Source: Cryobacterium algoritolerans (GTDB taxonomy: Bacteria; Actinomycetota; Actinomycetes; Actinomycetales; Microbacteriaceae). From it: DNA of 64,000 nucleotides. The notes under the pieces are model-generated. The model was not told where the DNA came from. It saw nothing but the letters and a program-made list of their open reading frames with translations, and made no database searches. Below, in pieces: positions 1 through 64,000 of this stretch. How positions within the stretch are numbered: the stretch's first letter is position 1; each line of letters begins with the position of its first letter. The stretch covers positions 1-64,000 of the forward strand of contig NZ_SOFP01000032.1 in NCBI RefSeq assembly GCF_004402785.1, in the 5' to 3' direction. Both the position numbers and the translations under genes were made by a program.

Positions 1-56
1 CGTGGCGGCCGGGGCCGGCGTGGCGGCCGGGGCCGGCGTGGCGGCCGGGGCCGGCG
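1..56. repeat. 18-bp tandem repeat inside the LCP gene (3 copies)
   Basis: Three perfect copies of an 18-bp GC-rich unit (ggcgtggcggccggggcc) abut the window edge and encode the hexapeptide ATPAPA in the LCP protein tail. The array may continue outside the window. Such in-frame units change tail length without breaking the frame. Confidence 0.85.
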
Positions 57-1185
57 TGGCTGGATCCGCCTGGGCGCCGTTGCCGAGCGACTTGTCGTCG
101 AGGGTGAACGGCTGGTCGGTCTTCATCCTGGCGAAGAGTTCCGTGGCGAGCTTCTCCGACGGCACCAGTTTCGCCTTGTTGTCGGGATCGTCCACCGACG
201 GGAATTGCACGAAGACGAGCTTGGCCAGGTCGATGTCCTTCAGCGCGAGTGCCATGCTCACCATGGTGGGGATGTTCGCCAGCGAGGTGGAGAGCTTGAG
301 GTTCGTTCCGGCGGCGTTGGCCAGGCCGGTGATCTTGGACACGTCGGTGAGCGTCGAGTTGCTCTTCATCACCCGCATCAACGACGACATGTAAGCCTGC
401 TGCGAAGAAATCCGGGACAGGTCGCTGCCGTCGCCGACGCCGTGGCGGCTGCGCAGGTAGGACAGTGCCGTCTGGCCGGCGACGACGCTCGTGCCGGCGG
501 GCAGGTTGAGGCCGGAATACGGGTCATCGATGGCGTCGTTGAGGCAGATCGGCACGCCGCCGACGGCATCCGCCATCGCCACGGTGCCCTCGAAGGAGAT
601 CAGCCCTGCGTAGGGGATGTCCAACCCGGTGAGCGCGGCGACGGTCGAGACGACGCAGCCGAGGCCACCGCGACCGTAGGACGCGTTGACAGCCTCGGCA
701 TTCGCTGCGGGGGTGACCTTTCCGGTGGCCGGATCGGTACACTCCGGCTGGGCGACGACGAGGTCGCGCGGGATGCTGACGACGACGGCGCTCTTATGGT
801 CGGCGGAAACGTGCAGGAGGATGTTGACGTCGTTGAGGGTTGCATCCCGCTCGCCGTAGGACTGGCCCTGGGCGGTGGAGTTGTCCACACCGACGACGAG
901 CACGTTGAAACCCCCGGCAAAGGAGGCGGCGGTTGCGGCCTTCGCGGGCTTCTTGCCGTTGGAGATGTCCACCGAGTTCGCGGCGACCTTGGTGGCGAGC
1001 TGGCTCACGGCGATGGCGGCGACGGATGCCCCGCTCACCAGTGCGACAGCCAGGCTGATCGCGACCACCTTGAGCAGGGGCTGCCAGAATTCGCGCCAGC
1101 GTGAATGGCGCTTGTGTCGGACAAGTCCGGTCGCTTTGGCCTGGCGACGGGCGGCTCCGCGCCCGGTCGGCTTCTGCTCCCGCAT
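1..1185 (-). CDS. LytR-CpsA-Psr (LCP) family wall-polymer ligase, C-terminus beyond window
   Basis: LCP enzymes transfer lipid-linked glycopolymers onto peptidoglycan outside the membrane. The 395 visible codons show a basic cytoplasmic N-terminus (MREQKPTGRGAARRQ), one membrane segment at about residues 38-58 (LKVVAISLAVALVSGASVAA), then the LCP domain: NVLVVGVDN, SIPRDLVV with the conserved Arg, and the signature LSYLRSRHGVGDGSDLSRIS followed by QQAYMSSLM. The reading frame runs off the left edge through an Ala-Thr-Pro tail encoded by an 18-bp tandem repeat, so the C-terminus is unknown. The start at 1185 is the only Met before the basic and hydrophobic N-terminus. The gene stands alone, divergent from the VOC gene. 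Family assignment is secure; the glycopolymer substrate is not visible. Confidence 0.9.
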   Translation of the reverse strand, partial: MREQKPTGRGAARRQAKATGLVRHKRHSRWREFWQPLLKVVAISLAVALVSGASVAAIAVSQLATKVAANSVDISNGKKPAKAATAASFAGGFNVLVVGVDNSTAQGQSYGERDATLNDVNILLHVSADHKSAVVVSIPRDLVVAQPECTDPATGKVTPAANAEAVNASYGRGGLGCVVSTVAALTGLDIPYAGLISFEGTVAMADAVGGVPICLNDAIDDPYSGLNLPAGTSVVAGQTALSYLRSRHGVGDGSDLSRISSQQAYMSSLMRVMKSNSTLTDVSKITGLANAAGTNLKLSTSLANIPTMVSMALALKDIDLAKLVFVQFPSVDDPDNKAKLVPSEKLATELFARMKTDQPFTLDDKSLGNGAQADPATPAPAATPAPAATPAPAAT

Positions 1186-1321
1186 CACTGATTCTCCCTG
1201 ATTCCGATTTTTACACTAATTCGCCACCATATAGTCCGCACCCGTGTGCGCCCTGAAGATTCCTGTGGATGCCTCACAGAGTGCGGCCCGTGAGTTGCGA
1301 CAGACGTGCGAAACTGCCGGG

Positions 1322-1708
1322 ATGCGCATAAACGGAGTGCACCACATCGCCATCATCGCCAGCGACTACGAGTTGTCCAAGGCGTTCTACCAGGACGTGC
1401 TCGGCGCCACCCTCGAGGCCGAGTACTTCCGGGTCGAGCGGGATTCATGGATGGGCAAGCTCGCCCTGAACGGGCACTACCTGATCGAACTGTTCTCGTT
1501 CCCGGACACCCCGCCGCGGCGCAGCGGGCCGGAGGCGCTCGGCCTGCGACACCTGGCCTTCGAGGTCGACGACGTGCCTGCGGCGCACGCCGAACTCGCG
1601 CAGAAGGGCGTCAAGTGCGAAGAACTCCGGGTGGACCCGAACAACGGGAAGGCCATGTTCTTCTTCCGGGACCCCGATGGTCTCCCGCTGGAGGTCTATC
1701 AGAGCTGA
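1322..1708 (+). CDS. gloA2: VOC superfamily metalloprotein, GloA2/YaeR-like
   Basis: A 128-residue single vicinal-oxygen-chelate protein that closely resembles E. coli YaeR (GloA2). VHHIAIIASDYELSKAFY, RDSWMGKLALNG, IELFSFPDTPP, GLRHLAFEVDD and FRDPDGLPLEVY follow the YaeR pattern in order. Likely metal ligands are the His in VHHIA, the Glu of LIELFSF, the His in LRHLAF and the Glu in PLEVYQ. The start MRINGVHH (ATG 1322) is chosen because YaeR-like proteins begin a few residues before VHHIA; the frame is open upstream to 1244, but that extension has no family similarity. The substrate of this family is not firmly known, so a glyoxalase I activity should not be assumed. The gene is monocistronic and convergent with the PTS operon. 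Confidence 0.85.
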   Translation: MRINGVHHIAIIASDYELSKAFYQDVLGATLEAEYFRVERDSWMGKLALNGHYLIELFSFPDTPPRRSGPEALGLRHLAFEVDDVPAAHAELAQKGVKCEELRVDPNNGKAMFFFRDPDGLPLEVYQS

Positions 1709-1723
1709 CGGGGCCGGCAGCAG

Positions 1724-1748
1724 GGGAGAGGCAAACACTGCCTCTCCC
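1724..1748. terminator. Bidirectional hairpin between gloA2 and PTS IIC
   Basis: GGGAGAGGCA (1724-1733) and TGCCTCTCCC (1739-1748) form a perfect 10-bp stem with loop AACAC. It lies in the 77-bp gap between two convergent genes, so it can serve both. There is no strong T-run, which is common for actinobacterial terminators. Confidence 0.75.
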
Positions 1749-1785
1749 TGACCAGCCAGCGTGTCCCCCGCGCGGCCCGGTGGAC

Positions 1786-3309
1786 CTATGCCGAACTTGC
1801 CGCTCGCTCGGCCTTGGCCGCGGCTCGCCGTTCGCTTTCGGCGGCCCTCTGCTCTGCCTCGATCTCGTCGATGAATGCCGTGTGCTTTGCTCCGGGTAGC
1901 CAGCCCTTGTTGACGACCCGAACCTGGAAGATGGATGCCCCGACGACGAGAACCACGCCGATGAGAACGGTGAGCACGATACCGACGACGGTGCTCCCGC
2001 TGAGCAGGCTGACGCCGATGAGAGTGCCGAACCAGCCGAAGTCTGCATCGCCGAAAGTGCTGTTGGCGAAGCCGAGCTGGCCGAGGACGAGCAGCAGGAT
2101 GGCCGGCAGGATCGTAATCAGGATGCCGTTGACGAAGCCACCGACCACGGCTCCGATTCGGCCACCGGTCGCGTTGCCGTAGACACCCGCGCCGCCTCCG
2201 GTGAAGAAGTGCGGCACCATTCCGGGAAGGATCAGTGCCAGGCCGAAGACCGGACCGAGCCACAAGGCCAGAAGCCCCAGACTGAGGAGCCCGCCGGCGA
2301 AGGATGCAAGGAAGCCGATCAAGACGGCGTTGGCCGCGAACGGGAAGACGATCGGGATGTCCAGGGCCGGTCTGGCGCCGGGGACGACCTTTTCGGCAAT
2401 GCCCTGGAACGCGGGGACAAGCTCACCGAGGATGGTGCGAACACCGTAAAGGATGATCGCGACGCCGACGCCGAACTGCAGGGCCTGGGCGAACGCAGCC
2501 ATGATGTAGGCGCCACCGTCCGCCGATCCGAAGATCGCGAGGGCTTCCTTGGTAGGCAGGGCGATCAGTCCCCACACGGCGAACACCAGGTAGATCATGA
2601 CCATGGAGAGCGCTGTCGCCACCATGGAGTCACGAAGGAACTTGAGATTCTGCGGGAAGTTGATGTGCTCGGTCGACTTGCTCCGCTGACCGGTGGCCTG
2701 GCCTGCCATCCCAGCGGCGATGTAGCCCAGGGTGCCGAAGTGCCCGATTGCAATGGTGTCATCGCCGGTGATCCGTTTTGTCCACGGCTGGGCAAGCGCC
2801 GGCATCACCACCATGATCACACCCAGTAGACCGCCGCCGATCACAATGACCAACCAGCTGAGGTTGGGACCGAAGCCCACCGACAGGACGACGGCGAGCA
2901 GCATGGACATGAAAACCATGTGGTGTCCGGTGAGGAAAACATACTTGAGCGGCGTGAAGCGCGCCAGGAGCAGCATCACGATGAATCCGACGACCAGGAC
3001 GTACGCGCTCGTCGCGCCGTATTGCGCGGCCGCGAGCGCCGTGATGACCTCATTGGTCGGAATCACACCCTGGGCTCCCGTCACTTTGAGGATGAGACCT
3101 CCGAGCGGGGTCAGGGACGCCACGACGACTCCGGCGCCCGCTCCGAGGATTAGGAACCCAAGCGCGGCTTTGAGCGCTCCACCGATGACGGCGCCGGCCG
3201 GACGGCGCAGGGCGAGGAGCCCGACCGCCGTGATTATCCCCACCAGGTAGGCCGGTACGTTGAGCACCTGCTTGCCGAGGAAGTCAAGTATGACGAGGAA
3301 CCATTCCAT
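1786..3309 (-). CDS. ulaA: PTS system IIC subunit, ascorbate (SgaT/UlaA) family
   Basis: Membrane channel of an L-ascorbate-family phosphotransferase system, 507 residues, the usual family length, with about ten hydrophobic segments. Family features include the start MEWFLVILDFLGKQVLNVPA, GANGVIPTNE-like GAQGVIPTNEVI near residue 80, the segment LKYVFLTGHHMVFMS near residue 125, and the C-terminal half FPFAANAVLIGF and GMVPHFFTGGGAGVYGN. It follows IIA and IIB on the same strand with a 72-bp gap; AAGGGG upstream supports the ATG at 3309. Residues about 460-507 form an Ala/Glu/Arg-rich cytoplasmic tail. Ascorbate is the family archetype, but with a transketolase and a ROK regulator alongside, a pentitol or other sugar acid is equally possible. 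Confidence 0.88.
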   Translation of the reverse strand: MEWFLVILDFLGKQVLNVPAYLVGIITAVGLLALRRPAGAVIGGALKAALGFLILGAGAGVVVASLTPLGGLILKVTGAQGVIPTNEVITALAAAQYGATSAYVLVVGFIVMLLLARFTPLKYVFLTGHHMVFMSMLLAVVLSVGFGPNLSWLVIVIGGGLLGVIMVVMPALAQPWTKRITGDDTIAIGHFGTLGYIAAGMAGQATGQRSKSTEHINFPQNLKFLRDSMVATALSMVMIYLVFAVWGLIALPTKEALAIFGSADGGAYIMAAFAQALQFGVGVAIILYGVRTILGELVPAFQGIAEKVVPGARPALDIPIVFPFAANAVLIGFLASFAGGLLSLGLLALWLGPVFGLALILPGMVPHFFTGGGAGVYGNATGGRIGAVVGGFVNGILITILPAILLLVLGQLGFANSTFGDADFGWFGTLIGVSLLSGSTVVGIVLTVLIGVVLVVGASIFQVRVVNKGWLPGAKHTAFIDEIEAEQRAAESERRAAAKAERAASSA

Positions 3310-3328
3310 GTTGATACACCCCTTTTGC

Positions 3329-3359
3329 CTGTCGATTTTTCTTTGTCTGTCGATTTTTC
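3329..3359. repeat. Two direct copies of CTGTCGATTTTTC in the IIB-IIC gap
   Basis: The 13-mer occurs at 3329-3341 and 3347-3359, an 18-bp period, in the only sizeable gap inside the PTS operon. On the transcribed strand it reads GAAAAATCGACAG twice. It could be replication slippage or affect mRNA processing between IIB and IIC; nothing more can be read from it. Confidence 0.7.
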
Positions 3360-3381
3360 GTGATCAGTGGTGTCGCTGTTC

Positions 3382-3654
3382 TCAATCGATCGCGGCGGTG
3401 AGCTTGTCCTCGATTTCGACGAGGTCGAAGAAATTGTCGATCACGATGACGGTGGCCGAGACGTCGCCGATCTGAGCCGCCAGGTCCTCCGACGTGAGAA
3501 CGATCTCCGCGTCGCGGGCCATGCCGCGGGCCACACCGATATCGGCCGCTTCGACATCCGCGTCGATGCCGAGTTTGCGCAGCACCTTCTCGGTATTCAT
3601 CTTGAGCAGGACGGAAGTCCCAATTCCCATTCCACAGACGGCGATGATCTTCAT
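3382..3654 (-). CDS. ulaB: PTS system IIB subunit, ascorbate/lactose-type
   Basis: Cytoplasmic phosphocarrier of 90 residues that passes phosphate from IIA to the incoming sugar bound at IIC. The P-loop-like start MKIIAVCGMGIGTSVLL contains the phospho-accepting Cys at residue 7, the hallmark of the PTS_IIB lactose/cellobiose/ascorbate fold. The rest (EVLT-type EIVLTSEDLA, VIVIDNFFDLVEI) is typical of UlaB. Its ATG overlaps the IIA stop by 4 bp (ATGA), so translation is coupled to IIA. Confidence 0.9.
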   Translation of the reverse strand: MKIIAVCGMGIGTSVLLKMNTEKVLRKLGIDADVEAADIGVARGMARDAEIVLTSEDLAAQIGDVSATVIVIDNFFDLVEIEDKLTAAID

Positions 3655-4163
3655 GAGTGCGCTTTCCTTTCGAGGGGTGGATCCTGACTGGACTTCTTAT
3701 CGATGGCGGCCAGGATTTCGCGCACGCGGGCCGGCGAGTCTGCCTCGGTGAGCTGGCTGAGGGCGTCAGCGTCGGCGAGTACCAGTGCGAGGGCGGACAT
3801 GATGCCCAGATGGCTGGCATGATCGGGGGCAGCGAGTCCGATCACGAGCGAGACCGGGTCATTCTTCTTATTGCCGAACATGACCGGGGTAGCAAGGCTG
3901 ACCCAGCTGAGACCGGCGCGGAGCACTGCCGAGGATGGTCGAGAATGTGCAATCGCCAGTCCTGGCGCGATGACGATGTATGGACCGAGGTCTTCGACAG
4001 CGGCCACCATCTCGGCCGTGTAGTTGTCGGTCGTAACTCCACTGGCGACAAGGGCCTGTCCGGCGAGGGTTATCGCTGCCCGCCAGTCGGCCGCTGTCGC
4101 ATGGGTCAGGATGGCGACCTCGGGGAGTTCTTCCGCAAGTTTGACTGATGTGCTGACCGTCAT
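3651..4163 (-). CDS. ulaC: PTS system IIA subunit, mannitol/ascorbate (EIIA-2) type
   Basis: A 170-residue EIIA-2 domain that takes phosphate from HPr. The phospho-His is the one in LAIAHSRPSSAV, matching the family pattern with His before Ala/Ser-Arg; FGNKKNDPVSLVIGLAAPDH is the usual strand after it. The start MTVSTSVKLAEE at 4163 has an AGGAGG Shine-Dalgarno about 10 bp upstream; the longer open frame to 4310 crosses the promoter and operator region and is rejected. First gene of the PTS operon IIA-IIB-IIC, 149 bp downstream of the ROK gene on the same strand. Confidence 0.88.
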   Translation of the reverse strand: MTVSTSVKLAEELPEVAILTHATAADWRAAITLAGQALVASGVTTDNYTAEMVAAVEDLGPYIVIAPGLAIAHSRPSSAVLRAGLSWVSLATPVMFGNKKNDPVSLVIGLAAPDHASHLGIMSALALVLADADALSQLTEADSPARVREILAAIDKKSSQDPPLERKAHS

Positions 4164-4279
4164 GCCCGGAGCGCCTCCTGGTTGCAGCCCCGGCTCCCCG
4201 AGACCCTTACGTTGGCTCCGACGGCGTCGATGCCTTGCGTAGATCATATCCGAAGAAAACGTCTTTTGTCCATAAGTAG

Positions 4280-4292
4280 ACGAAAGTTTCGT
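4280..4292. promoter_or_regulatory. Palindrome ACGAAAGTTTCGT upstream of the PTS operon
   Basis: A perfect 6-bp inverted repeat around one central base lies in the 149-bp gap between the ROK gene and the PTS operon, about 117 bp before the IIA start. CGTCT...AGACG arms overlap it at about 4260-4282. Size and place suit an operator, with the adjacent ROK protein or CRP as the obvious binder; this is inference. Confidence 0.5.
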
Positions 4293-4312
4293 TGAGGAGC
4301 TCGCGCCCACCC

Positions 4313-5506
4313 TTAGCCGGAAACAGGACGCGCTGCTCGGGTCAGCAGACTGATCCGTTCGGTGGCGAACAGTGCATCCTGGGCCACAAGCGATGCCCCG
4401 AGCACTCCGGCCTTCTCACCGAGTCGCGACGAAGAGACAATGAGGCCCTTGCCGGAGAAGGCGCTGCACCGAGCCAGAAGCGTGTCCCTGATCGCCGAGA
4501 AGAACGGCTCGCCTGCCCCGCCGAGCGTTCCGCCGATGACGATGACCTCCGGGTTGAGTAGCCCGGCGACGTCCGTCAGGGAGTCGCCAATCTCGATTCC
4601 CGCCTCGGTGAGGAGCCTGACGGCGTCCGGGCTTCCCATTCGTGACAACTCGACGATGTCCGCGCTGGTGCGGATCCGGTAGCCCAGGGCGTTGAGCTCG
4701 CGACGAATCGCATACCCGCTGGCCACGGCTTCGAGGCAACCGGTGCGGCCACAACTGCATGCCTGTGAGCCGTGCCGGTACCTATGCGAGAAGTCCCCTG
4801 CGCCTCCCCGGGCACCCCGATAGACGCGATCATCGAGGACAAGTCCGCAACCGATGCCCAGACCCATCTTGAGCACGACCAGGTCACGGTATTCGGGCCA
4901 CCCCAAACGTGATTCGGCCACCGCCATGGTGTTCACGTCTCGATCGACGGCAAAGACGGCATCGTATTCGCTCGGAAAATAGTCCCTGACGAGCACGTCC
5001 GCCCACTGCTCGTCGAGCTGCGGCGAGGCCAGGCGCCCCGTGGCGGCATCCACTGGCCCTGGGACTCCGACGCCGATTCCTCGAACGTCGGCGCGGGACT
5101 TACCGAGTCCAGGGAGCAGATAGTCGAAGACTTGGCCAGCCCAGGTGAAGACGGTGTCCGGCCCCTCCCACAACCCGATATCGGCCTCATCCTCGACGAG
5201 CACCTCCGAGATCAGGTTCGTGACGGCCACCCGGGTGTGCGACCCGCCGATGTCGACACTCAACAGAATTCCCGCGTCCTTATTCACGGCGAAGTTCTCG
5301 GACGGTCGACCCCCGCCCGAGTCTCGCTGCCCGGCCACGACGATGATCTGCGACGACAGCAACTCGTCCAGACGTCGGGCGAGCGTAATCCGGGACCACC
5401 CCAGTCGCTCAATCAGCTCCGACCGCGTGGTTGCGTCTCCCGACCTGATGAGGTCAAGCGCCACACCGGACCCCGTGGACAGTATGTGCGCCACAATTGC
5501 TCCCAT
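4313..5506 (-). CDS. ROK family transcriptional regulator
   Basis: About 397 residues with an N-terminal winged helix-turn-helix (SGVALDLIRSGDATTRSELI, then SRITLARRLDEL) and a sugar-kinase-like ROK domain: LLSVDIGGSHTRVAV (phosphate-binding start), IGVGVPGPVD, MGLGIGCGLVLD, the zinc motif SCGRTGCLEAVASG and the C-terminal EVIVIGGTLGG. It probably senses the sugar handled by the flanking PTS and transketolase. Start choice is open: ATG 5506 leaves the palindrome 5512-5521 free as an operator, while ATG 5530 would put it inside the coding sequence. Neither has a clear ribosome-binding site, so leaderless translation is possible. It lies upstream of the PTS genes on the same strand and is divergent from tkt. 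Confidence 0.87.
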   Translation of the reverse strand: MGAIVAHILSTGSGVALDLIRSGDATTRSELIERLGWSRITLARRLDELLSSQIIVVAGQRDSGGGRPSENFAVNKDAGILLSVDIGGSHTRVAVTNLISEVLVEDEADIGLWEGPDTVFTWAGQVFDYLLPGLGKSRADVRGIGVGVPGPVDAATGRLASPQLDEQWADVLVRDYFPSEYDAVFAVDRDVNTMAVAESRLGWPEYRDLVVLKMGLGIGCGLVLDDRVYRGARGGAGDFSHRYRHGSQACSCGRTGCLEAVASGYAIRRELNALGYRIRTSADIVELSRMGSPDAVRLLTEAGIEIGDSLTDVAGLLNPEVIVIGGTLGGAGEPFFSAIRDTLLARCSAFSGKGLIVSSSRLGEKAGVLGASLVAQDALFATERISLLTRAARPVSG

Positions 5507-5511
5507 CGATT

Positions 5512-5521
5512 GACTTAAGTC
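5512..5521. promoter_or_regulatory. Palindrome GACTTAAGTC between ROK gene and transketolase
   Basis: A perfect 10-bp palindrome sits in the 30-40 bp divergent gap between the ROK and transketolase starts. Such a short shared control region with one palindrome suggests an operator that autoregulates the ROK gene and controls tkt. It differs from the ACGAAA palindrome before the PTS operon. Confidence 0.5.
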
Positions 5522-5536
5522 TATAAACATACCAAT

Positions 5537-7612
5537 GTGAGCACCATGACTTCCGTCAGCGCACTCCCCCACCACACCGACGTCGTTTCCGAAACAATGG
5601 CGGTGGCCGCGGCCATCGCCATCCCAGCACACATCGTGCAGTCAAAAGGACATGGCCACGCCGGAACAGCCATGGCGCTTGCGCCACTCTCGCACGTGCT
5701 GTTCTCCCGGGTGATGCGCCACAGCCCCGCGAATCCACTGTGGCCGGCGCGCGACCGATTCGTGCTCAGCGCCGGTCACGCGAGCCTGCTCCTGTACACG
5801 CAGCTGTTCCTCACCGGCTACGGCCTGACCCTCGACGACATCGCGGCCAACCGCAAGCTTGGTTCCCTCACACCGGGCCATCCGGAGTTCGGGCACACGA
5901 CGGGCGTCGAGATGACAACGGGGCCGCTGGGCCAGGGTGTCGCTTCGGCCGTCGGCATGGCGATAGCCTCCCGGCACGAGTCCGCAACCTTTGGCGGAGG
6001 GTCACCGTTGTTCGAGCGTACGGTGTGGGTCGTCGCGGGCGACGGCTGCCTGCAAGAGGGCGTCTCCAGCGAGGCCTCAAGCCTCGCCGGCACTCTCGGC
6101 CTGGACAACCTCGTACTCATCTGGGACGACAACGGCATCACAATCGACGGACCAACCTCGGCCGACTTCACCGAAGACGTCAGGGCACGCTATCGCGCCT
6201 ATGGCTGGCGGGTGCTCTCGATTGCCGACCCCACCGATCTCGGTGAGATCGAGCGGGTCCTGCGCGACGCCGGAAACCGCACCGCCGCCGCCGGTCGTCC
6301 CACCCTCGTTGCCCTGTCGAGTGTCATTGGAGCGCCCTCCGTCGTGTTCGGCGGAAAGGCGGCGGCGCATTCCGGTGGGTTCGGCGCCGAGGAGCTCGCC
6401 GCCGTCAAGCGCACCCTCGGCTTCCCGCCCGATGCGACACTCGAGCAGCTCGTCACTCCGGAGGCGCTCACCTTCTGCCGGCGAGCGATCGCCCGTGGCC
6501 GCACCCTGGAGGCGGAGTGGGCCGACGCGTTCTCGCTGTGGGCGGCCGCCGAGCCGGAATCGGCGCAACGATGGCTCACCGCACAGTCGGAGATCGACAC
6601 CGCCCCGGCGTTGGATGCCCTGAAAGAGCTCGCACGTGGACTGCCCGGACCGGGCACTTCAATCGCGACACGAAAGACAAATGGACACGTCATTGCGCTC
6701 CTGTCCCCGGTTTTGCCGATCTGGGGCGGTTCAGCCGACCTGGCAGGTTCGACGAACGTTGCCGTGCCGGGCGAAGCATTCGCGGCGGGAAACCCGGCGG
6801 GCGAGTTCATCCGCTTCGGGATTCGCGAGCACGCCATGGCCGCCATCCTGAACGGCATCGCGCTTCAGGGAATCTGGCGCCCATTCGGCTCGACCTACCT
6901 GGTCTTCAGCGATTACATGCGCCCGGCCATTCGTCTCGGCGCGCTGATGAACCTGCCCGTGCTCTATGTCCTCACCCATGACTCGGTCGCGGTCGGCGAA
7001 GACGGACCGACGCACCAGCCGGTCGGACAGATCGCCTCCCTGCGCACTGTGCCGGGACTCGCGGTCGTGCGCCCCGCCGACGCCGCCGAAACGATCGCCG
7101 CGTGGAGACGATTGGTCGCCCGACCGGAGGGACCCGTCGCTTTGATCTTGTCGCGACAGGATGTGCCTGTGCTCGCGCCGAGATCCGGGCTCGACCGCGG
7201 CGTCTGGAATGGCGGCTACGTCGCGTGGCAGAACGGCGGCGGACTCGACGTTGCCCTGATTTCGACAGGGAGCGAAGTGACCCTCGCCATCGAGGCCGCC
7301 GAGCAATTGGCAGCCGAGGGAATCTGCGCACGGGTCGTGTCAATGCCGTGCGTCGAATGGTTCGCCAACTCGGGCCAGGCCTACATCGACACCGTGCTTC
7401 CCCCTGCAGTGACCGCCCGGGTCGCCATCGAGGCGGGGCGGGGCGACGGCTGGTGGCGTTGGGTCGGAACCGGAGGCGAGGTCATCGGCATTGAAGAGTT
7501 CGGGCAGTCCGGCAGTGGCGCCGAGGTGATGAGTCTGCGCGGGATCACCACGAGTAACATCGTCGCGGCGGCCCGGCGGAGCGCCGAAGTGGCGGCCACC
7601 CGCCGGAGGTAG
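5537..7612 (+). CDS. Transketolase, full length
   Basis: Thiamine-diphosphate enzyme of the pentose phosphate pathway that transfers two-carbon ketol units between ketoses and aldoses. At 691 residues it is a full-length transketolase: substrate and TPP elements KGHGHAGTAM, GPLGQGVASAVGMA, the TPP motif WVVAGDGCLQEG with the Asn of WDDNGITID about 30 residues on, the pyrimidine domain with RFGIREHAMAAILNGIAL, HDSVAVGEDGPTHQP, and a C-terminal domain with VAIEAGRGDGWW. Start is GTG 5537 or ATG 5546; neither has a clear Shine-Dalgarno. Placed divergently from ROK and PTS genes, it is probably a pathway-specific isozyme and not the housekeeping copy. A C-terminal relic of another transketolase lies near 48.6 kb. 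Confidence 0.88.
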   Translation: MSTMTSVSALPHHTDVVSETMAVAAAIAIPAHIVQSKGHGHAGTAMALAPLSHVLFSRVMRHSPANPLWPARDRFVLSAGHASLLLYTQLFLTGYGLTLDDIAANRKLGSLTPGHPEFGHTTGVEMTTGPLGQGVASAVGMAIASRHESATFGGGSPLFERTVWVVAGDGCLQEGVSSEASSLAGTLGLDNLVLIWDDNGITIDGPTSADFTEDVRARYRAYGWRVLSIADPTDLGEIERVLRDAGNRTAAAGRPTLVALSSVIGAPSVVFGGKAAAHSGGFGAEELAAVKRTLGFPPDATLEQLVTPEALTFCRRAIARGRTLEAEWADAFSLWAAAEPESAQRWLTAQSEIDTAPALDALKELARGLPGPGTSIATRKTNGHVIALLSPVLPIWGGSADLAGSTNVAVPGEAFAAGNPAGEFIRFGIREHAMAAILNGIALQGIWRPFGSTYLVFSDYMRPAIRLGALMNLPVLYVLTHDSVAVGEDGPTHQPVGQIASLRTVPGLAVVRPADAAETIAAWRRLVARPEGPVALILSRQDVPVLAPRSGLDRGVWNGGYVAWQNGGGLDVALISTGSEVTLAIEAAEQLAAEGICARVVSMPCVEWFANSGQAYIDTVLPPAVTARVAIEAGRGDGWWRWVGTGGEVIGIEEFGQSGSGAEVMSLRGITTSNIVAAARRSAEVAATRRR

Positions 7613-7624
7613 CGCCGGACGAGG

Positions 7625-8332
7625 CTAGGCCGGCAGCAGTTCGACCCTGACCCCGTCCTCCTGCACCAGGATGCGAAGCCGGTCCAGGCTCGGCACGACG
7701 ATGTCGGCGATCAGGTCGGCCGCGGCGTGGGTTCCCTCGACGCCGATGGTGCTGCAGCCCGCTGCATGGGCGGCCTCCAGGCCGGCCGGGGCGTCCTCGA
7801 CGACGAGGCAGCGGGCCGGATCGACACCGAGGCGCTGAGCGGCCGCCAGGAACGGTTCGGGGAACGGCTTGCCCCGGCTCGTGTCCTCGATGGTCACGAC
7901 CGTTGCGACCGTGGGAACGCCGGACGCGGTCAGGCGAACGCGGCAGAGCGCGCGGGTGGCCGAGGTGACGATCGCCCGCCGGTGCTCCGGGATGCTCGTG
8001 AGTAGTTCTCCTGCGCCGGGAAGGATCGTGATGTCGGCGGTGTCGGCCAGCTCGAACTCGGTCAATCGGTTGACGGCCTGGTTGACCTGGTCGGCCGGGA
8101 CCAGCGTGGCAAGCATCTGGCGGGCCGGCACCCCGTGGCGGGCGCCGCGGAACGATTCGCCGAGGCCGGCTTCGTCGGCCCAGCGTCGCCAGGACCGGTT
8201 CACGGCACTGGTCGAGTCGACGAGGGTGCCGTCCATATCGAACAGCACGGCCTCGAAAACCCGGCCGAGGAGGGTGTTCGAGGTGCCGGGAGACTGTCGG
8301 GGTCCGGTCAGGTCGGTCGGGGCGTTCGTCAT
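7625..8332 (-). CDS. HAD superfamily sugar-phosphatase-like hydrolase
   Basis: A 235-residue haloacid dehalogenase-type phosphatase with the nucleophile motif VLFDMDGTLVDS near residue 27, motif II in RAIVTSATRALCR, the Lys of RGKPFPEPF and motif III CLVVEDAPAGLEAA. The short alpha-helical cap after DSTSAV and the PEPFLAAAQRLGV segment resemble the 2-deoxyglucose-6-phosphate/glycerol-phosphate phosphatase group. ATG 8332 follows GGAAAGGA; upstream codons are unlikely to be translated. The gene converges on tkt with 12 bp between stops, so a role in dephosphorylating a pentose or hexose phosphate from the same cluster is plausible but unproven. Confidence 0.82.
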   Translation of the reverse strand: MTNAPTDLTGPRQSPGTSNTLLGRVFEAVLFDMDGTLVDSTSAVNRSWRRWADEAGLGESFRGARHGVPARQMLATLVPADQVNQAVNRLTEFELADTADITILPGAGELLTSIPEHRRAIVTSATRALCRVRLTASGVPTVATVVTIEDTSRGKPFPEPFLAAAQRLGVDPARCLVVEDAPAGLEAAHAAGCSTIGVEGTHAAADLIADIVVPSLDRLRILVQEDGVRVELLPA

Positions 8333-8483
8333 GGGTGTCCTTTCCCGGGACCGCGATTGTCGGCTCCGGTCACCCTGCAAGTCTCCCTCACCACCGCGCG
8401 GATCGTTTCCCTGGCCTCACCTGCCGGCTCCCCCGCGGGTGCACCGGGGCCCGTGACACGGCCGCCCGAACTACGCTGGACCA

Positions 8484-10691
8484 ATGACCACTCCTCCCCT
8501 CGCGGCGAAGAAGCCGACCCGGCGCGTGCACCACGACGATGTGTACATCGATGACTATGAGTGGCTGCGGGACAAGGACAACCCGGAGGTTCTCGCCCAC
8601 CTCGGGGCGGAGAACGACTACACGGATGCCCGCACCGCTCACCTCGAACTGCTGCGGGAGCAGCTCTTCGAGGAGTTCAAGGGCCGCACCCAGGAGACCG
8701 ACCTCAGTGTCCCGGTGCGCGAGGGCAGGTGGTGGTACTACACCCGCACGATCGAGGGGCAGGAGTACGGCCTCCACTGCCGGGCCCCGATCGCCGGGCC
8801 GGACGACTGGGAGCCACCGGTGATCATCTCCGACGCCGACCGGGCCGCAGCCGGGCTCCCGGGCGAGCAACTGCTTCTCGACGACAACGCTGAGGCGGCC
8901 GGGCACGAGTTCTACTCGCTCGGCAGCTTCGATGTGAGCGGCGACGGAAGCCTCCTGCTCTACGCGGTCGACACCGAGGGCGACGAACGGTACACGATCC
9001 GGGTTCGCGATCTGGCCACCGGGCAGAACCTCCCCGACGAGATCCTGGACACGGCCGAGGGCGCCCTGTTCGATCCGAGCGGGCGCTACCTCTTCTACAC
9101 CACGGTCGACGACGCCTGGCGGCCGGACACCGTCTGGCGGCACGAGGTGGGCGGGGCGGCATCCGTCGACAGCGAGGTGTTCCACGAACCCGACGAACGG
9201 TTCTGGGTGGGCGTCGGTGTCACCCGCAGCCGCAAGTACCTGCTGATCGAGGCAGGGTCGAGCGTGACCACCGAGGCCCGTCTGCTCGCCGCGGACGATC
9301 CGACCGGCGAGTTCACCCTGGTCTGGCCGCGCCGCGACGGTGTCGAATACGACGTGGAACACGCCGTCGTCAATGGCGAGGACCGGCTGCTGATCGTGCA
9401 CAACGACCACGCGATCAACTTCGAGCTGGTCAGCGTCGCGGCGGCAGATCCCCAGGGCGCACAGCGGATGCTGCTGCCTCACGACCCCGCCGTTCGGCTG
9501 GAGGGAGTCGACGCGTTTCGCGACTTCATCACCGCCGAATACCGGCGGGAAGGACTCACCCGGGTGGCCATCGCCCGCACCGACGCCGGTGCCAATGGCG
9601 GCGTCGAAGCCGACGTCGACGCCGACGGACTCGACTTCACCGAGCTTGCCTTCGACGAACCGCTCTTCACCGTGGGTACCGGCGCCAACCCGGAGTGGGA
9701 CCAGCCCACCGTGCGGTTCGGCTACACCAGCTTCATCACCCCGTCCACCGTGTACGACCACGTCGTCGCCACCGGCGAGCGTCGCCTGCTCAAGCAGCAG
9801 CCGGTGCGCGGCCGCTACGACCCGAGCCTGGTCGAGCAGCGCCGCGAGTGGGCGGTGGCCGGCGACGGAACCCGCGTGCCGATCTCGCTGGTCTACCGCC
9901 GCGACCTGGTCACCCCCGGGATGCCGGCCCCGACCGTGCTCTACGGCTACGGGTCGTACGAGCACAGCATCGACCCCGGCTTCAGCATCCCGCGATTGAG
10001 CCTGCTCGAGCGCGGCATGGTCTTTGCGATCGCGCACGTGCGCGGCGGCGGCGAGCTGGGCCGCTCCTGGTACGAACAGGGCAAGAAGCTGCACAAGCGC
10101 AACAGTTTCACGGACTTCATCGACTGCGCCAGGCATCTGGTCGATCTGGGCTACACCTCCCCCGATCGGCTCGTCGCCGACGGCGGCAGCGCCGGCGGGC
10201 TGCTGATGGGCGCGGTGGCGAACCTGGCGCCGGAGCTGTTCGCCGGCATCCACGCCGCCGTGCCGTTCGTCGACCCGCTCACCTCGATCCTCGACCCGTC
10301 GTTGCCGCTCACCGTGATCGAGTGGGATGAGTGGGGCGACCCGTTGCACGACCCCGAGGTCTACGCGTACATGAAGGGGTATTCCCCGCTCGAGAACGTG
10401 CGCGCGACGCGGTACCCGCGCATCCTCGCCGTGACCAGCCTGAACGACACCCGGGTGCTCTACGTCGAACCGGCCAAGTGGGTGGCCAGGTTGCGCGAGG
10501 TCGGGGCGGATGCCCTGCTGAAGACCGAGATGTCGGCCGGCCACGGCGGGGTGTCCGGCCGCTACGCCGCCTGGCGAGAGCGGGCCTTCGACTTCGCCTG
10601 GCTGGTCGACGTCGCGGGCGCGCATCCGACCGGGGAGACCCAGTCGACCGCAGAGACCCAGTCGACCGGGGAGACCCCGCTTCCCGGGTAG
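8484..10691 (+). CDS. ptrB: Oligopeptidase B, S9A prolyl oligopeptidase family
   Basis: Cytosolic serine peptidase cutting short peptides after Arg/Lys. At 735 residues it has the usual length: an N-terminal beta-propeller part (LRDKDNPEVLAHL, then YYTRTIEGQEY) and a C-terminal alpha/beta hydrolase with the nucleophile Ser in VADGGSAGGLLMG near residue 570, the Asp in TSLNDTRVLYVEP and the His in SAGHGGVSGR. RVPISLVYRRD and ARVRGGGELGRSWYEQGK-type IAHVRGGGELGRSWYEQGK are family signatures. The last about 20 residues are a Thr/Glu/Gln repeat from slippage of a gagacccagtcgacc unit (about 10636-10675). The start lacks a Shine-Dalgarno but has a TACGCT box just upstream, consistent with a leaderless mRNA. 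Confidence 0.92.
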   Translation: MTTPPLAAKKPTRRVHHDDVYIDDYEWLRDKDNPEVLAHLGAENDYTDARTAHLELLREQLFEEFKGRTQETDLSVPVREGRWWYYTRTIEGQEYGLHCRAPIAGPDDWEPPVIISDADRAAAGLPGEQLLLDDNAEAAGHEFYSLGSFDVSGDGSLLLYAVDTEGDERYTIRVRDLATGQNLPDEILDTAEGALFDPSGRYLFYTTVDDAWRPDTVWRHEVGGAASVDSEVFHEPDERFWVGVGVTRSRKYLLIEAGSSVTTEARLLAADDPTGEFTLVWPRRDGVEYDVEHAVVNGEDRLLIVHNDHAINFELVSVAAADPQGAQRMLLPHDPAVRLEGVDAFRDFITAEYRREGLTRVAIARTDAGANGGVEADVDADGLDFTELAFDEPLFTVGTGANPEWDQPTVRFGYTSFITPSTVYDHVVATGERRLLKQQPVRGRYDPSLVEQRREWAVAGDGTRVPISLVYRRDLVTPGMPAPTVLYGYGSYEHSIDPGFSIPRLSLLERGMVFAIAHVRGGGELGRSWYEQGKKLHKRNSFTDFIDCARHLVDLGYTSPDRLVADGGSAGGLLMGAVANLAPELFAGIHAAVPFVDPLTSILDPSLPLTVIEWDEWGDPLHDPEVYAYMKGYSPLENVRATRYPRILAVTSLNDTRVLYVEPAKWVARLREVGADALLKTEMSAGHGGVSGRYAAWRERAFDFAWLVDVAGAHPTGETQSTAETQSTGETPLPG

Positions 10692-10732
10692 CACGGCCGC
10701 CGAGGGGCGCGATCGCGTGAGAGCATGGAGCC

Positions 10733-13700
10733 ATGTCGCGCTCCGGGCCTCCAGCGGCATCCGCAGACTGGAAACGGATCATGGGCACTCCGGCCGGGGC
10801 AGCGGCCGAGGCCGAAGGCTCCCCCACCGGCGGTGGCTCCGCGCCCGTGTCGATGGGCCTGCAGTTCGAGCTGCGCGAGCAGACCCCGCGCACGAACGAG
10901 CGCTGGCGCGGGCCGACGGCTCGAACGGTGACGACGGTGCGGCCGGGGCACGGCGAGTTCCGGCTCGGGGTGCGGCCGGTCATCCTGAGCGCGCGGGGCA
11001 GCTGGGTGCGCACCAACGTGGCCTGGAACCAGCTCGGGTTCCACCTGAACCGGCTGAATCTGAACCCGGAGCACCACCGTTGGCTGAGCCAGCTACTGGC
11101 CCTGCACCGGGCCGTGCGCGGCGTCTATACGAGCCAGGAACCGGACTGGCTCTACCTCGACGACTTCACCAGCCCGCTGCTCTGGAACCTCCTCGACGAG
11201 GCGGGGGCGATCGGCCTTCACCTGGTCGGCAGCAAGAAGGACGCCCGGGTCACCGTGGGCCGCATCGCCGGCCTGGGCCTCGACGCCAGCACCGTCGGGG
11301 TCGACGACGGTCTGCGCCTCGCGACCCGGTTGCAGATCGACGGCGAGACGTACCCCGTCGAACACGCCGGCGCCATCGGCAGCCACGGCCTCTACGCCTG
11401 GGACCTCGGCTCCCGGCCGGTGTTCACCCTGGCCCCGGCCGCCGGCCCGCTCAGCCCTGAACAGCTCCGCTTGCTCGGGCAGCCGGGCACGGTCGACGTG
11501 CCGGAGTCCGACGTCGCCGAATTCCTGACCGTGTTCTACCCGGCGCTGCGGCACGCGCTCCCGGTGACCAGCACTGATGCCTCGGTGCAGTTCCCCGCGG
11601 CCGACCCGCCCGTGCTCGTGCTCACCGCCCGGTTCCGGCCGAAGCAGGCGCTGGAGCTCGAATGGCACTGGGACCACCGGGAAGGTGCTCGCGTCGCCCG
11701 GGTCCCGCTCCGGCCGGCGACCGTCGCCACCGGCGCCACCGACGTCACCGACACCATCGCCGCCACCGACGTCACCGACGTCACCGACGTCACCGGCGCC
11801 ACCGACACCATCGCCGCCGCCCCCACCCCCGAAGCCACGATCCTCGCCGCCGCGGCCGACGCCCTCCGGTTGGACGGGCACCCGGCACCCGGCCCGGCGC
11901 CGCGCATTCTGCACGGCGTTGAGACGGCCGAGTTCGCCGGGCAGACCCTGCCGAGTCTCCGCCTGGTGCCGGGCGTGCGCGTGGACGTCATCGGCGACCA
12001 GCCTGACTACCGCGAACTCACGGAGGTGCCCGAGCTCACCGTCACCACGATCGAGACCGATCAGCGCGACTGGTTCGACCTGGGCGTACTGGTCACGGTC
12101 GACGGCCGGAGCGTGCCGTTCGGCCCGCTCTTCAAGGCCCTGGCCACGGGCAAGGCGAAGCTGCTGCTCGTCGACAACAGTTACCTCTCGCTGCGCCAGC
12201 CGGTGTTCGAGCGCCTGCATGAGCTGATCGACGAGGCCCGTTCCCTGCAGGAGTGGGACACCGGGTTGCGGATCAGCCGTCACCAGGCCGCCCTCTGGTC
12301 CGAGTTCGAGGACCTCGCCGACGAGACCGTGCAGGCCGTCGCGTGGCGGGCCGCCGTGGCCGGGCTGCTCGCCCTCACCACCGGCAACCGGCACGGCGGC
12401 GACCAGCCCGGCGACCAGCCAACCGGTGAGCCGCACGCCCTTTCCGAGCCGGGGTCCGTGCCCCTGCCCGCGGGCCTCGAGGCCACCCTGCGCCCCTACC
12501 AGCTGCACGGTTTCGCCTGGCTGGCGTTCCTCTGGGAGCACCGGCTCGGCGGCATCCTCGCCGACGACATGGGCCTCGGCAAGACCCTGCAGACCCTGAC
12601 GCTGCTCGCGCACGCCACCGCACAGCCGCGTACGCCCCTTCGGCGGCCGTTCCTCGTCGTCGCGCCGACCTCCGTCGTTTCCAACTGGCTCACCGAAGCC
12701 GCCCGGTTCACGCCCGGCCTCGCCGTGCGCGCCATCACCGCAACCGAGGCGGCGGGCGGGGTTCCAGTCACGGATGCCGCGGCCGAGGTCGACGTCGTCG
12801 TCACCTCGTACGCGCTTTTCCGCCTCGACTTCGACGCCTACCAGGCCGCCGGCTGGGCAGGGCTGATCCTCGACGAGGCCCAGTTCGTCAAGAACCGCGC
12901 CTCGAAGGTGCACCTCTGCGCCCGGAACCTGGACACCCCCTTCAAGCTGGCCCTCACCGGCACGCCGATGGAGAACAACCTACTCGAGCTGTGGGCCCTG
13001 TTCGCGATCGTCGCCCCCGGCCTGTTCCCCTCGGCCCGCCGGTTCACCGAGGACTACCTGCGACCGGTCGAGGCCGGCGCCAACCCGGCCTTGGTCGCCC
13101 GGCTGCGCCGCCGCATCCGGCCGCTGATGCTGCGCCGCACCAAGGACGTCGTCGCGCCGGAGCTGCCGCCCAAACAGGAGCAGATCCTGCAGATCGACCT
13201 GAACCCGCGGCACCGACGGCTCTACGACACCTTCCTGCAGCGGGAACGGCAGAAACTGTTCGGCCTGATCGAAGACCTTGACCAGAACCGGTTCATCGTC
13301 TTCCGGTCGCTGACCCTGCTGCGCATGCTCAGCCTGGACCCCTCCCTGGTCGACGAGAAATACGCCGGGGTGCCGTCGAGCAAACTCGACGCCCTGTTCG
13401 AACAGCTCGACGACGTCGTCGCCGAGGGACACCGGGCGCTCGTCTTCAGCCAGTTCACCTCCTTCCTCGGCAAGGCGGCGGCCCGGCTGGACGCCGCGGG
13501 CATCGCCTACTGCTACCTCGACGGGTCGACGCTGCACCGTTCAGCGGTGATCGACCGGTTCAAGCTGGGCACCGCTCCGGTGTTCCTGATCAGTCTCAAA
13601 GCGGGCGGGTTCGGCCTGAATCTCACCGAGGCGGACTACGTCTTCCTGCTCGACCCGTGGTGGAACCCCGCCAGCGAGACCCAGGCCGTCGACCGCACCC

Positions 13701-13897
13701 ACCGGATCGGCCAGACGAAGAACGTGATGGTCTACCGGATGGTCGCCACGGACACGATCGAGGAGAAGGTGATGGCGCTCAAGGAGCAGAAGGCGGCGTT
13801 GACGGGCTCGGTGCTCGACGGCGGCGGGCTGGCGGGCGACGCGGGCTTCAGCGACGCGCTCACGGCCGACGACATTCGCGGCCTGCTCGAGCCCTGA
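10733..13897 (+). CDS. SNF2/SWI-family DEAD-box-like helicase
   Basis: A 1054-residue Swi2/Snf2 ATPase of the bacterial HepA-like group, which remodels DNA-protein or RNA polymerase complexes. Helicase motifs in order: LRPYQLHGFAWLAFL, Walker A DDMGLGKTLQT near residue 613, LVVAPTSVVSNW, DEAQ box LILDEAQFVKN near 714, ALTGTPMENNLLELW, RPLMLRRTKDVV, then the second RecA lobe with ALVFSQFTSF, LISLKAGGFGLNL, LDPWWNPASETQAVDR and RTHRIGQT near 989. The N-terminal 550 residues carry the SNF2-associated bacterial domain but no CxC...CxH SWIM zinc finger, which many actinobacterial relatives have ahead of the point where this protein starts. A Thr/Asp-rich slippage repeat lies at about residues 333-363. 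Confidence 0.9.
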   Translation: MSRSGPPAASADWKRIMGTPAGAAAEAEGSPTGGGSAPVSMGLQFELREQTPRTNERWRGPTARTVTTVRPGHGEFRLGVRPVILSARGSWVRTNVAWNQLGFHLNRLNLNPEHHRWLSQLLALHRAVRGVYTSQEPDWLYLDDFTSPLLWNLLDEAGAIGLHLVGSKKDARVTVGRIAGLGLDASTVGVDDGLRLATRLQIDGETYPVEHAGAIGSHGLYAWDLGSRPVFTLAPAAGPLSPEQLRLLGQPGTVDVPESDVAEFLTVFYPALRHALPVTSTDASVQFPAADPPVLVLTARFRPKQALELEWHWDHREGARVARVPLRPATVATGATDVTDTIAATDVTDVTDVTGATDTIAAAPTPEATILAAAADALRLDGHPAPGPAPRILHGVETAEFAGQTLPSLRLVPGVRVDVIGDQPDYRELTEVPELTVTTIETDQRDWFDLGVLVTVDGRSVPFGPLFKALATGKAKLLLVDNSYLSLRQPVFERLHELIDEARSLQEWDTGLRISRHQAALWSEFEDLADETVQAVAWRAAVAGLLALTTGNRHGGDQPGDQPTGEPHALSEPGSVPLPAGLEATLRPYQLHGFAWLAFLWEHRLGGILADDMGLGKTLQTLTLLAHATAQPRTPLRRPFLVVAPTSVVSNWLTEAARFTPGLAVRAITATEAAGGVPVTDAAAEVDVVVTSYALFRLDFDAYQAAGWAGLILDEAQFVKNRASKVHLCARNLDTPFKLALTGTPMENNLLELWALFAIVAPGLFPSARRFTEDYLRPVEAGANPALVARLRRRIRPLMLRRTKDVVAPELPPKQEQILQIDLNPRHRRLYDTFLQRERQKLFGLIEDLDQNRFIVFRSLTLLRMLSLDPSLVDEKYAGVPSSKLDALFEQLDDVVAEGHRALVFSQFTSFLGKAAARLDAAGIAYCYLDGSTLHRSAVIDRFKLGTAPVFLISLKAGGFGLNLTEADYVFLLDPWWNPASETQAVDRTHRIGQTKNVMVYRMVATDTIEEKVMALKEQKAALTGSVLDGGGLAGDAGFSDALTADDIRGLLEP
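11728..11820. repeat. Low-complexity ACCGACGTC repeat inside the SNF2 gene
   Basis: About 90 bp of repeated caccgacgtc/caccgacaccatcgccgc units encode alternating TDVTD and TDTIAA segments. The frame is kept, so this looks like a length-variable linker between the N-terminal domain and the following region. Confidence 0.8.
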
Positions 13898-13924
13898 GCT
13901 CCGGCCGGGGCGCAGACCACCAGA

Positions 13925-14452
13925 TCAACCGGCCGCGAGTTCCTCGGCGATCCCGGCCGCCCACTCGTCAATCGCGGCCCAGTCCCGGAAGTCCCCCTCG
14001 GGCAGCAGTTCGCACCCGGACGGGATACGCCGCACCAGCCGGTCCCGGCGCCCGAGCACGCTCGGGTCGAGGGCGCCGAAGAACACCTGACGCCCGCGCG
14101 GACTCAGCGCCTCACCGAACTCCTCGAACTGCTTGGGTTCGGCTTCCTTTATCTTGTCGCGCCCCTCCGGATCCTTCGGTTCGGTGCCGAGCGGTCCACT
14201 GCTGAACAGCCAGACCGGTTTGCCGACCAGCTTCGCCAGATTTTCCCGCACGAATTCGGTTGCCTCCTTGCGCCACGAACCCATGTAGACGGCGCTGCCG
14301 AGCACGAAGGCGTCGAAGTCCGCCGGGTTGTCAACGGATGCCAGCGGCCGCGCAACGGCGTCACGTCCGGCCTCCCGCAGTTTGCGGGCGATGCGCTCGG
14401 CGATCCCCTCGGTCGCACCGTACTTACTCGAGAACCCCACGAGTACCGTCAT
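13925..14452 (-). CDS. Flavodoxin-domain protein, HemG-like
   Basis: A 175-residue flavodoxin fold. The FMN phosphate loop is GFSSKYGATEGIAERIA near residue 5, followed by DFDAFVLGSAVYMGSW and VWLFSSGPLG, matching the flavodoxin_5/protoporphyrinogen oxidase HemG-type family. FMN electron transfer in the cytosol is expected; whether it oxidises protoporphyrinogen cannot be told. ATG 14452 follows an AGGAGG ribosome-binding site; the open frame to 14692 upstream is not coding. It converges on the SNF2 gene and is divergent from the first GGDEF-EAL gene. Confidence 0.85.
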   Translation of the reverse strand: MTVLVGFSSKYGATEGIAERIARKLREAGRDAVARPLASVDNPADFDAFVLGSAVYMGSWRKEATEFVRENLAKLVGKPVWLFSSGPLGTEPKDPEGRDKIKEAEPKQFEEFGEALSPRGRQVFFGALDPSVLGRRDRLVRRIPSGCELLPEGDFRDWAAIDEWAAGIAEELAAG

Positions 14453-14711
14453 GATGAGTGCCTCCTGCTTGTCTTGCGTTGGCTTTGCTTCAATCGTAAC
14501 GACCGGCGCGGGGCCAGGCTGGCCCCGGCCGATCCAGTGGGACGCATGATGATCTTCACCGTCGCGCTCGTCGTTGCGACGAAGCAGGCGGTCGAATTCT
14601 TTTCGGAGATCATCCAGACGGCACCCGGATCTGTGCCCGGCAGGTGGCATTTCCTCCCCGCTGGGGCGGCATCCCGCTGCTACGCTGATCAAACGCCAGG
14701 CCGGGAGCTAC

Positions 14712-16976
14712 ATGCAGTTGAACAATTTCGCACGTCATAGCGGTCCGGTACTGAGGTACTTCGGTCGCTCCGGAATGTGGCTGGTGTGGGCCATGGGCCT
14801 GCTCGTCGCCGCCTACACCGGCGCCCTGCTGCTGCACGGCCAGGGTTTCAACATGCTCGTCGACGGCATCCTGTCAATGCTCACCCAGCTGGTGTTGCTG
14901 GCAGTCTGCTGGCTGGCGGTCGCCCGCGCCGGGCGCGGGCATCGCGAGCTGCTGCTGGCCGCGGTGGCCGTCACCGGCGTCGTGGCCGCGAACGTCTACG
15001 CCCTCTCCGCGCACAGCCGCGGCGAGGAGCTACCGTTCCCCTCCCCGACCAACGTCGGCTACCTGGTGTTCTACGCCCTGATGACGCTCGTGATCGGGAT
15101 GCTGGTGCACCGCAGCGCGCGCGGCCTGGCCTGGCCTGTGCTCCTGGACAGTGCCGTCGGCACCCTGGGCACGGCATCCGTGCTTGCGGCGCTCCTCACC
15201 CCGTTCCTGAACTCCATCGGCGACGCCACGCCGGATGCGACGGGCAGCATCGCCGTTGCCTACCCGCTGTTCAGCCTGCTGCTGGCCCTGGCCGTCGGCG
15301 GAGTCGCCGCGTCGCAGAGCTCGCATGCCGACCGCCGCTGGATCCTCCTGATCTTCGGCCTGATGATCTTCGCGTCCACCGACATCGTGTTCGCGATCAT
15401 CGGTGACCGGTACGTCATCGGGACCCCGCTTGATGCGGGCTGGATGATCGGCCTTGCCCTCGTCGTGGTCTGGCTCGACTCATCCACGCGACCGGATGCC
15501 GTGCTCGGCCACGCGGCGAACAGCGCGGCCGCCCTCGCGCTACCCGCGGTGTCGACCGTCGCCGCACTCGGTGTCCTCGTGCTCTCAAGCCAGGTACCGG
15601 TCTCCCCCGTCGCGATCGGCCTGGCGGCCGCAACGCTGGGGCTCGCCGCACTTCCACTGATCTCCCGGCAGCTGGTCCTCAGGCGCCAACTGCGCACGGA
15701 CGACCTCACCGGCCTGCCCAATCGACGGGCGCTGTATACCGCCGTCGCCGGACGAATCGCGATCGACCGATCGCAGCCGCGCGCGCTGATGCTTCTCGAC
15801 CTCGACCGATTCAAGGAGGTCAACGATAGCCTCGGCCATGACGCCGGCGACCGGCTGCTGATCCAGGTCGGCTCTCGCCTCACCGCGGAGCTGGCTCCCG
15901 GCGACTTCCTCGCCCGGCTGGGCGGCGACGAGTTCGCGATCCTGCTCAACGACTCCGGTCAGCTCGAGGCTGAGGCCGCCGCCCTGCGGCTGCGTATCGC
16001 GCTGGCGGCGCCCTTCACGCTCGAGGGAATCGCCCTGCAGACCAGCGCGAGCATCGGCATCGCGCTGTACCCCGACCAGGGCGACGACCTCACCGGGTTG
16101 CTGCGAAAAGCCGACATGGCCATGTACAAGGCGAAGTCCGGCCACAACGGGCACCATGTCTACCGCAGCGCGGACAACAGCCATGGCGCAACCCGGCTCC
16201 GCACGCTGCAGGAGCTGCGGATCGCGCTGACCGATGACCAGTTCGTGCTGCATTACCAGCCCAAGATCGAACTCAAGACCGGCACGGTGAACGGGGTCGA
16301 AGCCCTCGTGCGCTGGAACCACCCCACTCGGGGGTTGCTCTTCCCCGACCAGTTCCTCGCCATGGCGGAGGAGTCCGGCCTGATGCACACCCTCACCCAG
16401 GTGGTGATGCGGCAGGCTCTCGACCAGGCCGCGGTGTGGCTGGCCGCCGGTCGCTCTTTCACTGTTGCGGTGAACCTCTCGGCCAGTTCCCTGGTCGATG
16501 CCGAACTGCCCGAGCGGGTCGCGGCCATGATCGAGAGCCGTGGCCTGCCCGCATCCGCTCTCACCCTGGAAATCACCGAGGAGTTCCTGATGGCCGACCG
16601 GGACCGGGCCCGGGAGATCCTGGCCCGGCTGCGCGCCAGCGGCATCCGGATCTCCGTCGACGACTTCGGCACCGGTTACAGTTCGCTCGCGTACCTCCGC
16701 GACCTGCCCATCGACGAGCTCAAGCTCGACCAGTCCTTCGTCTTCCCGATGGCGGATGACGCCAGGGCCGCCGCCCTCGTCGCCTCCACCATCGACCTCG
16801 CCCATGGACTGGGACTGCGAATGGTGGCCGAGGGCGTCGAGAACGGCGTCGCCTACGACGAGTTGGTGCGCTACGGCTGCGACTACGCCCAGGGCTATTT
16901 CATCTGCCGGCCCATTCCGGCGGCGGACCTGGACCAGTGGCTGGCCCGGCGCGAGATCTCGGCGAGCACCGAATGA
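14712..16976 (+). CDS. Membrane GGDEF-EAL protein 1
   Basis: A 754-residue bifunctional-type cyclic-di-GMP protein. The first about 320 residues hold eight to ten hydrophobic segments with a conserved RWILLIFGLMIFASTDIVFA, YVIGTPLDAGW pattern shared with its two paralogues. GGDEF domain: TDDLTGLPNRRALY, LDLDRFKEVNDSLGHDAG, active-site LARLGGDEFAI near residue 404; the I-site position reads APGD, so product inhibition at RxxD is lost. EAL domain: VEALVRWNHP near 530, VNLSASSL, LEITEEFL, DDFGTGYSSLAYLRDLPIDE, KLDQSF, AEGVEN and QGYFICRP, with all catalytic residues present. ATG 14712 follows GGGAG. The stop overlaps the next paralogue by 4 bp, so the two are co-translated. Confidence 0.92.
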   Translation: MQLNNFARHSGPVLRYFGRSGMWLVWAMGLLVAAYTGALLLHGQGFNMLVDGILSMLTQLVLLAVCWLAVARAGRGHRELLLAAVAVTGVVAANVYALSAHSRGEELPFPSPTNVGYLVFYALMTLVIGMLVHRSARGLAWPVLLDSAVGTLGTASVLAALLTPFLNSIGDATPDATGSIAVAYPLFSLLLALAVGGVAASQSSHADRRWILLIFGLMIFASTDIVFAIIGDRYVIGTPLDAGWMIGLALVVVWLDSSTRPDAVLGHAANSAAALALPAVSTVAALGVLVLSSQVPVSPVAIGLAAATLGLAALPLISRQLVLRRQLRTDDLTGLPNRRALYTAVAGRIAIDRSQPRALMLLDLDRFKEVNDSLGHDAGDRLLIQVGSRLTAELAPGDFLARLGGDEFAILLNDSGQLEAEAAALRLRIALAAPFTLEGIALQTSASIGIALYPDQGDDLTGLLRKADMAMYKAKSGHNGHHVYRSADNSHGATRLRTLQELRIALTDDQFVLHYQPKIELKTGTVNGVEALVRWNHPTRGLLFPDQFLAMAEESGLMHTLTQVVMRQALDQAAVWLAAGRSFTVAVNLSASSLVDAELPERVAAMIESRGLPASALTLEITEEFLMADRDRAREILARLRASGIRISVDDFGTGYSSLAYLRDLPIDELKLDQSFVFPMADDARAAALVASTIDLAHGLGLRMVAEGVENGVAYDELVRYGCDYAQGYFICRPIPAADLDQWLARREISASTE

Positions 16977-19324
16977 GCGCCCGGAGGCCGGGAGGCGTCG
17001 CAGCCGGCACCACGGCGAAGCCCGGAGTGGATGTCGGCAGGCCGGGCGCCGCCGTCGGCGCCAGGCCGATGCGGCAGCGCTGGTCGCTCTGGCTGATGGG
17101 GGGTCTGGTGCTCGCCTACGTGGTCGGCGTCATGTTGCCGGATTCCGGCTTCAACCCGTTCGTCGACGGGTTCCTGGCCCTGGTCTCCGTGTGGGCCTGC
17201 GTCGCCGTGTGCTGGGCCGCCGCCTATCGGACGGGTCGGGGCCGGCGTTTCGGTGGGGGGCGGCGGGAAGGCCATGGACGCCCTGAGGTGCTCCTCGCCG
17301 CTGCCGCCGTGACCGCCAACACCCTCGCCGACACCGTGGAGCTGATCCAGCGCGGGACCGGCTTTTCCACCTTTCCTTCGTCGGCCGACCCGGCATACCT
17401 CCTCTTCTATGCATTCTTGCTGGCCTCCCTCGGCGTGCTCGTTCGGCGGCAGCTGCGCGGCTCCGCAGGGGCGATGATCCTGGATACCATCGTCGGTTCC
17501 CTCGGCGCTGCCTCGATTCTGACGGTGTTCCTGTCCCCCGTGCTCAACGCCGCTGCCGCCGAACCGGCGTCCCTGGGCACTGCGGTGGCGATCGCATACC
17601 CCATGCTCGACCTGCTCATCCTCGCGGCCGTCGCCGGAATCGTCGCGTCCCACGGGTCCGAGCCGGGCCACCGCTGGATCCTGCTCATCTCTGGATTGCT
17701 CATCTTCGCCGGCGCCGACCTGGTGTTCGCGCTGGCCCCGCTCAGCTATGTCATTGGCACCCCCCTGGACGCCACCTGGACAGTCGCGATCGCCCTGATC
17801 ACCCTGTGGGTCGACCGCTCGGGTGCCCCCCGGTCGACTTCGAGCCGTGCCGGCGGCAGCGTCTCGGCCGTCGCCGTGCCGGCTGTCTCCATCCTGGCCG
17901 GGCTCGGCGTGCTCATCCTGGCCAGCCAGGTTCAGGTCTCCGGCCTGGCCGTCGTGCTGGCCGCCTTGACGCTGGGCGTGGCGACCATCCCGCTCATCGG
18001 CAGGCAGCAGGTACTCCGGGTGCTCTCCCGCACGGATGACCTCACCAGGTTGCCCAACCGGCGCGCGTTCTACGCCGACGTGCCCGGCCGGCTCGGCGCC
18101 ATCGACAGCGGCCGGCGCAGCGCCCTTCTCCTCCTCGACCTCGACCGGTTCAAGGAAGTCAATGACAGCCTCGGGCACGATGTGGGCGACCGCCTGCTGG
18201 TGCAGGTGGGCGTGCGCCTGGCCGGACAGTTGCGCGCCACCGATCTGCTCGCCCGGTTGGGCGGTGATGAATTCGCCGTGCTGCTCGCGAACTCCGGCCA
18301 CGACGAAGCAGTCGTCGTCGCCGGCAAGCTTCGCGCGGCGCTGGCCGAGCCCTTCCTGCTCGAGGGGATCACTCTGCATTCCAGTGCGAGCATGGGCATC
18401 GCCGTGCATCCAGACCAGGGCAACGACGTCACGTCGCTGATGCGCAAGGCGGACATGGCCATGTACAAGGCCAAGTCGACGAGAAGCGGGCACCACGTCT
18501 ACCACAGCGACGACGACAGTCACGGCGACGTGCGCCTGCGCACCCTGCAGGAGCTGCGTTCCGCCATCGCCGACGACGAGCTCGTGCTGCACTATCAGCC
18601 GAAGGTCGCCCTGGCCACGGGGAACGTTCAGGGCGTCGAGGCCCTCGTGCGCTGGAATCATCCCACCCGCGGACTGCTCCTTCCGGAGCATTTCCTCGAA
18701 CTGGTCGAAGAGGCCGGGCTGATGCACGCGCTCACCCAGATCGTGTTGTCCAAGGCCCTCGACCAGGCGGTGCTCTGGCGAGCCCAGGGCGAACCGCTGA
18801 CGGTCGCGGTGAACCTGTCGGCCGGCTCCCTGGTCGACCGTGATCTCCCCGACCGGATCGGCGCCATGATCACGTCCCGCGGGCTGCCCGCATCCGTGCT
18901 CACCCTCGAGGTCACCGAGGAATTCCTGTTGAACGACCGGGAGCGGGCCAGGGACATCCTCACCCGGTTGCGAGCCCTCGGCATCCGCATCGCCGTGGAC
19001 GACTTCGGCACCGGCTACAGTTCGCTCGCCTACCTGCGCGACCTGCCCATTGACGAGCTCAAGCTCGATCAGTCCTTTGTCTTCCCGATGATCAACGATG
19101 AGCGGGCCGCCACCCTGGTCTCCTCCGCGATCGCCCTGGCCCACAGCCTGGGCCTGCAGATGGTGGCCGAAGGAGTCGAGAACAGCGTCGCCTACAACGA
19201 TCTCGTGCGCTTCGGCTGCGACTCCGCGCAGGGATATCTCGTCTCCCGCCCGGTCCCCGCTGAGGAACTGGGAGCCTGGCTCGCCGACCGCAAGGTCACG
19301 ACAATGGTCCGCGGCGACTCCTGA
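16973..19324 (+). CDS. Membrane GGDEF-EAL protein 2 (keeps the RxxD I-site)
   Basis: A 783-residue paralogue of the preceding gene, starting at the ATGA overlap (ATG 16973). After a 50-residue polar N-terminus comes the same multi-pass membrane region (HRWILLISGLLIFAGADLVFA, YVIGTPLDATW). GGDEF domain: TDDLTRLPNRRAFY, LDLDRFKEVNDSLGHDVG, and RATDLLARLGGDEFAV near residue 430, with the inhibitory-site Arg and Asp five residues ahead of GGDEF. EAL domain: VEALVRWNHP near 556, VNLSAGSL, LEVTEEFL, DDFGTGYSSLAYL, KLDQSF, AEGVEN, QGYLVSRP. All catalytic residues of both domains are present, so it could make or degrade c-di-GMP; of the three paralogues only this one keeps the canonical feedback-inhibition motif. 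Confidence 0.92.
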   Translation: MSARRPGGVAAGTTAKPGVDVGRPGAAVGARPMRQRWSLWLMGGLVLAYVVGVMLPDSGFNPFVDGFLALVSVWACVAVCWAAAYRTGRGRRFGGGRREGHGRPEVLLAAAAVTANTLADTVELIQRGTGFSTFPSSADPAYLLFYAFLLASLGVLVRRQLRGSAGAMILDTIVGSLGAASILTVFLSPVLNAAAAEPASLGTAVAIAYPMLDLLILAAVAGIVASHGSEPGHRWILLISGLLIFAGADLVFALAPLSYVIGTPLDATWTVAIALITLWVDRSGAPRSTSSRAGGSVSAVAVPAVSILAGLGVLILASQVQVSGLAVVLAALTLGVATIPLIGRQQVLRVLSRTDDLTRLPNRRAFYADVPGRLGAIDSGRRSALLLLDLDRFKEVNDSLGHDVGDRLLVQVGVRLAGQLRATDLLARLGGDEFAVLLANSGHDEAVVVAGKLRAALAEPFLLEGITLHSSASMGIAVHPDQGNDVTSLMRKADMAMYKAKSTRSGHHVYHSDDDSHGDVRLRTLQELRSAIADDELVLHYQPKVALATGNVQGVEALVRWNHPTRGLLLPEHFLELVEEAGLMHALTQIVLSKALDQAVLWRAQGEPLTVAVNLSAGSLVDRDLPDRIGAMITSRGLPASVLTLEVTEEFLLNDRERARDILTRLRALGIRIAVDDFGTGYSSLAYLRDLPIDELKLDQSFVFPMINDERAATLVSSAIALAHSLGLQMVAEGVENSVAYNDLVRFGCDSAQGYLVSRPVPAEELGAWLADRKVTTMVRGDS

Positions 19325-19422
19325 GCCGACTGGCGTCCGCGGCGTCGCACCCGTCGACCGCGACGGGGGCCGTTAGACCTTGTGAATCCTGACCTGCGGG
19401 AGTAGACCGCGACTAGAACGGT

Positions 19423-19865
19423 CCTATCGAGCCGACCACCTCCACGCCCACCAGCACAACGCCCGGCACCCCTCCGTTGGACCAGACCGAGCCGCCGCAA
19501 TCCGGCGACACGGTCGTCTCATCGCGGCTTGCCCACGACGGGGCGTGCCCCGGCCCGTCCCAACCGATACCCGATGCCCGATGCCCGGCACGAACACGAT
19601 CCTGCGCGTCGTCTTCCACACCGTGCAGGCCCACACCGAGGATGGACAGTCGAGCGTGGTCTCCTCACCGCCGGCGTTCGTCGGCCATAAGGCGATCACG
19701 AGATATGCGCCCGCCGGCGATTTCGAGGGCTACGTCAGCTATGGCATCGGCGTCGGCCGACCGAAGGCTTCCACCCCGAACACCCGGGTGCGGGTCTACG
19801 AGGTTGAGAGGATCGAACAGGAGCTGCGCGCGCTCGGCTGGGGCGCAGCTCGCGGCTCACCTTAG
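19423..19865 (+). pseudogene. Decayed secreted-protein gene, Pro/Thr linker plus C-terminal domain
   Basis: From 19423 one frame reads a Pro/Thr-rich linker (PIEPTTSTPTSTTPGTPP, DQTEPPQSGDTVVSSRLAHDG) typical of exported actinobacterial proteins. Near 19560-19580 the sense continues in another frame as GTNTILRVVFHTVQAHTEDG through RYAPAGDFEGYVSYGIGVGR and NTRVRVYEVERIEQ to a stop at 19865. The C-terminal part loosely recalls the AMIN-like domain of actinobacterial lipoproteins. There is no signal peptide or start in place, so this is read as a frameshifted, 5'-truncated remnant. A short intact gene starting at ATG 19581 (about 95 residues) cannot be excluded. Confidence 0.35.
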
Positions 19866-19951
19866 AGAAGCGGGCGCACGCTCTACTGTGCGCCCTCTTC
19901 CCGCACCTGTGCCGAGACGCGCGGCGCCCCGCGTATGGCAGACTCGAGCGC

Positions 19952-20506
19952 ATGAATCCGAACGGGCAGAACGCGGTGGTGTCGGTGAGCCGCGATGACC
20001 GGCACCGGTTCAGCAAGCCGGCCGTCGAGAGCATCCGTCTGGTCGCGGGTTTCGGCGTGGAGGGCGACGCCCACGCCGGCGCCACCGTGCAGCATCGCTA
20101 CCGCGTCGCCAGGGACCCGACCGCCGCCAACCTCACCCAGGTGCACCTCATTCCGGCCGAGCTTTTCGCGGAGCTGACGACGCTCGGCCACCGGGTTGCC
20201 CCCGGCGAGCTCGGCGAGAACGTCACCACCCTCGGCATCGACCTGATTCACCTGCCCCTCGGTGCCCGCCTTCACCTCGGCACCGACGCCGTAGTGCAGA
20301 TCACGGGACTGCGCAGCCCATGCTCTGAGATCAACGGCTATCAAAAAGGCCTGATGAAAAAGCTCAGCGGCACGGATTCCGCCGGCCAGGTCGTGCGCAG
20401 GGCCGGCGTGATGGGAATCGTCGTGCACGGCGGCACCGTGACCCCCGGCGACGAGATCCGGGTAGAGTTGCCGGCCGGGGACCAACTGCCGCTCGGCGTC
20501 GTCTAA
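19952..20506 (+). CDS. MOSC domain protein
   Basis: A 184-residue stand-alone MOSC (molybdenum cofactor sulfurase C-terminal) domain. GVEGDAHAGATVQHR, NLTQVHLIPAELF, PGELGENVTTLGIDL, LPLGARLHLG and the Cys of LRSPCSEINGYQKGL are family signatures; the Cys is the presumed sulfur carrier site. Related proteins (YiiM and mARC C-termini) handle Moco-dependent reductions, but no molybdenum gene lies nearby. It is placed between two GGDEF-EAL genes without apparent functional link. Confidence 0.88.
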   Translation: MNPNGQNAVVSVSRDDRHRFSKPAVESIRLVAGFGVEGDAHAGATVQHRYRVARDPTAANLTQVHLIPAELFAELTTLGHRVAPGELGENVTTLGIDLIHLPLGARLHLGTDAVVQITGLRSPCSEINGYQKGLMKKLSGTDSAGQVVRRAGVMGIVVHGGTVTPGDEIRVELPAGDQLPLGVV

Positions 20507-20577
20507 CCGGACACGGGCGCGCACGCCCGACTCTGCCCGCCGTCGCCACTAGGGTGAAACACATCGGGGGGAATCCA

Positions 20578-22896
20578 GTGCGACCGAAAGTACAATCCAT
20601 GACGAAGTCCGCGCTGGCCGCCGCCTTCCGCTGGCACGCCAGCTGGCCGGCCTGGCTGCTCGGGTCCCTGGTCGCGGCGTACACGGTGGGCCTGATCCTG
20701 AAGGGCGACGCCGACAGCGAGCTCTTCGATAACGTGTTCGCGACACTGACCCGCTGGGTACCGGCCATCGTCTGCTGGCTGGCGCTGCTCACGGTGGACG
20801 GGCGGCGCGGGGAGATGTTCCTCGCCACCGCCGGGATCACGGTGAACGCCGTCGCCGACAGTTACTTCTACTTCGTCGTTCACAACAGCGGCGTCCCGCC
20901 GTTCCCGTCACCTTCAGACGCGGGCTATCTTGTCTTCTACACGCTGATGCTCGGGGCACTCGGCGTGCTGGTTCACCGGCAGCTCCAGGGGCTCTCGCGC
21001 ACCGTGCTGCTGGACTGCGCCGTCGGTGCGTCCGGCACCGCCACCATCCTGGTCGTGATCCTCGGCCCCCTTGCGGAGTCCGCGACCAAAGGGCCCGAAA
21101 CGCTCGGCGGCACGATCGTGACCGCCTACGCCGTGCTGGACATCCTCCTGGCGGCCACCCTCGCGGGCCTGGCCACCTCGCGCGGCCTCTTCGTCGGCCG
21201 GCGATGGATGCTGCTGGTCGCAGGCCTGGCCGTCTTCACCGGCGCCGACATCGTCTACTTCCTCACCGATTCGGGCGCTCTCTCCCTCCCGCGCGCCCCG
21301 CTGGAGATCTGCTGGGCCGGCGGTCTCGCCCTGATCGCGCTCTGGGTGTACGCCTCAGTTCGCCCGGAGGGTTCCCGAAGCCGCACTCCCCTCGCCGGCT
21401 CCGCCCTGCTCATGCCGGGCCTCGCCACGGCCGCCGGGCTCGCCGTGCTCATCCTTGGCACCCGCACGCACGTGTCGACGCTCGCCGTCGTGCTGGCGGC
21501 GCTCACGATGACCCTGGCCACCGTGCCATTGGCCTTCCGGCAGCGGGTACTGCGTCACCAGGCTCGCACCGACGAACTGACCGGGCTGCCGAACCGGCGG
21601 GCGCTCTACTCTGAGTCGACGGTGCGGCTGGCGGCTGCCACCAGGTCCGGCACCGCCCTGCTCCTGATGGACCTCGACCGGTTCAAGGAGGTCAACGACA
21701 GCCTCGGCCACGACGTCGGAGACCGCCTGCTGATCCAGGTCGGCCTCCGGCTGACCCGCCAGCTCGGCCCCGGCGACCTGCTCGCCAGGCTCGGCGGAGA
21801 CGAGTTCGCCGTCCTCCTCGCGAAGGCCGACGCACAGGACGCGATCGTGACCGCGAACGTACTGCGTGCGGCCATCGCCGAAATCTTCATGCTGGAGGGC
21901 ATCGCCCTGCACACCAATATGAGCATCGGCATCGCCTGCTACCCGGACCAGGGCGCCGATCTCAACGGTCTGCTGCGCAAGGCGGACATGGCGATGTACA
22001 AGGCCAAGTCCTCGCGGGCCGGCTACCACGTCTACACGAGCGCCGACGACAGCGACTTCGGCACCCGGTTACGCACACTGCACGAACTGCGGGTGGCCAT
22101 CAAGACCGACCAGCTGGTTCTGCACTACCAGCCGAAACTCGAGCTGAAGACCGGCGAAGTGCGCAGCGTCGAGGCACTGGTGCGCTGGAACCATCCGTGT
22201 CGCGGCCTGCTCCAGCCGGTGGACTTCCTGCCACTGGTCGAAGAGGCCGGGCTGATGCACGAAATGACCCACGTGCTGCTCGCTCAGGCCCTCGACCAGG
22301 CCGCCGTGTGGATGCTGCGCCGGATCCGCCTGTCGATCTCGGTCAACCTGTCTCCCAGTTCCCTGCTCGACGCGGCACTGCCCGAGCGGATCGCCGCCAT
22401 GCTCGAGGCCCGCGGGCTTCCTGCCTCCGTGCTCATCCTCGAGATCACCGAGGAGTACCTGATGCAGGACTACGACCTCGCCCGGGCCAGCCTCACCCGC
22501 CTGCGGGCGACGGGCGTGCGCATCTCCGTCGACGACTTCGGAACCGGGTACAGCTCGCTCGCGTACCTGCGCGACCTCCCGATCGACGAACTCAAGCTCG
22601 ACCGGTCGTTCCTGACCCCGATGCAGGATGACCCGCGCGCCGCCGCCCTGGTGGCCTCCACGATCGACCTGGCCCACTCCCTCGATCTCCGCATGGTGGC
22701 CGAGGGAGTAGAAACCGCCGACGCGTTGACCGAGCTCTCGCTTTACGGCTGCGACCAGGCCCAGGGGTACTTCATCTCCCGGCCGGTGCCGGCGGGCGAG
22801 CTGGTGACCTGGCTCGCGGACCGCGGCGCGTCCTTCCGGACCGAAGACACCGACGACACCGAGGACACCGAGGACGACATACGCGTCTCGATCTGA
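20578..22896 (+). CDS. Membrane GGDEF-EAL protein 3
   Basis: Third paralogue, 772 residues. GTG 20578 is preferred because a GGGGGGAA Shine-Dalgarno precedes it by 5-6 bp; the open frame upstream to 20554 lacks one. N-terminal membrane region with WMLLVAGLAVFTGADIVYF; GGDEF domain with TDELTGLPNRRALY, LDRFKEVNDSLGHDVG and LARLGGDEFAV near residue 406, but GPGD in place of the RxxD I-site; EAL domain with VEALVRWNHP near 532, VNLSPSSL, LEITEEYL, DDFGTGYSSLAYL, AEGVET and QGYFISRP. Both catalytic sets are complete. The C-terminus ends in an acidic DTDDTEDTEDD repeat. The EAL domain is as complete as in the other two, so net activity cannot be predicted. Confidence 0.92.
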   Translation: MRPKVQSMTKSALAAAFRWHASWPAWLLGSLVAAYTVGLILKGDADSELFDNVFATLTRWVPAIVCWLALLTVDGRRGEMFLATAGITVNAVADSYFYFVVHNSGVPPFPSPSDAGYLVFYTLMLGALGVLVHRQLQGLSRTVLLDCAVGASGTATILVVILGPLAESATKGPETLGGTIVTAYAVLDILLAATLAGLATSRGLFVGRRWMLLVAGLAVFTGADIVYFLTDSGALSLPRAPLEICWAGGLALIALWVYASVRPEGSRSRTPLAGSALLMPGLATAAGLAVLILGTRTHVSTLAVVLAALTMTLATVPLAFRQRVLRHQARTDELTGLPNRRALYSESTVRLAAATRSGTALLLMDLDRFKEVNDSLGHDVGDRLLIQVGLRLTRQLGPGDLLARLGGDEFAVLLAKADAQDAIVTANVLRAAIAEIFMLEGIALHTNMSIGIACYPDQGADLNGLLRKADMAMYKAKSSRAGYHVYTSADDSDFGTRLRTLHELRVAIKTDQLVLHYQPKLELKTGEVRSVEALVRWNHPCRGLLQPVDFLPLVEEAGLMHEMTHVLLAQALDQAAVWMLRRIRLSISVNLSPSSLLDAALPERIAAMLEARGLPASVLILEITEEYLMQDYDLARASLTRLRATGVRISVDDFGTGYSSLAYLRDLPIDELKLDRSFLTPMQDDPRAAALVASTIDLAHSLDLRMVAEGVETADALTELSLYGCDQAQGYFISRPVPAGELVTWLADRGASFRTEDTDDTEDTEDDIRVSI

Positions 22897-22998
22897 CGCA
22901 GCTGTGCCGGGTTGACACCGGCGCACCAGGTTGACGAAGGGGCACTGTCGAATTGACTCCTGTCACTTCCGCCCCTAGCCTGCCAGTGACGGGTCACC

Positions 22999-23026
22999 CC
23001 CGTTCGGGCGACAGTACGCGAACGGG
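22999..23026. promoter_or_regulatory. Inverted repeat CCCGTTCG-N12-CGAACGGG upstream of atoE-like gene
   Basis: Perfect 8-bp arms (22999-23006 and 23019-23026) with a 12-bp spacer lie 67 bp before the transporter start, a fit for a dimeric repressor site. No regulator gene is adjacent. Confidence 0.5.
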
Positions 23027-23092
23027 TAGAGATGCCGGCGCGGTCCGAGCAACGACGCGCCGCACCGATCGCTCAAAGAAGAGAGACTCTCC

Positions 23093-24523
23093 GTGACCTC
23101 CGTCCTGCCCGACACCCACACCGAAAGAGGACTGGCCCGAGTGGCCCAGGTCCTCGCCCGCTGGACCGAGAAATGGTTCCCCGACGCCTACGTCTTCGCC
23201 CTCGTCGGCGTGTTCCTGGTGGCCCTGGCCGCCCTCGCCAACGGCTCCAACCCGCAGACCATCGTCGAGTCCTTCGGCACCGGGTTCTGGGACCTCACCG
23301 CGTTCACCCTGCAGATGGCTATGGTCGTGCTCACCGGCTACGTCGTCGCCACGTCGCCACCGGTGGCCCGGCTGATCGGCACCCTCGCCGCAGTGCCGCA
23401 GTCCGCAGCCAGTGCCGTCAGTTTCGTGGCCCTGCTCTCGATGTCGGTCTCGTTCGTGAACTGGGGGCTCAGCCTCGTCTTCGGCGGCCTGCTCGCCCGG
23501 GCCATCGCCCGCCGCACCGACCTCCGGGTGGACTACCGGGCGCTCGGCGCCGCCGCGTTCATGGGGCTCGGGGCCGTGTGGGCGCTCGGCATGTCCTCGT
23601 CGGCCGCGCAGTTGCAGGCGACCGCCGCGTCGCTCCCGCCGGCCCTGCTCGAGGTCACCGGCATCCTCGACTTCGGCAGCACCATCTTCACCTGGCAATC
23701 CCTCACCCTCTGCGCCGTCATCATCGCCCTCACCGTGGCCGTGGCGCACTTCTCGGCCCCGCGCGGCGACGCCATCCGCACCGCGCACGACCTCGGCGTC
23801 GACCTGGACGACAGGCCGGAGCCGGCGGCGCCGCGCACCCGCCCGGGCGAATGGCTCGAGTACAGCCGCATCCTGCCCGTCCTGGCCGGCCTGCTCACCC
23901 TCGGCTGGCTGGTGTCCCAGCTGCTCACCCTGCCGATCCTCACCGTGGTGAGCAGCCTCAACGGCTACCTGCTGGTGTTCCTCATGCTCGGCCTGGTGCT
24001 GCACGGGACACCGCGCAACTTCCTCCAGGCCGTGTCCAAGGCGGTCCCGGCCACCGCCGGCATCCTGGTGCAGTTCCCGCTCTACGCTGCGATGGCGGCG
24101 ATCCTCACCCGGGCGGTGGGCAACGGCGGCCTCACCGTCTCGCAGCACCTGGCCGAGTTCTTCACCTCGATCGGCGGCGACGGCGGTTTCGCCGTGATCA
24201 TCGCCCTGTACACCGTGGTACTGGGCGTCTTCGTGCCCTCCGGCGGCGGCAAGTGGCTGGTCGAGGCACCCTACGTCATGCAGTCGGCGACGGATGTCCA
24301 GATGAACCTGGGCTGGACGGTGCAGATCTACAATGTGGCCGAGGCGCTGCCCAACCTGGTCAACCCGTTCTTCATGCTGCCCCTACTCGCCGTTCTCGGG
24401 CTCAAGGCCAGGGATCTCGTCGGATTCACGTTCCTGCAGTTCATCTTCCATCTGCCGGTCGTGCTCGTGCTCGTCTGGCTGCTCGGCGAGACGTTCGCGT
24501 TCGTCGCCCCCGTTCTGCCCTGA
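23093..24523 (+). CDS. atoE: Short-chain fatty acid transporter, AtoE family
   Basis: A 476-residue integral membrane carrier of the AtoE/short-chain fatty acid transporter family, expected to import acetate- to valerate-sized acids. Typical segments are RWTEKWFPDAYVFAL near residue 20, LTGYVVATSPPVARLI, SMSVSFVNWGLSLVFGGLLA and the C-terminal VFVPSGGGKWLVEAP followed by NLVNPFFMLPLL. GTG 23093 has an AAGAAGAGA stretch upstream. It is a single-gene unit; the 195 bp before it contain the inverted repeat listed separately. No beta-oxidation or CoA-transferase genes accompany it, so the substrate comes from the family only. Confidence 0.88.
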   Translation: MTSVLPDTHTERGLARVAQVLARWTEKWFPDAYVFALVGVFLVALAALANGSNPQTIVESFGTGFWDLTAFTLQMAMVVLTGYVVATSPPVARLIGTLAAVPQSAASAVSFVALLSMSVSFVNWGLSLVFGGLLARAIARRTDLRVDYRALGAAAFMGLGAVWALGMSSSAAQLQATAASLPPALLEVTGILDFGSTIFTWQSLTLCAVIIALTVAVAHFSAPRGDAIRTAHDLGVDLDDRPEPAAPRTRPGEWLEYSRILPVLAGLLTLGWLVSQLLTLPILTVVSSLNGYLLVFLMLGLVLHGTPRNFLQAVSKAVPATAGILVQFPLYAAMAAILTRAVGNGGLTVSQHLAEFFTSIGGDGGFAVIIALYTVVLGVFVPSGGGKWLVEAPYVMQSATDVQMNLGWTVQIYNVAEALPNLVNPFFMLPLLAVLGLKARDLVGFTFLQFIFHLPVVLVLVWLLGETFAFVAPVLP

Positions 24524-24549
24524 CCGGGCCGGGGCGCCGAACGCATGGG

Positions 24550-25461
24550 CTACAGCGCGGTCGCCGCCTCCGCGGCGTGGAACCACGGCGGGTACACGGC
24601 GACCTTGGGCCGGTGCGCCGAGGTAGCGAGAATGCCCCGCACCTCATCGCGCACCTTGTCGTTGGCAACGCCGACGAGAGTGACCAGGTCGAACGGGAAC
24701 GTCTCGGCGACGAGCAGTTCGGCGCGGAGGATCGCATCGGATTCCGCATCCGCGCGCAGACGGCGGAGCAGGGAGTCGCAGCTCTCCGGTGTGGCGCCGA
24801 TGCGGGTCAGGGTGCCGGCGGCGTCGCCGTCAGTCACCACGACCGCAGCGACAGCCTCGGCCTCTTCCTCGACCGCGGCCGCGACGTGGGCGTCACGGAG
24901 CTTCTTGACCGTGCTGACCAGGATGACGAAATCGAAGATCTCGGCAGTGTGAGCGTCGGCGGAGAGGCGGGGATCAGCCGTTCCAGTGAGGAGCCCATCC
25001 CAGAGCCGGGCATTCGGCGAGAGGAAGAACGGCACGTAGCCGGCCACGCTCGCGCTGCCGTCACCCGCGACCAGCACCGTGCGGCGGGTGTCCCGGTTCG
25101 GCGCCGATGAGATGTCGACGGCCGGGCGCGTGGTCCAGGCCTCACTCGTATCGGCCAGCAGGGCGCCGCTCTCGAGAATGCCGGCCAGGTTGCGAATGTG
25201 GGTGAGGTGATAGATGCGCTGCTCGCCGACACTGTCGGCGACGGCCCTGGCCGTGGCGGCCACCTTGACGGACCCGACCGGCTTCGGCGCTCCCAGCGTC
25301 ACCGTGCGCGGTGACGGCGAGCTCCGCAGCGACGGGGCGCGGGATGCCTTGGCCCGGCTGGCCCGGGGCGCCGGCGCGACCGCCGTGATTTCAGGGGCGG
25401 CCTTCGGGAAACACAGGGCGCAGAGCCCGCCTTCAAGTCCGTGGATACATTCGTCGCTCAA
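24550..25461 (-). CDS. DarT-like ADP-ribosyltransferase (DUF4433) with N-terminal Cys/His cluster, no DarG
   Basis: About 303 residues. The C-terminal 220 residues match DarT, which ADP-ribosylates thymidine in single-stranded DNA using NAD: IYHLTHIRNLAGILESGALL near residue 83, VDISSAPNRDTRR, VAGYVPFFLSPNARLWDGL near 139, and RAELLVAETFPFDLV, whose Glu (about 248) is at the DarT catalytic position. The first 20 residues, ECIHGLEGGLCALCFP, hold C5, H7, C14 and C17 in a small zinc-binding-like arrangement, followed by a basic Ala/Ser/Pro linker. TTG 25461 is chosen because it opens the Cys motif and has AAAGG 10 bp upstream. The macrodomain antitoxin DarG normally encoded beside DarT is absent on both sides; nothing in the 3 kb around it resembles one. 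Confidence 0.8.
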   Translation of the reverse strand: MSDECIHGLEGGLCALCFPKAAPEITAVAPAPRASRAKASRAPSLRSSPSPRTVTLGAPKPVGSVKVAATARAVADSVGEQRIYHLTHIRNLAGILESGALLADTSEAWTTRPAVDISSAPNRDTRRTVLVAGDGSASVAGYVPFFLSPNARLWDGLLTGTADPRLSADAHTAEIFDFVILVSTVKKLRDAHVAAAVEEEAEAVAAVVVTDGDAAGTLTRIGATPESCDSLLRRLRADAESDAILRAELLVAETFPFDLVTLVGVANDKVRDEVRGILATSAHRPKVAVYPPWFHAAEAATAL

Positions 25462-25771
25462 GCGCAAAAAACCTTTCGTATTTCGTGGCCCCCACCGCTT
25501 CAAGACCCATGCTCGAAGACCACATATCAACGGTACGGGGGTTTCGGGCCGAATGGTGACCGATCTGGGCAATTGGCGGGCAGCACGGGCCGACCCACCG
25601 CATCCGGCACCTGTACCTGCTGGCCTGAACCGACACACTCGGTCGCATCCAGACCACAGCGGAATACGATGGGGTCAACACGCCGCGCGGGCAAGGTTCG
25701 CGGCTGCGGCACTCCACACCGGAGCGTCGTCCGGGCGCGGTGGCCAACGAAGGCCGGGCAGGAGGCATCGG
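25462..25771. promoter_or_regulatory. 310-bp divergent control region between darT-like and channel genes
   Basis: No gene fits this stretch on either strand. A TACGAT box at about 25665 could be a -10 element for the channel gene. Nothing repeated or palindromic stands out. Confidence 0.4.
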
Positions 25772-26599
25772 GTGTCTGAAGCTGAGGTGCCCCTCACCCG
25801 CAGCCTGCGCTGGGAACAGTCGACCGACCGACCGCTACTGGTGCTCGGCTTCGCGTTCCTGCTGGCCTATGCCGCGCCGATCGTGGCTCCGGAGATCGGC
25901 CCGGGCTGGCGACTGCTGCTCGAGTGGATCGAGATCGGCACCTGGGCGGCCTTCGCCGTCGACTTCATCGTGCGTTTCTCCCTCGCGCACGACCGGCTGC
26001 GATTCGTGCGCACCCACCTGCTCGACCTGGTCGTGGTGGCGCTGCCGCTGTTCCGTCCGCTGCGGGCCCTGCGCGTGCTGTCGATTGTGATCCTCTCCGC
26101 CCGCCGGGTGAGCAAGAAGCTCAAGAACCGGGTGATGACCTACGCGGCCGTCACCGCGGTGTCGGTCTGGTTCATCGCCGGGCTCGCGGTCACGGATGCC
26201 GAGCGCGGCGCCGCCGGGGCGAACATCCACTCGGTCTGGGAGGGCTGGTGGTGGTCATTCGTCACGATGGCCACCGTAGGATTCGGCGACCTCTACCCGG
26301 TGACGGCCGAGGGACGGCTCGTCACGGTGGGGCTCGTCGCCACCGGGATCGCCCTGATCGGCACGCTGACCGCGTTCATCGCGGCCTGGTTCGCCTCGGC
26401 CAACCGCGCGGCCGAGGAGGAGATCAAGGCCGAACTCGACGTCAGCGAGGACAAACTCGACATCCTCGCGGCCGAAATCGCCGAGCTCAAGGCCATGGTC
26501 GCCCGCCTCGCCGCCGGGCGCGGCGGTGAGTCCGGGCAGGCAGCCGACGGGGCGCCCGGCAGGGCCGGCACGGCGAATCCGAGCGCCGATACCGACTGA
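25772..26599 (+). CDS. Voltage-gated-like potassium channel
   Basis: A 275-residue ion channel subunit with a voltage-sensor-like four-helix region (LLVLGFAFLLAYAAPIVAP, WIEIGTWAAFAVDFIVRF, LDLVVVALPLFRPLRALRVL with regularly spaced Arg) and a pore: WWWSFVTMATVGFGDLYPVT, whose TVGFGD is the K+ selectivity filter, then a last helix (LVTVGLVATGIALIGTLTAF). The C-terminal tail after residue 220 (EEEIKAELDVSEDKLDILAAEI) is a predicted coiled coil, probably for tetramer assembly. GTG 25772 follows GGAGG; the much longer open frame from 25214 overlaps the divergent darT gene and is rejected. Confidence 0.88.
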   Translation: MSEAEVPLTRSLRWEQSTDRPLLVLGFAFLLAYAAPIVAPEIGPGWRLLLEWIEIGTWAAFAVDFIVRFSLAHDRLRFVRTHLLDLVVVALPLFRPLRALRVLSIVILSARRVSKKLKNRVMTYAAVTAVSVWFIAGLAVTDAERGAAGANIHSVWEGWWWSFVTMATVGFGDLYPVTAEGRLVTVGLVATGIALIGTLTAFIAAWFASANRAAEEEIKAELDVSEDKLDILAAEIAELKAMVARLAAGRGGESGQAADGAPGRAGTANPSADTD

Positions 26600-26652
26600 G
26601 ACGGAGGCCGAACGCCTCTGGACAGGAGGTTCCCGGTCTGCCTATCCTGAAG

Positions 26653-26823
26653 ATGAGCGAAAGTCCGTTACGGTCTGGGGAGTCGCGGTCCGTAACGAAA
26701 TTGAGCGACTCTATGCACCCCGATGAACTGTTGCCCCGACCAACCTGCATCTCCTGCTTCGAGATAATGGAGCCTGTGGGCGGTTATTGGTGGTGCAGCA
26801 GATGCAAGGAATTCGCCGCCTGA
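26653..26823 (+). CDS. Small zinc-ribbon protein, 56 residues
   Basis: A short reading frame between the channel gene and mscR. It contains two CxxC knuckles, RPTCISCFEIMEP and YWWCSRCKEFAA, separated by 15 residues, the layout of a one-zinc ribbon. ATG 26653 gives 56 residues; ATG 26713 gives a 36-residue form with the ribbon only. Neither start has a strong Shine-Dalgarno. The Trp-Trp-Cys and Cys pattern is unlikely by chance and suggests a real gene, perhaps binding nucleic acid or a protein partner. It is 132 bp ahead of mscR on the same strand. No function is known to me. Confidence 0.6.
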   Translation: MSESPLRSGESRSVTKLSDSMHPDELLPRPTCISCFEIMEPVGGYWWCSRCKEFAA

Positions 26824-26955
26824 CGCGCACCGCACGGCTGGGTACCGACCCGGTTGCGCCAGCATGGTTGCGTGCCGGCACGGCTGCGTGCCAGCACGAT
26901 TGGGTAGTCTGTGGGGATTCCCCGACCGCCTGCTGAGGCGAAGATTTGGAGTTCC

Positions 26956-28050
26956 ATGTCGACTACCGTTCACGGCGTCATCGCTCGGTCGAAGGGCGCA
27001 CCCGTTGAGCTCGTCGACATCGTGATTCCAGACCCCGGCCCCGACGAGGTCATCGTCGACATCGAAACCTGCGGCGTCTGCCACACCGACTTCCACTACA
27101 AAGAGGGCGGCATCAACGACGACTTCCCCTTCCTGCTCGGCCACGAGGCTGCCGGCCGGGTCAGCGTGATCGGTGCCGGCGTCACCAATGTGGAGGTCGG
27201 CGATTTTGTCGTGCTCAACTGGCGCGCCGTCTGCGGAGAGTGCCGGGCCTGCAAGCGGGCCGAACCCTGGTACTGCTTCAACACGTTCAACGCGGCCCAG
27301 AAGATGACGCTCACCGACGGCACCGAGCTCAGCCCGGCGCTCGGCATCGGCGCGTTCGCCGAAAAGACCCTCGTGCACGCGAAGCAGTGCACCAGGGTCA
27401 ACCCGGCGGCGGACCCCGCGGCGGTGGGCCTTCTCGGCTGCGGCATCATGGCCGGGATCGGTGCCGCCATGAACACGGGCCACGTGAGCCACGGCGACTC
27501 GGTCGCCGTGATCGGATGCGGCGGCGTGGGCAACGCGGCGATCGTAGGGTCCCGGCTGGCCGGGGCATCCGTGATCATCGCGATCGACCGTGACGCGAAG
27601 AAGCTCGTCACCGCTCAGACCCTCGGCGCGACGCACACCATCGACTCCGCCAACCTTGACGAGGACGGCGTGGTCGCGGCCGTGCAAGCGCTGACCGGCG
27701 GCTTCGGCGTGAACGTCGCCATCGACGCGGTCGGCCGCCCCGAGACCTGGCGGCAGGCCTTCTACGCCCGCGACCTGGCCGGCACCGTCGTGCTGGTGGG
27801 CGTGCCGACCCCCGAGATGATGCTGGAGATCCCGCTGCTCGACGTGTTCGGCCGCGGCGGGTCGCTCAAGTCGTCCTGGTACGGCGACTGCCTGCCCGAG
27901 CGGGACTTCCCCATGCTCACCGACCTCTACCTGCAGGGCCGGCTGCCGCTGGACCAGTTCGTCAGCGAACGGATCGGCATCGGTCACATTGAGGAGGCCT
28001 TCGGCAAGATGGCCCGCGGCGAGGTGCTGCGCTCCGTGGTCGTGCTCTGA
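26956..28050 (+). CDS. mscR: S-(hydroxymethyl)mycothiol dehydrogenase
   Basis: Zinc- and NAD-dependent class III alcohol dehydrogenase that oxidises the formaldehyde-mycothiol adduct, the actinobacterial formaldehyde-detoxification step; it also acts as an S-nitrosomycothiol reductase. The 364 residues show catalytic zinc ligands in [12 protein letters not shown] and GHEAAG, the structural zinc cluster [15 protein letters not shown], the Rossmann [12 protein letters not shown] near residue 192, and the mycothiol-enzyme signature region [16 protein letters not shown] 26956 has TGGAG just upstream. The next gene starts on the last base of its stop, so the two are coupled. Confidence 0.93.
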
Positions 28051-28679
28051 TGCCCGCCCACATCGAACACCTCCTCACCTCGGGCAGCTTCAGCCTCGAC
28101 GGCGGCACCTGGAACGTGGACAACAACGTGTGGATCGTCGGTGACGACGACGAGTGCGTCGTGATCGACGCTGCCCACGATGTTGATGCCATCCTCCAGG
28201 CCGTCGGCGACCGCAAGCTGGTGGGCATCCTCTGCACGCACGCGCACGACGACCACATCGGCGCCGTCGCGGGGGTGAAGGCCGCGCACACCGCGCCGAC
28301 CTACCTGCATCCCGACGACATGGTGCTCTGGGACCGGGTCTACCCGGATGCCCCGCCGAGCCGTCCGCTCGAAGACGGTCAGCACATCCATGTGGCCGGC
28401 ATCGATCTCGACGTGCTGCACACGCCCGGACACTCCCCCGGCGCGGTCTGCTTCTTCGCGCCGGCGCTGGGCACCGTTTTCAGCGGTGACACCCTGTTCC
28501 ACGGCGGACCCGGCGCGACCGGGCGGTCGTTCAGCGACTTCCCCACGATCATCGAGTCGATCACGGGCAGGCTGCTGACCCTACCCCCCTCGACCGTCGT
28601 GCTCACCGGCCACGGCGAGTCCACGACGATCGGCGAAGAGGCCGGGCACCTTGCCGAGTGGATCGCCCGCGGCCACTAA
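28050..28679 (+). CDS. MBL-fold hydrolase coupled to mscR
   Basis: A 209-residue metallo-beta-lactamase-fold hydrolase with the metal motif CTHAHDDHIGAVAG near residue 68, HTPGHSPGAVCFF (His ligand), FSGDTLFHGGPG (bridging Asp) and VLTGHGEST (last His). Mycobacteria keep the same order (Rv2259 mscR, Rv2260), and the likely job is hydrolysis of the S-formylmycothiol made by MscR, like glyoxalase II in other thiol systems; that activity is inferred. It starts at the TGATG overlap with mscR. Its last eight codons, including the stop, form the first unit of a 38-bp tandem repeat. Confidence 0.88.
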   Translation: MPAHIEHLLTSGSFSLDGGTWNVDNNVWIVGDDDECVVIDAAHDVDAILQAVGDRKLVGILCTHAHDDHIGAVAGVKAAHTAPTYLHPDDMVLWDRVYPDAPPSRPLEDGQHIHVAGIDLDVLHTPGHSPGAVCFFAPALGTVFSGDTLFHGGPGATGRSFSDFPTIIESITGRLLTLPPSTVVLTGHGESTTIGEEAGHLAEWIARGH

Positions 28680-28807
28680 CCCCGGCTGGGTCCGAGTGGA
28701 TCGCCCGCGGCCACTAGCCCCGGCTGGGTCCGAGTGGATCGCCCGCGGCCACTAACCCCGGCTGGGTCCGAGTGGATCGCCCGCGGCCACTAGCCCCGGC
28801 TGGGCAG
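28656..28807. repeat. 38-bp tandem repeat, four copies, copying the 3' end of the MBL gene
   Basis: Units begin at 28656, 28694, 28732 and 28770. Each carries the codons for EWIARGH plus a stop and a short trailer. Units 1 and 3 read cactaac while 2 and 4 read cactagc, so a two-unit block was probably duplicated. Only the first unit is coding. Confidence 0.92.
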
Positions 28808-28818
28808 GGCCGCGGGCG
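28778..28818. terminator. Strong hairpin between MBL and glutamate dehydrogenase genes
   Basis: CGCCCGCGGCC (28778-28788, within repeat unit 4) pairs perfectly with GGCCGCGGGCG (28808-28818), with a loop that can itself pair AGCC/GGCT. It sits between two convergent genes and should stop transcription from both sides. Confidence 0.7.
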
Positions 28819-28824
28819 CGAGGC

Positions 28825-31800
28825 TCACTGCCGCACGATCGACCGCAGGAGCCGCAGTGCAACCGAGAGCGACGCCATGTCGTCCTGCCCGAGCGCGTTG
28901 ACCTCTTCGAACACGCTCCGGGCCCTGGCGAGCTTTTCGGCGTTGAGCGCCTCCCAGGCGAGTACGCGTTCCTCGGCACCGCCGGCATCCGTTGCGGCGA
29001 GCACGGCCGTCGTCATGTCGGCCACCGTTGAATACAGGTCGTCCCGCAGCGCGGCGCGGGCCAGCGCCTGCCACCGGTCCTTACGCGGCAGCAAGGTGAT
29101 GCGTTCGAGCAGATTGTCAACGCCGAACCGGTCGTACGCTGCGTAGTAGACCGCCGCGACATCCGTCATCGGGGCCTTTTCCTGGGCGGAGATCTTCGCC
29201 ACGTCGAGCAGCGCGAAGGCCTCGAAGAGTTCGGTCCAGCGGTGGCTGAGGTCCTCGGGGAGACCCCATTCGTGCGCCTTGACCAGCATCGCCTTCAGGC
29301 GCAACAGGTCCCCGCCCTGCACATAATCTCCCAGGTGGGCGCGGATCAGGTCGATCTGCGGCTTGTACTGTGCGACGACCTCGGCCACCGGCTGGCTGCC
29401 GCCGTGACTGACGTGCCAGCGCACGGCCCGGTCGAGCAGCCGGCGGATGTCCAGGTGGATCGCCGTCCAGTGCTCGGTCGGGAACGACTTCGGCAGGGCG
29501 TTGAGCTCGTCGACCATCACGTCGAGTTCGAAGATCTCCCGCAGGGCGACGAACGCCCGGGCGATCGCGGCCTGGTTCGCCGACGTCTCCTCCATCGCGC
29601 GGAACGCGAACGTCACCCCGCCGAGGTTGATCATGTCGTTGGCCACGACGGTCGCGATGATCTCCCGACGCAATGGATGCGTGTCGAGCTCGGCGTCGAA
29701 TCGCTCCGCCAGCTGCTTCGGGAAGTAGCGACGCAGGGTGCCGCCGAACCACGGGTCGTCCGCGAGGTCGCTGTCCCGCAGCGCCGTCGCCAGTTCGATC
29801 TTGGCGTAGGCGGCGAGCACCGAGAGCTCGGGCGAGGTCAGCCCCTTGCCGACGCCCTGGCTCGGATCGAGGCGTTCCCGCAGGGTCGCGGTCGTCGGCA
29901 GTGCCTCCAGTTCGCGTTTGAGGTCGCCGGAGGCCTCCAGCCAATCCATCAGGCGTTCATAGCTGGGGCTCCAGCTGGCGACCTTCACCCGGTCGTTGAG
30001 CAACAGGATGTTCTGGTCGACGTTGTCTTCGAGCACGAGCCTGCCGACCTCGTCGGTCATGTCGGCGAGGAAGCCGGGGCGGTCGGCCGCGGTGAGCTTG
30101 CCCGCCGCGACCATCCGGTCGACGAAGATCTTGATGTTGACCTCGTGGTCGGAGCAGTCCACGCCGGCGGAATTGTCGATCGCGTCGGTGTTGAGGATGA
30201 CGCCGTTCAGGGCGGCCTCGATCCGGCCGAGCTGGGTGAGCCCGAGGTTGCCGCCCTCACCGACGACCTTGACCCGCAGGTCGCGGCCGTCGACGCGGAT
30301 GGCGTCGTTGGCCTTGTCGCCGACCTGCGCCGCCGTCTCCGCGCCGGCCTTCACATACGTGCCGATGCCGCCGTTGTAGAGCAGATCGGCGGGCGCCATC
30401 AGGATCGCGCGCAGCAGTTCGGGTGGGCTCAACTGGGTGGTGTCACTCGGCAGCCCCAGCGCGGCGCGCACCTCGGCCGAGATCGGCACAACCTTGGCCT
30501 GCCGCGGGATGACCCCGCCGCCGGTGCTGATCAGCCTCGCGTCGTAGTCCGCCCAGGAGGAGCGCGGCAGCGCGAACAGCCGCTGCCGTTCGGCGAACGA
30601 GACGGCCGGGTCGGGGTTCGGGTCGAGGAAGATGTGCCGGTGGTCGAAGGCCGCGATGAGTCGGATGTGCTCCGAGAGGAGCATCCCGTTGCCGAACACG
30701 TCGCCGGACATGTCGCCGACCCCGACGACGGTGAACTCCTCGGATTGGGTGTCGACGTCGAGTTCACCGAAGTGCCGTTTGACCGACTCCCAGGCGCCGC
30801 GGGCGGTGATGCCCATCGCCTTGTGGTCGTAGCCGACGGAACCGCCGGAGGCGAACGCGTCGCCGAGCCAGAATCCATACTCGGCGGCGAGACCGTTGGC
30901 AATGTCCGAGAACGTCGCTGTGCCCTTGTCGGCGGCCACGACCAGGTATGAGTCGTCGTCGTCGTGGCGCACGACGCGAGCCGGCGGCACGAGCTGCTCG
31001 CCGGCATCCGTCAGCACCAGGTTGTCGGTCAGGTCGAGCAGACCCCGGATGAACGTCTTGTAGCTGGTGATGCCCTCGGCCAGCCAGGCCGCACGGTCGA
31101 CAGCGGGATCGGGGAGCTTCTTGGCGAAGAACCCGCCCTTGGCGCCCGTGGGCACGATCACCGCGTTCTTGACCGTTTGAGCCTTGACCAGGCCGAGCAC
31201 CTCGGTGCGGAAGTCCTCCCGCCGGTCCGACCAGCGCAGACCGCCGCGGGCGACCTTGCCGAAGCGCAGGTGCACACCCTCGACCCGCGGCGAGTACACC
31301 CAGATCTCGTACATCGGCCGCGGGAACGGCAGCGCCTCGATTTTGGACGGGTCGAGCTTGATGCTCAGGTAGGGCTTGGCCTGGAAGAAGTTCGTGCGCA
31401 GCGAGGCCTCGATCAGGTTGATCAGGGTGCGCAGCACCCGGTCGGCGTCGAGGGTGGCGACCTGCTCCATGGCTGCGGTGAGCTGCGCGCGCACCTCCGC
31501 GGTGCGTCGGCCACGCTCGTCCTCAGACAACTCCGGGTCGAACCGGGCCTCGAAGAGCGCGACCAGGGCCGCGGCCACGATTGGGTTGTCGACCAGGGTG
31601 TTGCCGACGAAGCCGAACGAGTTGGTGTTTCCCATCTGGCGCAGGTACTTGGCGTAGCTGCGAAGAATGACGACCCGGTGCCAGGGCATGCCCTCGCGCA
31701 GAACCAGGCGGTCCAGGCCGTCCGATTCGATGGCCCCGCCGATCGCCGCCCCGAAGAACTCGGCGAGCAGCTCACCGGTTTCGACCGGGTCGACCCCCGC

Positions 31801-33750
31801 CGGGTAGTGCAGGCCCAGGTCGTAGAGGAAGAACTGCCGGCCGTCGGCGGTCTCAATCTCGAACGGAACCTCATCGAGCACCTCGATGCCCAGATTCTGG
31901 AAGAATGGCAGCAGCTGGCTGAGGCTCTTCGGCTCCATCAGATAGAGCTCGACCCTGGCGTGCTCGTCCGGCCGGTCGGCGGCATTCTTTGAGAGGTACA
32001 CGTGCAGGCCGGGGCGGGCCGTGCCGGTGACGGATGCCCCGGCGTCCGTCGTCGCCGCAGTCGTCACACTCGCGGCGCACGCCTCGAACCGGCCGATGTC
32101 GACGAGGGCGTCGCCGACCTCATAGTCGACCCGGTAGCTCGGCGGGAACGCCTCGGCCCAGAGGTTCGACAGGCGCTCCGCCTCCTCGAGCGGGTACTGC
32201 TCGCGCAGCTGCTCACTGATGCCCTCCGGCCAGGACCGCACGGCCATCGCCAGGCGCCGCTCGAGCGCGGCGGCGTCGACCGGCACCGTGTCGGTCGCGC
32301 CGACCATGGCGCCCTTCGGCAGCCGGATCCGGTAGAACAGGCGGGCCAGGGTGGACTCCGTCATGCGGGCCTCGAAGTCGAGGGACTCCGCGTTGAAGGT
32401 GTCGGTGAGTTCCTTCTCGATGCGCAGCCGCACGGCCGTGGTGTACCGGTCGCGGGGGAAGTAGACGAGGGCGGACATGAAGCGTCCGAACGCATCGGGT
32501 CGGAGGAAGAGCCGGGTGCGTCGGCGCTCCTGCAGCCGCTGGATGGCCACGGCCGTGGTGACCAGGGTGGGCAGGTCGATCTGGAAGAGCTCGTCGCGCG
32601 GGTAGGTCTCCAGGATGCCGAGCAGGTCCTTGTCGCTGTGCGATCCGGGCGGGAAGCCGACCTCGGCCAGCACGGCGTCGATTTTCTCCCGCAGGATCGG
32701 CACGTCCCGCACCGAACTCGTGTAGGCGCTCACGGCGAAGAGGCCGATGAAGCGCTGTTCCCCGTTGACGTTGCCATCCGCGTCGAAGCTCTTGATGCCG
32801 ATGTAGTCGAAGTAGGCGGAGCGGTGCACGCTCGAGCGGGAATTCGCCTTCGTGATCACGAGCACGCGCCGTTCGCGCGCCATCCTGCGCCCGGCCTCGG
32901 TGAGGTGCTGGATCTCGTGCCCGTCCTTCGGGGACCGCAGCAGGCCCAGGCCGCTGTCGTCGCGGATGGTGAGCACGTCCTCCCCGTCCACGGACTCGAG
33001 GTCGTACTCCCGGTAGCCGAGGAAGGTGAAGTTGTCGAGGTCGAGCCAGCGCAGCAGATCCTGCGCCTGCCGGATGTCCTGGATGCCCTCGGCGTGCGGC
33101 AGCCGGTCGAGCGCGTCGGCGATCGCCATGGCCTTGGCCTGCATGGGCCGCCAGTCGTCGACGGCGGCGCGCACATCGCCGAGCACCCGGATCAGCCCCT
33201 GGAGAAGTCGGCCGTGCGCCTCCTCGCCGGCGCGTTCGATCTCGATCGCGATCCAGGACTCGAGGTGGGGCGAGTCCTCCTCGGTGCCGAGCAGATGGGA
33301 GATGTCCGGCATCGCGGAGGTGTCGCCGCTGGAGACGCCCACGTTGGCCGGCATCCGGGTGACGCTGGCAAGCTCGTGCGTTTCGCGGTTGCGGGTCACG
33401 ACGAGCAATGGGTGCACGACCAGGTGGATGGCCGCGTGCTGGCGCACGAGTTCGGCGTTGACCGAGTCCACTAGGAACGGCATGTCGTCCGTGATGATGT
33501 AGACGACGCTGCGGTCGGCTTCATCGCGAATCTCGATGTTCGCGTGCCCCGGCCGCCGCGTGCGGGCGACCTGCCAGTGGTTCTCGGCGCGTGTCCGCAG
33601 CACCGCGGGGTTGTAGTCGAGCGCGTCGTCACCCGCCAGGTGCTCGTAGTAGTCCGAGATGAATGCCTCGAGGGTGGCGTCCGCGAGGGGCGCACCGGCT
33701 CCGCTGGATTTCGACGACATGGATTCTGACGACATGGATTTTGACGACAT
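28825..33750 (-). CDS. gdh: NAD-specific glutamate dehydrogenase, 180 kDa class
   Basis: Large NAD-dependent glutamate dehydrogenase, 1641 residues, catabolising glutamate to 2-oxoglutarate and ammonium. The family order is clear: N-terminal ACT-like part with ITDDMPFLVDSVNAELVRQ near residue 75, RFIGLFAVSAYTSSVRDVP, EVPFEIETADGRQFFLYDLG, FFQAKPYLSIKLDPS, SPRVEGVHLRFGKVARGG, LRWSDRREDFRTEVLGLVKAQ, the active-site Lys in VPTGAKGGFFAKK, GVGDMSGDVFGNGML, IFLDPNPDP and the C-terminal SPELSVLAAYAKI. ATG 33750 has GGGGG 11 bp upstream and is the first of three ATGs created by a 15-bp repeat; an in-frame ATG at 33819 lacks a ribosome-binding site. Monocistronic. Confidence 0.93.
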   Translation of the reverse strand: MSSKSMSSESMSSKSSGAGAPLADATLEAFISDYYEHLAGDDALDYNPAVLRTRAENHWQVARTRRPGHANIEIRDEADRSVVYIITDDMPFLVDSVNAELVRQHAAIHLVVHPLLVVTRNRETHELASVTRMPANVGVSSGDTSAMPDISHLLGTEEDSPHLESWIAIEIERAGEEAHGRLLQGLIRVLGDVRAAVDDWRPMQAKAMAIADALDRLPHAEGIQDIRQAQDLLRWLDLDNFTFLGYREYDLESVDGEDVLTIRDDSGLGLLRSPKDGHEIQHLTEAGRRMARERRVLVITKANSRSSVHRSAYFDYIGIKSFDADGNVNGEQRFIGLFAVSAYTSSVRDVPILREKIDAVLAEVGFPPGSHSDKDLLGILETYPRDELFQIDLPTLVTTAVAIQRLQERRRTRLFLRPDAFGRFMSALVYFPRDRYTTAVRLRIEKELTDTFNAESLDFEARMTESTLARLFYRIRLPKGAMVGATDTVPVDAAALERRLAMAVRSWPEGISEQLREQYPLEEAERLSNLWAEAFPPSYRVDYEVGDALVDIGRFEACAASVTTAATTDAGASVTGTARPGLHVYLSKNAADRPDEHARVELYLMEPKSLSQLLPFFQNLGIEVLDEVPFEIETADGRQFFLYDLGLHYPAGVDPVETGELLAEFFGAAIGGAIESDGLDRLVLREGMPWHRVVILRSYAKYLRQMGNTNSFGFVGNTLVDNPIVAAALVALFEARFDPELSEDERGRRTAEVRAQLTAAMEQVATLDADRVLRTLINLIEASLRTNFFQAKPYLSIKLDPSKIEALPFPRPMYEIWVYSPRVEGVHLRFGKVARGGLRWSDRREDFRTEVLGLVKAQTVKNAVIVPTGAKGGFFAKKLPDPAVDRAAWLAEGITSYKTFIRGLLDLTDNLVLTDAGEQLVPPARVVRHDDDDSYLVVAADKGTATFSDIANGLAAEYGFWLGDAFASGGSVGYDHKAMGITARGAWESVKRHFGELDVDTQSEEFTVVGVGDMSGDVFGNGMLLSEHIRLIAAFDHRHIFLDPNPDPAVSFAERQRLFALPRSSWADYDARLISTGGGVIPRQAKVVPISAEVRAALGLPSDTTQLSPPELLRAILMAPADLLYNGGIGTYVKAGAETAAQVGDKANDAIRVDGRDLRVKVVGEGGNLGLTQLGRIEAALNGVILNTDAIDNSAGVDCSDHEVNIKIFVDRMVAAGKLTAADRPGFLADMTDEVGRLVLEDNVDQNILLLNDRVKVASWSPSYERLMDWLEASGDLKRELEALPTTATLRERLDPSQGVGKGLTSPELSVLAAYAKIELATALRDSDLADDPWFGGTLRRYFPKQLAERFDAELDTHPLRREIIATVVANDMINLGGVTFAFRAMEETSANQAAIARAFVALREIFELDVMVDELNALPKSFPTEHWTAIHLDIRRLLDRAVRWHVSHGGSQPVAEVVAQYKPQIDLIRAHLGDYVQGGDLLRLKAMLVKAHEWGLPEDLSHRWTELFEAFALLDVAKISAQEKAPMTDVAAVYYAAYDRFGVDNLLERITLLPRKDRWQALARAALRDDLYSTVADMTTAVLAATDAGGAEERVLAWEALNAEKLARARSVFEEVNALGQDDMASLSVALRLLRSIVRQ
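33706..33750 (-). repeat. 15-bp tandem repeat carrying three successive start codons of gdh
   Basis: Three near-identical 15-bp units encode MSSKS, MSSES and MSSKS at the very start of glutamate dehydrogenase. Each begins with ATG, giving three in-phase potential starts; only the first is well placed after GGGGG. Confidence 0.88.
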
Positions 33751-33880
33751 TGACAAATAGCCCCCATCAATTCTTGATCTACGCTCGCTGTTGAACGTGG
33801 AGACCGCTTGAACTTCCATCGTAGTTTCGTTGACGGCAGTCTGCACACCAGGTGCCCGGCGAGGCGCGGAAACCGCCGGC

Positions 33881-33984
33881 GGTCGAGCCCGCCGGGACCC
33901 TGTCCCGCCTGTGGTCGAGCCCGCCGGGACCCCGTCGCCTGATTTCGACAAGCTCAATCATCGGTGGTCGAGTCCGTCGAGACC
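33881..33984. repeat. Dispersed GGTCGAGYCYGYCGRGACC repeat cluster upstream of gdh
   Basis: Direct copies of a 19-mer lie at 33881-33899, 33913-33931 and 33966-33984, with a partial inverted copy (tttcgacaagctcaatca) at 33943-33960. The same element recurs inverted at 59237-59255. Here it fills the 248 bp between gdh and the Wadjet jetD stop. It looks like a short REP/BIME-type extragenic element. Confidence 0.75.
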
Positions 33985-33998
33985 CCGCACCCCGGCCC

Positions 33999-35243
33999 TC
34001 AGACGACACTGAGATCGTCGAGCAGCGTCGACAACACCGATTCTTCCTCCACTCGTAGGCGCAGTTCATCCATGGCGATGGCGAGTTCGAGGTCCCACGT
34101 CGTTTCAGCGACGACACCGGTGAACTCCGACGTCGAGGCACTCGCCTCGCAGGCAGCCCGATAGTCCTTTGCGCGGAAGCGCCACGGTACCCACGGGGCG
34201 CTCCGGGCGAGGGTGCGGGCGATCGCCAGCCCGCCCGCATCGAAATCACCGTGGTATCGCAGTGTTGCGCCCCTATTCACCAGGCTGGTGAGAAGACGGA
34301 GGACCGCGGCTCCCGGTTGCCCGTTCACACAGACGAGCGGCGAAGCGGCCGGACCGAATCGGTCCGCTGCTGCTGCAACGACCGCCGGGTTCTCGCAGAC
34401 CGAGACGAGCGGCGGCACCATGCCGACATCATCCACCGCAAGCTGCCGATAGGTGAGGACGGCTGGTTGGCCGGCCACGGCGAGTGCCGCCAGCGCCCGA
34501 GCGGTTGGTGAGCCCGTGCCTCCCGGCAACCCGACAGCAAGCACGGTCGACGAGAGTTCGTCCACCACGACGCCGCAGGCCAGCCAGGCCGAGCGCCGCC
34601 AGCCTGCTCCGTTCCCGGCGGGCAGGCCAGCAACCGACGCCGCGAGTCCGGTGGCGATCGAACCGAGCGGCGTCCGGGCGTCCAGGGCGTGGGCGTCACC
34701 GAACAGACGTGCGGCCAGCACCCCCAGCACCTCGCCCTCGGCCGGGAGCTCACCGGCCAGGGCGGCGAGACGAAGTGCCAACGCATTCGCGGCATCCGCT
34801 GTCGTCGTCGCCCGCCGGAGTGCACCCGATCTCAGCGTGCTCTCCACCCAGGAGGTCAGCGCCGGGCGCTCGGCGGCGACGTCCCGGAGGATGTCGGCGA
34901 CCTGCTGCCAGCTCTCCCGGCCCGCGCGGCGCGCCGCTGGTCCGATGACCGGACCGACGAGGGCCACCACAGCCGATGCCAGCCCGTCGGCCCACGCGTC
35001 GCGTCGCAGAGCCTCGTCGAGCTGGTCGAGGGACACCGTCGCCGACGAACCGGACCGGACGGTGCGCCCGACCAACCGAGCCACAGCCATCCGCTCGGCC
35101 GTGCTCGCGTTCTGCTTGCTGACCGTGCCTTCGAGCGTTCCCTTCTGGTCGAGCCTGGACCGCATCCGTTCGAGCAGCCAGGCGGTTTCGGGGGTGCCGA
35201 GCAGGCGCCGGATTCGTTCGAGTCGATCCGTGTCGGCGCTCAC
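33999..35243 (-). CDS. jetD: Wadjet JetD, DUF2399/TOPRIM-type nuclease subunit
   Basis: A 414-residue member of the TIGR02679/DUF2399 family, the nuclease subunit that cleaves circular plasmid DNA held by the SMC-like JetABC complex. The C-terminal TOPRIM-like core is LRYHGDFDAGGLAIARTLA near residue 330, with the acidic Asp-x-Asp pair; PLVCVNGQPGAAVLRLL precedes it and PWVPWRFRAKDYRAAC follows. The N-terminal arm-like part (TPETAWLLERMRSRLD) is family-typical. GTG 35243 overlaps the jetC stop as GTGA. It is the last gene of the four-gene operon jetABCD. Confidence 0.86.
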   Translation of the reverse strand: MSADTDRLERIRRLLGTPETAWLLERMRSRLDQKGTLEGTVSKQNASTAERMAVARLVGRTVRSGSSATVSLDQLDEALRRDAWADGLASAVVALVGPVIGPAARRAGRESWQQVADILRDVAAERPALTSWVESTLRSGALRRATTTADAANALALRLAALAGELPAEGEVLGVLAARLFGDAHALDARTPLGSIATGLAASVAGLPAGNGAGWRRSAWLACGVVVDELSSTVLAVGLPGGTGSPTARALAALAVAGQPAVLTYRQLAVDDVGMVPPLVSVCENPAVVAAAADRFGPAASPLVCVNGQPGAAVLRLLTSLVNRGATLRYHGDFDAGGLAIARTLARSAPWVPWRFRAKDYRAACEASASTSEFTGVVAETTWDLELAIAMDELRLRVEEESVLSTLLDDLSVV

Positions 35244-38200
35244 CACAGGCTCCCGGACGCCGCAACAGTGTCGGCGGCGACCGATTCGGCCACTGCGGTT
35301 CGCTGTCGACCGTCCCAGCGCCACCGCTGCACATGAACGGCGTCCGCGCCGTCGAAACGGGTCAACTGTGCGATCGACAACCCCGGCACTTCGGCGTAAC
35401 AGCCCCATTCGCGCTCGCTGGTCATCACCACGTCGAGGTCGAACTCGGCGAGCAGGCCGAGGCAACTGGCCCGGGAGTTGTCGTCGACTCCGGCGAAGGC
35501 TTCATCGAGCATGATCATCCGCGGTGCATGCGGGTTCGCCGCCGTCCGGTAGTGAGACGAGGCGGCAGCAAACAAGGGGATGCTCGCGGCAAGTACCCGC
35601 TCACCACCCGACGCCGGACCGGTCGCCGGCTTCCAGGCCCCGCCCTGTTGCCGTTCGACGGTGAAACGGTGCCAGCGCCGGTAATCGAGGGCGTCGCTGA
35701 GGTGGTCATACCAATTGCCGGCCTCGTCGGCGTCACGCACCTCCGCGATGCGCGCCTGCAGGAATTCTCCGAGCGCCAGCCGGTCGGCTTCGTTCCACAC
35801 ATCGGCGGTGGTCGCGAGCACGCGGCGCGCCTCGGCGAGGCCAGTCGGACCGTCGAGTCGCGGCTTCCAGAGCACCCGCAGGGTCATGCCGGTGCTGGTC
35901 GGGCGGGTGCGCAGTTCGTTGTTGAGCTGCACGATCTGCCCGTCGGCTTCGCCGATCAACTCGGACAGCTGGGCACCGACCTCGGTGACCAGATGCGACT
36001 GGATGATCTCCCGTTCTTTGGCACTGAGCAACCGCATGTGCTGGTCGATCTGATCGCCCAGCTGGGCGGCGAGTTCCACGAGCAGCATCTCTCGGCCACG
36101 GAAGGTCACCACCACCCGCACTCCGTCGTCGCCGGGAATGTACGCCGCTTCGTGTCCGTGGCGGCCGAGCGAGCGCTGCAGATCGGTGAATTCGGAGAAC
36201 ACCTGTGATTGCAGGCGGTTGTAGCGCTCATCGGACGCGTCGATCTCGGGCAGGGCCGCGTCGAGCGCGCGTGCGAACTGCACACCCCGCGTCACGGTCC
36301 ACTCCCGGTCGTTCGATTCGTCCGGCTCGGTGACGGCAAGATCGGCGACCCGCACCAGGCCGAGGGCCGTGGTGCGCTCCAGTGTGGCAACGGCAGCCAC
36401 CCGCGCCGATTGGGTGCGTTCCTGGTCGGCACGGATGCCCCGGAGGCGTTCTTCGAGCACCGCCTGTTGCTTCTCGTCGTGTGACTGATCGCGGCCGAGC
36501 CCTGCCAGTTGGCCTTTCAGTTCCGTCAAACGCGCGATCACGGTCGCGACCCGTTCCCGGTAACCCTGCACGTCGGCCCCGAGTTGCTCCCGCAATGATT
36601 CGGCGTAGCTGCGGAGCCGGGTGACGTCGTCGTGCGCCGTCTCGCATTCCCCGGCAGCGCGTTCATGCTCGCTCTGCGCCTCCGCGAGCCGGCTCACGGA
36701 GCGTGCCAGCGAACGTGCAGTGTCGGCGCGGCGCTCGACGGCCCGCCAGAGCTGTCCTGCCTGCCGTTCGTAGTCGCTGACGGCGGCGCCGAGACTGCGA
36801 ATCGTGGCGGCGTCCGTGGGCAGGTGCAACGACGCGGCGTCAGCGGCGAGGTCGGCGGCAACCTGACCCCTCTGTTCGTGGGCCGCGGCGCTTCGGATTC
36901 GAGCGTCGTCCCGGCCGTGCTCTCGGTCCGCGTAGCGATCGGTGGCCTTGGTTGTCTCACGGTCGGCGGCCTCGAGGGCCAGCGGGTGCGGAACCGCAGA
37001 TTGCTCGCGCTCGACGACACCCTCCCGGGCAGCCATGCGCGCCACGTCCGCGGCCAGCGCGGCCTGACGTTCGACCATCGCCGCGAATTCGGCCTGCGCC
37101 TCCCGCAGTCGTCGCTCGCGCTCCGCCGCCCGGGCGCTCTCCCCCACATACCGGGCCGCGGTCTTGGACCACGCGCCGTGGGCGTTGCCCAGGCGATACC
37201 GCCCGGTCGTGCTCACCCACACCGCGGCCGACTCCTCGTCGCCGCCATCGTCGGTGCTCCCGTCGGCGAGGGCGATGCCGCGCAACACCGCCTCAATCGT
37301 GGCCGCGGTCACCGGCGAGTCCACCGCAGGTTCCGCCACGAGGAGTGAGCTCAGGGTGCGAGCGGATGCCGCGGCATCCGCTGGTCTCAGGATCACCTGG
37401 CCGTCGCCCGGTCGGCGCAGATCGCCGTCAGGAAGAACCAGGGCTGTGAGCAGGCCGCTCGCCTCCAGCGCTGCTTCGAGCCCGGCCCGAGATGGGGCGT
37501 CGACTTCGGGACGAAAGCTCACGGCCTTCCACAGCGGAACGGTCCCGGGGTGGGTGGCGATGCGCGTGGCAACGCCGGGCGGCTCGACCGACTCACCGTG
37601 CTCCAGGGCGGAGATCTCCGCGCCGAGCGCCGCCTGTTGCGCATGGAGAACCTCCAGTTGCTGATGCGCGGCGGCGCGTTGGGCGTGAAGATCGGAGAGC
37701 ACGCGTTGCGCGTGGATTCGGAGCGCACGCGTCGCCGGGTTTTCGCCCGCACGCACCCGCACCCACTCCGTGAAGATGGCGAACGCGTCGTTCGACACCG
37801 CGAGTTCGGTCAACCCTGCAAGCACGATCTCGACCTCGGAGATGTACCCGTCGACGGCGCTCTCGACCGCAGTGTCGGCGGCGGCGCGTTCCGCTGCGGC
37901 GTCCGCAAGCCGGGTCTCGGTCTCCGCTTCCCGACGGTCGGCTTCGGCGACGGCGGCTTCGGATCGCTCGAGCGCGGAGATCAGCTCGGTTACCCGCGCG
38001 AGTGCCTCCCGGGTGCCAGCAATGCGCGACGTCGTGGCCGTGCGGTCGCTCCTCAGCGCCTGCTCGTCTGTCGGGTCGCCGTGACCTGCCGGGAGGACGG
38101 TGAACACATCGTGCTCATGGTCGAGTCGTGCCTCGCGTGCGGCGGAACCGGCCGCGACCGCCGCCTCGCGCACGTGCCTGTCGGCGTCGTCGAATGCCCT

Positions 38201-39424
38201 CTGGTCATCCCCGGTTTCCTTCTCGCTGCGCCGCAGGGTCGCGGTCGCGTTCGTCAGGGCCTGCTCGGCCGATTCGGCGCGGTCCGCGGCAGTCCGGGCC
38301 CCCGCATCTGCCAGCTCGAGCAGTCGCTCGCTCTCGGCGTGGGCGCTATCGCGCAGCGCCTCCCGTTCCGCCTCCAGTGCGGTTCGTTCGTCGCGCAGCA
38401 GGCTTGTCTGGGTCGCGAGGCGCCCCAGCGACTGCTGTAGCTCCTCCAGCTCCGCGGTGGTCTCGATCACGGCACGCCCGAACTTGTCGTATTCGGATTG
38501 TTCCCGGCGTGGTCCCTCGGCCTGGCGCTTCAGCATCACTCGCGCGTAGCCGCGGTAGTGCTCGAGGAATCCGTGCACGGCTTTTTGGGCGGCGGCCAGC
38601 TGCTGCACCTCATCGCGCTCCTCGTCGAGGGAGCGCAATCCGTCGGCCACCGATTTGATCACGGCGTCACCGACGGGCGTGAGCGCGCGGGTCAGCGCCT
38701 CGCTCAGCGCGGCCTCGCTCGGCTTCTTCGACAGCTGCGGAGCGCGGATTTGCAGAAGCAGTTCGATCAGTTCCGCGTAGCGGCGTTCGCCGAGCCCGAA
38801 CAGCGTCGCGTCGACCGCCCGCCGATACTCGCCCTTGGTGTCGTAGACGTGGCCGTTATCGGCCAGAGCTGCGGCCAGCCGGTCCCGACCGAGCGCGAGC
38901 CGGTTACCATCGACGAGTTCGAGGTTCTCGCGCACGCGTTGCGAGGTGAGAAAGAACCAGTGCTTGGTTACGCCGCGACCACGAGCGGCCTTCATCCCGG
39001 CGCCGATCGTGATGAAGAGCGCCTGGCCGTTCGCATCGATGCGACCGAATTCGAGCCAGCTGTAGCCGAGGCGTTCGTTGTTGGGGTGTTCGTTGCCGAG
39101 CAGGAGGTTCCACTCCATGTGCTTCTGCCGGTCGCCGTCAGGTTCGACGCGTTGCGGGGACAGGTCACCGTCGAGCAGAAAGGGAAGCGTCAGGGCGAGC
39201 ACTTTGGATTTGCCTGCACCGTTGTTGCCGCGCAGGAGCAGACGACCGTCAACGAAGGGGAACTCCTCGTTGTCGTAGTAGAAAAGGTCGACCAGACCAA
39301 GTCGCAGCGGTTGCCACCGTTCGCTGGTCGGAACGGGCAGCACCACAGTGTCGGTGTCGTTCGAGAGCTCAGCGGAATGCTCGGCCGTCGGGTCAGCGGT
39401 CGGCGGGAATGGTGTGAGGGTCAC
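35240..39424 (-). CDS. jetC: Wadjet JetC, SMC-like ATPase (TIGR02680 family)
   Basis: A 1394-residue SMC/MukB-like motor that extrudes DNA loops in Wadjet. Walker A LLLRGNNGAGKSKVLALTL at about residues 63-80 and Walker B in PRMIMLDEAFAGVDDNSRA near 1303 are intact; the signature helix region TGPASGGERVLAASIPLFAA lies just before Walker B. Between them are long heptad-rich coiled-coil arms (Ala/Glu/Arg-rich, roughly residues 290-560 and 760-1080) around a hinge near 570-680. GTG 39424 overlaps the jetB stop by 4 bp. Length and motif order agree with the actinobacterial TIGR02680 family. Confidence 0.9.
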   Translation of the reverse strand: MTLTPFPPTADPTAEHSAELSNDTDTVVLPVPTSERWQPLRLGLVDLFYYDNEEFPFVDGRLLLRGNNGAGKSKVLALTLPFLLDGDLSPQRVEPDGDRQKHMEWNLLLGNEHPNNERLGYSWLEFGRIDANGQALFITIGAGMKAARGRGVTKHWFFLTSQRVRENLELVDGNRLALGRDRLAAALADNGHVYDTKGEYRRAVDATLFGLGERRYAELIELLLQIRAPQLSKKPSEAALSEALTRALTPVGDAVIKSVADGLRSLDEERDEVQQLAAAQKAVHGFLEHYRGYARVMLKRQAEGPRREQSEYDKFGRAVIETTAELEELQQSLGRLATQTSLLRDERTALEAEREALRDSAHAESERLLELADAGARTAADRAESAEQALTNATATLRRSEKETGDDQRAFDDADRHVREAAVAAGSAAREARLDHEHDVFTVLPAGHGDPTDEQALRSDRTATTSRIAGTREALARVTELISALERSEAAVAEADRREAETETRLADAAAERAAADTAVESAVDGYISEVEIVLAGLTELAVSNDAFAIFTEWVRVRAGENPATRALRIHAQRVLSDLHAQRAAAHQQLEVLHAQQAALGAEISALEHGESVEPPGVATRIATHPGTVPLWKAVSFRPEVDAPSRAGLEAALEASGLLTALVLPDGDLRRPGDGQVILRPADAAASARTLSSLLVAEPAVDSPVTAATIEAVLRGIALADGSTDDGGDEESAAVWVSTTGRYRLGNAHGAWSKTAARYVGESARAAERERRLREAQAEFAAMVERQAALAADVARMAAREGVVEREQSAVPHPLALEAADRETTKATDRYADREHGRDDARIRSAAAHEQRGQVAADLAADAASLHLPTDAATIRSLGAAVSDYERQAGQLWRAVERRADTARSLARSVSRLAEAQSEHERAAGECETAHDDVTRLRSYAESLREQLGADVQGYRERVATVIARLTELKGQLAGLGRDQSHDEKQQAVLEERLRGIRADQERTQSARVAAVATLERTTALGLVRVADLAVTEPDESNDREWTVTRGVQFARALDAALPEIDASDERYNRLQSQVFSEFTDLQRSLGRHGHEAAYIPGDDGVRVVVTFRGREMLLVELAAQLGDQIDQHMRLLSAKEREIIQSHLVTEVGAQLSELIGEADGQIVQLNNELRTRPTSTGMTLRVLWKPRLDGPTGLAEARRVLATTADVWNEADRLALGEFLQARIAEVRDADEAGNWYDHLSDALDYRRWHRFTVERQQGGAWKPATGPASGGERVLAASIPLFAAASSHYRTAANPHAPRMIMLDEAFAGVDDNSRASCLGLLAEFDLDVVMTSEREWGCYAEVPGLSIAQLTRFDGADAVHVQRWRWDGRQRTAVAESVAADTVAASGSLW

Positions 39425-40593
39425 GGCTTTCGGCCTCCGAGAATCGTGGGTTCGGCAAGTGCGAAGCGGGCGAGAGCGGGCAGCACCCGCACGATGTCGC
39501 CGGTGCGAGTGATGAGGCGGAGGGCCGAGAGCCGGCCGAGGGACGTCGCGACCAGGTCGGCTGCGGCATCCGCTTCGAGGGCACTGGCCCGCCAGTACTT
39601 GGCGAAGTCGGGCGCGATGGAACGCACGTGGGCGACCAGGCTGGCGACGAAATGCTCTGCGACGCCGGAACGAGCGAGGAACTCGGCGACGAGCAGGGTG
39701 ACGTGGCCCTCAGTGCCCTTCTCGGGCATCCGCACGTCACTCAGGTCGTCGTCGAGGTCGACCATGGCGATCCCCTCGCGGCGAATCTCGGCAACCAGCC
39801 CGGTGAACTCGGTGATGCGGCGGCAGAGGGCCGCCCGCTGGGATCGCAGGTATGCGGACTCCTCGTCATCGAGATCAGCAAAGTACAGCACCGGATCGTC
39901 GATCAGGCGCCGGGTGAGCGTGTGCCGGAGGCGGAGGTTGCGCAGCTCCGTTGTGGGGGCGGCGCCACGGTCGCGCATCGCGACCATCCGGTCGTCGAGC
40001 GTCTGGGCCGAGATTGTGCTCGGCCCACGCCGCGTGACAAGCAACTGTGACAACACCCTCCGGGACACGTCGTAGAGAGCATCGCCGGTTTTGTGCACGA
40101 AGTCCTGCTCATCACCGGCCACCCGCACGAGCACGCCCCATTCGAGTAAGAGCTGCACGGCTGCAACCAGGTCGCTGCGTTCCTCCCGCGTGCTGAGGTC
40201 GAAGGAAAAACCGGCCGCGGCGAACTCCGGAGCGGTTCCCGCTGCAATCACCTGCTCGGCGAGACGACCGAGTGCTACCTGCGAATCGCTGCGCTCGAGC
40301 ACCGAAAGACCAAGCATGAGGAGGACGTAGCGGCGACGCGAAAGGACCGCGCCTCCGCGGCGGGTCGCAAACGGATGCGTCGGATCCGCCACCGTCGCCG
40401 GTTCACGTTCGAGGCGCACCACCTCGCTGTCCGCGTGCATCGCCCAACCGGTGTTGATCTCGAACCATTCTTCGAGGTCGCTCGAGTAACGGCGGACGAG
40501 GCGATAACGTTCCTCATCGGTCGACCGGATCAACGGGTGGCGCAGCAGTAGCCTCGCCGCCCGCTGGCGGTCGTCGACGCTGGAGACGCTCAC
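39421..40593 (-). CDS. jetB: Wadjet JetB, DUF2398/TIGR02678 family
   Basis: A 390-residue kleisin-associated (KITE-like, winged-helix) subunit. RQRAARLLLRHPLIRSTDEE, RRYSSDLEEWFEINTGWAMH, RRGGAVLSRRRYVLLMLGLS, LVTRRGPSTIS and SDVRMPEKGTEGHVTLLVAE are recognisable TIGR02678 features. It has no catalytic motif. The start GTG 40593 overlaps the jetA stop as GTGA and its own stop overlaps jetC, so the operon is tightly coupled. Confidence 0.87.
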   Translation of the reverse strand: MSVSSVDDRQRAARLLLRHPLIRSTDEERYRLVRRYSSDLEEWFEINTGWAMHADSEVVRLEREPATVADPTHPFATRRGGAVLSRRRYVLLMLGLSVLERSDSQVALGRLAEQVIAAGTAPEFAAAGFSFDLSTREERSDLVAAVQLLLEWGVLVRVAGDEQDFVHKTGDALYDVSRRVLSQLLVTRRGPSTISAQTLDDRMVAMRDRGAAPTTELRNLRLRHTLTRRLIDDPVLYFADLDDEESAYLRSQRAALCRRITEFTGLVAEIRREGIAMVDLDDDLSDVRMPEKGTEGHVTLLVAEFLARSGVAEHFVASLVAHVRSIAPDFAKYWRASALEADAAADLVATSLGRLSALRLITRTGDIVRVLPALARFALAEPTILGGRKP

Positions 40594-42275
40594 CGGGCCC
40601 TCGCATAAGTGTCCTCAGGAACGACGTTTTCGGGAACGTCGTTTTCGGGAACGTCGTTTTCGAGAACGTCGACCTCGGGAAGGTCGGCGCCGGAACCGCC
40701 TGGTTCCTCGAGGACCAGGGTGAGATCGCTGATCCGCACGAGGTGGTTCGGCCCCCACAGGGTGCCCCGCTCGGTTTCGAGCGCAACCGGTTCGCCGCCG
40801 GGTAAAGGAGTCATCTCGATCGTCATGGTGCCGTCAGTGGATGCCGTGCGAACGACGCCATCGTGCGGTCGCCTGGCCACGAGTGCATCACCGAGCAGGC
40901 TCAGGAACAGCCCGAAGGCGGTGCTGTCGAGCCCGGCAAGCGCGCTGAGTTCCACCTCGCCGTCTGTGGCCAGGCGGCGCCGGGCGGCCGCGATCTGTTC
41001 GGCCTGCTGCCGCACCTGCAGGGCGAGCATGGCGCGGGCGGCGGATCGGTCGATCACCTGGTTCGGTCGTCCCTTGCGTTCATAGCTGCCGGTGCGTCGC
41101 AGCTGCGGGGAGATCTCAAGCGGCGGGGAGTCCGCCCAGGGCGCACCGGTCAGGGACGGATCGTCGCTCCAGCGCTGCCAGGTTTCCGGGTCTACCGTGA
41201 GATGCCGGGCGGAGTACAGTCCGAACGTTGCGCGTGCCAGCCGGTGTCGGTCCTCGTCGGTGGGAGCCTCCTGAAACCACAGTGCGAGCCGCAGATAGTC
41301 GGTTGAGCGATCGGACCGCCCTGAGCGACGCGCGTTGACCGCCTGCACTGCATCAAGCAGCGCAGGGATCGCGGCGAGCGCAGCCATTCTCAGCAACTTC
41401 GACTGACTGTTCCGTCCGTCACCAGACAAGAACCAGGCCCGCAATCCCTCCCAGCGGTTGGCCCACACGCCGAAATGGCGCGCCGCTTCAACCGATGAGT
41501 CTGGGTCATCCGGGTCCGGTGCTTCCGCCGCCGCGTCGCGATGGGCGAGCGCGCGCAGCGCTCGCTCCACCTGCTCGGCCTCGGCGTTCAGCAGTAAGGT
41601 TGCGATCTGCGGACCCCGCACGGCGAGATCTTGGATGAACCGATCGAGATAGTCGACCAGGCGCGACTTGTACGCCACGAAGGCGTCTTCATCGGTGTCG
41701 GTCAGGTCGATCGTTCGCTGCAACGACCCCATGAAGGCGCTGGCGTTGTCGGCGAGCTCGGTGAACCGTGCGGTGAGCGCGGTGAGGCTCTGATGCAGCA
41801 GCCCGAGGTCGAGCGGGTCGGCGTCGATCAAGGTCAGGAATTGCCGCAGAGTCACCGTGATGTCCTCGAGCGCGACCGCCTGAAGAGCGCCGCGCCGCCC
41901 GAGCATGTCGTCGAAACGCTCCAGCGCGCGTTCGGCGGCCTCGCCCGGTTGACTCAGCTGGAACAGGTGCCGCTTACGATAGAAGTCCTCGACCTGCATG
42001 ACGCGGCTGGTGTCAGGGGACGCGCCGAGGTTGCCCCAGCCGACCAGTGAATCAAGCGCGTCCGTGACCGTTTCAATCGTGAGGGTGTCGGGGACGGCGC
42101 TCACGTCTGAGGGGAGACGACGGAGTTCGGCGAGCACATCATCCGGGCGCAGATGCACTTGGAAACGTTCCTTCGCTTTGACGAAGACACCCAGCACCCG
42201 GCGGTAGGCGTCGGCGTTCGGCGCGTTCAGATGGCTGAACACGCTGAAGGATGTTGGCACCGGCTGCGAAGTCAC
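40590..42275 (-). CDS. jetA: Wadjet JetA, DUF2397/TIGR02677 family kleisin-like subunit
   Basis: A 561-residue first gene of the Wadjet operon, playing the kleisin role that bridges the SMC-like heads. Family features include FSHLNAPNADAYRRVLGVF, EDFYRKRHLFQLSQPGEAAE, GSLQRTIDLTDTDEDAFVAYKS-type GSLQRTIDLTDTDEDAFVA, LYSARHLTVDPE, APWADSPPLEISPQLRRTG and GPNHLVRISDLTLVLEE. The C-terminus is extended by a repeated Glu-Asn-Asp-Val-Pro tail encoded by a 15-bp tandem repeat. ATG 42275 follows GAAGTG-type sequence without a strong Shine-Dalgarno; about 190 bp upstream belong to the operon promoter. Confidence 0.87.
   Translation of the reverse strand: MTSQPVPTSFSVFSHLNAPNADAYRRVLGVFVKAKERFQVHLRPDDVLAELRRLPSDVSAVPDTLTIETVTDALDSLVGWGNLGASPDTSRVMQVEDFYRKRHLFQLSQPGEAAERALERFDDMLGRRGALQAVALEDITVTLRQFLTLIDADPLDLGLLHQSLTALTARFTELADNASAFMGSLQRTIDLTDTDEDAFVAYKSRLVDYLDRFIQDLAVRGPQIATLLLNAEAEQVERALRALAHRDAAAEAPDPDDPDSSVEAARHFGVWANRWEGLRAWFLSGDGRNSQSKLLRMAALAAIPALLDAVQAVNARRSGRSDRSTDYLRLALWFQEAPTDEDRHRLARATFGLYSARHLTVDPETWQRWSDDPSLTGAPWADSPPLEISPQLRRTGSYERKGRPNQVIDRSAARAMLALQVRQQAEQIAAARRRLATDGEVELSALAGLDSTAFGLFLSLLGDALVARRPHDGVVRTASTDGTMTIEMTPLPGGEPVALETERGTLWGPNHLVRISDLTLVLEEPGGSGADLPEVDVLENDVPENDVPENVVPEDTYARAR
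40618..40677. repeat. 15-bp tandem repeat at the 3' end of jetA
   Basis: About four units of gaacgtcgttttcgg encode repeated ENDVP in the JetA tail, just before the jetA/jetB overlap. Units drift in sequence towards the inner end, as expected for an old slippage repeat. Confidence 0.88.
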
Positions 42276-42468
42276 ACTTCTTGTCTAGCAGGTGCCGCCG
42301 ACTTTCGCGCTCACTCTTCCAGACCCCGCTGTCGGCCGGGCCTGTGCCAATCCGCTCTCACTGAGTTCACTCCGCGCAGACGTTCTCCACACGCGCACGC
42401 CCTGTCTGCCGGGCAGCTTTCCTTCTCAAATCCTTGCCGAAATGGTGACGATAGTGACACCGCAATTC

Positions 42469-42700
42469 ATGCCTTCGATTCCGAGCATCGTCGTGAAGAT
42501 GCGCGATGGTCCTCACAACGTCGACTTCGAAGACCTACTCACAGTCTGCGCGAAGTACTTGCGCACCATGCAAACAAGGCACAAGTCACGCGGTTTTCAA
42601 GACACCCTGGGCGGGCGATCCCCGCGTGAACATTCACGACGATCACGGCAAAGCAGAGGCCCACGGCGTGCGACAAGTATGGCGATCGAGACCCCCATCC
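42469..42700 (+). pseudogene. Frameshifted HicA-like toxin remnant
   Basis: From ATG 42469 the frame reads VVKMRDGPHNVDFEDLLTVC, the start pattern of the HicA-type toxins that begin KMRxNPxNVRFxDL. Near 42555-42580 the match moves to another frame: QGTSHAVFKTPWAGDPRVNI then DDHGKAEAHGVRQV, the rest of the same fold including the catalytic-loop His of GTSH. After RQV a further frame change and the vapC stop follow. No HicB partner remains. The gene is therefore dead and 3'-truncated, leaving a relic in the 449-bp gap between jetA and vapC; the rest of that gap holds no gene. Confidence 0.7.
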
Positions 42701-42724
42701 CGAAGCCCAATCGCCGACGAATAC

Positions 42725-43180
42725 TTACGCGTCAACGCGTCCCGCGATCGAAATGGCGGGAATCAGCTGGAATCCTTCCGCCGCCGCGGCCACTCGAAGC
42801 TGGTCGTCGAAGGCCGCGAAGCTGCGGCAATCCGGCTCGATCTCGCGTGCCGTTCGGGCGGAGGCCAGTTGTACGGCGTCGTACGCGCGCAAGCCATAAG
42901 ACTCCACGAGAGTCGCGGCATCGTCGAGAATCGCGGAGGAGATCCGAAGCGGAACCAGCGGCCCGTCCGCTCCGAAGAGGTCGTTCTCAAACGCCCGCAC
43001 GAGCACGTGGGCGTCGCGCTGTGTCAGCGCGTTCATCCGAATCTTCCGCCACAGCACTGCCGGCACTTCAACCCGGCAGAGCTGGCTGACCTGCATCGCC
43101 TCCAGGGAGCGGATGATCTCGCTCCCCTCTTCATCGGCATACAGTTTCACAATTGCTGAGGTGACGGCAAAGGCGATCAT
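42725..43180 (-). CDS. vapC: VapC-like PIN-domain toxin lacking the first catalytic Asp
   Basis: A 151-residue PIN domain coupled to an antitoxin gene by a 4-bp ATGA overlap. PIN ribonucleases begin with a motif like YLDTSALVKLY; here it is FAVTSAIVKLY, with Val where the metal-binding Asp belongs (codon GTC; one base from GAC). The other acidic positions are present: Glu in CRVEVPAVLW, Asp in RAYDAVQLASA and Asp in AAFDDQL. With one ligand missing, activity is doubtful. Either the toxin has been disarmed or this is a sequence error. Confidence 0.85.
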   Translation of the reverse strand: MIAFAVTSAIVKLYADEEGSEIIRSLEAMQVSQLCRVEVPAVLWRKIRMNALTQRDAHVLVRAFENDLFGADGPLVPLRISSAILDDAATLVESYGLRAYDAVQLASARTAREIEPDCRSFAAFDDQLRVAAAAEGFQLIPAISIAGRVDA

Positions 43181-43473
43181 TCCCGTAGGCCGGTGACGAC
43201 GTCAGACAGGGCGATGCCTTCTCCTGCGGCCGCCCGGGCCCGCGCGAAGTCTGTTTTGCTCGGGCGTGGCCCCGTGGGCGCGCCCTCGGCCAGCATCCCG
43301 GCGGCCCGCAATCGATTGCGCAGGCGCAGGACCAGCGGATCGCTCTCATCGCTCTCCGTCGCCAGGGTGAGAACGCGCGACAGGAACGCATTCATGCTCA
43401 CACCCTCCGCGGCAGCAAGATGCTGAACGCGCTCGATCAACGCCTCTGGCGCTCTCCAGGTGACTTGTCCCAT
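43177..43473 (-). CDS. vapB: VapB-like ribbon-helix-helix antitoxin
   Basis: A 98-residue DNA-binding antitoxin. The N-terminal RHH fold is MGQVTWRAPEALIERVQHLA then GVSMNAFLSRVLT; the C-terminal SKTDFARARAAAGEGIALSD would wrap VapC. ATG 43473 is chosen because the RHH domain begins right there and the palindrome at 43492-43509 must stay upstream; the longer open frame to 43548 runs through it. Confidence 0.84.
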   Translation of the reverse strand: MGQVTWRAPEALIERVQHLAAAEGVSMNAFLSRVLTLATESDESDPLVLRLRNRLRAAGMLAEGAPTGPRPSKTDFARARAAAGEGIALSDVVTGLRE

Positions 43474-43491
43474 GGCAGCGATTCTAGCCGC

Positions 43492-43509
43492 GTGCAGGCG
43501 TGCCTGCAC
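43492..43509. promoter_or_regulatory. Operator-like palindrome GTGCAGGC-GT-GCCTGCAC upstream of vapB
   Basis: Perfect 8-bp arms around two bases, 18 bp before the vapB start. Position and symmetry are those of an autoregulatory site bound by the VapBC complex. Confidence 0.7.
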
Positions 43510-43574
43510 GGGAGAGTGCTGCCTGGGCTTGGTCCATCCGCCGCGCATCTGTCACTGAATCTTCTATCCCGTGA

Positions 43575-43988
43575 TCAACGCCTCCCCTTTCTCTTCGTCG
43601 GCCACTCCGGTCGAACGGTGAACACGTCGAGGCGGCGCTCCAGAACGCTCCCGACGGGAATGGGTGCCGCCAGCGCCATGAGGTCGTCGACGAGGTCGGC
43701 CACGGGGCTGGTGCAGCAGCTACACCAGCCGTCGGCGTCAAAATTCGCCTGCAGCGCCAGTTCATAGCTGCTCTTCGTCAACCCGGCGACCTCCTGTACC
43801 CGAGCCGTTGTCGTCGTGCCGTGAGAGTTCATTCCCGAGAACGACCGCCCACATCCGCACGCGCCATACGGGTAGCGTCTGCCTGCCGCGCACGGTGCAA
43901 GCGTCCAGACGAGCTCCCCCTCGATGCAGCTGTTGAAATCACTCGAGCGCCCGCCCTGCGTCGCCCTGGTGGCCACAAAAACCTTCAT
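43575..43988 (-). CDS. Conserved hypothetical Cys-rich protein
   Basis: A 137-residue protein starting MKVFVATRATQGGRSSDFNS after a good AAGGAGAAAGACT ribosome-binding site. It carries a cysteine cluster, YGACGCGRSFSGMNSHGTTT, and a second one, DGWCSCCTSPVADLVDD, suggesting metal binding. I recall similar short actinobacterial proteins of unknown function with the same opening and GCGRSF-like motif, but cannot name a function. Between vapBC and the SDR gene, transcribed away from the latter. Confidence 0.75.
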   Translation of the reverse strand: MKVFVATRATQGGRSSDFNSCIEGELVWTLAPCAAGRRYPYGACGCGRSFSGMNSHGTTTTARVQEVAGLTKSSYELALQANFDADGWCSCCTSPVADLVDDLMALAAPIPVGSVLERRLDVFTVRPEWPTKRKGRR

Positions 43989-44142
43989 AGTCTTTCTCCT
44001 TGTTCTCGGCACGAGCGTCAGTGAGTAGATACGGAGGACGCTAGCGGCAGCCCCCGACATCGCGGCTATCAGGTGGGATTCAGGCGACGTGTGTTTGTCA
44101 CGAATGCGGGAACAGACGAATTCATCGCATCCTCTCGACTTG

Positions 44143-44189
44143 CCTTACGCCGTATGGTAGCGTGGCGGCAGAACCTTACACCGTATGGT
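44143..44189. promoter_or_regulatory. Two direct CCTTACRCCGTATGGT boxes upstream of the SDR gene
   Basis: Copies at 44143-44158 and 44174-44189, 31 bp apart; the second is embedded in the dyad ACACC-GTAT-GGTGT. The layout resembles TetR-family operators. No regulator gene is adjacent, so a distant TetR is implied. Confidence 0.6.
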
Positions 44190-44231
44190 GTCGAGGAAAT
44201 GCCCGGGGCCGACAGGAAGAGACCAAGCACC

Positions 44232-45170
44232 ATGACCGACTGGACCACCGCCCACCTGCCCGACCTCGCCGGCAAGACCATCATCGTCACCGGCGCGAGC
44301 AGCGGCATCGGCCTCGAGACCGCCCGCGCCTTCGCCGCGCACCGTGCGCACGTCGTGCTCGCCGTCCGCGACGAGACGAAGGGACGGGCCGCCGCCGCCA
44401 CGATCTGCGGCGACACCGAAGTGCGCCGCCTCGACCTGGCCGACCTCGCATCCGTGCGACGGTTCGCCGCAGACTGGAACGTCGACATCCACGTGCTCGT
44501 CAACAACGCCGGAGTGATGCTGCCGCCGTTCGGGCACACGACCGACGGCTTCGAACTGCAGTTCGGCACCAACCATCTCGGCCACTTCGCCCTGACCAAT
44601 CTGCTTCTGCCCCACATCACTGGCCGGGTCGTGACGGTCGCCAGCAGCGCGCACCGCTCCGGTCACCTCGACTTCGACGACCTCAACTTCGCCGACCGCC
44701 CCTACCGCAGTGGGTCCGCCGGCTACGGCCAGTCCAAGCTCGCGAACCTCCTGTTCACCCTCGAACTGCAACGCCGCCTCGAGGCGAGCGGCAGGCCCGT
44801 GATCGCGACGGCTGCCCACCCGGGCATGGCCGCGACCAACCTCAACTCCAGTTCCACCAATGCGCTGCTCAGGGTGGTCGGGGCCGTCGCGGTGCGCCTC
44901 CTCGCCCAGAACGCCGCGGCCGGGGCCGAGCCGACCCTGTTCGCCGCGACCGCGGAGATCCCCGGCGGCAGCTATGCCGGCCCGAGCCGCCGCCGCGAAA
45001 TGGCCGGGCCACCCACGCTGGTGAGCCGCTCGGCCGCCGCCGGTGACGCCGGCGACGCCGCCCGGCTGTGGACAATGTCGGAGGAGCTCACCGGCATCCG
45101 CTACCCGTTGCCGACCGCTGCCACACGGCTCGAGACAACACGGCTCGAAACACCACAGGGAGGCAAGTGA
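44232..45170 (+). CDS. Short-chain dehydrogenase/reductase
   Basis: A 312-residue classical SDR of the oxidoreductase/retinol-dehydrogenase-like group: cofactor loop IIVTGASSGIGLETARAFA near residue 17, VLVNNAGVM, catalytic Ser in VVTVASSAHRSGH and the YxxxK pair in GYGQSKLANLLFTLELQRRL. Physiological substrate is not predictable. It is followed one base later by a quinone-oxidoreductase-like gene, and both probably answer to the two operator boxes upstream. Confidence 0.88.
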   Translation: MTDWTTAHLPDLAGKTIIVTGASSGIGLETARAFAAHRAHVVLAVRDETKGRAAAATICGDTEVRRLDLADLASVRRFAADWNVDIHVLVNNAGVMLPPFGHTTDGFELQFGTNHLGHFALTNLLLPHITGRVVTVASSAHRSGHLDFDDLNFADRPYRSGSAGYGQSKLANLLFTLELQRRLEASGRPVIATAAHPGMAATNLNSSSTNALLRVVGAVAVRLLAQNAAAGAEPTLFAATAEIPGGSYAGPSRRREMAGPPTLVSRSAAAGDAGDAARLWTMSEELTGIRYPLPTAATRLETTRLETPQGGK

Positions 45171-45171
45171 G

Positions 45172-46239
45172 ATGACCAAGTCAACGGATGCGGCGAGCCA
45201 CGAGACCACGCGACCGACCACCCCAACAGCCCCAACCACCCCGACCATGCGGGCGATCGTGCACCACGCCTACGGCACCGCCGACGTGCTGCATCTGGAG
45301 CACATCGAGCGGCCGGCCATCACGCCCGACGAGGTGCTGATCCGGGTGCGGGCGGCCGGCGTCAACCACGCCGACTGGGTCTACACGAGCGGCCGACCGC
45401 TGATCGCGCGCTTGGCGTTCGGGCTTCGAAAGCCGAAGCAGCCCGTTCGTGGGCGGGACGTCGCGGGCGTGGTCGAGGCGGTCGGCGCGAACGTGACCCG
45501 GTTCAGACCGAATGATGCGGTGTTCGGCGAGGTCGACGCGGGCAGTTTCGCCGAGTACACGGCGGCCCCAGAGAACCAGCTGGCCCTGAAACCGGCCACC
45601 CTCACCTTCGAGCAGGCCGCCGTCGTGCCGGTGTCGGCGCGCACCGCGCTGCAGGGACTTCGCGACACCGGCAGGCTGCGGTCCGGGCAGAGCGTATTGA
45701 TCAACGGCGCATCCGGTGGGGTGGGCACCTTCGCCGTGCAGATCGCCAAGGCGCTCGGCGCCGAGGTCACCGGCGTCTGCAGCCGCCGTAACGCCGAACT
45801 GGTGCGTTCCCTCGGCGCCGACCAGGTGATCGACTACACCCGCGAGGACTTCACCCGCAGCGGGCGCCGCTACGACCTGATCCTCGACTCGATCGGCAAC
45901 CACTCGCTGATCGACCTCCGCCGGGCCATCACCCCGACGGGCACCCTCGTGCTCTCCAGCGGCACCGGCGGCCGGGTGCTCGGACCGATGGGTCGCATCA
46001 TCAGGGCGCGCCTGACGTCGCTGTTCGTCGGCCAGACCCTGACCACCGGCATGCTCGCCCGTAGCACGGAGACGCTCGACGAGCTGCGCGAGCTCATCGA
46101 TTCCGGGGCGGTGACGCCGGTGCTCGAGAGAACCTACCCGCTGAGTGAAACGGCGGATGCCCTCCGCCACTTCACCGAGGCACACGCCCGGGCGAAGATC
46201 GCGATTACGGTCTCCTCCTCCGCCGACGCGGCCGAGTAG
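45172..46239 (+). CDS. MDR-family NAD(P)-dependent alcohol dehydrogenase/quinone oxidoreductase
   Basis: A 355-residue zinc-independent medium-chain dehydrogenase. After a 25-residue Thr/Pro-rich lead the catalytic domain starts MRAIVHHAYGTADVLHLE; VRAAGVNHADW, GRDVAGVVEAVGANV, and the nucleotide-binding NGASGGVGTFAVQIAKALGA near residue 180 are typical. There are no zinc-binding Cys clusters. ATG 45172 follows AGGGAGG, overlapping the end of the SDR gene's trailer. A decayed C-terminal copy of a similar gene lies just downstream. Confidence 0.87.
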   Translation: MTKSTDAASHETTRPTTPTAPTTPTMRAIVHHAYGTADVLHLEHIERPAITPDEVLIRVRAAGVNHADWVYTSGRPLIARLAFGLRKPKQPVRGRDVAGVVEAVGANVTRFRPNDAVFGEVDAGSFAEYTAAPENQLALKPATLTFEQAAVVPVSARTALQGLRDTGRLRSGQSVLINGASGGVGTFAVQIAKALGAEVTGVCSRRNAELVRSLGADQVIDYTREDFTRSGRRYDLILDSIGNHSLIDLRRAITPTGTLVLSSGTGGRVLGPMGRIIRARLTSLFVGQTLTTGMLARSTETLDELRELIDSGAVTPVLERTYPLSETADALRHFTEAHARAKIAITVSSSADAAE

Positions 46240-46266
46240 TCACCGACCTCATCACTCAGCGTCGGA

Positions 46267-46577
46267 TTGGCCTGGGTGAACGCGCCGTGTGCGCACGGTC
46301 CGGGCGATCGCATTGACCGTGTCGAGAAGGGGGGGAGAGTTCTCGTGCCCATCGGTCGAATCATCGGGGCCTCTGCGTGGTCGATGTTTGTCGAACAGAC
46401 ACTCCGCCCGCTGGTGGCCACGGCAAGCCCCGCTGATCGTGACGTGCTGCGGGAGCACATCGAGGCCGGCAGAGTCACCCGGCGATCGAGCGCACCTACC
46501 CGCTCGCCGAGACCGCACCGGCGGTGAGCCATCTCATCGAGCACCACGCCCGGGGCAAGGTCGCCCTCTCGGTGTGA
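46267..46577 (+). pseudogene. C-terminal remnant of a second quinone-oxidoreductase-like gene
   Basis: The frame from 46267 reads GGRVLVPIGRIIGASAWSMF, EQTL, and VLREHIEAGRVT, parallel to GRVLGPMGRIIRARLTSLFV and LRELIDSGAVTP of the gene upstream. At about 46477 one C is missing (gtcacccggcg where gtcaccccggcg is expected); in the next frame the sense continues as PAIERTYPLAETAPAVSHLI then EHHARGKVALSV and a stop at 46577. This is a truncated, frameshifted relative with no N-terminal or Rossmann part left. Confidence 0.8.
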
Positions 46578-46685
46578 CGTCTCGCCGCCGGACTTGCCCG
46601 CAGAGTACCAGCGTCACGCCCGTCCTCCCCTCCCCCGGTGAGCGCCGCGTTGCGGGGGTGGGGCGCCGCGCTGCGCGCCAACTGC

Positions 46686-46721
46686 GCCGCTGCGCGCCAG
46701 GCATGCCGGGCGCGCAGCGGC
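46686..46721. terminator. Perfect 13-bp hairpin
   Basis: GCCGCTGCGCGCC (46686-46698) pairs with GGCGCGCAGCGGC (46709-46721) across a 10-base loop. It sits in an otherwise empty GC-rich 220-bp gap after the decayed oxidoreductase copy, and probably ends transcription of the SDR/oxidoreductase unit. Confidence 0.65.
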
Positions 46722-46805
46722 TCACCTGGCGCGCTACGACGCATCCTCGCGCCCAGTCGCACCGAATAGCCCTGAACGGCCCCGCGACCTGCCACACTCC
46801 TGGAC

Positions 46806-46976
46806 ATGTACAACGTCGACCTGATCTGGTCCTTCCTGATGATCGCCATCGTGATCGCCTTCGTGCTCGGATTCGGACTGCTGCTCTTCTGGATCTTCCG
46901 GGTCGCCGTGGCGGGCGGGATGCGCGATCACTACACCTGGGTGGAGGAGAATCACCCGACCGCGCCGCAGACCTGA
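46806..46976 (+). CDS. Small single-span membrane protein, 56 residues
   Basis: ATG 46806 opens a 56-residue frame with one strong hydrophobic helix (LMIAIVIAFVLGFGLLLFWI, about residues 11-30), then RVAVAGGMRDHYTWVEENHP. The start MYNVDLIWSF and the charged tail with aromatic residues look like a genuine conserved small membrane protein. There is no clear Shine-Dalgarno. Function unknown. Confidence 0.6.
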   Translation: MYNVDLIWSFLMIAIVIAFVLGFGLLLFWIFRVAVAGGMRDHYTWVEENHPTAPQT

Positions 46977-47104
46977 CGCCCGTTGCCCTGAATCTACGAT
47001 GGAATCCCTCTGGTACGCATCACCCAGAACACGACGGAATTCGCGATGGCCGCGGCGTCGACCGTCGCGTCACTGCTGCCGGGCCTCCGGGCGGCAAGGG
47101 TGGT

Positions 47105-47971
47105 TCATGCGGCGGAGTCGCTAGAACTTCGCGACCCGCTCGGCCCCAGATAGCTCTCCAATGCATCGGCGATGACGGCAGCATCCCGGGGGAAGCCGAC
47201 GAAATTGCCCGAGGAGCGGCGAATCAGCCAGCGCAGGCCCACAAACCAGACCCCGGGAGCCGGCGAGGCTGGCCCTCGGCGCAACGGTAGCCCGTGAGGG
47301 TCAGTCAGGTCCTCCCCGAGCCAGTGGAAGTCGCCCGCGTACCCGGTGCACCAGATGACGCTGCCAATCTCCGCGCGCCGAGCGACAGTTCCCGCGGTGG
47401 CTCCAGTACGAGGCGTGGTCTCCGAGGTTCCGGTGCCGGTACCGGTTCCGGGGCCATCACACCGTGATCCTCTGGGCGCTCCCGACGGCCAGAACGGCCC
47501 CGCCCGGCAGATCACCGGGATTCGTGTAGGTCGCCGCATGACGCTGTACGATCCGGTCGGGCAACAAGGCCGCCCATTACGGGGTGCGGCGAACATTCTC
47601 CCCCCGCCACTGGAGACCACAACACTACGAGCCTCGATGGGACCGTCGCTCGTGCCCAGAATCCAGCGTTCGCCGGCCCGGGTCAGACCGTGAACGGTGA
47701 GCCCGGTGCGAAGCGGCGCCGTGGATGCCAACACCTCGAGACGCTCAACGACCTCGCCCGCGGTCAGGTATGTGTTGGGCTTCTGCTCCCCCAACATCAG
47801 ATTCATGAACCCGGGGTTGTTGACACGCAGCGAGTCCCAGCGCTGGGTGCGCCACGACTCATCCACTCTGGCCCGCTCCACGACGACGTGGTCGATGCCG
47901 CGTCCCGTCAGCTCAGCACCCGCGGCGAGCCCGGCCGGGCCTGCCCCGACCACCACACAATCGGGGACCAT
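47105..47971 (-). pseudogene. Broken flavin-dependent monooxygenase-like gene
   Basis: The N-terminal FAD fold is good: DCVVVGAGPAGLAAGAELTG, SWRTQRWDSLRVNNPGFMNL, YLTAGEVVERLE and ARSVVVSSGG. After residue about 130 the open frame turns to nonsense, while another frame continues the family with LLPDRIVQRHAATYTNPGDL and the NADPH-site start PGGAVLAVGSAQ before a stop. The original frame resumes as IGSVIWCTGYAGDFHWLGED and a normal C-terminus. About 100 or more residues of the NADPH domain are missing (family length about 400; here 288). The gene is a pseudogene with a deletion and at least two frame changes. Confidence 0.85.
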
Positions 47972-48089
47972 CTCGCACCTGTATCTTTCTGGATGCCGTA
48001 CTCCCCGTTTGGCAGGATATTACCGAGTCTCCTGATTGCGAAGGCCCAACCGCGAAGGCCCGACCGCGACCTGAGAAGATAAGACCATC

Positions 48090-48464
48090 ATGAAGACCCT
48101 CCTGAACATCATCTGGTTCGTTTTCTCGGGCTTCTGGCTGTTTCTCGGCTACATGTTCGCGGCGCTCATCATGTGCGTGCTCATCGTCACCATCCCCTGG
48201 GGAATCGCGGCGGCGCGGATCGGCGTCTACGCGCTCTGGCCGTTCGGGAAGATCGTGGTTCCCACGCCGAACGCCGGCGTCGGGTCGTTCCTCGGCAACG
48301 TCGTCTGGGTGGTGCTGGCCGGCTGGTGGATCGCCCTCGAGCACCTGATCTCGGGCATTGCGCTCTGCATCACGATCATCGGCATCCCGTTCGGGATTGC
48401 CAACTTCAAGCTGATCCAGGTCGCGCTCATGCCGCTCGGCAAGCAAATCGTCGACCTGCCCTAA
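48090..48464 (+). CDS. yccF: YccF family inner-membrane protein
   Basis: A 124-residue membrane protein with two copies of the YccF domain: [20 protein letters not shown] with [21 protein letters not shown], then [20 protein letters not shown] with [20 protein letters not shown]. Short direct repeats gcgaaggcccRaccgcga precede it at about 48037-48070. The cellular role of YccF is unknown. Confidence 0.9.
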
Positions 48465-48511
48465 GCGATCACCGAAGCCTTGCCGCGATCCGGTGCCGCC
48501 CGCGACCCTCC

Positions 48512-48722
48512 GAGCCCGCGCGGCCGTGGCCCGCGGAGCCGTGGCCCGCGGAGCCGTGGAGGCCGGCCGCGGCGACGCTTGGTATCGTTGGGAGGGACTC
48601 GATGGTCGCGTGGTATCCGTTGATGAATTCGGCGAGTCCGCTAGCGGCCCTGATTGCTGCGCTGCCGCGGCATCCACCTCGATGAGGTCACCGCCGCCGC
48701 GCCGGAAACCCTCACCGGCACC
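48512..48722 (+). pseudogene. Transketolase C-terminal remnant upstream of deoC
   Basis: One frame reads [20 protein letters not shown] and [14 protein letters not shown], the end of the transketolase C-terminal domain (compare VAIEAGRGDGWWRW and GIEEFGQSGSG in the gene at 5.5-7.6 kb). At about 48652 the sense shifts frame and continues as [20 protein letters not shown], the usual transketolase end. Nothing of the first 600 residues remains. The fragment lies directly before deoC on the same strand. Confidence 0.85.
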
Positions 48723-48774
48723 TCGCCACGCCGCAGAGCTCCCCCGAACTCGTCACCAACCAAGGACGCACCTC

Positions 48775-49470
48775 ATGACCGCTCTCTCCCCCGAAACCGC
48801 CGGCGTCGCCCGCCAGATCGACCACACCCTGCTCACGCCCGAGGCCACCGCCGCAGACGTGACGGCCCTCATCATCGAGGCCATCAGGCTCGGCACCTAC
48901 TCCGTCTGTGTCTCGCCGTCGATGCTGCCGCTCACGATCCCCGCCGACGCCGACCTCAAGGTCGCGGCCGTCTGCGGCTTCCCCAGCGGCAAGCACCACA
49001 GCGTCATCAAGGCCGCCGAGGCCGCGCTCGCCATCGAGCAGGGCGCCGACGAGATCGACATGGTCATCGACATCGGTGCGGCTGAGGCCGGCCGCTTCGG
49101 CGACGTTCAGGCCGACATCGCCGCCGTGCGCGCGAGCATCCCGGCACCGAAGGTGCTCAAGGTCATCATCGAATCCGCAGCGTTGACGGATGCCGAGATA
49201 ATCGCCGTGTGCCAGGCCGCCGTGGCCGCGGGCGCCGACTTCGTCAAGACCTCCACCGGCTTCCACCCCGCCGGCGGGGCGACCGTGCACGCCGTGCGCC
49301 TGATGAAGCGGACCGTGGGCGACCGAGCCCAGGTGAAGGCGTCGGGCGGCGTGCGCAGCTACGATGAGGCCCTCGTCATGCTCGACGCCGGTGCGACTCG
49401 CCTCGGCGTCTCCGGCAGCGCCGCACTGCTCAGCGGCGCCACACCCCCGGTGCTGACCGGCGCTTACTGA
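48775..49470 (+). CDS. deoC: Deoxyribose-phosphate aldolase
   Basis: Class I aldolase cleaving 2-deoxyribose 5-phosphate to acetaldehyde and glyceraldehyde 3-phosphate in deoxynucleoside catabolism. At 231 residues it has the family length. Landmarks: [59 protein letters not shown], the Schiff-base Lys in [19 protein letters not shown] and [17 protein letters not shown] 48775 is preceded by AAGGA at about 9 bp. The transketolase relic ahead suggests that an ancestor had tkt and deoC side by side. Confidence 0.93.
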
Positions 49471-49510
49471 CCGGCGGCGCCGGCGCCGCCCGCCGGCGCT
49501 GGGCGATCGA

Positions 49511-49627
49511 TCACCCCGCCGAAACGTCGATCAGCACCTTCCCGATCGCTTCGCTCTCGACCAGCGCATCGGCGGCCGCCGTGTGCGCGAGGTCGGTGCG
49601 CTCCAGGGCCGGCCCCGCCACCTCCCC
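49511..49627 (-). pseudogene. 3'-end remnant of an NADP-dependent oxidoreductase gene
   Basis: On the minus strand this reads EVAGPALERTDLAHTAAADA then LVESEAIGKVLIDVSAG and a stop, parallel to EEAGLALHRFDLAHTADAHA, LVESGAVGKVLIDVSVG at the end of the intact gene 52486-53517. About 38 codons are left, with roughly 80-85% DNA identity to 52486-52602 by eye. Both copies face the same way, bracketing the NERD helicase and RelBE genes. Confidence 0.85.
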
Positions 49628-49696
49628 ACCGCGAGGGGGCGCCCCGATCAAGTACATGCCGATAGGCTCAGCCTGTATCTAGGCTTGGGGGAGCGC

Positions 49697-51793
49697 ATGT
49701 CGGCAGGCGGATCGGCATGGAGCGAAGCGACGCGTCAACTGGCGCTCTCAGAAGCGCACGCACTCGCCGCTGAATCCTCGCGGGCCAAGGCCGCCAACTA
49801 CTTCGCCGCCGCCGACAGCGAGAAACGCATCGCCCACGTTCTCGCCCCTCTCGCTGCGGCTGGCTACCACTTCCTGCCCGATCGTCAGTGGCCTGGCAGC
49901 CGTCGCGCTCAGGTCGACATGGTCGTCGTCGGGCCGGGCGGCCTGTTCATCGTGGACACCAAGGCATGGAAGGACCCGATCATCGCGGCGGGCCGGGTGT
50001 TCCGCGGGCAAGCCGATGTCACCGACGAGTTCGACGGTCTGGCCGACCTCGCCTGGAAGACGGAGGCGGCTCTGGCCGAGATCGGCCTCGCCCCGGGCGA
50101 AGTGCGACCCGTTGTCGTTTTCGCCGGGCACAAGGGCGTCAACGCGTCGGTCGGCGGAGTCGAGATTGTCGGAGAAGGTGACATCGTGCGCCACATCGCC
50201 CGCCGCGGGCAGCGACTCACCACCTCTGCCGTCGAGCAGGTGTTGGCCGCCGCGATCACATACTTCCCCTTGATCGGCGCGCCGGCACCGCTCGATGTGA
50301 CCCTGCCCGAACCGATCATCGGCCCGGAACCGGCTCTCGATCTGGACCATCTCCCGAGCGAGAGCGACATCGAGGCCGCGATCCTCGAAGGCCTCCTTGC
50401 GCCTCCGATCGAGGAGTGGATGACGTTCCTGCATCCCGACCAGGCCAAGTTGGTGCGCCGCAGTTTCAACGGGCCCTCTCGCATCCGCGGGGCTGCCGGC
50501 ACCGGCAAAACCGTCGTGGGGCTGCACCGTGCCGCCTACCTGGCACGGTCACAGGCGAACGCCCGCGTGCTCGTGACCACTTACGTGCGCACGCTGCCCG
50601 ACGTGCTGAGCAACCTGCTCGGCCGCATGGCCCCGGATGTCGCGGGTCGCGTGGAATTCAGCGGCGTGCACCAATTCGCCCGCAGGGTGCTCGACGAGCG
50701 CGGCATCGACGTGCGCGTCAACACCAAGCAGGCCGATCTGTCATTCGACGAGGCCTGGAAGCAGACCTGCGGCCCGCTGACGAAAATCGACACGAATTCC
50801 CGTTACTGGCGGGAGGAACTCGACCACGTGATCAAGGGCCGCGGTCTGACCACCTTCGACGAGTACGCCGACTGTGCCCGCATCGGCCGGCGCCGCCGCC
50901 TCACCCTCGACCAGCGCCGCTCGGTCTGGGCGCTCTACCAACGCTACGAATCGCTGCTGCGCACTCGCGAGGTGCACGACTACGCCGACCTGATCCTGCT
51001 CGCCGAAGCGGCTCTGCGCGCCAAACCGATGGTCGGATACACAGCCGTCATCGTCGACGAGGCTCAGGACCTGTCGTGCGCAATGATCCGCATGCTCGCC
51101 ACCGTGGCCGGTGACGGCGCGGATGCCTTCACCCTGATCGGCGACGGCCAACAGACCATCTACCCCGGCGGCTACACCCTCGCCGAGGCCGGCCTCTCTG
51201 TCGCCGGCCGCGGAGTCATCATGGACGTGAACTACCGCAACACCGCCGAGATCCTCGCCCTGGCGGCCCGCGTCGTCGACGGGGGCAGCTACGTCGACAT
51301 TGAAGGCACCGCAGCCAGCGCCGCCGCGATCACCTCGCCGCGACACGGCGAACGTCCCCTCTTCGCCCAGGCGCGCACCCGAACCGAGCACGACGGCAAA
51401 CTGGTGCAGCACATCCGCCGGGCCACGCAAAGCGTGAGTGTGGGCTGGGGTGACGTGGGTGTGCTCTGCTCCACCACTTGGCAGGTGCGTGACGCGGTGA
51501 CGCTGCTCCGCACCGCGGGAATTCCCGTGGTCGAACTCACCGATTACGACGGTAGGCCAACGGATGCCGTGAAGGTCGGCACGATCAAGCGCGCCAAGGG
51601 GCTGGAGTTCAAGCAGGTGCTGCTGCCCTGGATCACCGAGCGCCTGATGTCCCCGGGCGTCATCGGAGAGGGGTGGACCGATTCCCAGATCGAACGCGAC
51701 GAGCGCGACCGCCGCGAACTGTTCGTGGGTATCACCCGAGCTCGCGACGGCGTCTGGGTCGGCTGCATCACGGCGCAGGGATCGTCTGCGTGA
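49697..51793 (+). CDS. NERD nuclease domain-UvrD-like helicase fusion
   Basis: A 698-residue protein. Residues about 40-170 form a NERD nuclease-related domain: ADSEKRIAHVLAPLAAAGYH, RRAQVDMVVVGPGGLFIVDT with the D-x-K (VDTKAW) pair. A superfamily 1 helicase follows: Walker A IRGAAGTGKTVVGLHRAA near 265, VIVDEAQDLSCAMI near 454, IGDGQQTIYPGG, DVNYRNTAEIL, VGTIKRAKGLEFKQVLLPW and ELFVGITRARDGVWVG. Such fusions are often in defence islands, although no specific system name can be given. ATG 49697 follows GGGGGAG. It is convergent with relBE and bracketed by the oxidoreductase 3'-end duplication. Confidence 0.87.
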   Translation: MSAGGSAWSEATRQLALSEAHALAAESSRAKAANYFAAADSEKRIAHVLAPLAAAGYHFLPDRQWPGSRRAQVDMVVVGPGGLFIVDTKAWKDPIIAAGRVFRGQADVTDEFDGLADLAWKTEAALAEIGLAPGEVRPVVVFAGHKGVNASVGGVEIVGEGDIVRHIARRGQRLTTSAVEQVLAAAITYFPLIGAPAPLDVTLPEPIIGPEPALDLDHLPSESDIEAAILEGLLAPPIEEWMTFLHPDQAKLVRRSFNGPSRIRGAAGTGKTVVGLHRAAYLARSQANARVLVTTYVRTLPDVLSNLLGRMAPDVAGRVEFSGVHQFARRVLDERGIDVRVNTKQADLSFDEAWKQTCGPLTKIDTNSRYWREELDHVIKGRGLTTFDEYADCARIGRRRRLTLDQRRSVWALYQRYESLLRTREVHDYADLILLAEAALRAKPMVGYTAVIVDEAQDLSCAMIRMLATVAGDGADAFTLIGDGQQTIYPGGYTLAEAGLSVAGRGVIMDVNYRNTAEILALAARVVDGGSYVDIEGTAASAAAITSPRHGERPLFAQARTRTEHDGKLVQHIRRATQSVSVGWGDVGVLCSTTWQVRDAVTLLRTAGIPVVELTDYDGRPTDAVKVGTIKRAKGLEFKQVLLPWITERLMSPGVIGEGWTDSQIERDERDRRELFVGITRARDGVWVGCITAQGSSA

Positions 51794-51821
51794 CCCGCCC
51801 AATCCCCAGCTGAATCCCGCG

Positions 51822-52079
51822 CTACTCGTACACGTCCCGGCGATGGCCGACGGTGACGACGACCACCACAAGGATGTCGTTGCGGATGGTGTAGATAATC
51901 CGATAGTTGCCCACCCGCACGCGATAGCCGTTCCGTCCGTGCAACGCTCTCGCCCCGGGCGGGCGAGGGTCTTCGCCCAGCAGGGCGATGGCGCCTTGTA
52001 CCCGGCCGCGATCCTGCGGATCGATGCGCCGCAAAGCTTTGACCGCTGCCGGGCGCACTTCGATCCGGTACTTGCTCAC
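51822..52079 (-). CDS. relE: RelE/ParE-family toxin
   Basis: An 85-residue RelE-fold mRNA interferase: YRIEVRPAAVKALRRIDPQD, ARALHGRNGYRVRVGNYRII then YTIRNDILVVVVVTVGHRRD. The basic and Tyr positions expected for ribosome-dependent cleavage are present (Lys/Arg in the first helix, Arg in YRVRVGNYRI, His-Arg-Arg near the end). GTG 52079 overlaps the antitoxin stop by 4 bp. Confidence 0.9.
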   Translation of the reverse strand: MSKYRIEVRPAAVKALRRIDPQDRGRVQGAIALLGEDPRPPGARALHGRNGYRVRVGNYRIIYTIRNDILVVVVVTVGHRRDVYE

Positions 52080-52324
52080 GTCCAGCCGAGGTCCGCTTTG
52101 ACCTGCTCCCAGGGAATGTTGTCGCCTTCGTCGGCCATCGCCGCATCAAACGCCGCGACATCCTCAGCATCCTCAAGCGCTTCTTGCATGCGCGCATATT
52201 GCTCGGGGCTCACCAGCACGGCAGCGACCTTCCCGCGACGCTCCAGGAAGACGGCTTCTGAGCGGGCCTGGGCGATCAACTCGGGTAGGCGCGCCCTGGC
52301 GTCGGTGACACTTGACTTCGACAT
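52076..52324 (-). CDS. relB: RelB/Phd-family antitoxin
   Basis: An 82-residue antitoxin: MSKSSVTDARARLPELIAQA, VFLERRGKVAAVLVSPEQYA match the Phd/YefM N-terminal dimer fold, and an acidic C-terminal tail (EDVAAFDAAMADEGDNIPWE) would cover RelE. ATG 52324 is the natural domain start; the extended frame upstream runs through the operator boxes. Confidence 0.88.
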   Translation of the reverse strand: MSKSSVTDARARLPELIAQARSEAVFLERRGKVAAVLVSPEQYARMQEALEDAEDVAAFDAAMADEGDNIPWEQVKADLGWT

Positions 52325-52331
52325 GCCGCAA

Positions 52332-52360
52332 ATGTACATCAACGTGATCGCGATGTACAT
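52332..52360. promoter_or_regulatory. Two ATGTACAT boxes upstream of relB
   Basis: The 8-bp palindrome ATGTACAT occurs at 52332-52339 and 52353-52360, 21 bp (two helical turns) apart, starting 8 bp before the relB start. This is the expected layout for cooperative autorepression by RelB/RelBE. Confidence 0.7.
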
Positions 52361-52485
52361 GTGCAGTGTCGGTCTGCAGCTGACAGCCGTCCACCCGCTT
52401 GCGGGAGCACCCATCGCGGATGCGCGAACCCTTGGGTTTGCCCGCGACGGTCAACTGAGTATCACCGGAGGCAGAGTCCCAAAGT

Positions 52486-53517
52486 TCACCCCACCGACAC
52501 GTCGATGAGCACCTTCCCGACCGCTCCGCTCTCGACCAGGGCGTGGGCATCCGCCGTGTGCGCGAGGTCGAAGCGGTGCAGCGCCAGCCCCGCCTCCTCC
52601 CCCACGGCCAGGGCGCCGTCGGCGAGCGCGGCGTTGATATCCTCGGCCGCCGCCCGGATCACGTCGGCCCCCACCGTGTAGAGCAGCACGAACTGGTAGC
52701 GCACGTTGAGGCTGAAGTGCCGGCGCACGTCGAGCGTCATCTGGTCGCCGCCGTTGTTGGCGTAGACCGCGATCGACCCGCGGTTGCGGATGACGGCCAG
52801 GTCGAGCTGCGCGTTCTGGGCGGGTGCGACCTCGACGATCTGGTCGACGCCCTCGGGCGCGATCGCTCGGATCTGGGCGACGATGTCCGGGTCGGTGTAG
52901 GTGAGCACGTGCTGCGCGCCGGCCGCCGTGGCGAGCGCCGCTTTCGCGGGCCCGCTCACGGTGGTGATGACGGATGCCCCCGCCCACCGGGCCAGCTGGA
53001 TCGCCGCGTGCCCGACCGCACCGGCTCCACCGGCCACGAGCACGACCTTGCCGGCCAGGGCGCCCGGCTGCAGCCGGCGCGGTCCGTCTTCGGCCACCGT
53101 CAGCGCGCGGTACGCCGTGATCGCCGGCACCCCGAGGCTGGCGCCCTGGTCGAAGCTCGCGCTCACCGGCAGTGGGAACACCCGCTCCGCGGGCAGCACG
53201 GACTGTTCCTGTGACGTGCCACTGTTCGCGCGCTGGTATGCGGCCAGCAAAAGCCACACCCGGTCGCCCACCGCGACGTGCGTCACGCCAGTGCCGAGCG
53301 CCTCCACGATTCCGGCGCCGTCCTGGCCGGGCACGACGTCGGCGAAGGCGAGCGCCTCGCCCGGCGCCGAGCCCCGGCGTGACTTCCAGTCGGTGGGGTT
53401 CACTCCGCTGACCACGATCCGCACCCGCACCTCGCCGGCTCCGGGTTCGGTCGCCGGCCGATCGACGAGGTGGAGCACGGACGGGTCACCGGTCTGGCTG
53501 TACACAATGGACTTCAT
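52486..53517 (-). CDS. NADP-dependent zinc-independent oxidoreductase (quinone reductase-like)
   Basis: A 343-residue MDR-family enzyme: MKSIVYSQTGDPSVLHLVDR, VVSGVNPTDWKSRRG, VPGQDGAGIVEALGTGVTHV, and the Rossmann loop VAGGAGAVGHAAIQLARWAGA near residue 155. The absence of zinc-binding Cys places it with the quinone oxidoreductase/zeta-crystallin group. ATG 53517 follows the family start. Its final 117 bp are mirrored by the remnant at 49511-49627. The promoter gap upstream contains GTTGA...TCAAC arms at 53541-53562. Confidence 0.87.
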   Translation of the reverse strand: MKSIVYSQTGDPSVLHLVDRPATEPGAGEVRVRIVVSGVNPTDWKSRRGSAPGEALAFADVVPGQDGAGIVEALGTGVTHVAVGDRVWLLLAAYQRANSGTSQEQSVLPAERVFPLPVSASFDQGASLGVPAITAYRALTVAEDGPRRLQPGALAGKVVLVAGGAGAVGHAAIQLARWAGASVITTVSGPAKAALATAAGAQHVLTYTDPDIVAQIRAIAPEGVDQIVEVAPAQNAQLDLAVIRNRGSIAVYANNGGDQMTLDVRRHFSLNVRYQFVLLYTVGADVIRAAAEDINAALADGALAVGEEAGLALHRFDLAHTADAHALVESGAVGKVLIDVSVG

Positions 53518-53653
53518 GTCAGGGGTAACGCGGGCGGGGGGTTGAATGTGTGTGTGATCAACTCTTTGTAGGCCGTCTCGGCGCTGGGCATGGGCCCTGG
53601 CAAGGTCCGTGCTTGGGAGAGCGATTGTGTACAAGCAACGCCGCCGGAAACCG
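53518..53653. promoter_or_regulatory. Promoter gap of the oxidoreductase gene
   Basis: Between the helicase stop and the oxidoreductase start there is one weak dyad, GTTGA (53541-53545) and TCAAC (53558-53562), with a TG-repeat spacer. No other signal is evident. Confidence 0.3.
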
Positions 53654-56551
53654 CTAAATCACGGGAGTCTTTGCCGCAAAGTACTCGTAGAGACTCGACT
53701 CGATTGGACTCGCCAGACCAAGCGTCATAGAGACAACGTCATGCCCACTCTTTCCGGACATTTTCGTCTGGCGAGCGTCTTGCGATGTCGCTCTGCCGAG
53801 ATAGTAGAAATCAGTGCCTTCTGCATCGTCCTTTTTGGCGAACACATGCAACGGGAGACGATTCTCAACAATCGCCTTCACCTCCCCACTCGCGAGTGTT
53901 CGTCTGCTCCGGGTGTGCCAAGTGAGGGTTGATGGGTTGAGAAACTCGTCCTCGTACTTCGTGCTCTCGGAGACCGCTGACCCCTTGTGGTACGTAACGA
54001 AAATGGGGCAACTGTCTGAGAAGGTGTCGACTTTGTATCCATAGATGGTGCTCTGCTGATTCGACTGCCAGTTGAGCAGCCGGCAGACATCCTTGCGAGA
54101 GTATCGTCGCCCGACCTCAAGCTGACCGCTCCAGTTGTAGCGGTGGCGCGCAAGGTACAACCCGGTATCGACGACATCGCGGACGTGCATTCTGAAAATC
54201 GTGTCCGTGTCCCATGCCATAGTGATTTTCTCGACGAGGCTGTAGGCCCCGTCCCGAAGTATGACGATCGGTTCCGCGCCGTACTTGGCGGCTTCTGCTT
54301 CGGTGAAAAACGTTAGGTCCAATACGGCCTGGACGGAATTGAGCGTCGGCGAATCGTTGACCAGCCCGCTCGCCGCGAGCAGATTCTGGTATCGCTCAAC
54401 CGTCACGCCCTTGGGGTGCGAGAGAAGCGTTTCGAGTAGGAGTAGCTCATGCGGCCGCTTGCCGTTGAGTAGTTCTCCGGAGAGGAATGTCAGGACCGCG
54501 CCCTCGAACGCTCCCGCCTGGACGTCGAGTGCTCCGACCTTGTTCAGAAATGTCCAGTAGTTCTTCTGTTTTGTCGCAATGACAGTTGGGTCGACGGTGT
54601 CGAAGCGGGCGAAGTCGATGAGCTGCGGCGATCGACCCAATCGGTTCTTGAGATCAACGAAGGATTTCTTGAGGTTTGACATGCTGTCGAGAGTTGTTGT
54701 CGCTAGGGAAGCGAATATCTTCTGCCTCGAAATCGCGTCAAAGTTGACACTCGAGAGTCCCGCAATCGCTCCAGCTTCTTGCGCATCGATGATCTTTTTG
54801 CGGATCGAATCTTTGTTCAGGGTGCTGTCGCCGAACAGCGCGATGGGGATCAAATAGTTGTTGGCATAGTTGCCGATGAAGTCGATCACTACGAGGTGGT
54901 CTTTGCCCGCGGCTTTTCGCAGTCCTCGACCCAACTGCTGGGTAAACACAATGCTCGACAACGTCTGCCGAAGCATTACAACCTGATTGACCGAGGGGAT
55001 ATCGATACCTTCGTTGAAAATATCAACGGTCGCGATGTAGTCGAGTTCGCCGCTTTCCAGCATCTGTACAGCCCGCTCGCGTTCCTCGACCGAATTGGCG
55101 CCGCTCAAGGCACGTGTTCGAAGGAGTTGCCCGTGGACAGCACGCTGATTGAGAATTCTGGACAACTCTGCAGCTTCGTCATTCTTGCTGCAGAAGATCA
55201 GCCCCTTGACCGGAGCACCTGCGTGGCCATACTTTTCAATCTGAGCAATGAGGTGGTCTACACGCTCGGTCGCGACCAGCCGGCTCAGATCCGCGACTTG
55301 ATCAATGACCTCTCCATTTTTCACGTAGTCGGTGACGCCGTAGTAATGGAATGGCGCCAACATGTCTGCCTTAAGGGCCTTCTGCAAACGGATTTCATAC
55401 GGCACGTTGTAGTCAAAGAGCTCGAACACGTTGAAGTCGTCAGTGCGCTCGGGGGTCGCGGTCATCCCGAGCAAGAAATCCGGCTGAAGGTGATCGATCA
55501 GCTTCCGGTAGCTCGCGGCACCCGCCCGGTGGACTTCATCAATCAAAACGTAGTCAAAAGTATCGGGGCTGATCTCGCGAAGATTCTCGGGCCGAGAAAG
55601 CGATTGAATCGATGCGAACACGTAGCGTCGATCGAGATCCCTCTTCGACCCGACGAACTTGCCAAAGTCGCTGTCTGGGGCATTGAGCACCAGCTTGAAC
55701 TCGTCGATTGCGCGGTCCAGAATCTGCTCGCGGTGCACGACGAAGAGCATCCGCTTGGGCGCGTATGCCCGAACGTCGAGCGCGGAAAGGATCGTCTTTC
55801 CTGTTCCTGTCGCCGATACGACGACTGCGCGATTCTCGCCTCCGTCGCGCAGGGTCTGTATCTCGGCCAGTGCTTCGACCTGCATTGAGTTCGCGACAAT
55901 CATTCCCCTCGGCGGCAGATCGCCAAGCGACTCCATCGATGCGGATGCTTGAAGCGGCGGCCGAGGCTGCAGAGCCCAAGTCAGCTCATAGTCGTCGATC
56001 CATTTCCGGGTCAGGGCAGTCGATGCTTCGATATGTGCGTGGGCCGCGGACTTCAGCTGGTGAACAATGTCCCCATCGGGGAGCGCGGAAAAGCGCAGAT
56101 TCCATTCGTGGTTTTTCAACAGCGCTTTTGCGGTCAAGTTGGAGCTGCCGACAATCGCTGTGGTGCTCTCCTCCTGCTCGAAAATGTATCCCTTCGCGTG
56201 GAACCCAGCTGTGGAGTCTGGATGCACGTAAACATCCACGCCCTTGAGGTTGAGGAGCTCACGGAACGCGGCAGGCGAGTTGAATCCGAGGTAGGTGGAC
56301 GTGATGATCGTGCCGGTTCCTCGGTAGTCGAGGAGTGATTGCTTGAGCAACGCGATTGCATTCGGTGTGATGAAAGCGACCGAGAATACGAAATTGCGCG
56401 ATCGCTTGAGCTCATCGAGGATCGCCTTGAGCATCGTCTGGCCATCGGAATTTGAAATCAGAGTGGGGTGGAAAACCTGATCAGCGTTGACGTGTGAGTT
56501 CAAGAAACCGAAAGTGTTGTCGAGCGTGAGCTGACTAGCGGTGTCACTCAA
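53654..56551 (-). CDS. PLD-nuclease/DEAH helicase/DUF3427 protein
   Basis: A 965-residue three-part protein. Residues 1-190 form a phospholipase D-type nuclease domain with one HxK motif (GFHAKGYIFEQEESTTAIVG, H118 and K120, then GSSNLT). Residues 215-560 form a superfamily 2 helicase: Walker A VSATGTGKTILSAL near 248, LIDEVHRAG, LLGMTATPERTD, FNEGIDIPSVNQVVMLRQT and QQLGRGLRKAAGKDHLVV. The last 400 residues correspond to DUF3427. TTG 56551 overlaps the Nudix stop (TTGA) and has AAGGAC 9 bp upstream. Codons are clearly less GC-biased than in neighbouring genes, a sign of transfer. Nuclease-helicase architecture and coupling to Nudix suggest a defence or DNA-damage role. Confidence 0.86.
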   Translation of the reverse strand: MSDTASQLTLDNTFGFLNSHVNADQVFHPTLISNSDGQTMLKAILDELKRSRNFVFSVAFITPNAIALLKQSLLDYRGTGTIITSTYLGFNSPAAFRELLNLKGVDVYVHPDSTAGFHAKGYIFEQEESTTAIVGSSNLTAKALLKNHEWNLRFSALPDGDIVHQLKSAAHAHIEASTALTRKWIDDYELTWALQPRPPLQASASMESLGDLPPRGMIVANSMQVEALAEIQTLRDGGENRAVVVSATGTGKTILSALDVRAYAPKRMLFVVHREQILDRAIDEFKLVLNAPDSDFGKFVGSKRDLDRRYVFASIQSLSRPENLREISPDTFDYVLIDEVHRAGAASYRKLIDHLQPDFLLGMTATPERTDDFNVFELFDYNVPYEIRLQKALKADMLAPFHYYGVTDYVKNGEVIDQVADLSRLVATERVDHLIAQIEKYGHAGAPVKGLIFCSKNDEAAELSRILNQRAVHGQLLRTRALSGANSVEERERAVQMLESGELDYIATVDIFNEGIDIPSVNQVVMLRQTLSSIVFTQQLGRGLRKAAGKDHLVVIDFIGNYANNYLIPIALFGDSTLNKDSIRKKIIDAQEAGAIAGLSSVNFDAISRQKIFASLATTTLDSMSNLKKSFVDLKNRLGRSPQLIDFARFDTVDPTVIATKQKNYWTFLNKVGALDVQAGAFEGAVLTFLSGELLNGKRPHELLLLETLLSHPKGVTVERYQNLLAASGLVNDSPTLNSVQAVLDLTFFTEAEAAKYGAEPIVILRDGAYSLVEKITMAWDTDTIFRMHVRDVVDTGLYLARHRYNWSGQLEVGRRYSRKDVCRLLNWQSNQQSTIYGYKVDTFSDSCPIFVTYHKGSAVSESTKYEDEFLNPSTLTWHTRSRRTLASGEVKAIVENRLPLHVFAKKDDAEGTDFYYLGRATSQDARQTKMSGKSGHDVVSMTLGLASPIESSLYEYFAAKTPVI

Positions 56552-56961
56552 ACGAGAAAGTCCTTCATGACGCGCTCGACTGCAGGAATGTCGGCGGGGG
56601 CCCAATCAAGCTGGTCAAGCTCAGCGGCATCTACCCAGCGAAGCTCCGCGTGCTCTGTCAGTCGAGGTTCCTTGCCGACGAGCGAGCAGTAGTAGGTCGT
56701 GAGGACGACAATGCCGAAGTCGTACTCGTGCTCGGTGGTCGCGACATGATCGCCAATTTCTGCGGAGCAGAGCAGCTCTTCATCGAGTTCGCGGAGCAAG
56801 GCCTGTTCCGGTGACTCGTTCGGCTCAATCTTGCCTCCCGGGAACTCCCACATGCCGGGCAGAGACATCGTCGAACTGCGCTGCGCCGCAAGAATTGTCT
56901 GCCCCCGAGTGAGGACAGCACCGACCACATTGATTCTCTTTTTCAAAGCGTGTCTCCCCAT
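56548..56961 (-). CDS. MutT-like Nudix hydrolase coupled to the PLD-helicase
   Basis: A 137-residue (deoxy)nucleoside triphosphate pyrophosphohydrolase. KKRINVVGAVLTRGQTILAA, MWEFPGGKIEPNESPEQALL and RELDEELLC give the full Nudix box (GX5EX7REUXEEXGU-like), followed by TEHEYDFGIVVLTTYYC and the C-terminal ELRWVDAAELDQLDWAPADI typical of MutT/8-oxo-dGTPases. ATG 56961 starts a few residues before the MutT-type KKRINVVGA. The stop is shared with the helicase start, so both proteins are probably made in a fixed ratio. Confidence 0.88.
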   Translation of the reverse strand: MGRHALKKRINVVGAVLTRGQTILAAQRSSTMSLPGMWEFPGGKIEPNESPEQALLRELDEELLCSAEIGDHVATTEHEYDFGIVVLTTYYCSLVGKEPRLTEHAELRWVDAAELDQLDWAPADIPAVERVMKDFLV

Positions 56962-57067
56962 TGCGTGGCCGTCGATTCGTATGGCCAGCTTAGCTAGCGG
57001 CGGTGAGCCGATGCCTGCCCCTTCTATCCTCGCGACATAGCACTGGCCCTGCTCACGTCGCTGGCTT

Positions 57068-58417
57068 CTAGGCAAACCGCACGCGCTCCGCGACGGTCGC
57101 CCGCAGGCGGTCAAGCTGCCATGTTGCACCCTCGTCCACACCGGGCAGTCCCTGCACCAGTGCCGCAGCCAGATGACTGGCCCCGACGACAAAGGTCGGC
57201 ATCGCTCCACCACCCAGTTGCTGGAGCCGGGTCTGGAGCAGTGCTGAATCCGCATAAACGAGGAGGGTCGCCGAGGCACCACCGATCCCCAACGTCTTGC
57301 CAACCTCCGCCAGGCGGGGCCGGAGTGTGTCGCGCACGTCGAGAACAGCGCGGCCGCCGTGCCGCAGTGAATCGTGCTCCACGGTCACCGGCCCCGCCTC
57401 GGCCATGGATTCGATCACGATCAGACCCTGCGGAGCGACTACTAAGTGATCGAACCGTGTGTGCCCCGCACCAAGTTCTACGTCGTGCCAGATCGAGAAG
57501 CGCGGGCCGACGGAAGCCAGCTCGCGGGCGGTGTTTTCCTGCGCCATGGCCCGGTCTAACCACACACGGATGCTCGGGGGCGCTACTCGCACGGCGTCCT
57601 CCGAGTACGGCGCCGCCAAGAGTGGTGCGGTGTTGGACGGCCGGGCACGGAGATCAATCTCGAAGGCCCTTTGCGCACGGCGGAAATCTGCCTGGGCCGC
57701 GGCAAACGTCGCGGCCTTTTCCTTCGCATATCGGATGAGTTCCCGGCGGTAGGAATCCCGACGCATCCGAAGTACTGAAACGGGCACGGAACTAATCGCC
57801 CCGGCGAAGCCGCCGAATCCGGCCACCAGGAGCAGCGGCATCCAGATTGCGGCGATGCCCTCCACGAGATGTCCCTGTCTCCAGGCAAGGAAAAGGACGA
57901 GGCCCGCTCCGACCGCAGCAAACGATGTCGTCATCTGCGCGCCCAGTCGCAGCCCTTGGCGGAGGAACCTGCCGCGCGCCGTGCGCGCCGGAACCCAGGG
58001 CACAGGCGGCGACGGAGGGGTGGGGTTGACCAGCCAGACGAGCATCAAATCACGGTATTTCAGGCGGAAACTTCCTCCGGGATGCCCCTGGCTGTCCGCA
58101 CGCCGCGCTCGTGGTCGTTCCTCGGCTGTCGATGGCCGAGTCGGTGTGCGGGACGTCTGACTCGTCGGTCCGACCCGCGGCTCAGCCGCACTGTGGTGAG
58201 CCGAACCGGCGCTCAGCGCACGGTCGTAGGCCGCGCGCCTGTCGGGGGTGCCCAGCGCGGCCCACGCGTCCTGCACAATGCGGAACTGCTCTGCGGAACC
58301 GCCGGTGTCCGGATGGCTGGTGCGCTGCATCCGTCGATAGGCACGCTTGAGCTCGTGCGCGCTGACGGATGCCGCCACGCCCAGCACGCCGTAATGGGTC
58401 GCTCCGGAGGTGGTCAC
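57068..58417 (-). CDS. J-domain/NERD-like membrane protein
   Basis: A 449-residue fusion. Residues 1-68 are a J domain (HYGVLGVAASVSAHELKRAY, RRMQRTSHPDTGGSAEQF with the HPD tripeptide), able to recruit a DnaK-type chaperone. A Pro/Arg-rich linker precedes FRLKYRDLMLVWLVNPTPP and two hydrophobic segments at about 160-215. The C-terminus resembles NERD (FSIWHDVELGAGHTRFDHLV, VAPQGLIVIESMAEAGPV), but the catalytic Lys of ExK is replaced (IESMAE). GTG 58417 opens the J domain. It lies 105 bp upstream of the Nudix start on the same strand. Confidence 0.78.
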   Translation of the reverse strand: MTTSGATHYGVLGVAASVSAHELKRAYRRMQRTSHPDTGGSAEQFRIVQDAWAALGTPDRRAAYDRALSAGSAHHSAAEPRVGPTSQTSRTPTRPSTAEERPRARRADSQGHPGGSFRLKYRDLMLVWLVNPTPPSPPVPWVPARTARGRFLRQGLRLGAQMTTSFAAVGAGLVLFLAWRQGHLVEGIAAIWMPLLLVAGFGGFAGAISSVPVSVLRMRRDSYRRELIRYAKEKAATFAAAQADFRRAQRAFEIDLRARPSNTAPLLAAPYSEDAVRVAPPSIRVWLDRAMAQENTARELASVGPRFSIWHDVELGAGHTRFDHLVVAPQGLIVIESMAEAGPVTVEHDSLRHGGRAVLDVRDTLRPRLAEVGKTLGIGGASATLLVYADSALLQTRLQQLGGGAMPTFVVGASHLAAALVQGLPGVDEGATWQLDRLRATVAERVRFA

Positions 58418-58475
58418 GTGAGCTGGGCAGAGACTCGACGCACCAGCTGCCCTATCAGCGTCTTCATGCCGCCGC

Positions 58476-58814
58476 TCACCGTTTCTTCCAGAGGAGCTTC
58501 GTCGTGCGAATGACGAAAGCGACTGCCGCCAGCAGGGTCGAGAACGTCAGCAGCATCTGTGCGACGGTTCCCATACTCACCAGCGTCGTCGAAGGCAGGG
58601 GCGGGTTGGTAATCCCGTACTGCCAGAGAAGGTATCCGCCGAGCGCGACGAGCACTGTCATTGCGAGAGCGGCGAGGAAGAGCTTCAGACCGTTGCTCCG
58701 AAGCACCTGCACCACGCCGTCCAGGAGAAACGAAGCAACAAACGGCAGCGGTACGGTCATCACAAGAATCCCGCCGTATGCCGCCAGCAGCGACCCGAAT
58801 CCGGTTATGTTCAT
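58476..58814 (-). CDS. Small membrane protein, three to four spans
   Basis: A 112-residue hydrophobic protein: SLLAAYGGILVMTVPLPFVA, LKLFLAALAMTVLVALGGYL, SMGTVAQMLLTFSTLLAAVA, with a basic end (RTTKLLWKKR). The start ATG 58814 has no clear ribosome-binding site. It is first in the co-directional run that leads to the J-domain protein, Nudix and helicase. No family recognised. Confidence 0.65.
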   Translation of the reverse strand: MNITGFGSLLAAYGGILVMTVPLPFVASFLLDGVVQVLRSNGLKLFLAALAMTVLVALGGYLLWQYGITNPPLPSTTLVSMGTVAQMLLTFSTLLAAVAFVIRTTKLLWKKR

Positions 58815-58859
58815 GCGTCAGTCCCCCAACTGTTAGTTCGTGTCTTTCTTGCGTTTGGT

Positions 58860-59093
58860 TTAGCCGCCGAGATGCCAGGTGCACGATCCGTCGTCCCAGT
58901 TCATCGTCGCCGAGAACTGGTAACCGCTCGAGGTCCCGTCGGCATTCTCCTTATTGATGGCCATGCAGGTGAAGGTCGTGGTGATGGCGGTGAGGTCATC
59001 CGTTGATCCACGGCCAACGGCGTACAAGACGATTTGGTGATCGGGTGCGTTGTCATTGCCTCGCGAAGAATCTTCGTCTGACGTGTTGCCAGC
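58860..59093 (-). pseudogene. C-terminal remnant of a secreted/cell-surface protein
   Basis: An open frame of 77 codons with no start codon in place, cut by a TAG at 59094-59096. It reads APDHQIVLYAVGRGSTDDLT, AITTTFTCMAINKENADGTS, QFSATMNWDDGSCTWHLGG, with two Cys that could form a disulphide and a beta-rich character. This suggests the end of an exported protein whose N-terminal part is gone. The 272 bp upstream hold no gene, only the repeat at 59237. Confidence 0.45.
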
Positions 59094-59236
59094 CTATGGG
59101 CGCTTCGGGGTGCAAAGTCGCCTGTGGTCTGGCTATCTGTCCCCAGTTCAGGGCAAATGGGCGGCCGAGGTCACGCTGAGGACAACGCAGACATATCGGT
59201 TTGCCGGCCGGTCGGACCTCGTCGCCCGAGGGGGCT

Positions 59237-59302
59237 GGTCTCGACAGGCTCGACCACCGACGGGCTCGACCGGCCGAGGGGCACTGGTCTCGACGTAGCT
59301 CC
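59237..59302. repeat. Second site of the GGTCGAG...CGAGACC dispersed repeat
   Basis: GGTCTCGACAGGCTCGACC at 59237-59255 is the reverse complement of the consensus seen upstream of gdh (33881-33984). A half copy (cgggctcgacc, 59260-59270) and a degenerate one (ggtctcgacgtagctcc, 59286-59302) follow. Confidence 0.75.
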
Positions 59303-59365
59303 AGCGGGAGTCGGGCGCCATCGCGAACGCGACCCGGTTCATCCGTGCCGTTGTCGCCGTGGCGG

Positions 59366-60793
59366 TCACGTTGACGCGGGCAGGGGCGCGATGTTCTGGT
59401 TCAGCCGGAAGAAGTTCTCCGGATCCCAGGTGCGTTTGAGGGCCCGGAGCCGGGTGTACTTTGCCTCGCCATACGCCTGCCGAACCCGCTCTTCGCCCTC
59501 GTCCATCAGAAAGTTCACGTAGACGCTGGTGTGGAAGGGCTCGAGGTCCGACCAGAAGTTGCGCACCCAGTCGCGTTCCCGGTCGAACCCGTCGGGGCCC
59601 TCCGTGGCGGCGGTGATGTTGAACGTGTGGCCGGCGGCTCGCCCGTGGAACGCTGTGTCGTCTGCGGCCACGCGGGCCGAAGCTCCCCCGCCCTGCCAGA
59701 TCGGGAATGCGGTCAGCGGCGACGTGATCCTGGCCGCGTGATCGGCCGTGATGTCGATGACCTCGTCGGTGAGCTCAGCGACATCGCAGGACCGCATGTA
59801 GTACCACCGGCCGGGCGGGTAGCTGGGGTCGAACATGGCCTGATGCTCCAGGAACGGCTTCGGCCGGCACAGATCCAGTACCGGGTGGCCGAACGCCTTC
59901 AGCGGCTTCATCACTTCTTCGCCGTCCTCCACCGACCCAGCGAAGCAGCTGACGACGGCGACGACGGGCTGTCCGCGCAGGTCGGCTGGCATCCAGTCGA
60001 CGTCAGGGGCGCGGCGGTGCACCACCATGGTCATCAGGTCGTCGGGCGCCTCGGCAATCCACTCGCGGTAGAACCGCAGCACCTTCGCCGACTCGGTCCC
60101 GGGCCAGAAGACCGGCCCGGCCATAAGGATCGGGCCGACCGGGTTCAGCCGGAACTCGAACTCGGTGACGATCCCGAAGTTGCCGCCGCCCCCGCGCACT
60201 CCCCAGAACAGCTCGGGGTTCTCACTGGCGCTCGCCCGCACGAACTCGCCGTCGGCCGTGACCATGCCGACCGACAGCAGCTGGTCGATGGTCAGCCCGT
60301 GCTTGCGCATCAGCCAGCCCAGGCCGCCGCCGAGGGTCAGCCCGGCGACACCGGTGTGGGTCACGATCCCCGACGGCACCGCGAGCGCGTGCTGCTGCGT
60401 GGCCCGGTCCAGATCTCCGAGCAGCGCCCCGGCCTGCACGCTCGCCGTGCGAGCTTCGGGATCGACCCGGATGCCGTTCATCGGCGACAGGTCGATGACC
60501 AGTCCGTCGTCGCAGACGGAGTGTCCGGGAAAGCTGTGCCCGCCACCGCGCACCGCCACCAGCACATCATTGCGTCGGGCGAAGCGGACCACGGCACTCA
60601 CGTCGTCGCGGGAGGCGCACCGGGCGATCAGGCCGGGGAATCGGCTGATCGAGCCGTTCCACACCCGGCGCGCCTGGTCGTAGGCCGCGTCGCGGGGTCG
60701 GATCAGCTCGCCGCGCAGGTGCGCGGCGAGGTCGGCGACCGCGCGCTCATCGACGTCGACGCGGCCGCCGCTGATCGTCGCCAGCATGGTCAT
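59366..60793 (-). CDS. FAD-linked oxidase, berberine-bridge-enzyme type
   Basis: A 475-residue PCMH-type FAD oxidoreductase. The FAD loop with the attachment His is VAVRGGGHSFPGHSVCDDGL near residue 82, then VIDLSPMNGIRVD, THTGVAGLTLGGGLGWLMRK, NPELFWGVRGGGGNFGIVTE and the C-terminal BBE motif AYGEAKYTRLRALKRTWDPE with NFFRLNQNI. The second attachment Cys of bicovalent members is absent, so FAD is probably bound through His only. ATG 60793 has AAGAGG upstream. Substrate unknown (sugars, aromatic or secondary metabolites in relatives). Confidence 0.9.
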   Translation of the reverse strand: MTMLATISGGRVDVDERAVADLAAHLRGELIRPRDAAYDQARRVWNGSISRFPGLIARCASRDDVSAVVRFARRNDVLVAVRGGGHSFPGHSVCDDGLVIDLSPMNGIRVDPEARTASVQAGALLGDLDRATQQHALAVPSGIVTHTGVAGLTLGGGLGWLMRKHGLTIDQLLSVGMVTADGEFVRASASENPELFWGVRGGGGNFGIVTEFEFRLNPVGPILMAGPVFWPGTESAKVLRFYREWIAEAPDDLMTMVVHRRAPDVDWMPADLRGQPVVAVVSCFAGSVEDGEEVMKPLKAFGHPVLDLCRPKPFLEHQAMFDPSYPPGRWYYMRSCDVAELTDEVIDITADHAARITSPLTAFPIWQGGGASARVAADDTAFHGRAAGHTFNITAATEGPDGFDRERDWVRNFWSDLEPFHTSVYVNFLMDEGEERVRQAYGEAKYTRLRALKRTWDPENFFRLNQNIAPLPAST

Positions 60794-61166
60794 GGCGTCG
60801 GCCTCTTCGCGTCCACGGAGTACATGGTAGAACCGGGTTAGGTAATGCGATAGTGCCGGGTAGCTGGTGCTCCGGCTGGAAGTCGGCCTCGGCCGCGAAG
60901 ACGGTCAGGATCTTGCCCGACGGCTGCCGGAACGTGCCGCGCCCGCGCAGCGGCACGTCGGGAGCCGGCACACCCATCTCCTCCGCGAATTCCCGACGGG
61001 CGGTCTCGAGCGGATCCTCGCCCTTGTCGTGCTCGCCCTTGGGAATGGTCCACGCGCCGGAGTCTTTTCGGGCCCAGAACGGGCCGCCCCTGCGCGCCAG
61101 CCAGACCTCCGGGGCGGCGTCGGCCGCGACCCGGTACAGCAGGATTCCCGCGCTCCGCTGGGGCAT
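60747..61166 (-). pseudogene. C-terminally truncated Nudix hydrolase gene
   Basis: The N-terminal two thirds fit a Nudix protein: MPQRSAGILLYRVAADAAPE, GGPFWARKDSGAWTIPKGEH then DPLETARREFAEEMGV with the complete Nudix box. After FAAEADFQP (about 60860) the family's C-terminal strand and FPEIDRAAWF-like segment are missing; the frame runs into the oxidase gene, 47 bp past that gene's start, and ends at 60747 in junk (CTPWTRRGRRHDHAG). Probably a deletion fused the two loci. The product may still be made, but the fold lacks its last strands. Confidence 0.7.
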
Positions 61167-61239
61167 CCGAACCTCCGATCGCCGGGGCGGTCACCACGCT
61201 GCGCACCCGCCGGAATGCTACCGCTGCGGGTGGGTGCTG

Positions 61240-61453
61240 GCGACGCTTCCCCCACCTCGACTCGCACGCCAACGCGCCCCGCGGGCTCGTGCGTTCCGCT
61301 CAAGCACTATCGCAGCGACGCGCGGGTGCGTTCGGTGATGCTCGAGATTCGCCGGGACGTCTACCTGGATAAAGCCACGGTGACGCTCAAGCCGGAGGGG
61401 TTCGGGTTGCTCCGTCGCTGCAGTGGCTGGTCGACCGGGTTGGGCGGGCGTGA
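61240..61453 (+). pseudogene. N-formylglutamate amidohydrolase C-terminal remnant
   Basis: The sense SCVPLKHYRSDARVRSVMLE then IRRDVYLDKATVTLKPEGFG is the conserved end of N-formylglutamate amidohydrolase, the last step of one histidine-degradation route. At about 61408 it continues in another frame as VAPSLQWLVDRVGRA and a stop at 61453. There is no N-terminal part upstream, where the truncated Nudix gene faces away. A relic only. Confidence 0.7.
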
Positions 61454-61576
61454 ATGCCGTCCGACTGAGTTGGGGCGGCGTTCCGAACTAGACGTCGTGG
61501 GTTTCGGCCGCCCGAGGGAAGGCATCCCCCTGGCGGCTCATCGAACGAAGACGATCTGTCATCACCGACCCACGGG

Positions 61577-61668
61577 GCATAACTCCTGCAGATTGGGTGG
61601 CGCGGCGGCCGGACCCGCGTGTTTCCGAGGTCTCCGGGCCAGCGTCTGCGAATCTGCAGGAGTTATGC
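61577..61668. repeat. 18-bp inverted-repeat element GCATAACTCCTGCAGATT...AATCTGCAGGAGTTATGC
   Basis: Perfect arms at 61577-61594 and 61651-61668 enclose 56 bp with no gene. The arms are AT-richer than the surroundings and each contains the palindrome CTGCAG. It sits in the 271-bp gap between the amidohydrolase relic and the malate synthase stop, which otherwise appears empty. It resembles a miniature, non-coding mobile element or a palindromic terminator. Confidence 0.85.
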
Positions 61669-61724
61669 ACATGTGCGGGGTGATGAGCCTGCCGGTGAGG
61701 TCACCCGAGGGGAAGGGGCAGCCG

Positions 61725-63974
61725 TTAGGCGAGGGCGGAGGAGAGTTCCGCCTTCTTCGCCTTTCGGATCTCGTGCAAGATCGGCTCGGTGTAGCCGTTG
61801 GGCGAGGATGCGCCGTCGACGATGAGGCGGCGCGCGGCCTGGAAGGCGAGCCCCGGCCCGTTGTGGCCGATCAGCGCCTCGTAGGTCGGGTCGCCGGCGT
61901 TCTGCGCGTCGACGACCGGGGCCAGCCGAGCAAGGCTGGCGTCGACATCCGTCTCGGTGATGACGCCGTGGGTGAGCCAGTTGGCGAGCAGCTGGCTGGA
62001 GATGCGCAGGGTGGCGCGGTCCTCCATCAGGGCTACGCCGTGGATGTCCGGCACCTTGGAGCACCCGACCCCCTGATCGACCCAGCGCACGACGTAGCCG
62101 AGGATCGACTGCACATTGTTGTCCAACTCGGTCAGGCGCTCCTCGCGGGTGAGGTCCCGCTCGCCGAGCGGGAGAACGAGAATCGGGTCCAGCGCCTGAG
62201 GAATGCGCCCGGCCAGTTCCCGCTGGCGGGCGGCCACGTCGACCTCGTGGTAGTGGATGGCGTGCAGGGTCGCGGCCGTGGGTGACGGGACCCAGGCGGT
62301 GGTTGCTCCGGAAAGGGGATGTGCGATCTTCTGCTCGAGCATGTCGTGCATGAGATCGGGCATGGCCCACATGCCCTTGCCGATCTGGGCCCGGCCGGGG
62401 AACCCCGCGGAGAGGCCCGCATCGACGTTCGCGTTCTCGTAGGCCGCCATGAAGGACAGGGCGCGGATCGCGCCCTTGGTGGCCACGGGCCCGGCGTGCA
62501 TCGACGTGTGGATCTCGTCGCCGGTGCGATCGAGGAACCCGGTGTTGATGAAGACGATGCGCTCCGCGGCGACGGCGATGCAGGCACGGAGGTTCAGCGT
62601 GGTTCGCCGTTCCTCGTCCATGATCCCCACCTTCACGGTGAGCGGGGGCAGGCCCAGGAGCTGCTCGACCCGGGCGAACAGGTCCACTGTGAACGCCACC
62701 TCCTGCGGGCCGTGCATCTTCGGCTTGACGATGTAGACCGAGCCGGTGCGCGAGTTGCCACCGCGGGTCTCGCCGGCAAGGTCGGGGATGGATCCGAGCA
62801 CGGTGAGCACCGCGTCGAGGATTCCTTCGAAGACGTCGGCGCCGGACGCATCCCGCACGGTGTCGGTTCCCATCAGGTGCCCGACGTTGCGCACCAGCAG
62901 CAGGCTGCGGCCGGGCAGGGTCAGCGTGCCACCGCCCGGAGCCGTGTAGACGCGGTCGGCGTTCATGGTGCGGATGAAGGTGCCGCCGCCCTTCCGCACG
63001 GTCTCGGTCAGCGTGCCACGCATCAGTTCACGCCAGTTGCGGTAGCCGAGCACCTTGTCGTCGGCGTCGACCGCGGCGACCGAGTCCTCGAGGTCCATGA
63101 TGGTCGTGACCGCCGACTCGAGCACGATGTCCTGGATGCCGGCGGTGTCCTCAGCCCCGATCGGTGCCCCCCGGTCGAAGATCACGTCGAGGTGCAGGCC
63201 GTGCTGACGGAACAGCACAGACGTCGGCGCCGCCGCCTCCCCGGTGTAGCCGACGAACGCCGAGGGGGCGGCCAGGGCGACGGATGCCCCGTGCCCCAGT
63301 TGCACGACCAGCCGGCCGTTGTCGACCTGGTAGGCCACGGCATCGGTGTGCGAGCCGCCCGACAGCGGAGCGGCCTGGTCGAGCAGGGCCCGGCCGCGCG
63401 CGATCACCCGTCGGCCGCGGACGGGGTTGTAGCCGCCCGCCCGGGTGGCGCCGTCGTCTTCGGGGATGGCGTCGGTGCCGTAGAGCGCGTCATAGAGCGA
63501 ACCCCAGCGGGCGTTCGCCGCGTTGACCGCGAACCGGGCGTTGAGCAGCGGGACGACGAGCTGAGGCCCGGCCTGGGTGGCGATCTCCGCGTCGACATTG
63601 GCGGTGGTGATGCTGAAGCCGGCGGGTTCGGGCTCGAGGTAGCCGATTCCGGTGAGGAAGGCGCGGTACTCGGCCGGGTCAGGCTGACCGGGGTATGCCC
63701 GGTGGAAGTCGTCGATCTGGGTCTGCAGGTCATCCCTGGTGCGGAGCAGCTCGAGGTTGCGCGGGGTAAGTTCGCTGATCAGCGCGCTCAGGCCCTGCCA
63801 GAAGAAATCCGCGGCGATGCCGGTGCCAGGCAGAGCTTCGTTCTCGACGAACGCGGCGAACGCGGCGGCGACGTCGAGGTCGGCACGGTCGACCCGGGAT
63901 TCGGCCCCAGACCCGGCCCTGGCGGAGAGGCCGGCGGCCGTAGCGGAAACTGGTGCTGAGACGGGCGTGTTCAT
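61725..63974 (-). CDS. glcB: Malate synthase G
   Basis: Condenses glyoxylate with acetyl-CoA to malate in the glyoxylate pathway. A monomeric 749-residue class G enzyme (class A is about 530). Landmarks: [38 protein letters not shown], the catalytic region [71 protein letters not shown], and the late Cys and Asp in [10 protein letters not shown] and [15 protein letters not shown] 63974 has AAGGAGCTC upstream, so the gene is complete, with its promoter beyond the window. No isocitrate lyase gene lies within the window. Confidence 0.93.
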
Positions 63975-64000
63975 CGGTGAGCTCCTTGAGCTAGTGCGGG

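What the first reader, a model, noticed from the sequence alone, without database searches (positions are those of the whole stretch)
53654..58814. Co-directional cassette: membrane protein, J-domain/NERD-like protein, Nudix, PLD-helicase-DUF3427
Four genes on one strand combine a chaperone-recruiting J domain with a degenerate NERD fold, a MutT-like Nudix, and a nuclease-helicase giant whose start overlaps the Nudix stop by 4 bp. The helicase gene is less GC-rich than its surroundings and lies about 12 kb from a Wadjet operon. A PLD nuclease plus helicase coupled to a nucleotide hydrolase fits anti-phage or damage-response systems, but I cannot assign it to a named one. The Nudix-helicase pair is the firm core; the two upstream genes may or may not belong.
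Basis: partly seen in the sequence, partly recalled or inferred. Interest (0 to 1): 0.6.

Follow-up and report, generated by a model that had tools for sequence, protein, structure and literature searches.

The report
Type IV restriction enzyme with Nudix partner
The two core genes are a bacterial enzyme that probably cuts DNA carrying modified cytosine (a relative of SauUSI of Staphylococcus aureus) and a small nucleotide-cleaning enzyme that nearly always travels with it, perhaps to keep the same modified cytosine out of the cell's own DNA; the two genes upstream do not belong.

Summary
[quoted passage not shown] The Nudix (56548-56961) matches PADLOC candidate PDC-S07 and lies nearest CTP/5-methyl-dCTP hydrolases; its top Foldseek hit is MutT2 with 5mdCTP. 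The pair is nearly obligate: 80 of 80 related loci, and 76 of 82 full-length cases among 348 Bacilli genomes, in three gene orders. The Nudix also abuts SauUSI in S. aureus, where it is the solved protein 5x1x. The J-domain and membrane genes are in 1 of 80 loci each. Best reading: the Nudix destroys C5-modified dCTP so that host DNA never gains the mark that the enzyme cuts. Parts and linkage are shown; substrate and role are inferred. A 2026 paper already reports PDC-S07/type IV co-localisation in S. suis (23/23). A parallel pair (second PLD-helicase with a MazG-like pyrophosphatase, 26 of 30 loci) hints at a wider rule.

The parts
53654..56551 (-). [quoted passage not shown]
   Evidence: PADLOC PDLC03658 mREase_IV 777 bits over residues 32-976 of the 983-aa ORF; PDB 7clg SauUSI 761 bits; catalytic and 5mC-pocket residues; start read
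56548..56961 (-). NudG/MutT2-like Nudix hydrolase (PADLOC candidate PDC-S07); ATG at 56961, more likely start TTG at 56946
   Evidence: PADLOC PDLC04899 176 bits; PDB 5x1x 164 bits, NudG 2rrk 82 bits, MutT2 5zrc 81 bits; AlphaFold model pLDDT 93.5, top Foldseek hit MutT2-5mdCTP
56548..56551 (-). TTGA overlap of the Nudix stop and the nuclease start (translational coupling likely)
   Evidence: sequence
53673..57021 (.). block shared with other Cryobacterium copies (82% identical in L003; nearly the same span in L004): in effect the Nudix and nuclease genes; the likely mobile unit. The dehydrogenase gene on the 3' side is a separate shared piece (90% in L003).
   Evidence: blastn of window 45001-64000 against L002-L008
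57068..58417 (-). J-domain plus weak NERD protein: a neighbour, not part of the system
   Evidence: Pfam DnaJ and NERD; homologue in 1 of 80 loci
58476..58814 (-). small hydrophobic (membrane) protein: a neighbour, not part of the system
   Evidence: no family hit; homologue in 1 of 80 loci, not in the closest strain L002

Best explanation
A two-gene type IV restriction module. The large enzyme reads 5-methyl- or 5-hydroxymethylcytosine in incoming DNA with its SRA-like C-terminal domain, moves along the DNA with its ATPase and cuts with its PLD nuclease, as SauUSI does. The Nudix partner hydrolyses the free triphosphates of C5-modified deoxycytidine (5-methyl-dCTP, 5-hydroxymethyl-dCTP) to monophosphates. 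Modified nucleotides released when the enzyme destroys modified phage or plasmid DNA, or made by a phage, then cannot be built into the host chromosome and turn it into a target. It is self-protection at the level of the nucleotide pool, in a system that has no methyltransferase to mark self. Shown here: family and key residues of the nuclease, subfamily of the Nudix, near-obligate linkage. Inferred: the substrate of the Nudix and its protective role.
For: Nuclease identity; in 94 aligned rows (93 loci and the window, two loci being second fetches of the same contig) the PLD H, K, S, N and the SF2 residues checked are 94 of 94, and residues equivalent to SauUSI Y831, F841, D858, W868 are Y, F, D, W in 92, 94, 78 and 88 of 94 (roles from passages of PMC7913695). 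Linkage: 80 of 80 loci (69 upstream same strand, 9 downstream convergent, 2 downstream same strand); 4 of 4 full-length cases in 296 Actinomycetota genomes, these four also being the top four Nudix hits of that sample; 76 of 82 in 348 Bacilli genomes, and 80 of 82 holding the Nudix somewhere; in 30 of 30 genomes of loci the linked Nudix is the best hit. SauUSI itself: S. aureus record NZ_CP077890 has the Nudix 1 nt upstream, 100% identical over 128 aa to 5x1x, and the SauUSI frame 100% identical over 406 aa to 7clg. Of the six best plasmid records opened (of 23), five have the Nudix directly upstream. Repeated recruitment: linked Nudix of L019, L093/L094, L095 and L144 fall outside the main clade. 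Cytosine class: Asp124 (NudG D118; N in MutT) is D in 115 of 115 linked Nudix; NudG, MutT2, 5x1x and 3gwy have D, GTP-binding BdRppH has N; the Foldseek list is headed by MutT2-5mdCTP; NudG has kcat/Km 1300 for 5-methyl-dCTP against 47 for CTP in the table's units (PMC5158307 passage); [quoted passage not shown]
Against: No activity was measured. MutT2 also digests dCTP and other dNTPs. The same Nudix subfamily occurs in 43 of 266 Bacilli genomes without a full-length nuclease gene (in 5 of the 43 it lies beside a partial or broken DUF3427 gene), mostly beside ordinary genes but in three of 39 loci scanned beside other defence proteins: DISARM in L117, the second PLD-helicase and PDC-S41 in L118, PDC-S41 in L126; so it is not exclusive to this nuclease. 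D124 is D in 57 of 57 solo sequences as well, so it marks the class, not the pairing. Two of 82 full-length Bacilli cases (G533, G604) and the Fusobacterium copy L145 lack a detectable Nudix. In G484, G505 and G494 the Nudix is on another contig; in G454 too, but there the nuclease gene ends the contig. C5-methyltransferase genes occur in 29 of 82 nuclease-positive genomes, so cytosine methylation as such is tolerated. No host source of 5-methyl-dCTP was shown.
Confidence: 0.47

Rival explanations
1. Pincer against phages: the Nudix drains the phage's own pool of 5-hydroxymethyl- or 5-methyl-dCTP, so the phage makes either unmodified DNA, open to ordinary restriction, or modified DNA, cut by the SauUSI-like enzyme.
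For: The same substrate class is predicted and the same linkage holds. Both genes are PADLOC defence models. Three of 39 solo Nudix loci scanned lie beside other defence proteins, as a Nudix that acts on phage nucleotides by itself might. A review raises the 5hmdCTP pool as something a host could monitor (PMC12707154 passage).
Against: Solo copies beside defence genes are few (3 of 39 loci), while linkage to this one nuclease is 76 of 82; a phage-directed Nudix should go with many restriction systems.
Confidence: 0.23
2. Plain house-cleaning: the Nudix removes oxidised pyrimidine nucleotides (such as 5-hydroxy-dCTP) during infection or repair; it is carried along with the nuclease but not mechanistically coupled to it.
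For: Close to NudG and MutT2, which are pool sanitisers; stand-alone copies mostly among ordinary genes.
Against: Linkage in 76 of 82 cases with three gene orders and several independent recruitments is hard to explain without coupling; of 38 partial or low DUF3427 hits only 7, in 5 genomes, have a strong Nudix nearby.
Confidence: 0.17
3. The Nudix regulates the nuclease, by direct binding or by setting the level of a nucleotide cofactor or signal.
For: 4-nt gene overlap suggesting matched expression; SauUSI uses ATP or dATP (PMC3874153 passage).
Against: A single SauUSI polypeptide suffices in vitro and as a clone in E. coli (PMC3874153 passage); convergent gene order in 39 of 76 linked Bacilli cases argues against fixed co-translation.
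Confidence: 0.08
4. The four genes form one cassette (membrane protein, J-domain/NERD protein, Nudix, nuclease).
For: Same strand and short gaps.
Against: Upstream genes found in 1 of 80 loci each; the shared block ends before the J-domain gene; the J-domain gene has host-like GC, 0.675 against 0.557-0.587.
Confidence: 0.02

Closest known systems
SauUSI (Staphylococcus aureus type IV restriction enzyme, PDB 7clg)
   Same: Same domain order and near full-length alignment (residues 32-976 to 14-951, 761 bits); same PLD, SF2 and SRA-pocket residues. SauUSI too has the same kind of Nudix directly upstream.
   Different: The wedge residue M829 is Tyr in the window (Tyr in 77 of 94), so sequence context may differ. 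'Nudix' and 'MutT' do not occur in the main texts searched by word (PMC7913695, PMC3874153, PMC12707154, PMC12839542).
PADLOC PDC-S07 (phage defence candidate, single gene)
   Same: The Nudix matches this model (176 bits); a paper on S. suis reports it co-localised with RM type IV in 23 of 23 occurrences (PMC12813430 passage).
   Different: It is filed there as a separate candidate; here it is read as half of a two-gene system, with a proposed substrate. In an S. thermophilus paper it is listed for two strains; the passages seen show no test of it (PMC11514479).
E. coli NudG (Orf135) and Mycobacterium MutT2, CTP/5-methyl-dCTP pyrophosphohydrolases
   Same: Nearest solved relatives by sequence after 5x1x; Nudix box, W38, H104 and D124 shared; MutT2 heads the fold search.
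   Different: Below the NCBIfam cut-off for NudG (105.6 against 156). That those two are housekeeping genes not tied to a nuclease is recalled; for nudG the neighbours seen in MG1655 are ynjF and ynjH.
5x1x, 'MutT' of methicillin-resistant S. aureus (NMR structure)
   Same: 164 bits by sequence, 59% identical in the structural alignment; it is the Nudix beside SauUSI.
   Different: Titled as a mismatch-repair MutT in the PDB; no function tied to restriction was seen here.

Membership tests
SauUSI-family type IV restriction enzyme | N-terminal PLD nuclease with HxK and partner S, N residues | tested here: met
   H136, K138, S154, N156 in the window; 94 of 94 rows. The following E126 of SauUSI is E in the window but in only 28 of 94.
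SauUSI-family type IV restriction enzyme | SF2 translocase motifs (SATGTGKT, DEVH, QQLGRGLR) | tested here: met
   residues checked are 94 of 94; Pfam ResIII and Helicase_C
SauUSI-family type IV restriction enzyme | SRA-like DUF3427 target domain with a 5mC pocket (Y831, F841, I842, D858, W868) | tested here: met
   window Y857, F869, V870, D886, W896; DUF3427 2.3e-81 over positions 1-279 of 280; wedge M829 is Tyr
SauUSI-family type IV restriction enzyme | no cognate methyltransferase gene beside it | tested here: met
   no methyltransferase family among the ORFs scanned with Pfam between 42725 and 63974 (some small or overlapping ORFs were not scanned)
SauUSI-family type IV restriction enzyme | ATP-dependent cleavage of S5mCNGS or 5hmC DNA | not testable with these tools
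   needs a cleavage assay
PADLOC PDC-S07 | match to model PDLC04899 | tested here: met
   175.7 bits, positions 3-130 of 135
NudG (NF007834) equivalog | score above curated cut-off | tested here: not met
   105.6 bits, cut-off 156; so not filed as NudG, only as NudG/MutT2-like
CTP/5-methyl-dCTP class of Nudix hydrolases | Nudix box and Asp at the base-contact position (D118 of NudG; its role is recalled from memory) | tested here: met
   box residues and D124 in 115 of 115 linked; D in NudG, MutT2, 5x1x, 3gwy, N in MutT and BdRppH
CTP/5-methyl-dCTP class of Nudix hydrolases | measured hydrolysis of 5-methyl-dCTP | not testable with these tools
   needs an enzyme assay
MutT, 8-oxo-dGTP diphosphatase (TIGR00586) | score above cut-off and Asn at the base position | tested here: not met
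   68.3 bits, cut-off 97.9; Asp, not Asn
DISARM (DrmC) and other PADLOC PLD or helicase systems | strong full-length match of the window nuclease to the model | tested here: not met
   DrmC 18.7 bits, BrxHI 18.5, PbeA 109.6 with best stretch 445-577 only

The most novel reading that the evidence does not exclude
SauUSI-type restriction is a two-component immune module whose self/non-self discrimination works at the nucleotide pool: a dedicated Nudix destroys C5-modified dCTP so that the host genome can never carry the mark that the nuclease attacks. The same logic recurs with an unrelated fold: a second PLD-SF2 nuclease has a MazG/PRA-PH-type pyrophosphatase upstream in 26 of 30 loci, and in two Lactobacillaceae plasmids the SauUSI-like gene is flanked by both kinds.
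Probability: 0.38. Interest if true: 0.82.

Novelty: new variant of a known kind. Interest (0 to 1): 0.6.

Why it matters
SauUSI is a major barrier to gene transfer into S. aureus and is treated as a single enzyme in the papers seen here. If its constant neighbour is a modified-dCTP hydrolase, type IV systems have an overlooked partner that explains how a cell can live with a nuclease that has no methyltransferase to mark self. It would give a biochemical role to a defence candidate known only by number (PDC-S07) and to a solved structure without an assigned role here (5x1x), and it predicts that nucleotide-pool enzymes beside nucleases are a general safety device.

Tried and rejected
Four-gene cassette: rejected, upstream genes in 1 of 80 loci each. 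Named systems other than type IV (DISARM, BREX helicase, PbeA): only partial or weak matches for the window nuclease. MutT (8-oxo-dGTP) assignment: rejected on score and on the base-contact residue. Other partners for the solo Nudix: of 46 unlinked strong Nudix in the Bacilli sample, 40 were fetched as L101-L140 and 4 as L167-L169 and L180; G454:C48 and G442:C18 were not fetched, and the neighbours of the last four were not read. Neighbours were first judged by eye from the first 60 residues (output cut; the missing loci seen), which found no restriction gene. A PADLOC scan of 79 neighbours from 39 of those 40 loci (two nearest ORFs of 110 aa or more in most, three in L117 and L118; L140 left out) corrected this: full-length defence proteins stand beside the Nudix in L117 (DrmB, DrmA), L118 (second PLD-helicase, PDC-S41) and L126 (PDC-S41), while an SNF2 helicase in L125 and DEAD-box helicases match only motor parts (L126 identified). 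In G453 a C5-methyltransferase gene lies about 3.6 kb from the solo Nudix. Viral contigs: one scan gave 2 partial relatives (31% over residues 350-579, 58% over 527-579), no phage-borne copy of the pair. AlphaFold model of the second PLD-helicase: low confidence (pLDDT 64, pTM 0.35), so no fold search was run on it and its target domain stays unknown. Xu et al. 2011, the first SauUSI paper, is not held and was not seen.

The 140-bit limit for a strong Nudix was set by me at a gap in the list (140.7, then 114.7). Full length means at least 130 bits, starting by position 10 and ending at 270 or later. The names Actinomycetota and Bacilli for the two samples are recalled; the tools say phylum of G000 and class of G309. 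Fisher tests are not corrected for phylogeny. The tree rests on about 130 residues and many supports are moderate. The 30 loci are the best matches of a 279-genome search, not a random draw; in 25 the pyrophosphatase overlaps or abuts, in L195 it lies about 900 bases off, and 4 have none found.


Full report
WHAT IS THERE. The largest encodes PLD, SF2 helicase and DUF3427 domains. Its start is a TTG at 56551 that overlaps the TGA of the Nudix gene by four bases. The two core genes have GC 0.557 and 0.587, against 0.675-0.714 for the J-domain, NERD-helicase, 59366-60793 and dehydrogenase genes; the small membrane gene has 0.599. The window is from Cryobacterium or a near relative: the best match is Cryobacterium sp. 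PH31-AA6, 95% identical in protein. A type II Wadjet operon lies 11.4 kb away and a NERD-UvrD helicase gene about 2 kb away (49583-51793).

THE NUCLEASE IS A SauUSI-FAMILY TYPE IV ENZYME. PADLOC's type IV methyl-directed model PDLC03658 scores 777 bits over residues 32-976. The structure of S. aureus SauUSI (7clg) scores 761 bits over the same length, and the next solved relative only 77 bits. PMC7913695 (passages seen) describes the SauUSI PLD motif with H119, and a modelled 5mC pocket of Y831, F841, I842, D858 and W868 with M829 as wedge. In 93 aligned loci plus the window, the PLD H, K, S and N and the SF2 residues checked are 94 of 94. The equivalents of Y831, F841, D858 and W868 are kept in 92, 94, 78 and 88 of 94. 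In the window all four are kept, I842 is Val and M829 is Tyr. So modification-dependent cutting is very likely, while the sequence context of the target may differ.

THE NUDIX BELONGS TO THE NudG/MutT2 CLASS. It matches PADLOC's candidate PDC-S07 (176 bits). Its best NCBIfam model is NudG, but below the cut-off (105.6 against 156), and MutT is also below its cut-off (68.3 against 97.9). Nearest solved proteins by sequence are 5x1x, NudG (2rrk), MutT2 (5zrc), a putative CTP pyrophosphohydrolase (3gwy) and BdRppH (3ees). An AlphaFold model (pLDDT 93.5) has MutT2 bound to 5mdCTP as first Foldseek hit; BdRppH, solved with GTP, is third. One residue separates these: Asp124 is D in 115 of 115 nuclease-linked Nudix, in NudG and in MutT2, and N in MutT; 5x1x and 3gwy have D and BdRppH has N. 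That this position contacts the base is recalled, not from a call. NudG has kcat/Km 1300 for 5-methyl-dCTP against 47 for CTP in the units of the table (PMC5158307, passage); [quoted passage not shown]

THE PAIR IS NEARLY OBLIGATE. Starting from the nuclease alone, 80 loci were taken (the best 80 of 568). The Nudix is within 2.7 kb in 80 of 80: 69 upstream on the same strand, 9 downstream and convergent, 2 downstream on the same strand. The J-domain protein is in 1 of 80 and the membrane protein in 1 of 80. In 296 Actinomycetota genomes, 4 have a full-length DUF3427 (over 200 bits); all 4 have the Nudix beside it, and these are the four best Nudix hits of the sample. In 348 Bacilli genomes, 82 have a full-length DUF3427. 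In 76 of 82 a strong Nudix lies within 8 kb (33 upstream same strand, 39 downstream opposite, 4 downstream same). Four more have it on another contig (in G454 the nuclease gene itself ends its contig) and two (G533, G604) lack it. Strong Nudix without a full-length nuclease gene occurs in 43 of 266, in 5 of them beside a partial or broken DUF3427 gene. As a control, of 38 partial or low DUF3427 hits, 7 hits in those 5 genomes have a strong Nudix nearby. In 30 genomes that hold loci the linked Nudix is the best hit in 30 of 30 (136-194 bits); apart from a second strong one in G323 (147 bits), other listed hits score 108 bits or less.

SOLO COPIES. The unlinked Nudix copies stand mostly among ordinary genes, but a PADLOC scan of 79 neighbours from 39 loci found full-length defence proteins in three: DISARM DrmB and DrmA in L117, the second PLD-helicase and PDC-S41 in L118, PDC-S41 in L126. 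So the Nudix is not exclusive to the SauUSI-like enzyme.

SauUSI ITSELF HAS IT. An S. aureus record (NZ_CP077890, a 30-kb linear record with an inverted duplication) carries a '(deoxy)nucleoside triphosphate pyrophosphohydrolase' one base upstream of SauUSI. Over the stretches compared, the two are 100% identical to the solved chains 5x1x (128 aa) and 7clg (406 aa). Both SauUSI copies in that record are interrupted. So two solved structures are neighbours in the genome. I saw no paper that says so: PMC7913695, PMC3874153, PMC12707154 and PMC12839542 contain neither 'Nudix' nor 'MutT' in the main text, and searches showed none in their listings; of the 52 papers that name SauUSI I looked inside only those four. 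Prior art does exist under other labels: in S. suis, PDC-S07 and RM type IV were consistently co-localised, 23 of 23 (PMC12813430, passage). Of the six best plasmid records opened (of 23 with a match), five have the Nudix directly upstream: L. plantarum, L. curvatus, L. fermentum (nuclease frame broken), Hymenobacter and the S. aureus record; the Fusobacterium copy (L145) has none within the 4 kb fetched on each side.

INDEPENDENT RECRUITMENT. In a tree of 176 distinct Nudix sequences, most linked Nudix fall in one clade mixed with solo copies, with repeated changes of gene order. The linked Nudix of L019, of L093/L094, of L095 and of Hymenobacter (L144) lie outside it; L019 pairs with a solo Nudix of a genome of the window's own family (L088 from G225, support 0.96). 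Supports are moderate. The picture is that the nuclease has picked up a Nudix of this class several times.

MECHANISM. Type IV enzymes have no methyltransferase, so self is simply DNA without the mark. The weak point is the nucleotide pool: C5-modified deoxycytidine from digested phage or plasmid DNA, or made by a phage, would mark the chromosome once it is built in. A hydrolase of C5-modified dCTP beside the nuclease closes that gap. DCTPP1, of the all-alpha pyrophosphatase superfamily, hydrolyses C5-modified dCTP, and DCTPP1-deficient cells are hypersensitive to 5-methyl-deoxycytidine (PMC7162842, passage), which shows that such a route can matter in a cell. Bacilli genomes with the nuclease also have C5-methyltransferase genes less often (29 of 82 against 148 of 266), as expected if cytosine methylation and the enzyme conflict, though phylogeny is not controlled and a third of them do have one. 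The main rival is that the Nudix acts on the phage's pool; the solo copies beside other defence genes speak for it. The substrate, and which of the two roles holds, are inferred.

A PARALLEL CASE. Ten loci hold a second PLD-SF2 nuclease of about 815 aa without DUF3427 beside a MazG-like/PRA-PH protein. In a separate search of 279 Bacilli genomes, 26 of the 30 best loci have that protein upstream on the same strand, 25 overlapping or abutting and one about 900 bases away. That is a different fold from Nudix with a related reaction. The target domain of this nuclease could not be modelled, so whether it reads modified bases is open.

VERDICT. New variant of a known kind; interest 0.6.

Noticed in passing
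L027:8910-11670 (also L024, L028, L034, L039, L045, L050, L054, L072, L118; L182-L211): A second PLD-SF2 nuclease of about 815 aa without DUF3427, with a MazG-like/PRA-PH pyrophosphatase gene upstream in 26 of 30 loci, overlapping or abutting in 25; in nine loci it lies near the SauUSI-Nudix pair.
   Followed up: partly
L142:6898-7218 and L146:6512-6823: In two Lactobacillaceae plasmids the SauUSI-like gene is flanked by the Nudix upstream and a MazG-like pyrophosphatase downstream.
   Followed up: partly
L117, L118, L126: Solo NudG-like Nudix genes beside other defence proteins: DISARM DrmB/DrmA (L117), PDC-S41 and the second PLD-helicase (L118), PDC-S41 (L126).
   Followed up: partly
33999-42275: Type II Wadjet operon jetA-jetD on the minus strand.
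   Followed up: yes
49583-51793: NERD-UvrD helicase gene; best PADLOC hit C3a187 at 98 bits, also GajB-like. Present in L002 (95% identical), no hit in the other Cryobacterium loci L003-L006.
   Followed up: no
51822-52079 (-) and 42725-43180 (-): Small toxin-like genes: a ParE-family protein and a PIN-domain protein (Pfam), so the stretch between Wadjet and the restriction pair looks like a defence and toxin-antitoxin neighbourhood.
   Followed up: no
348 Bacilli genomes: C5-cytosine methyltransferase genes (PF00145) are rarer in genomes with a full-length SauUSI-like enzyme: 29 of 82 against 148 of 266.
   Followed up: partly
L173:5093-8832 and L174:2482-6221: The two Bacilli genomes whose SauUSI-like gene lacks any strong Nudix have an exonuclease III-like gene directly upstream (judged by eye).
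   Followed up: no
L007: A MAG labelled Oxalobacteraceae carries a copy 74% identical to the window protein; either recent transfer or a mis-binned contig.
   Followed up: no
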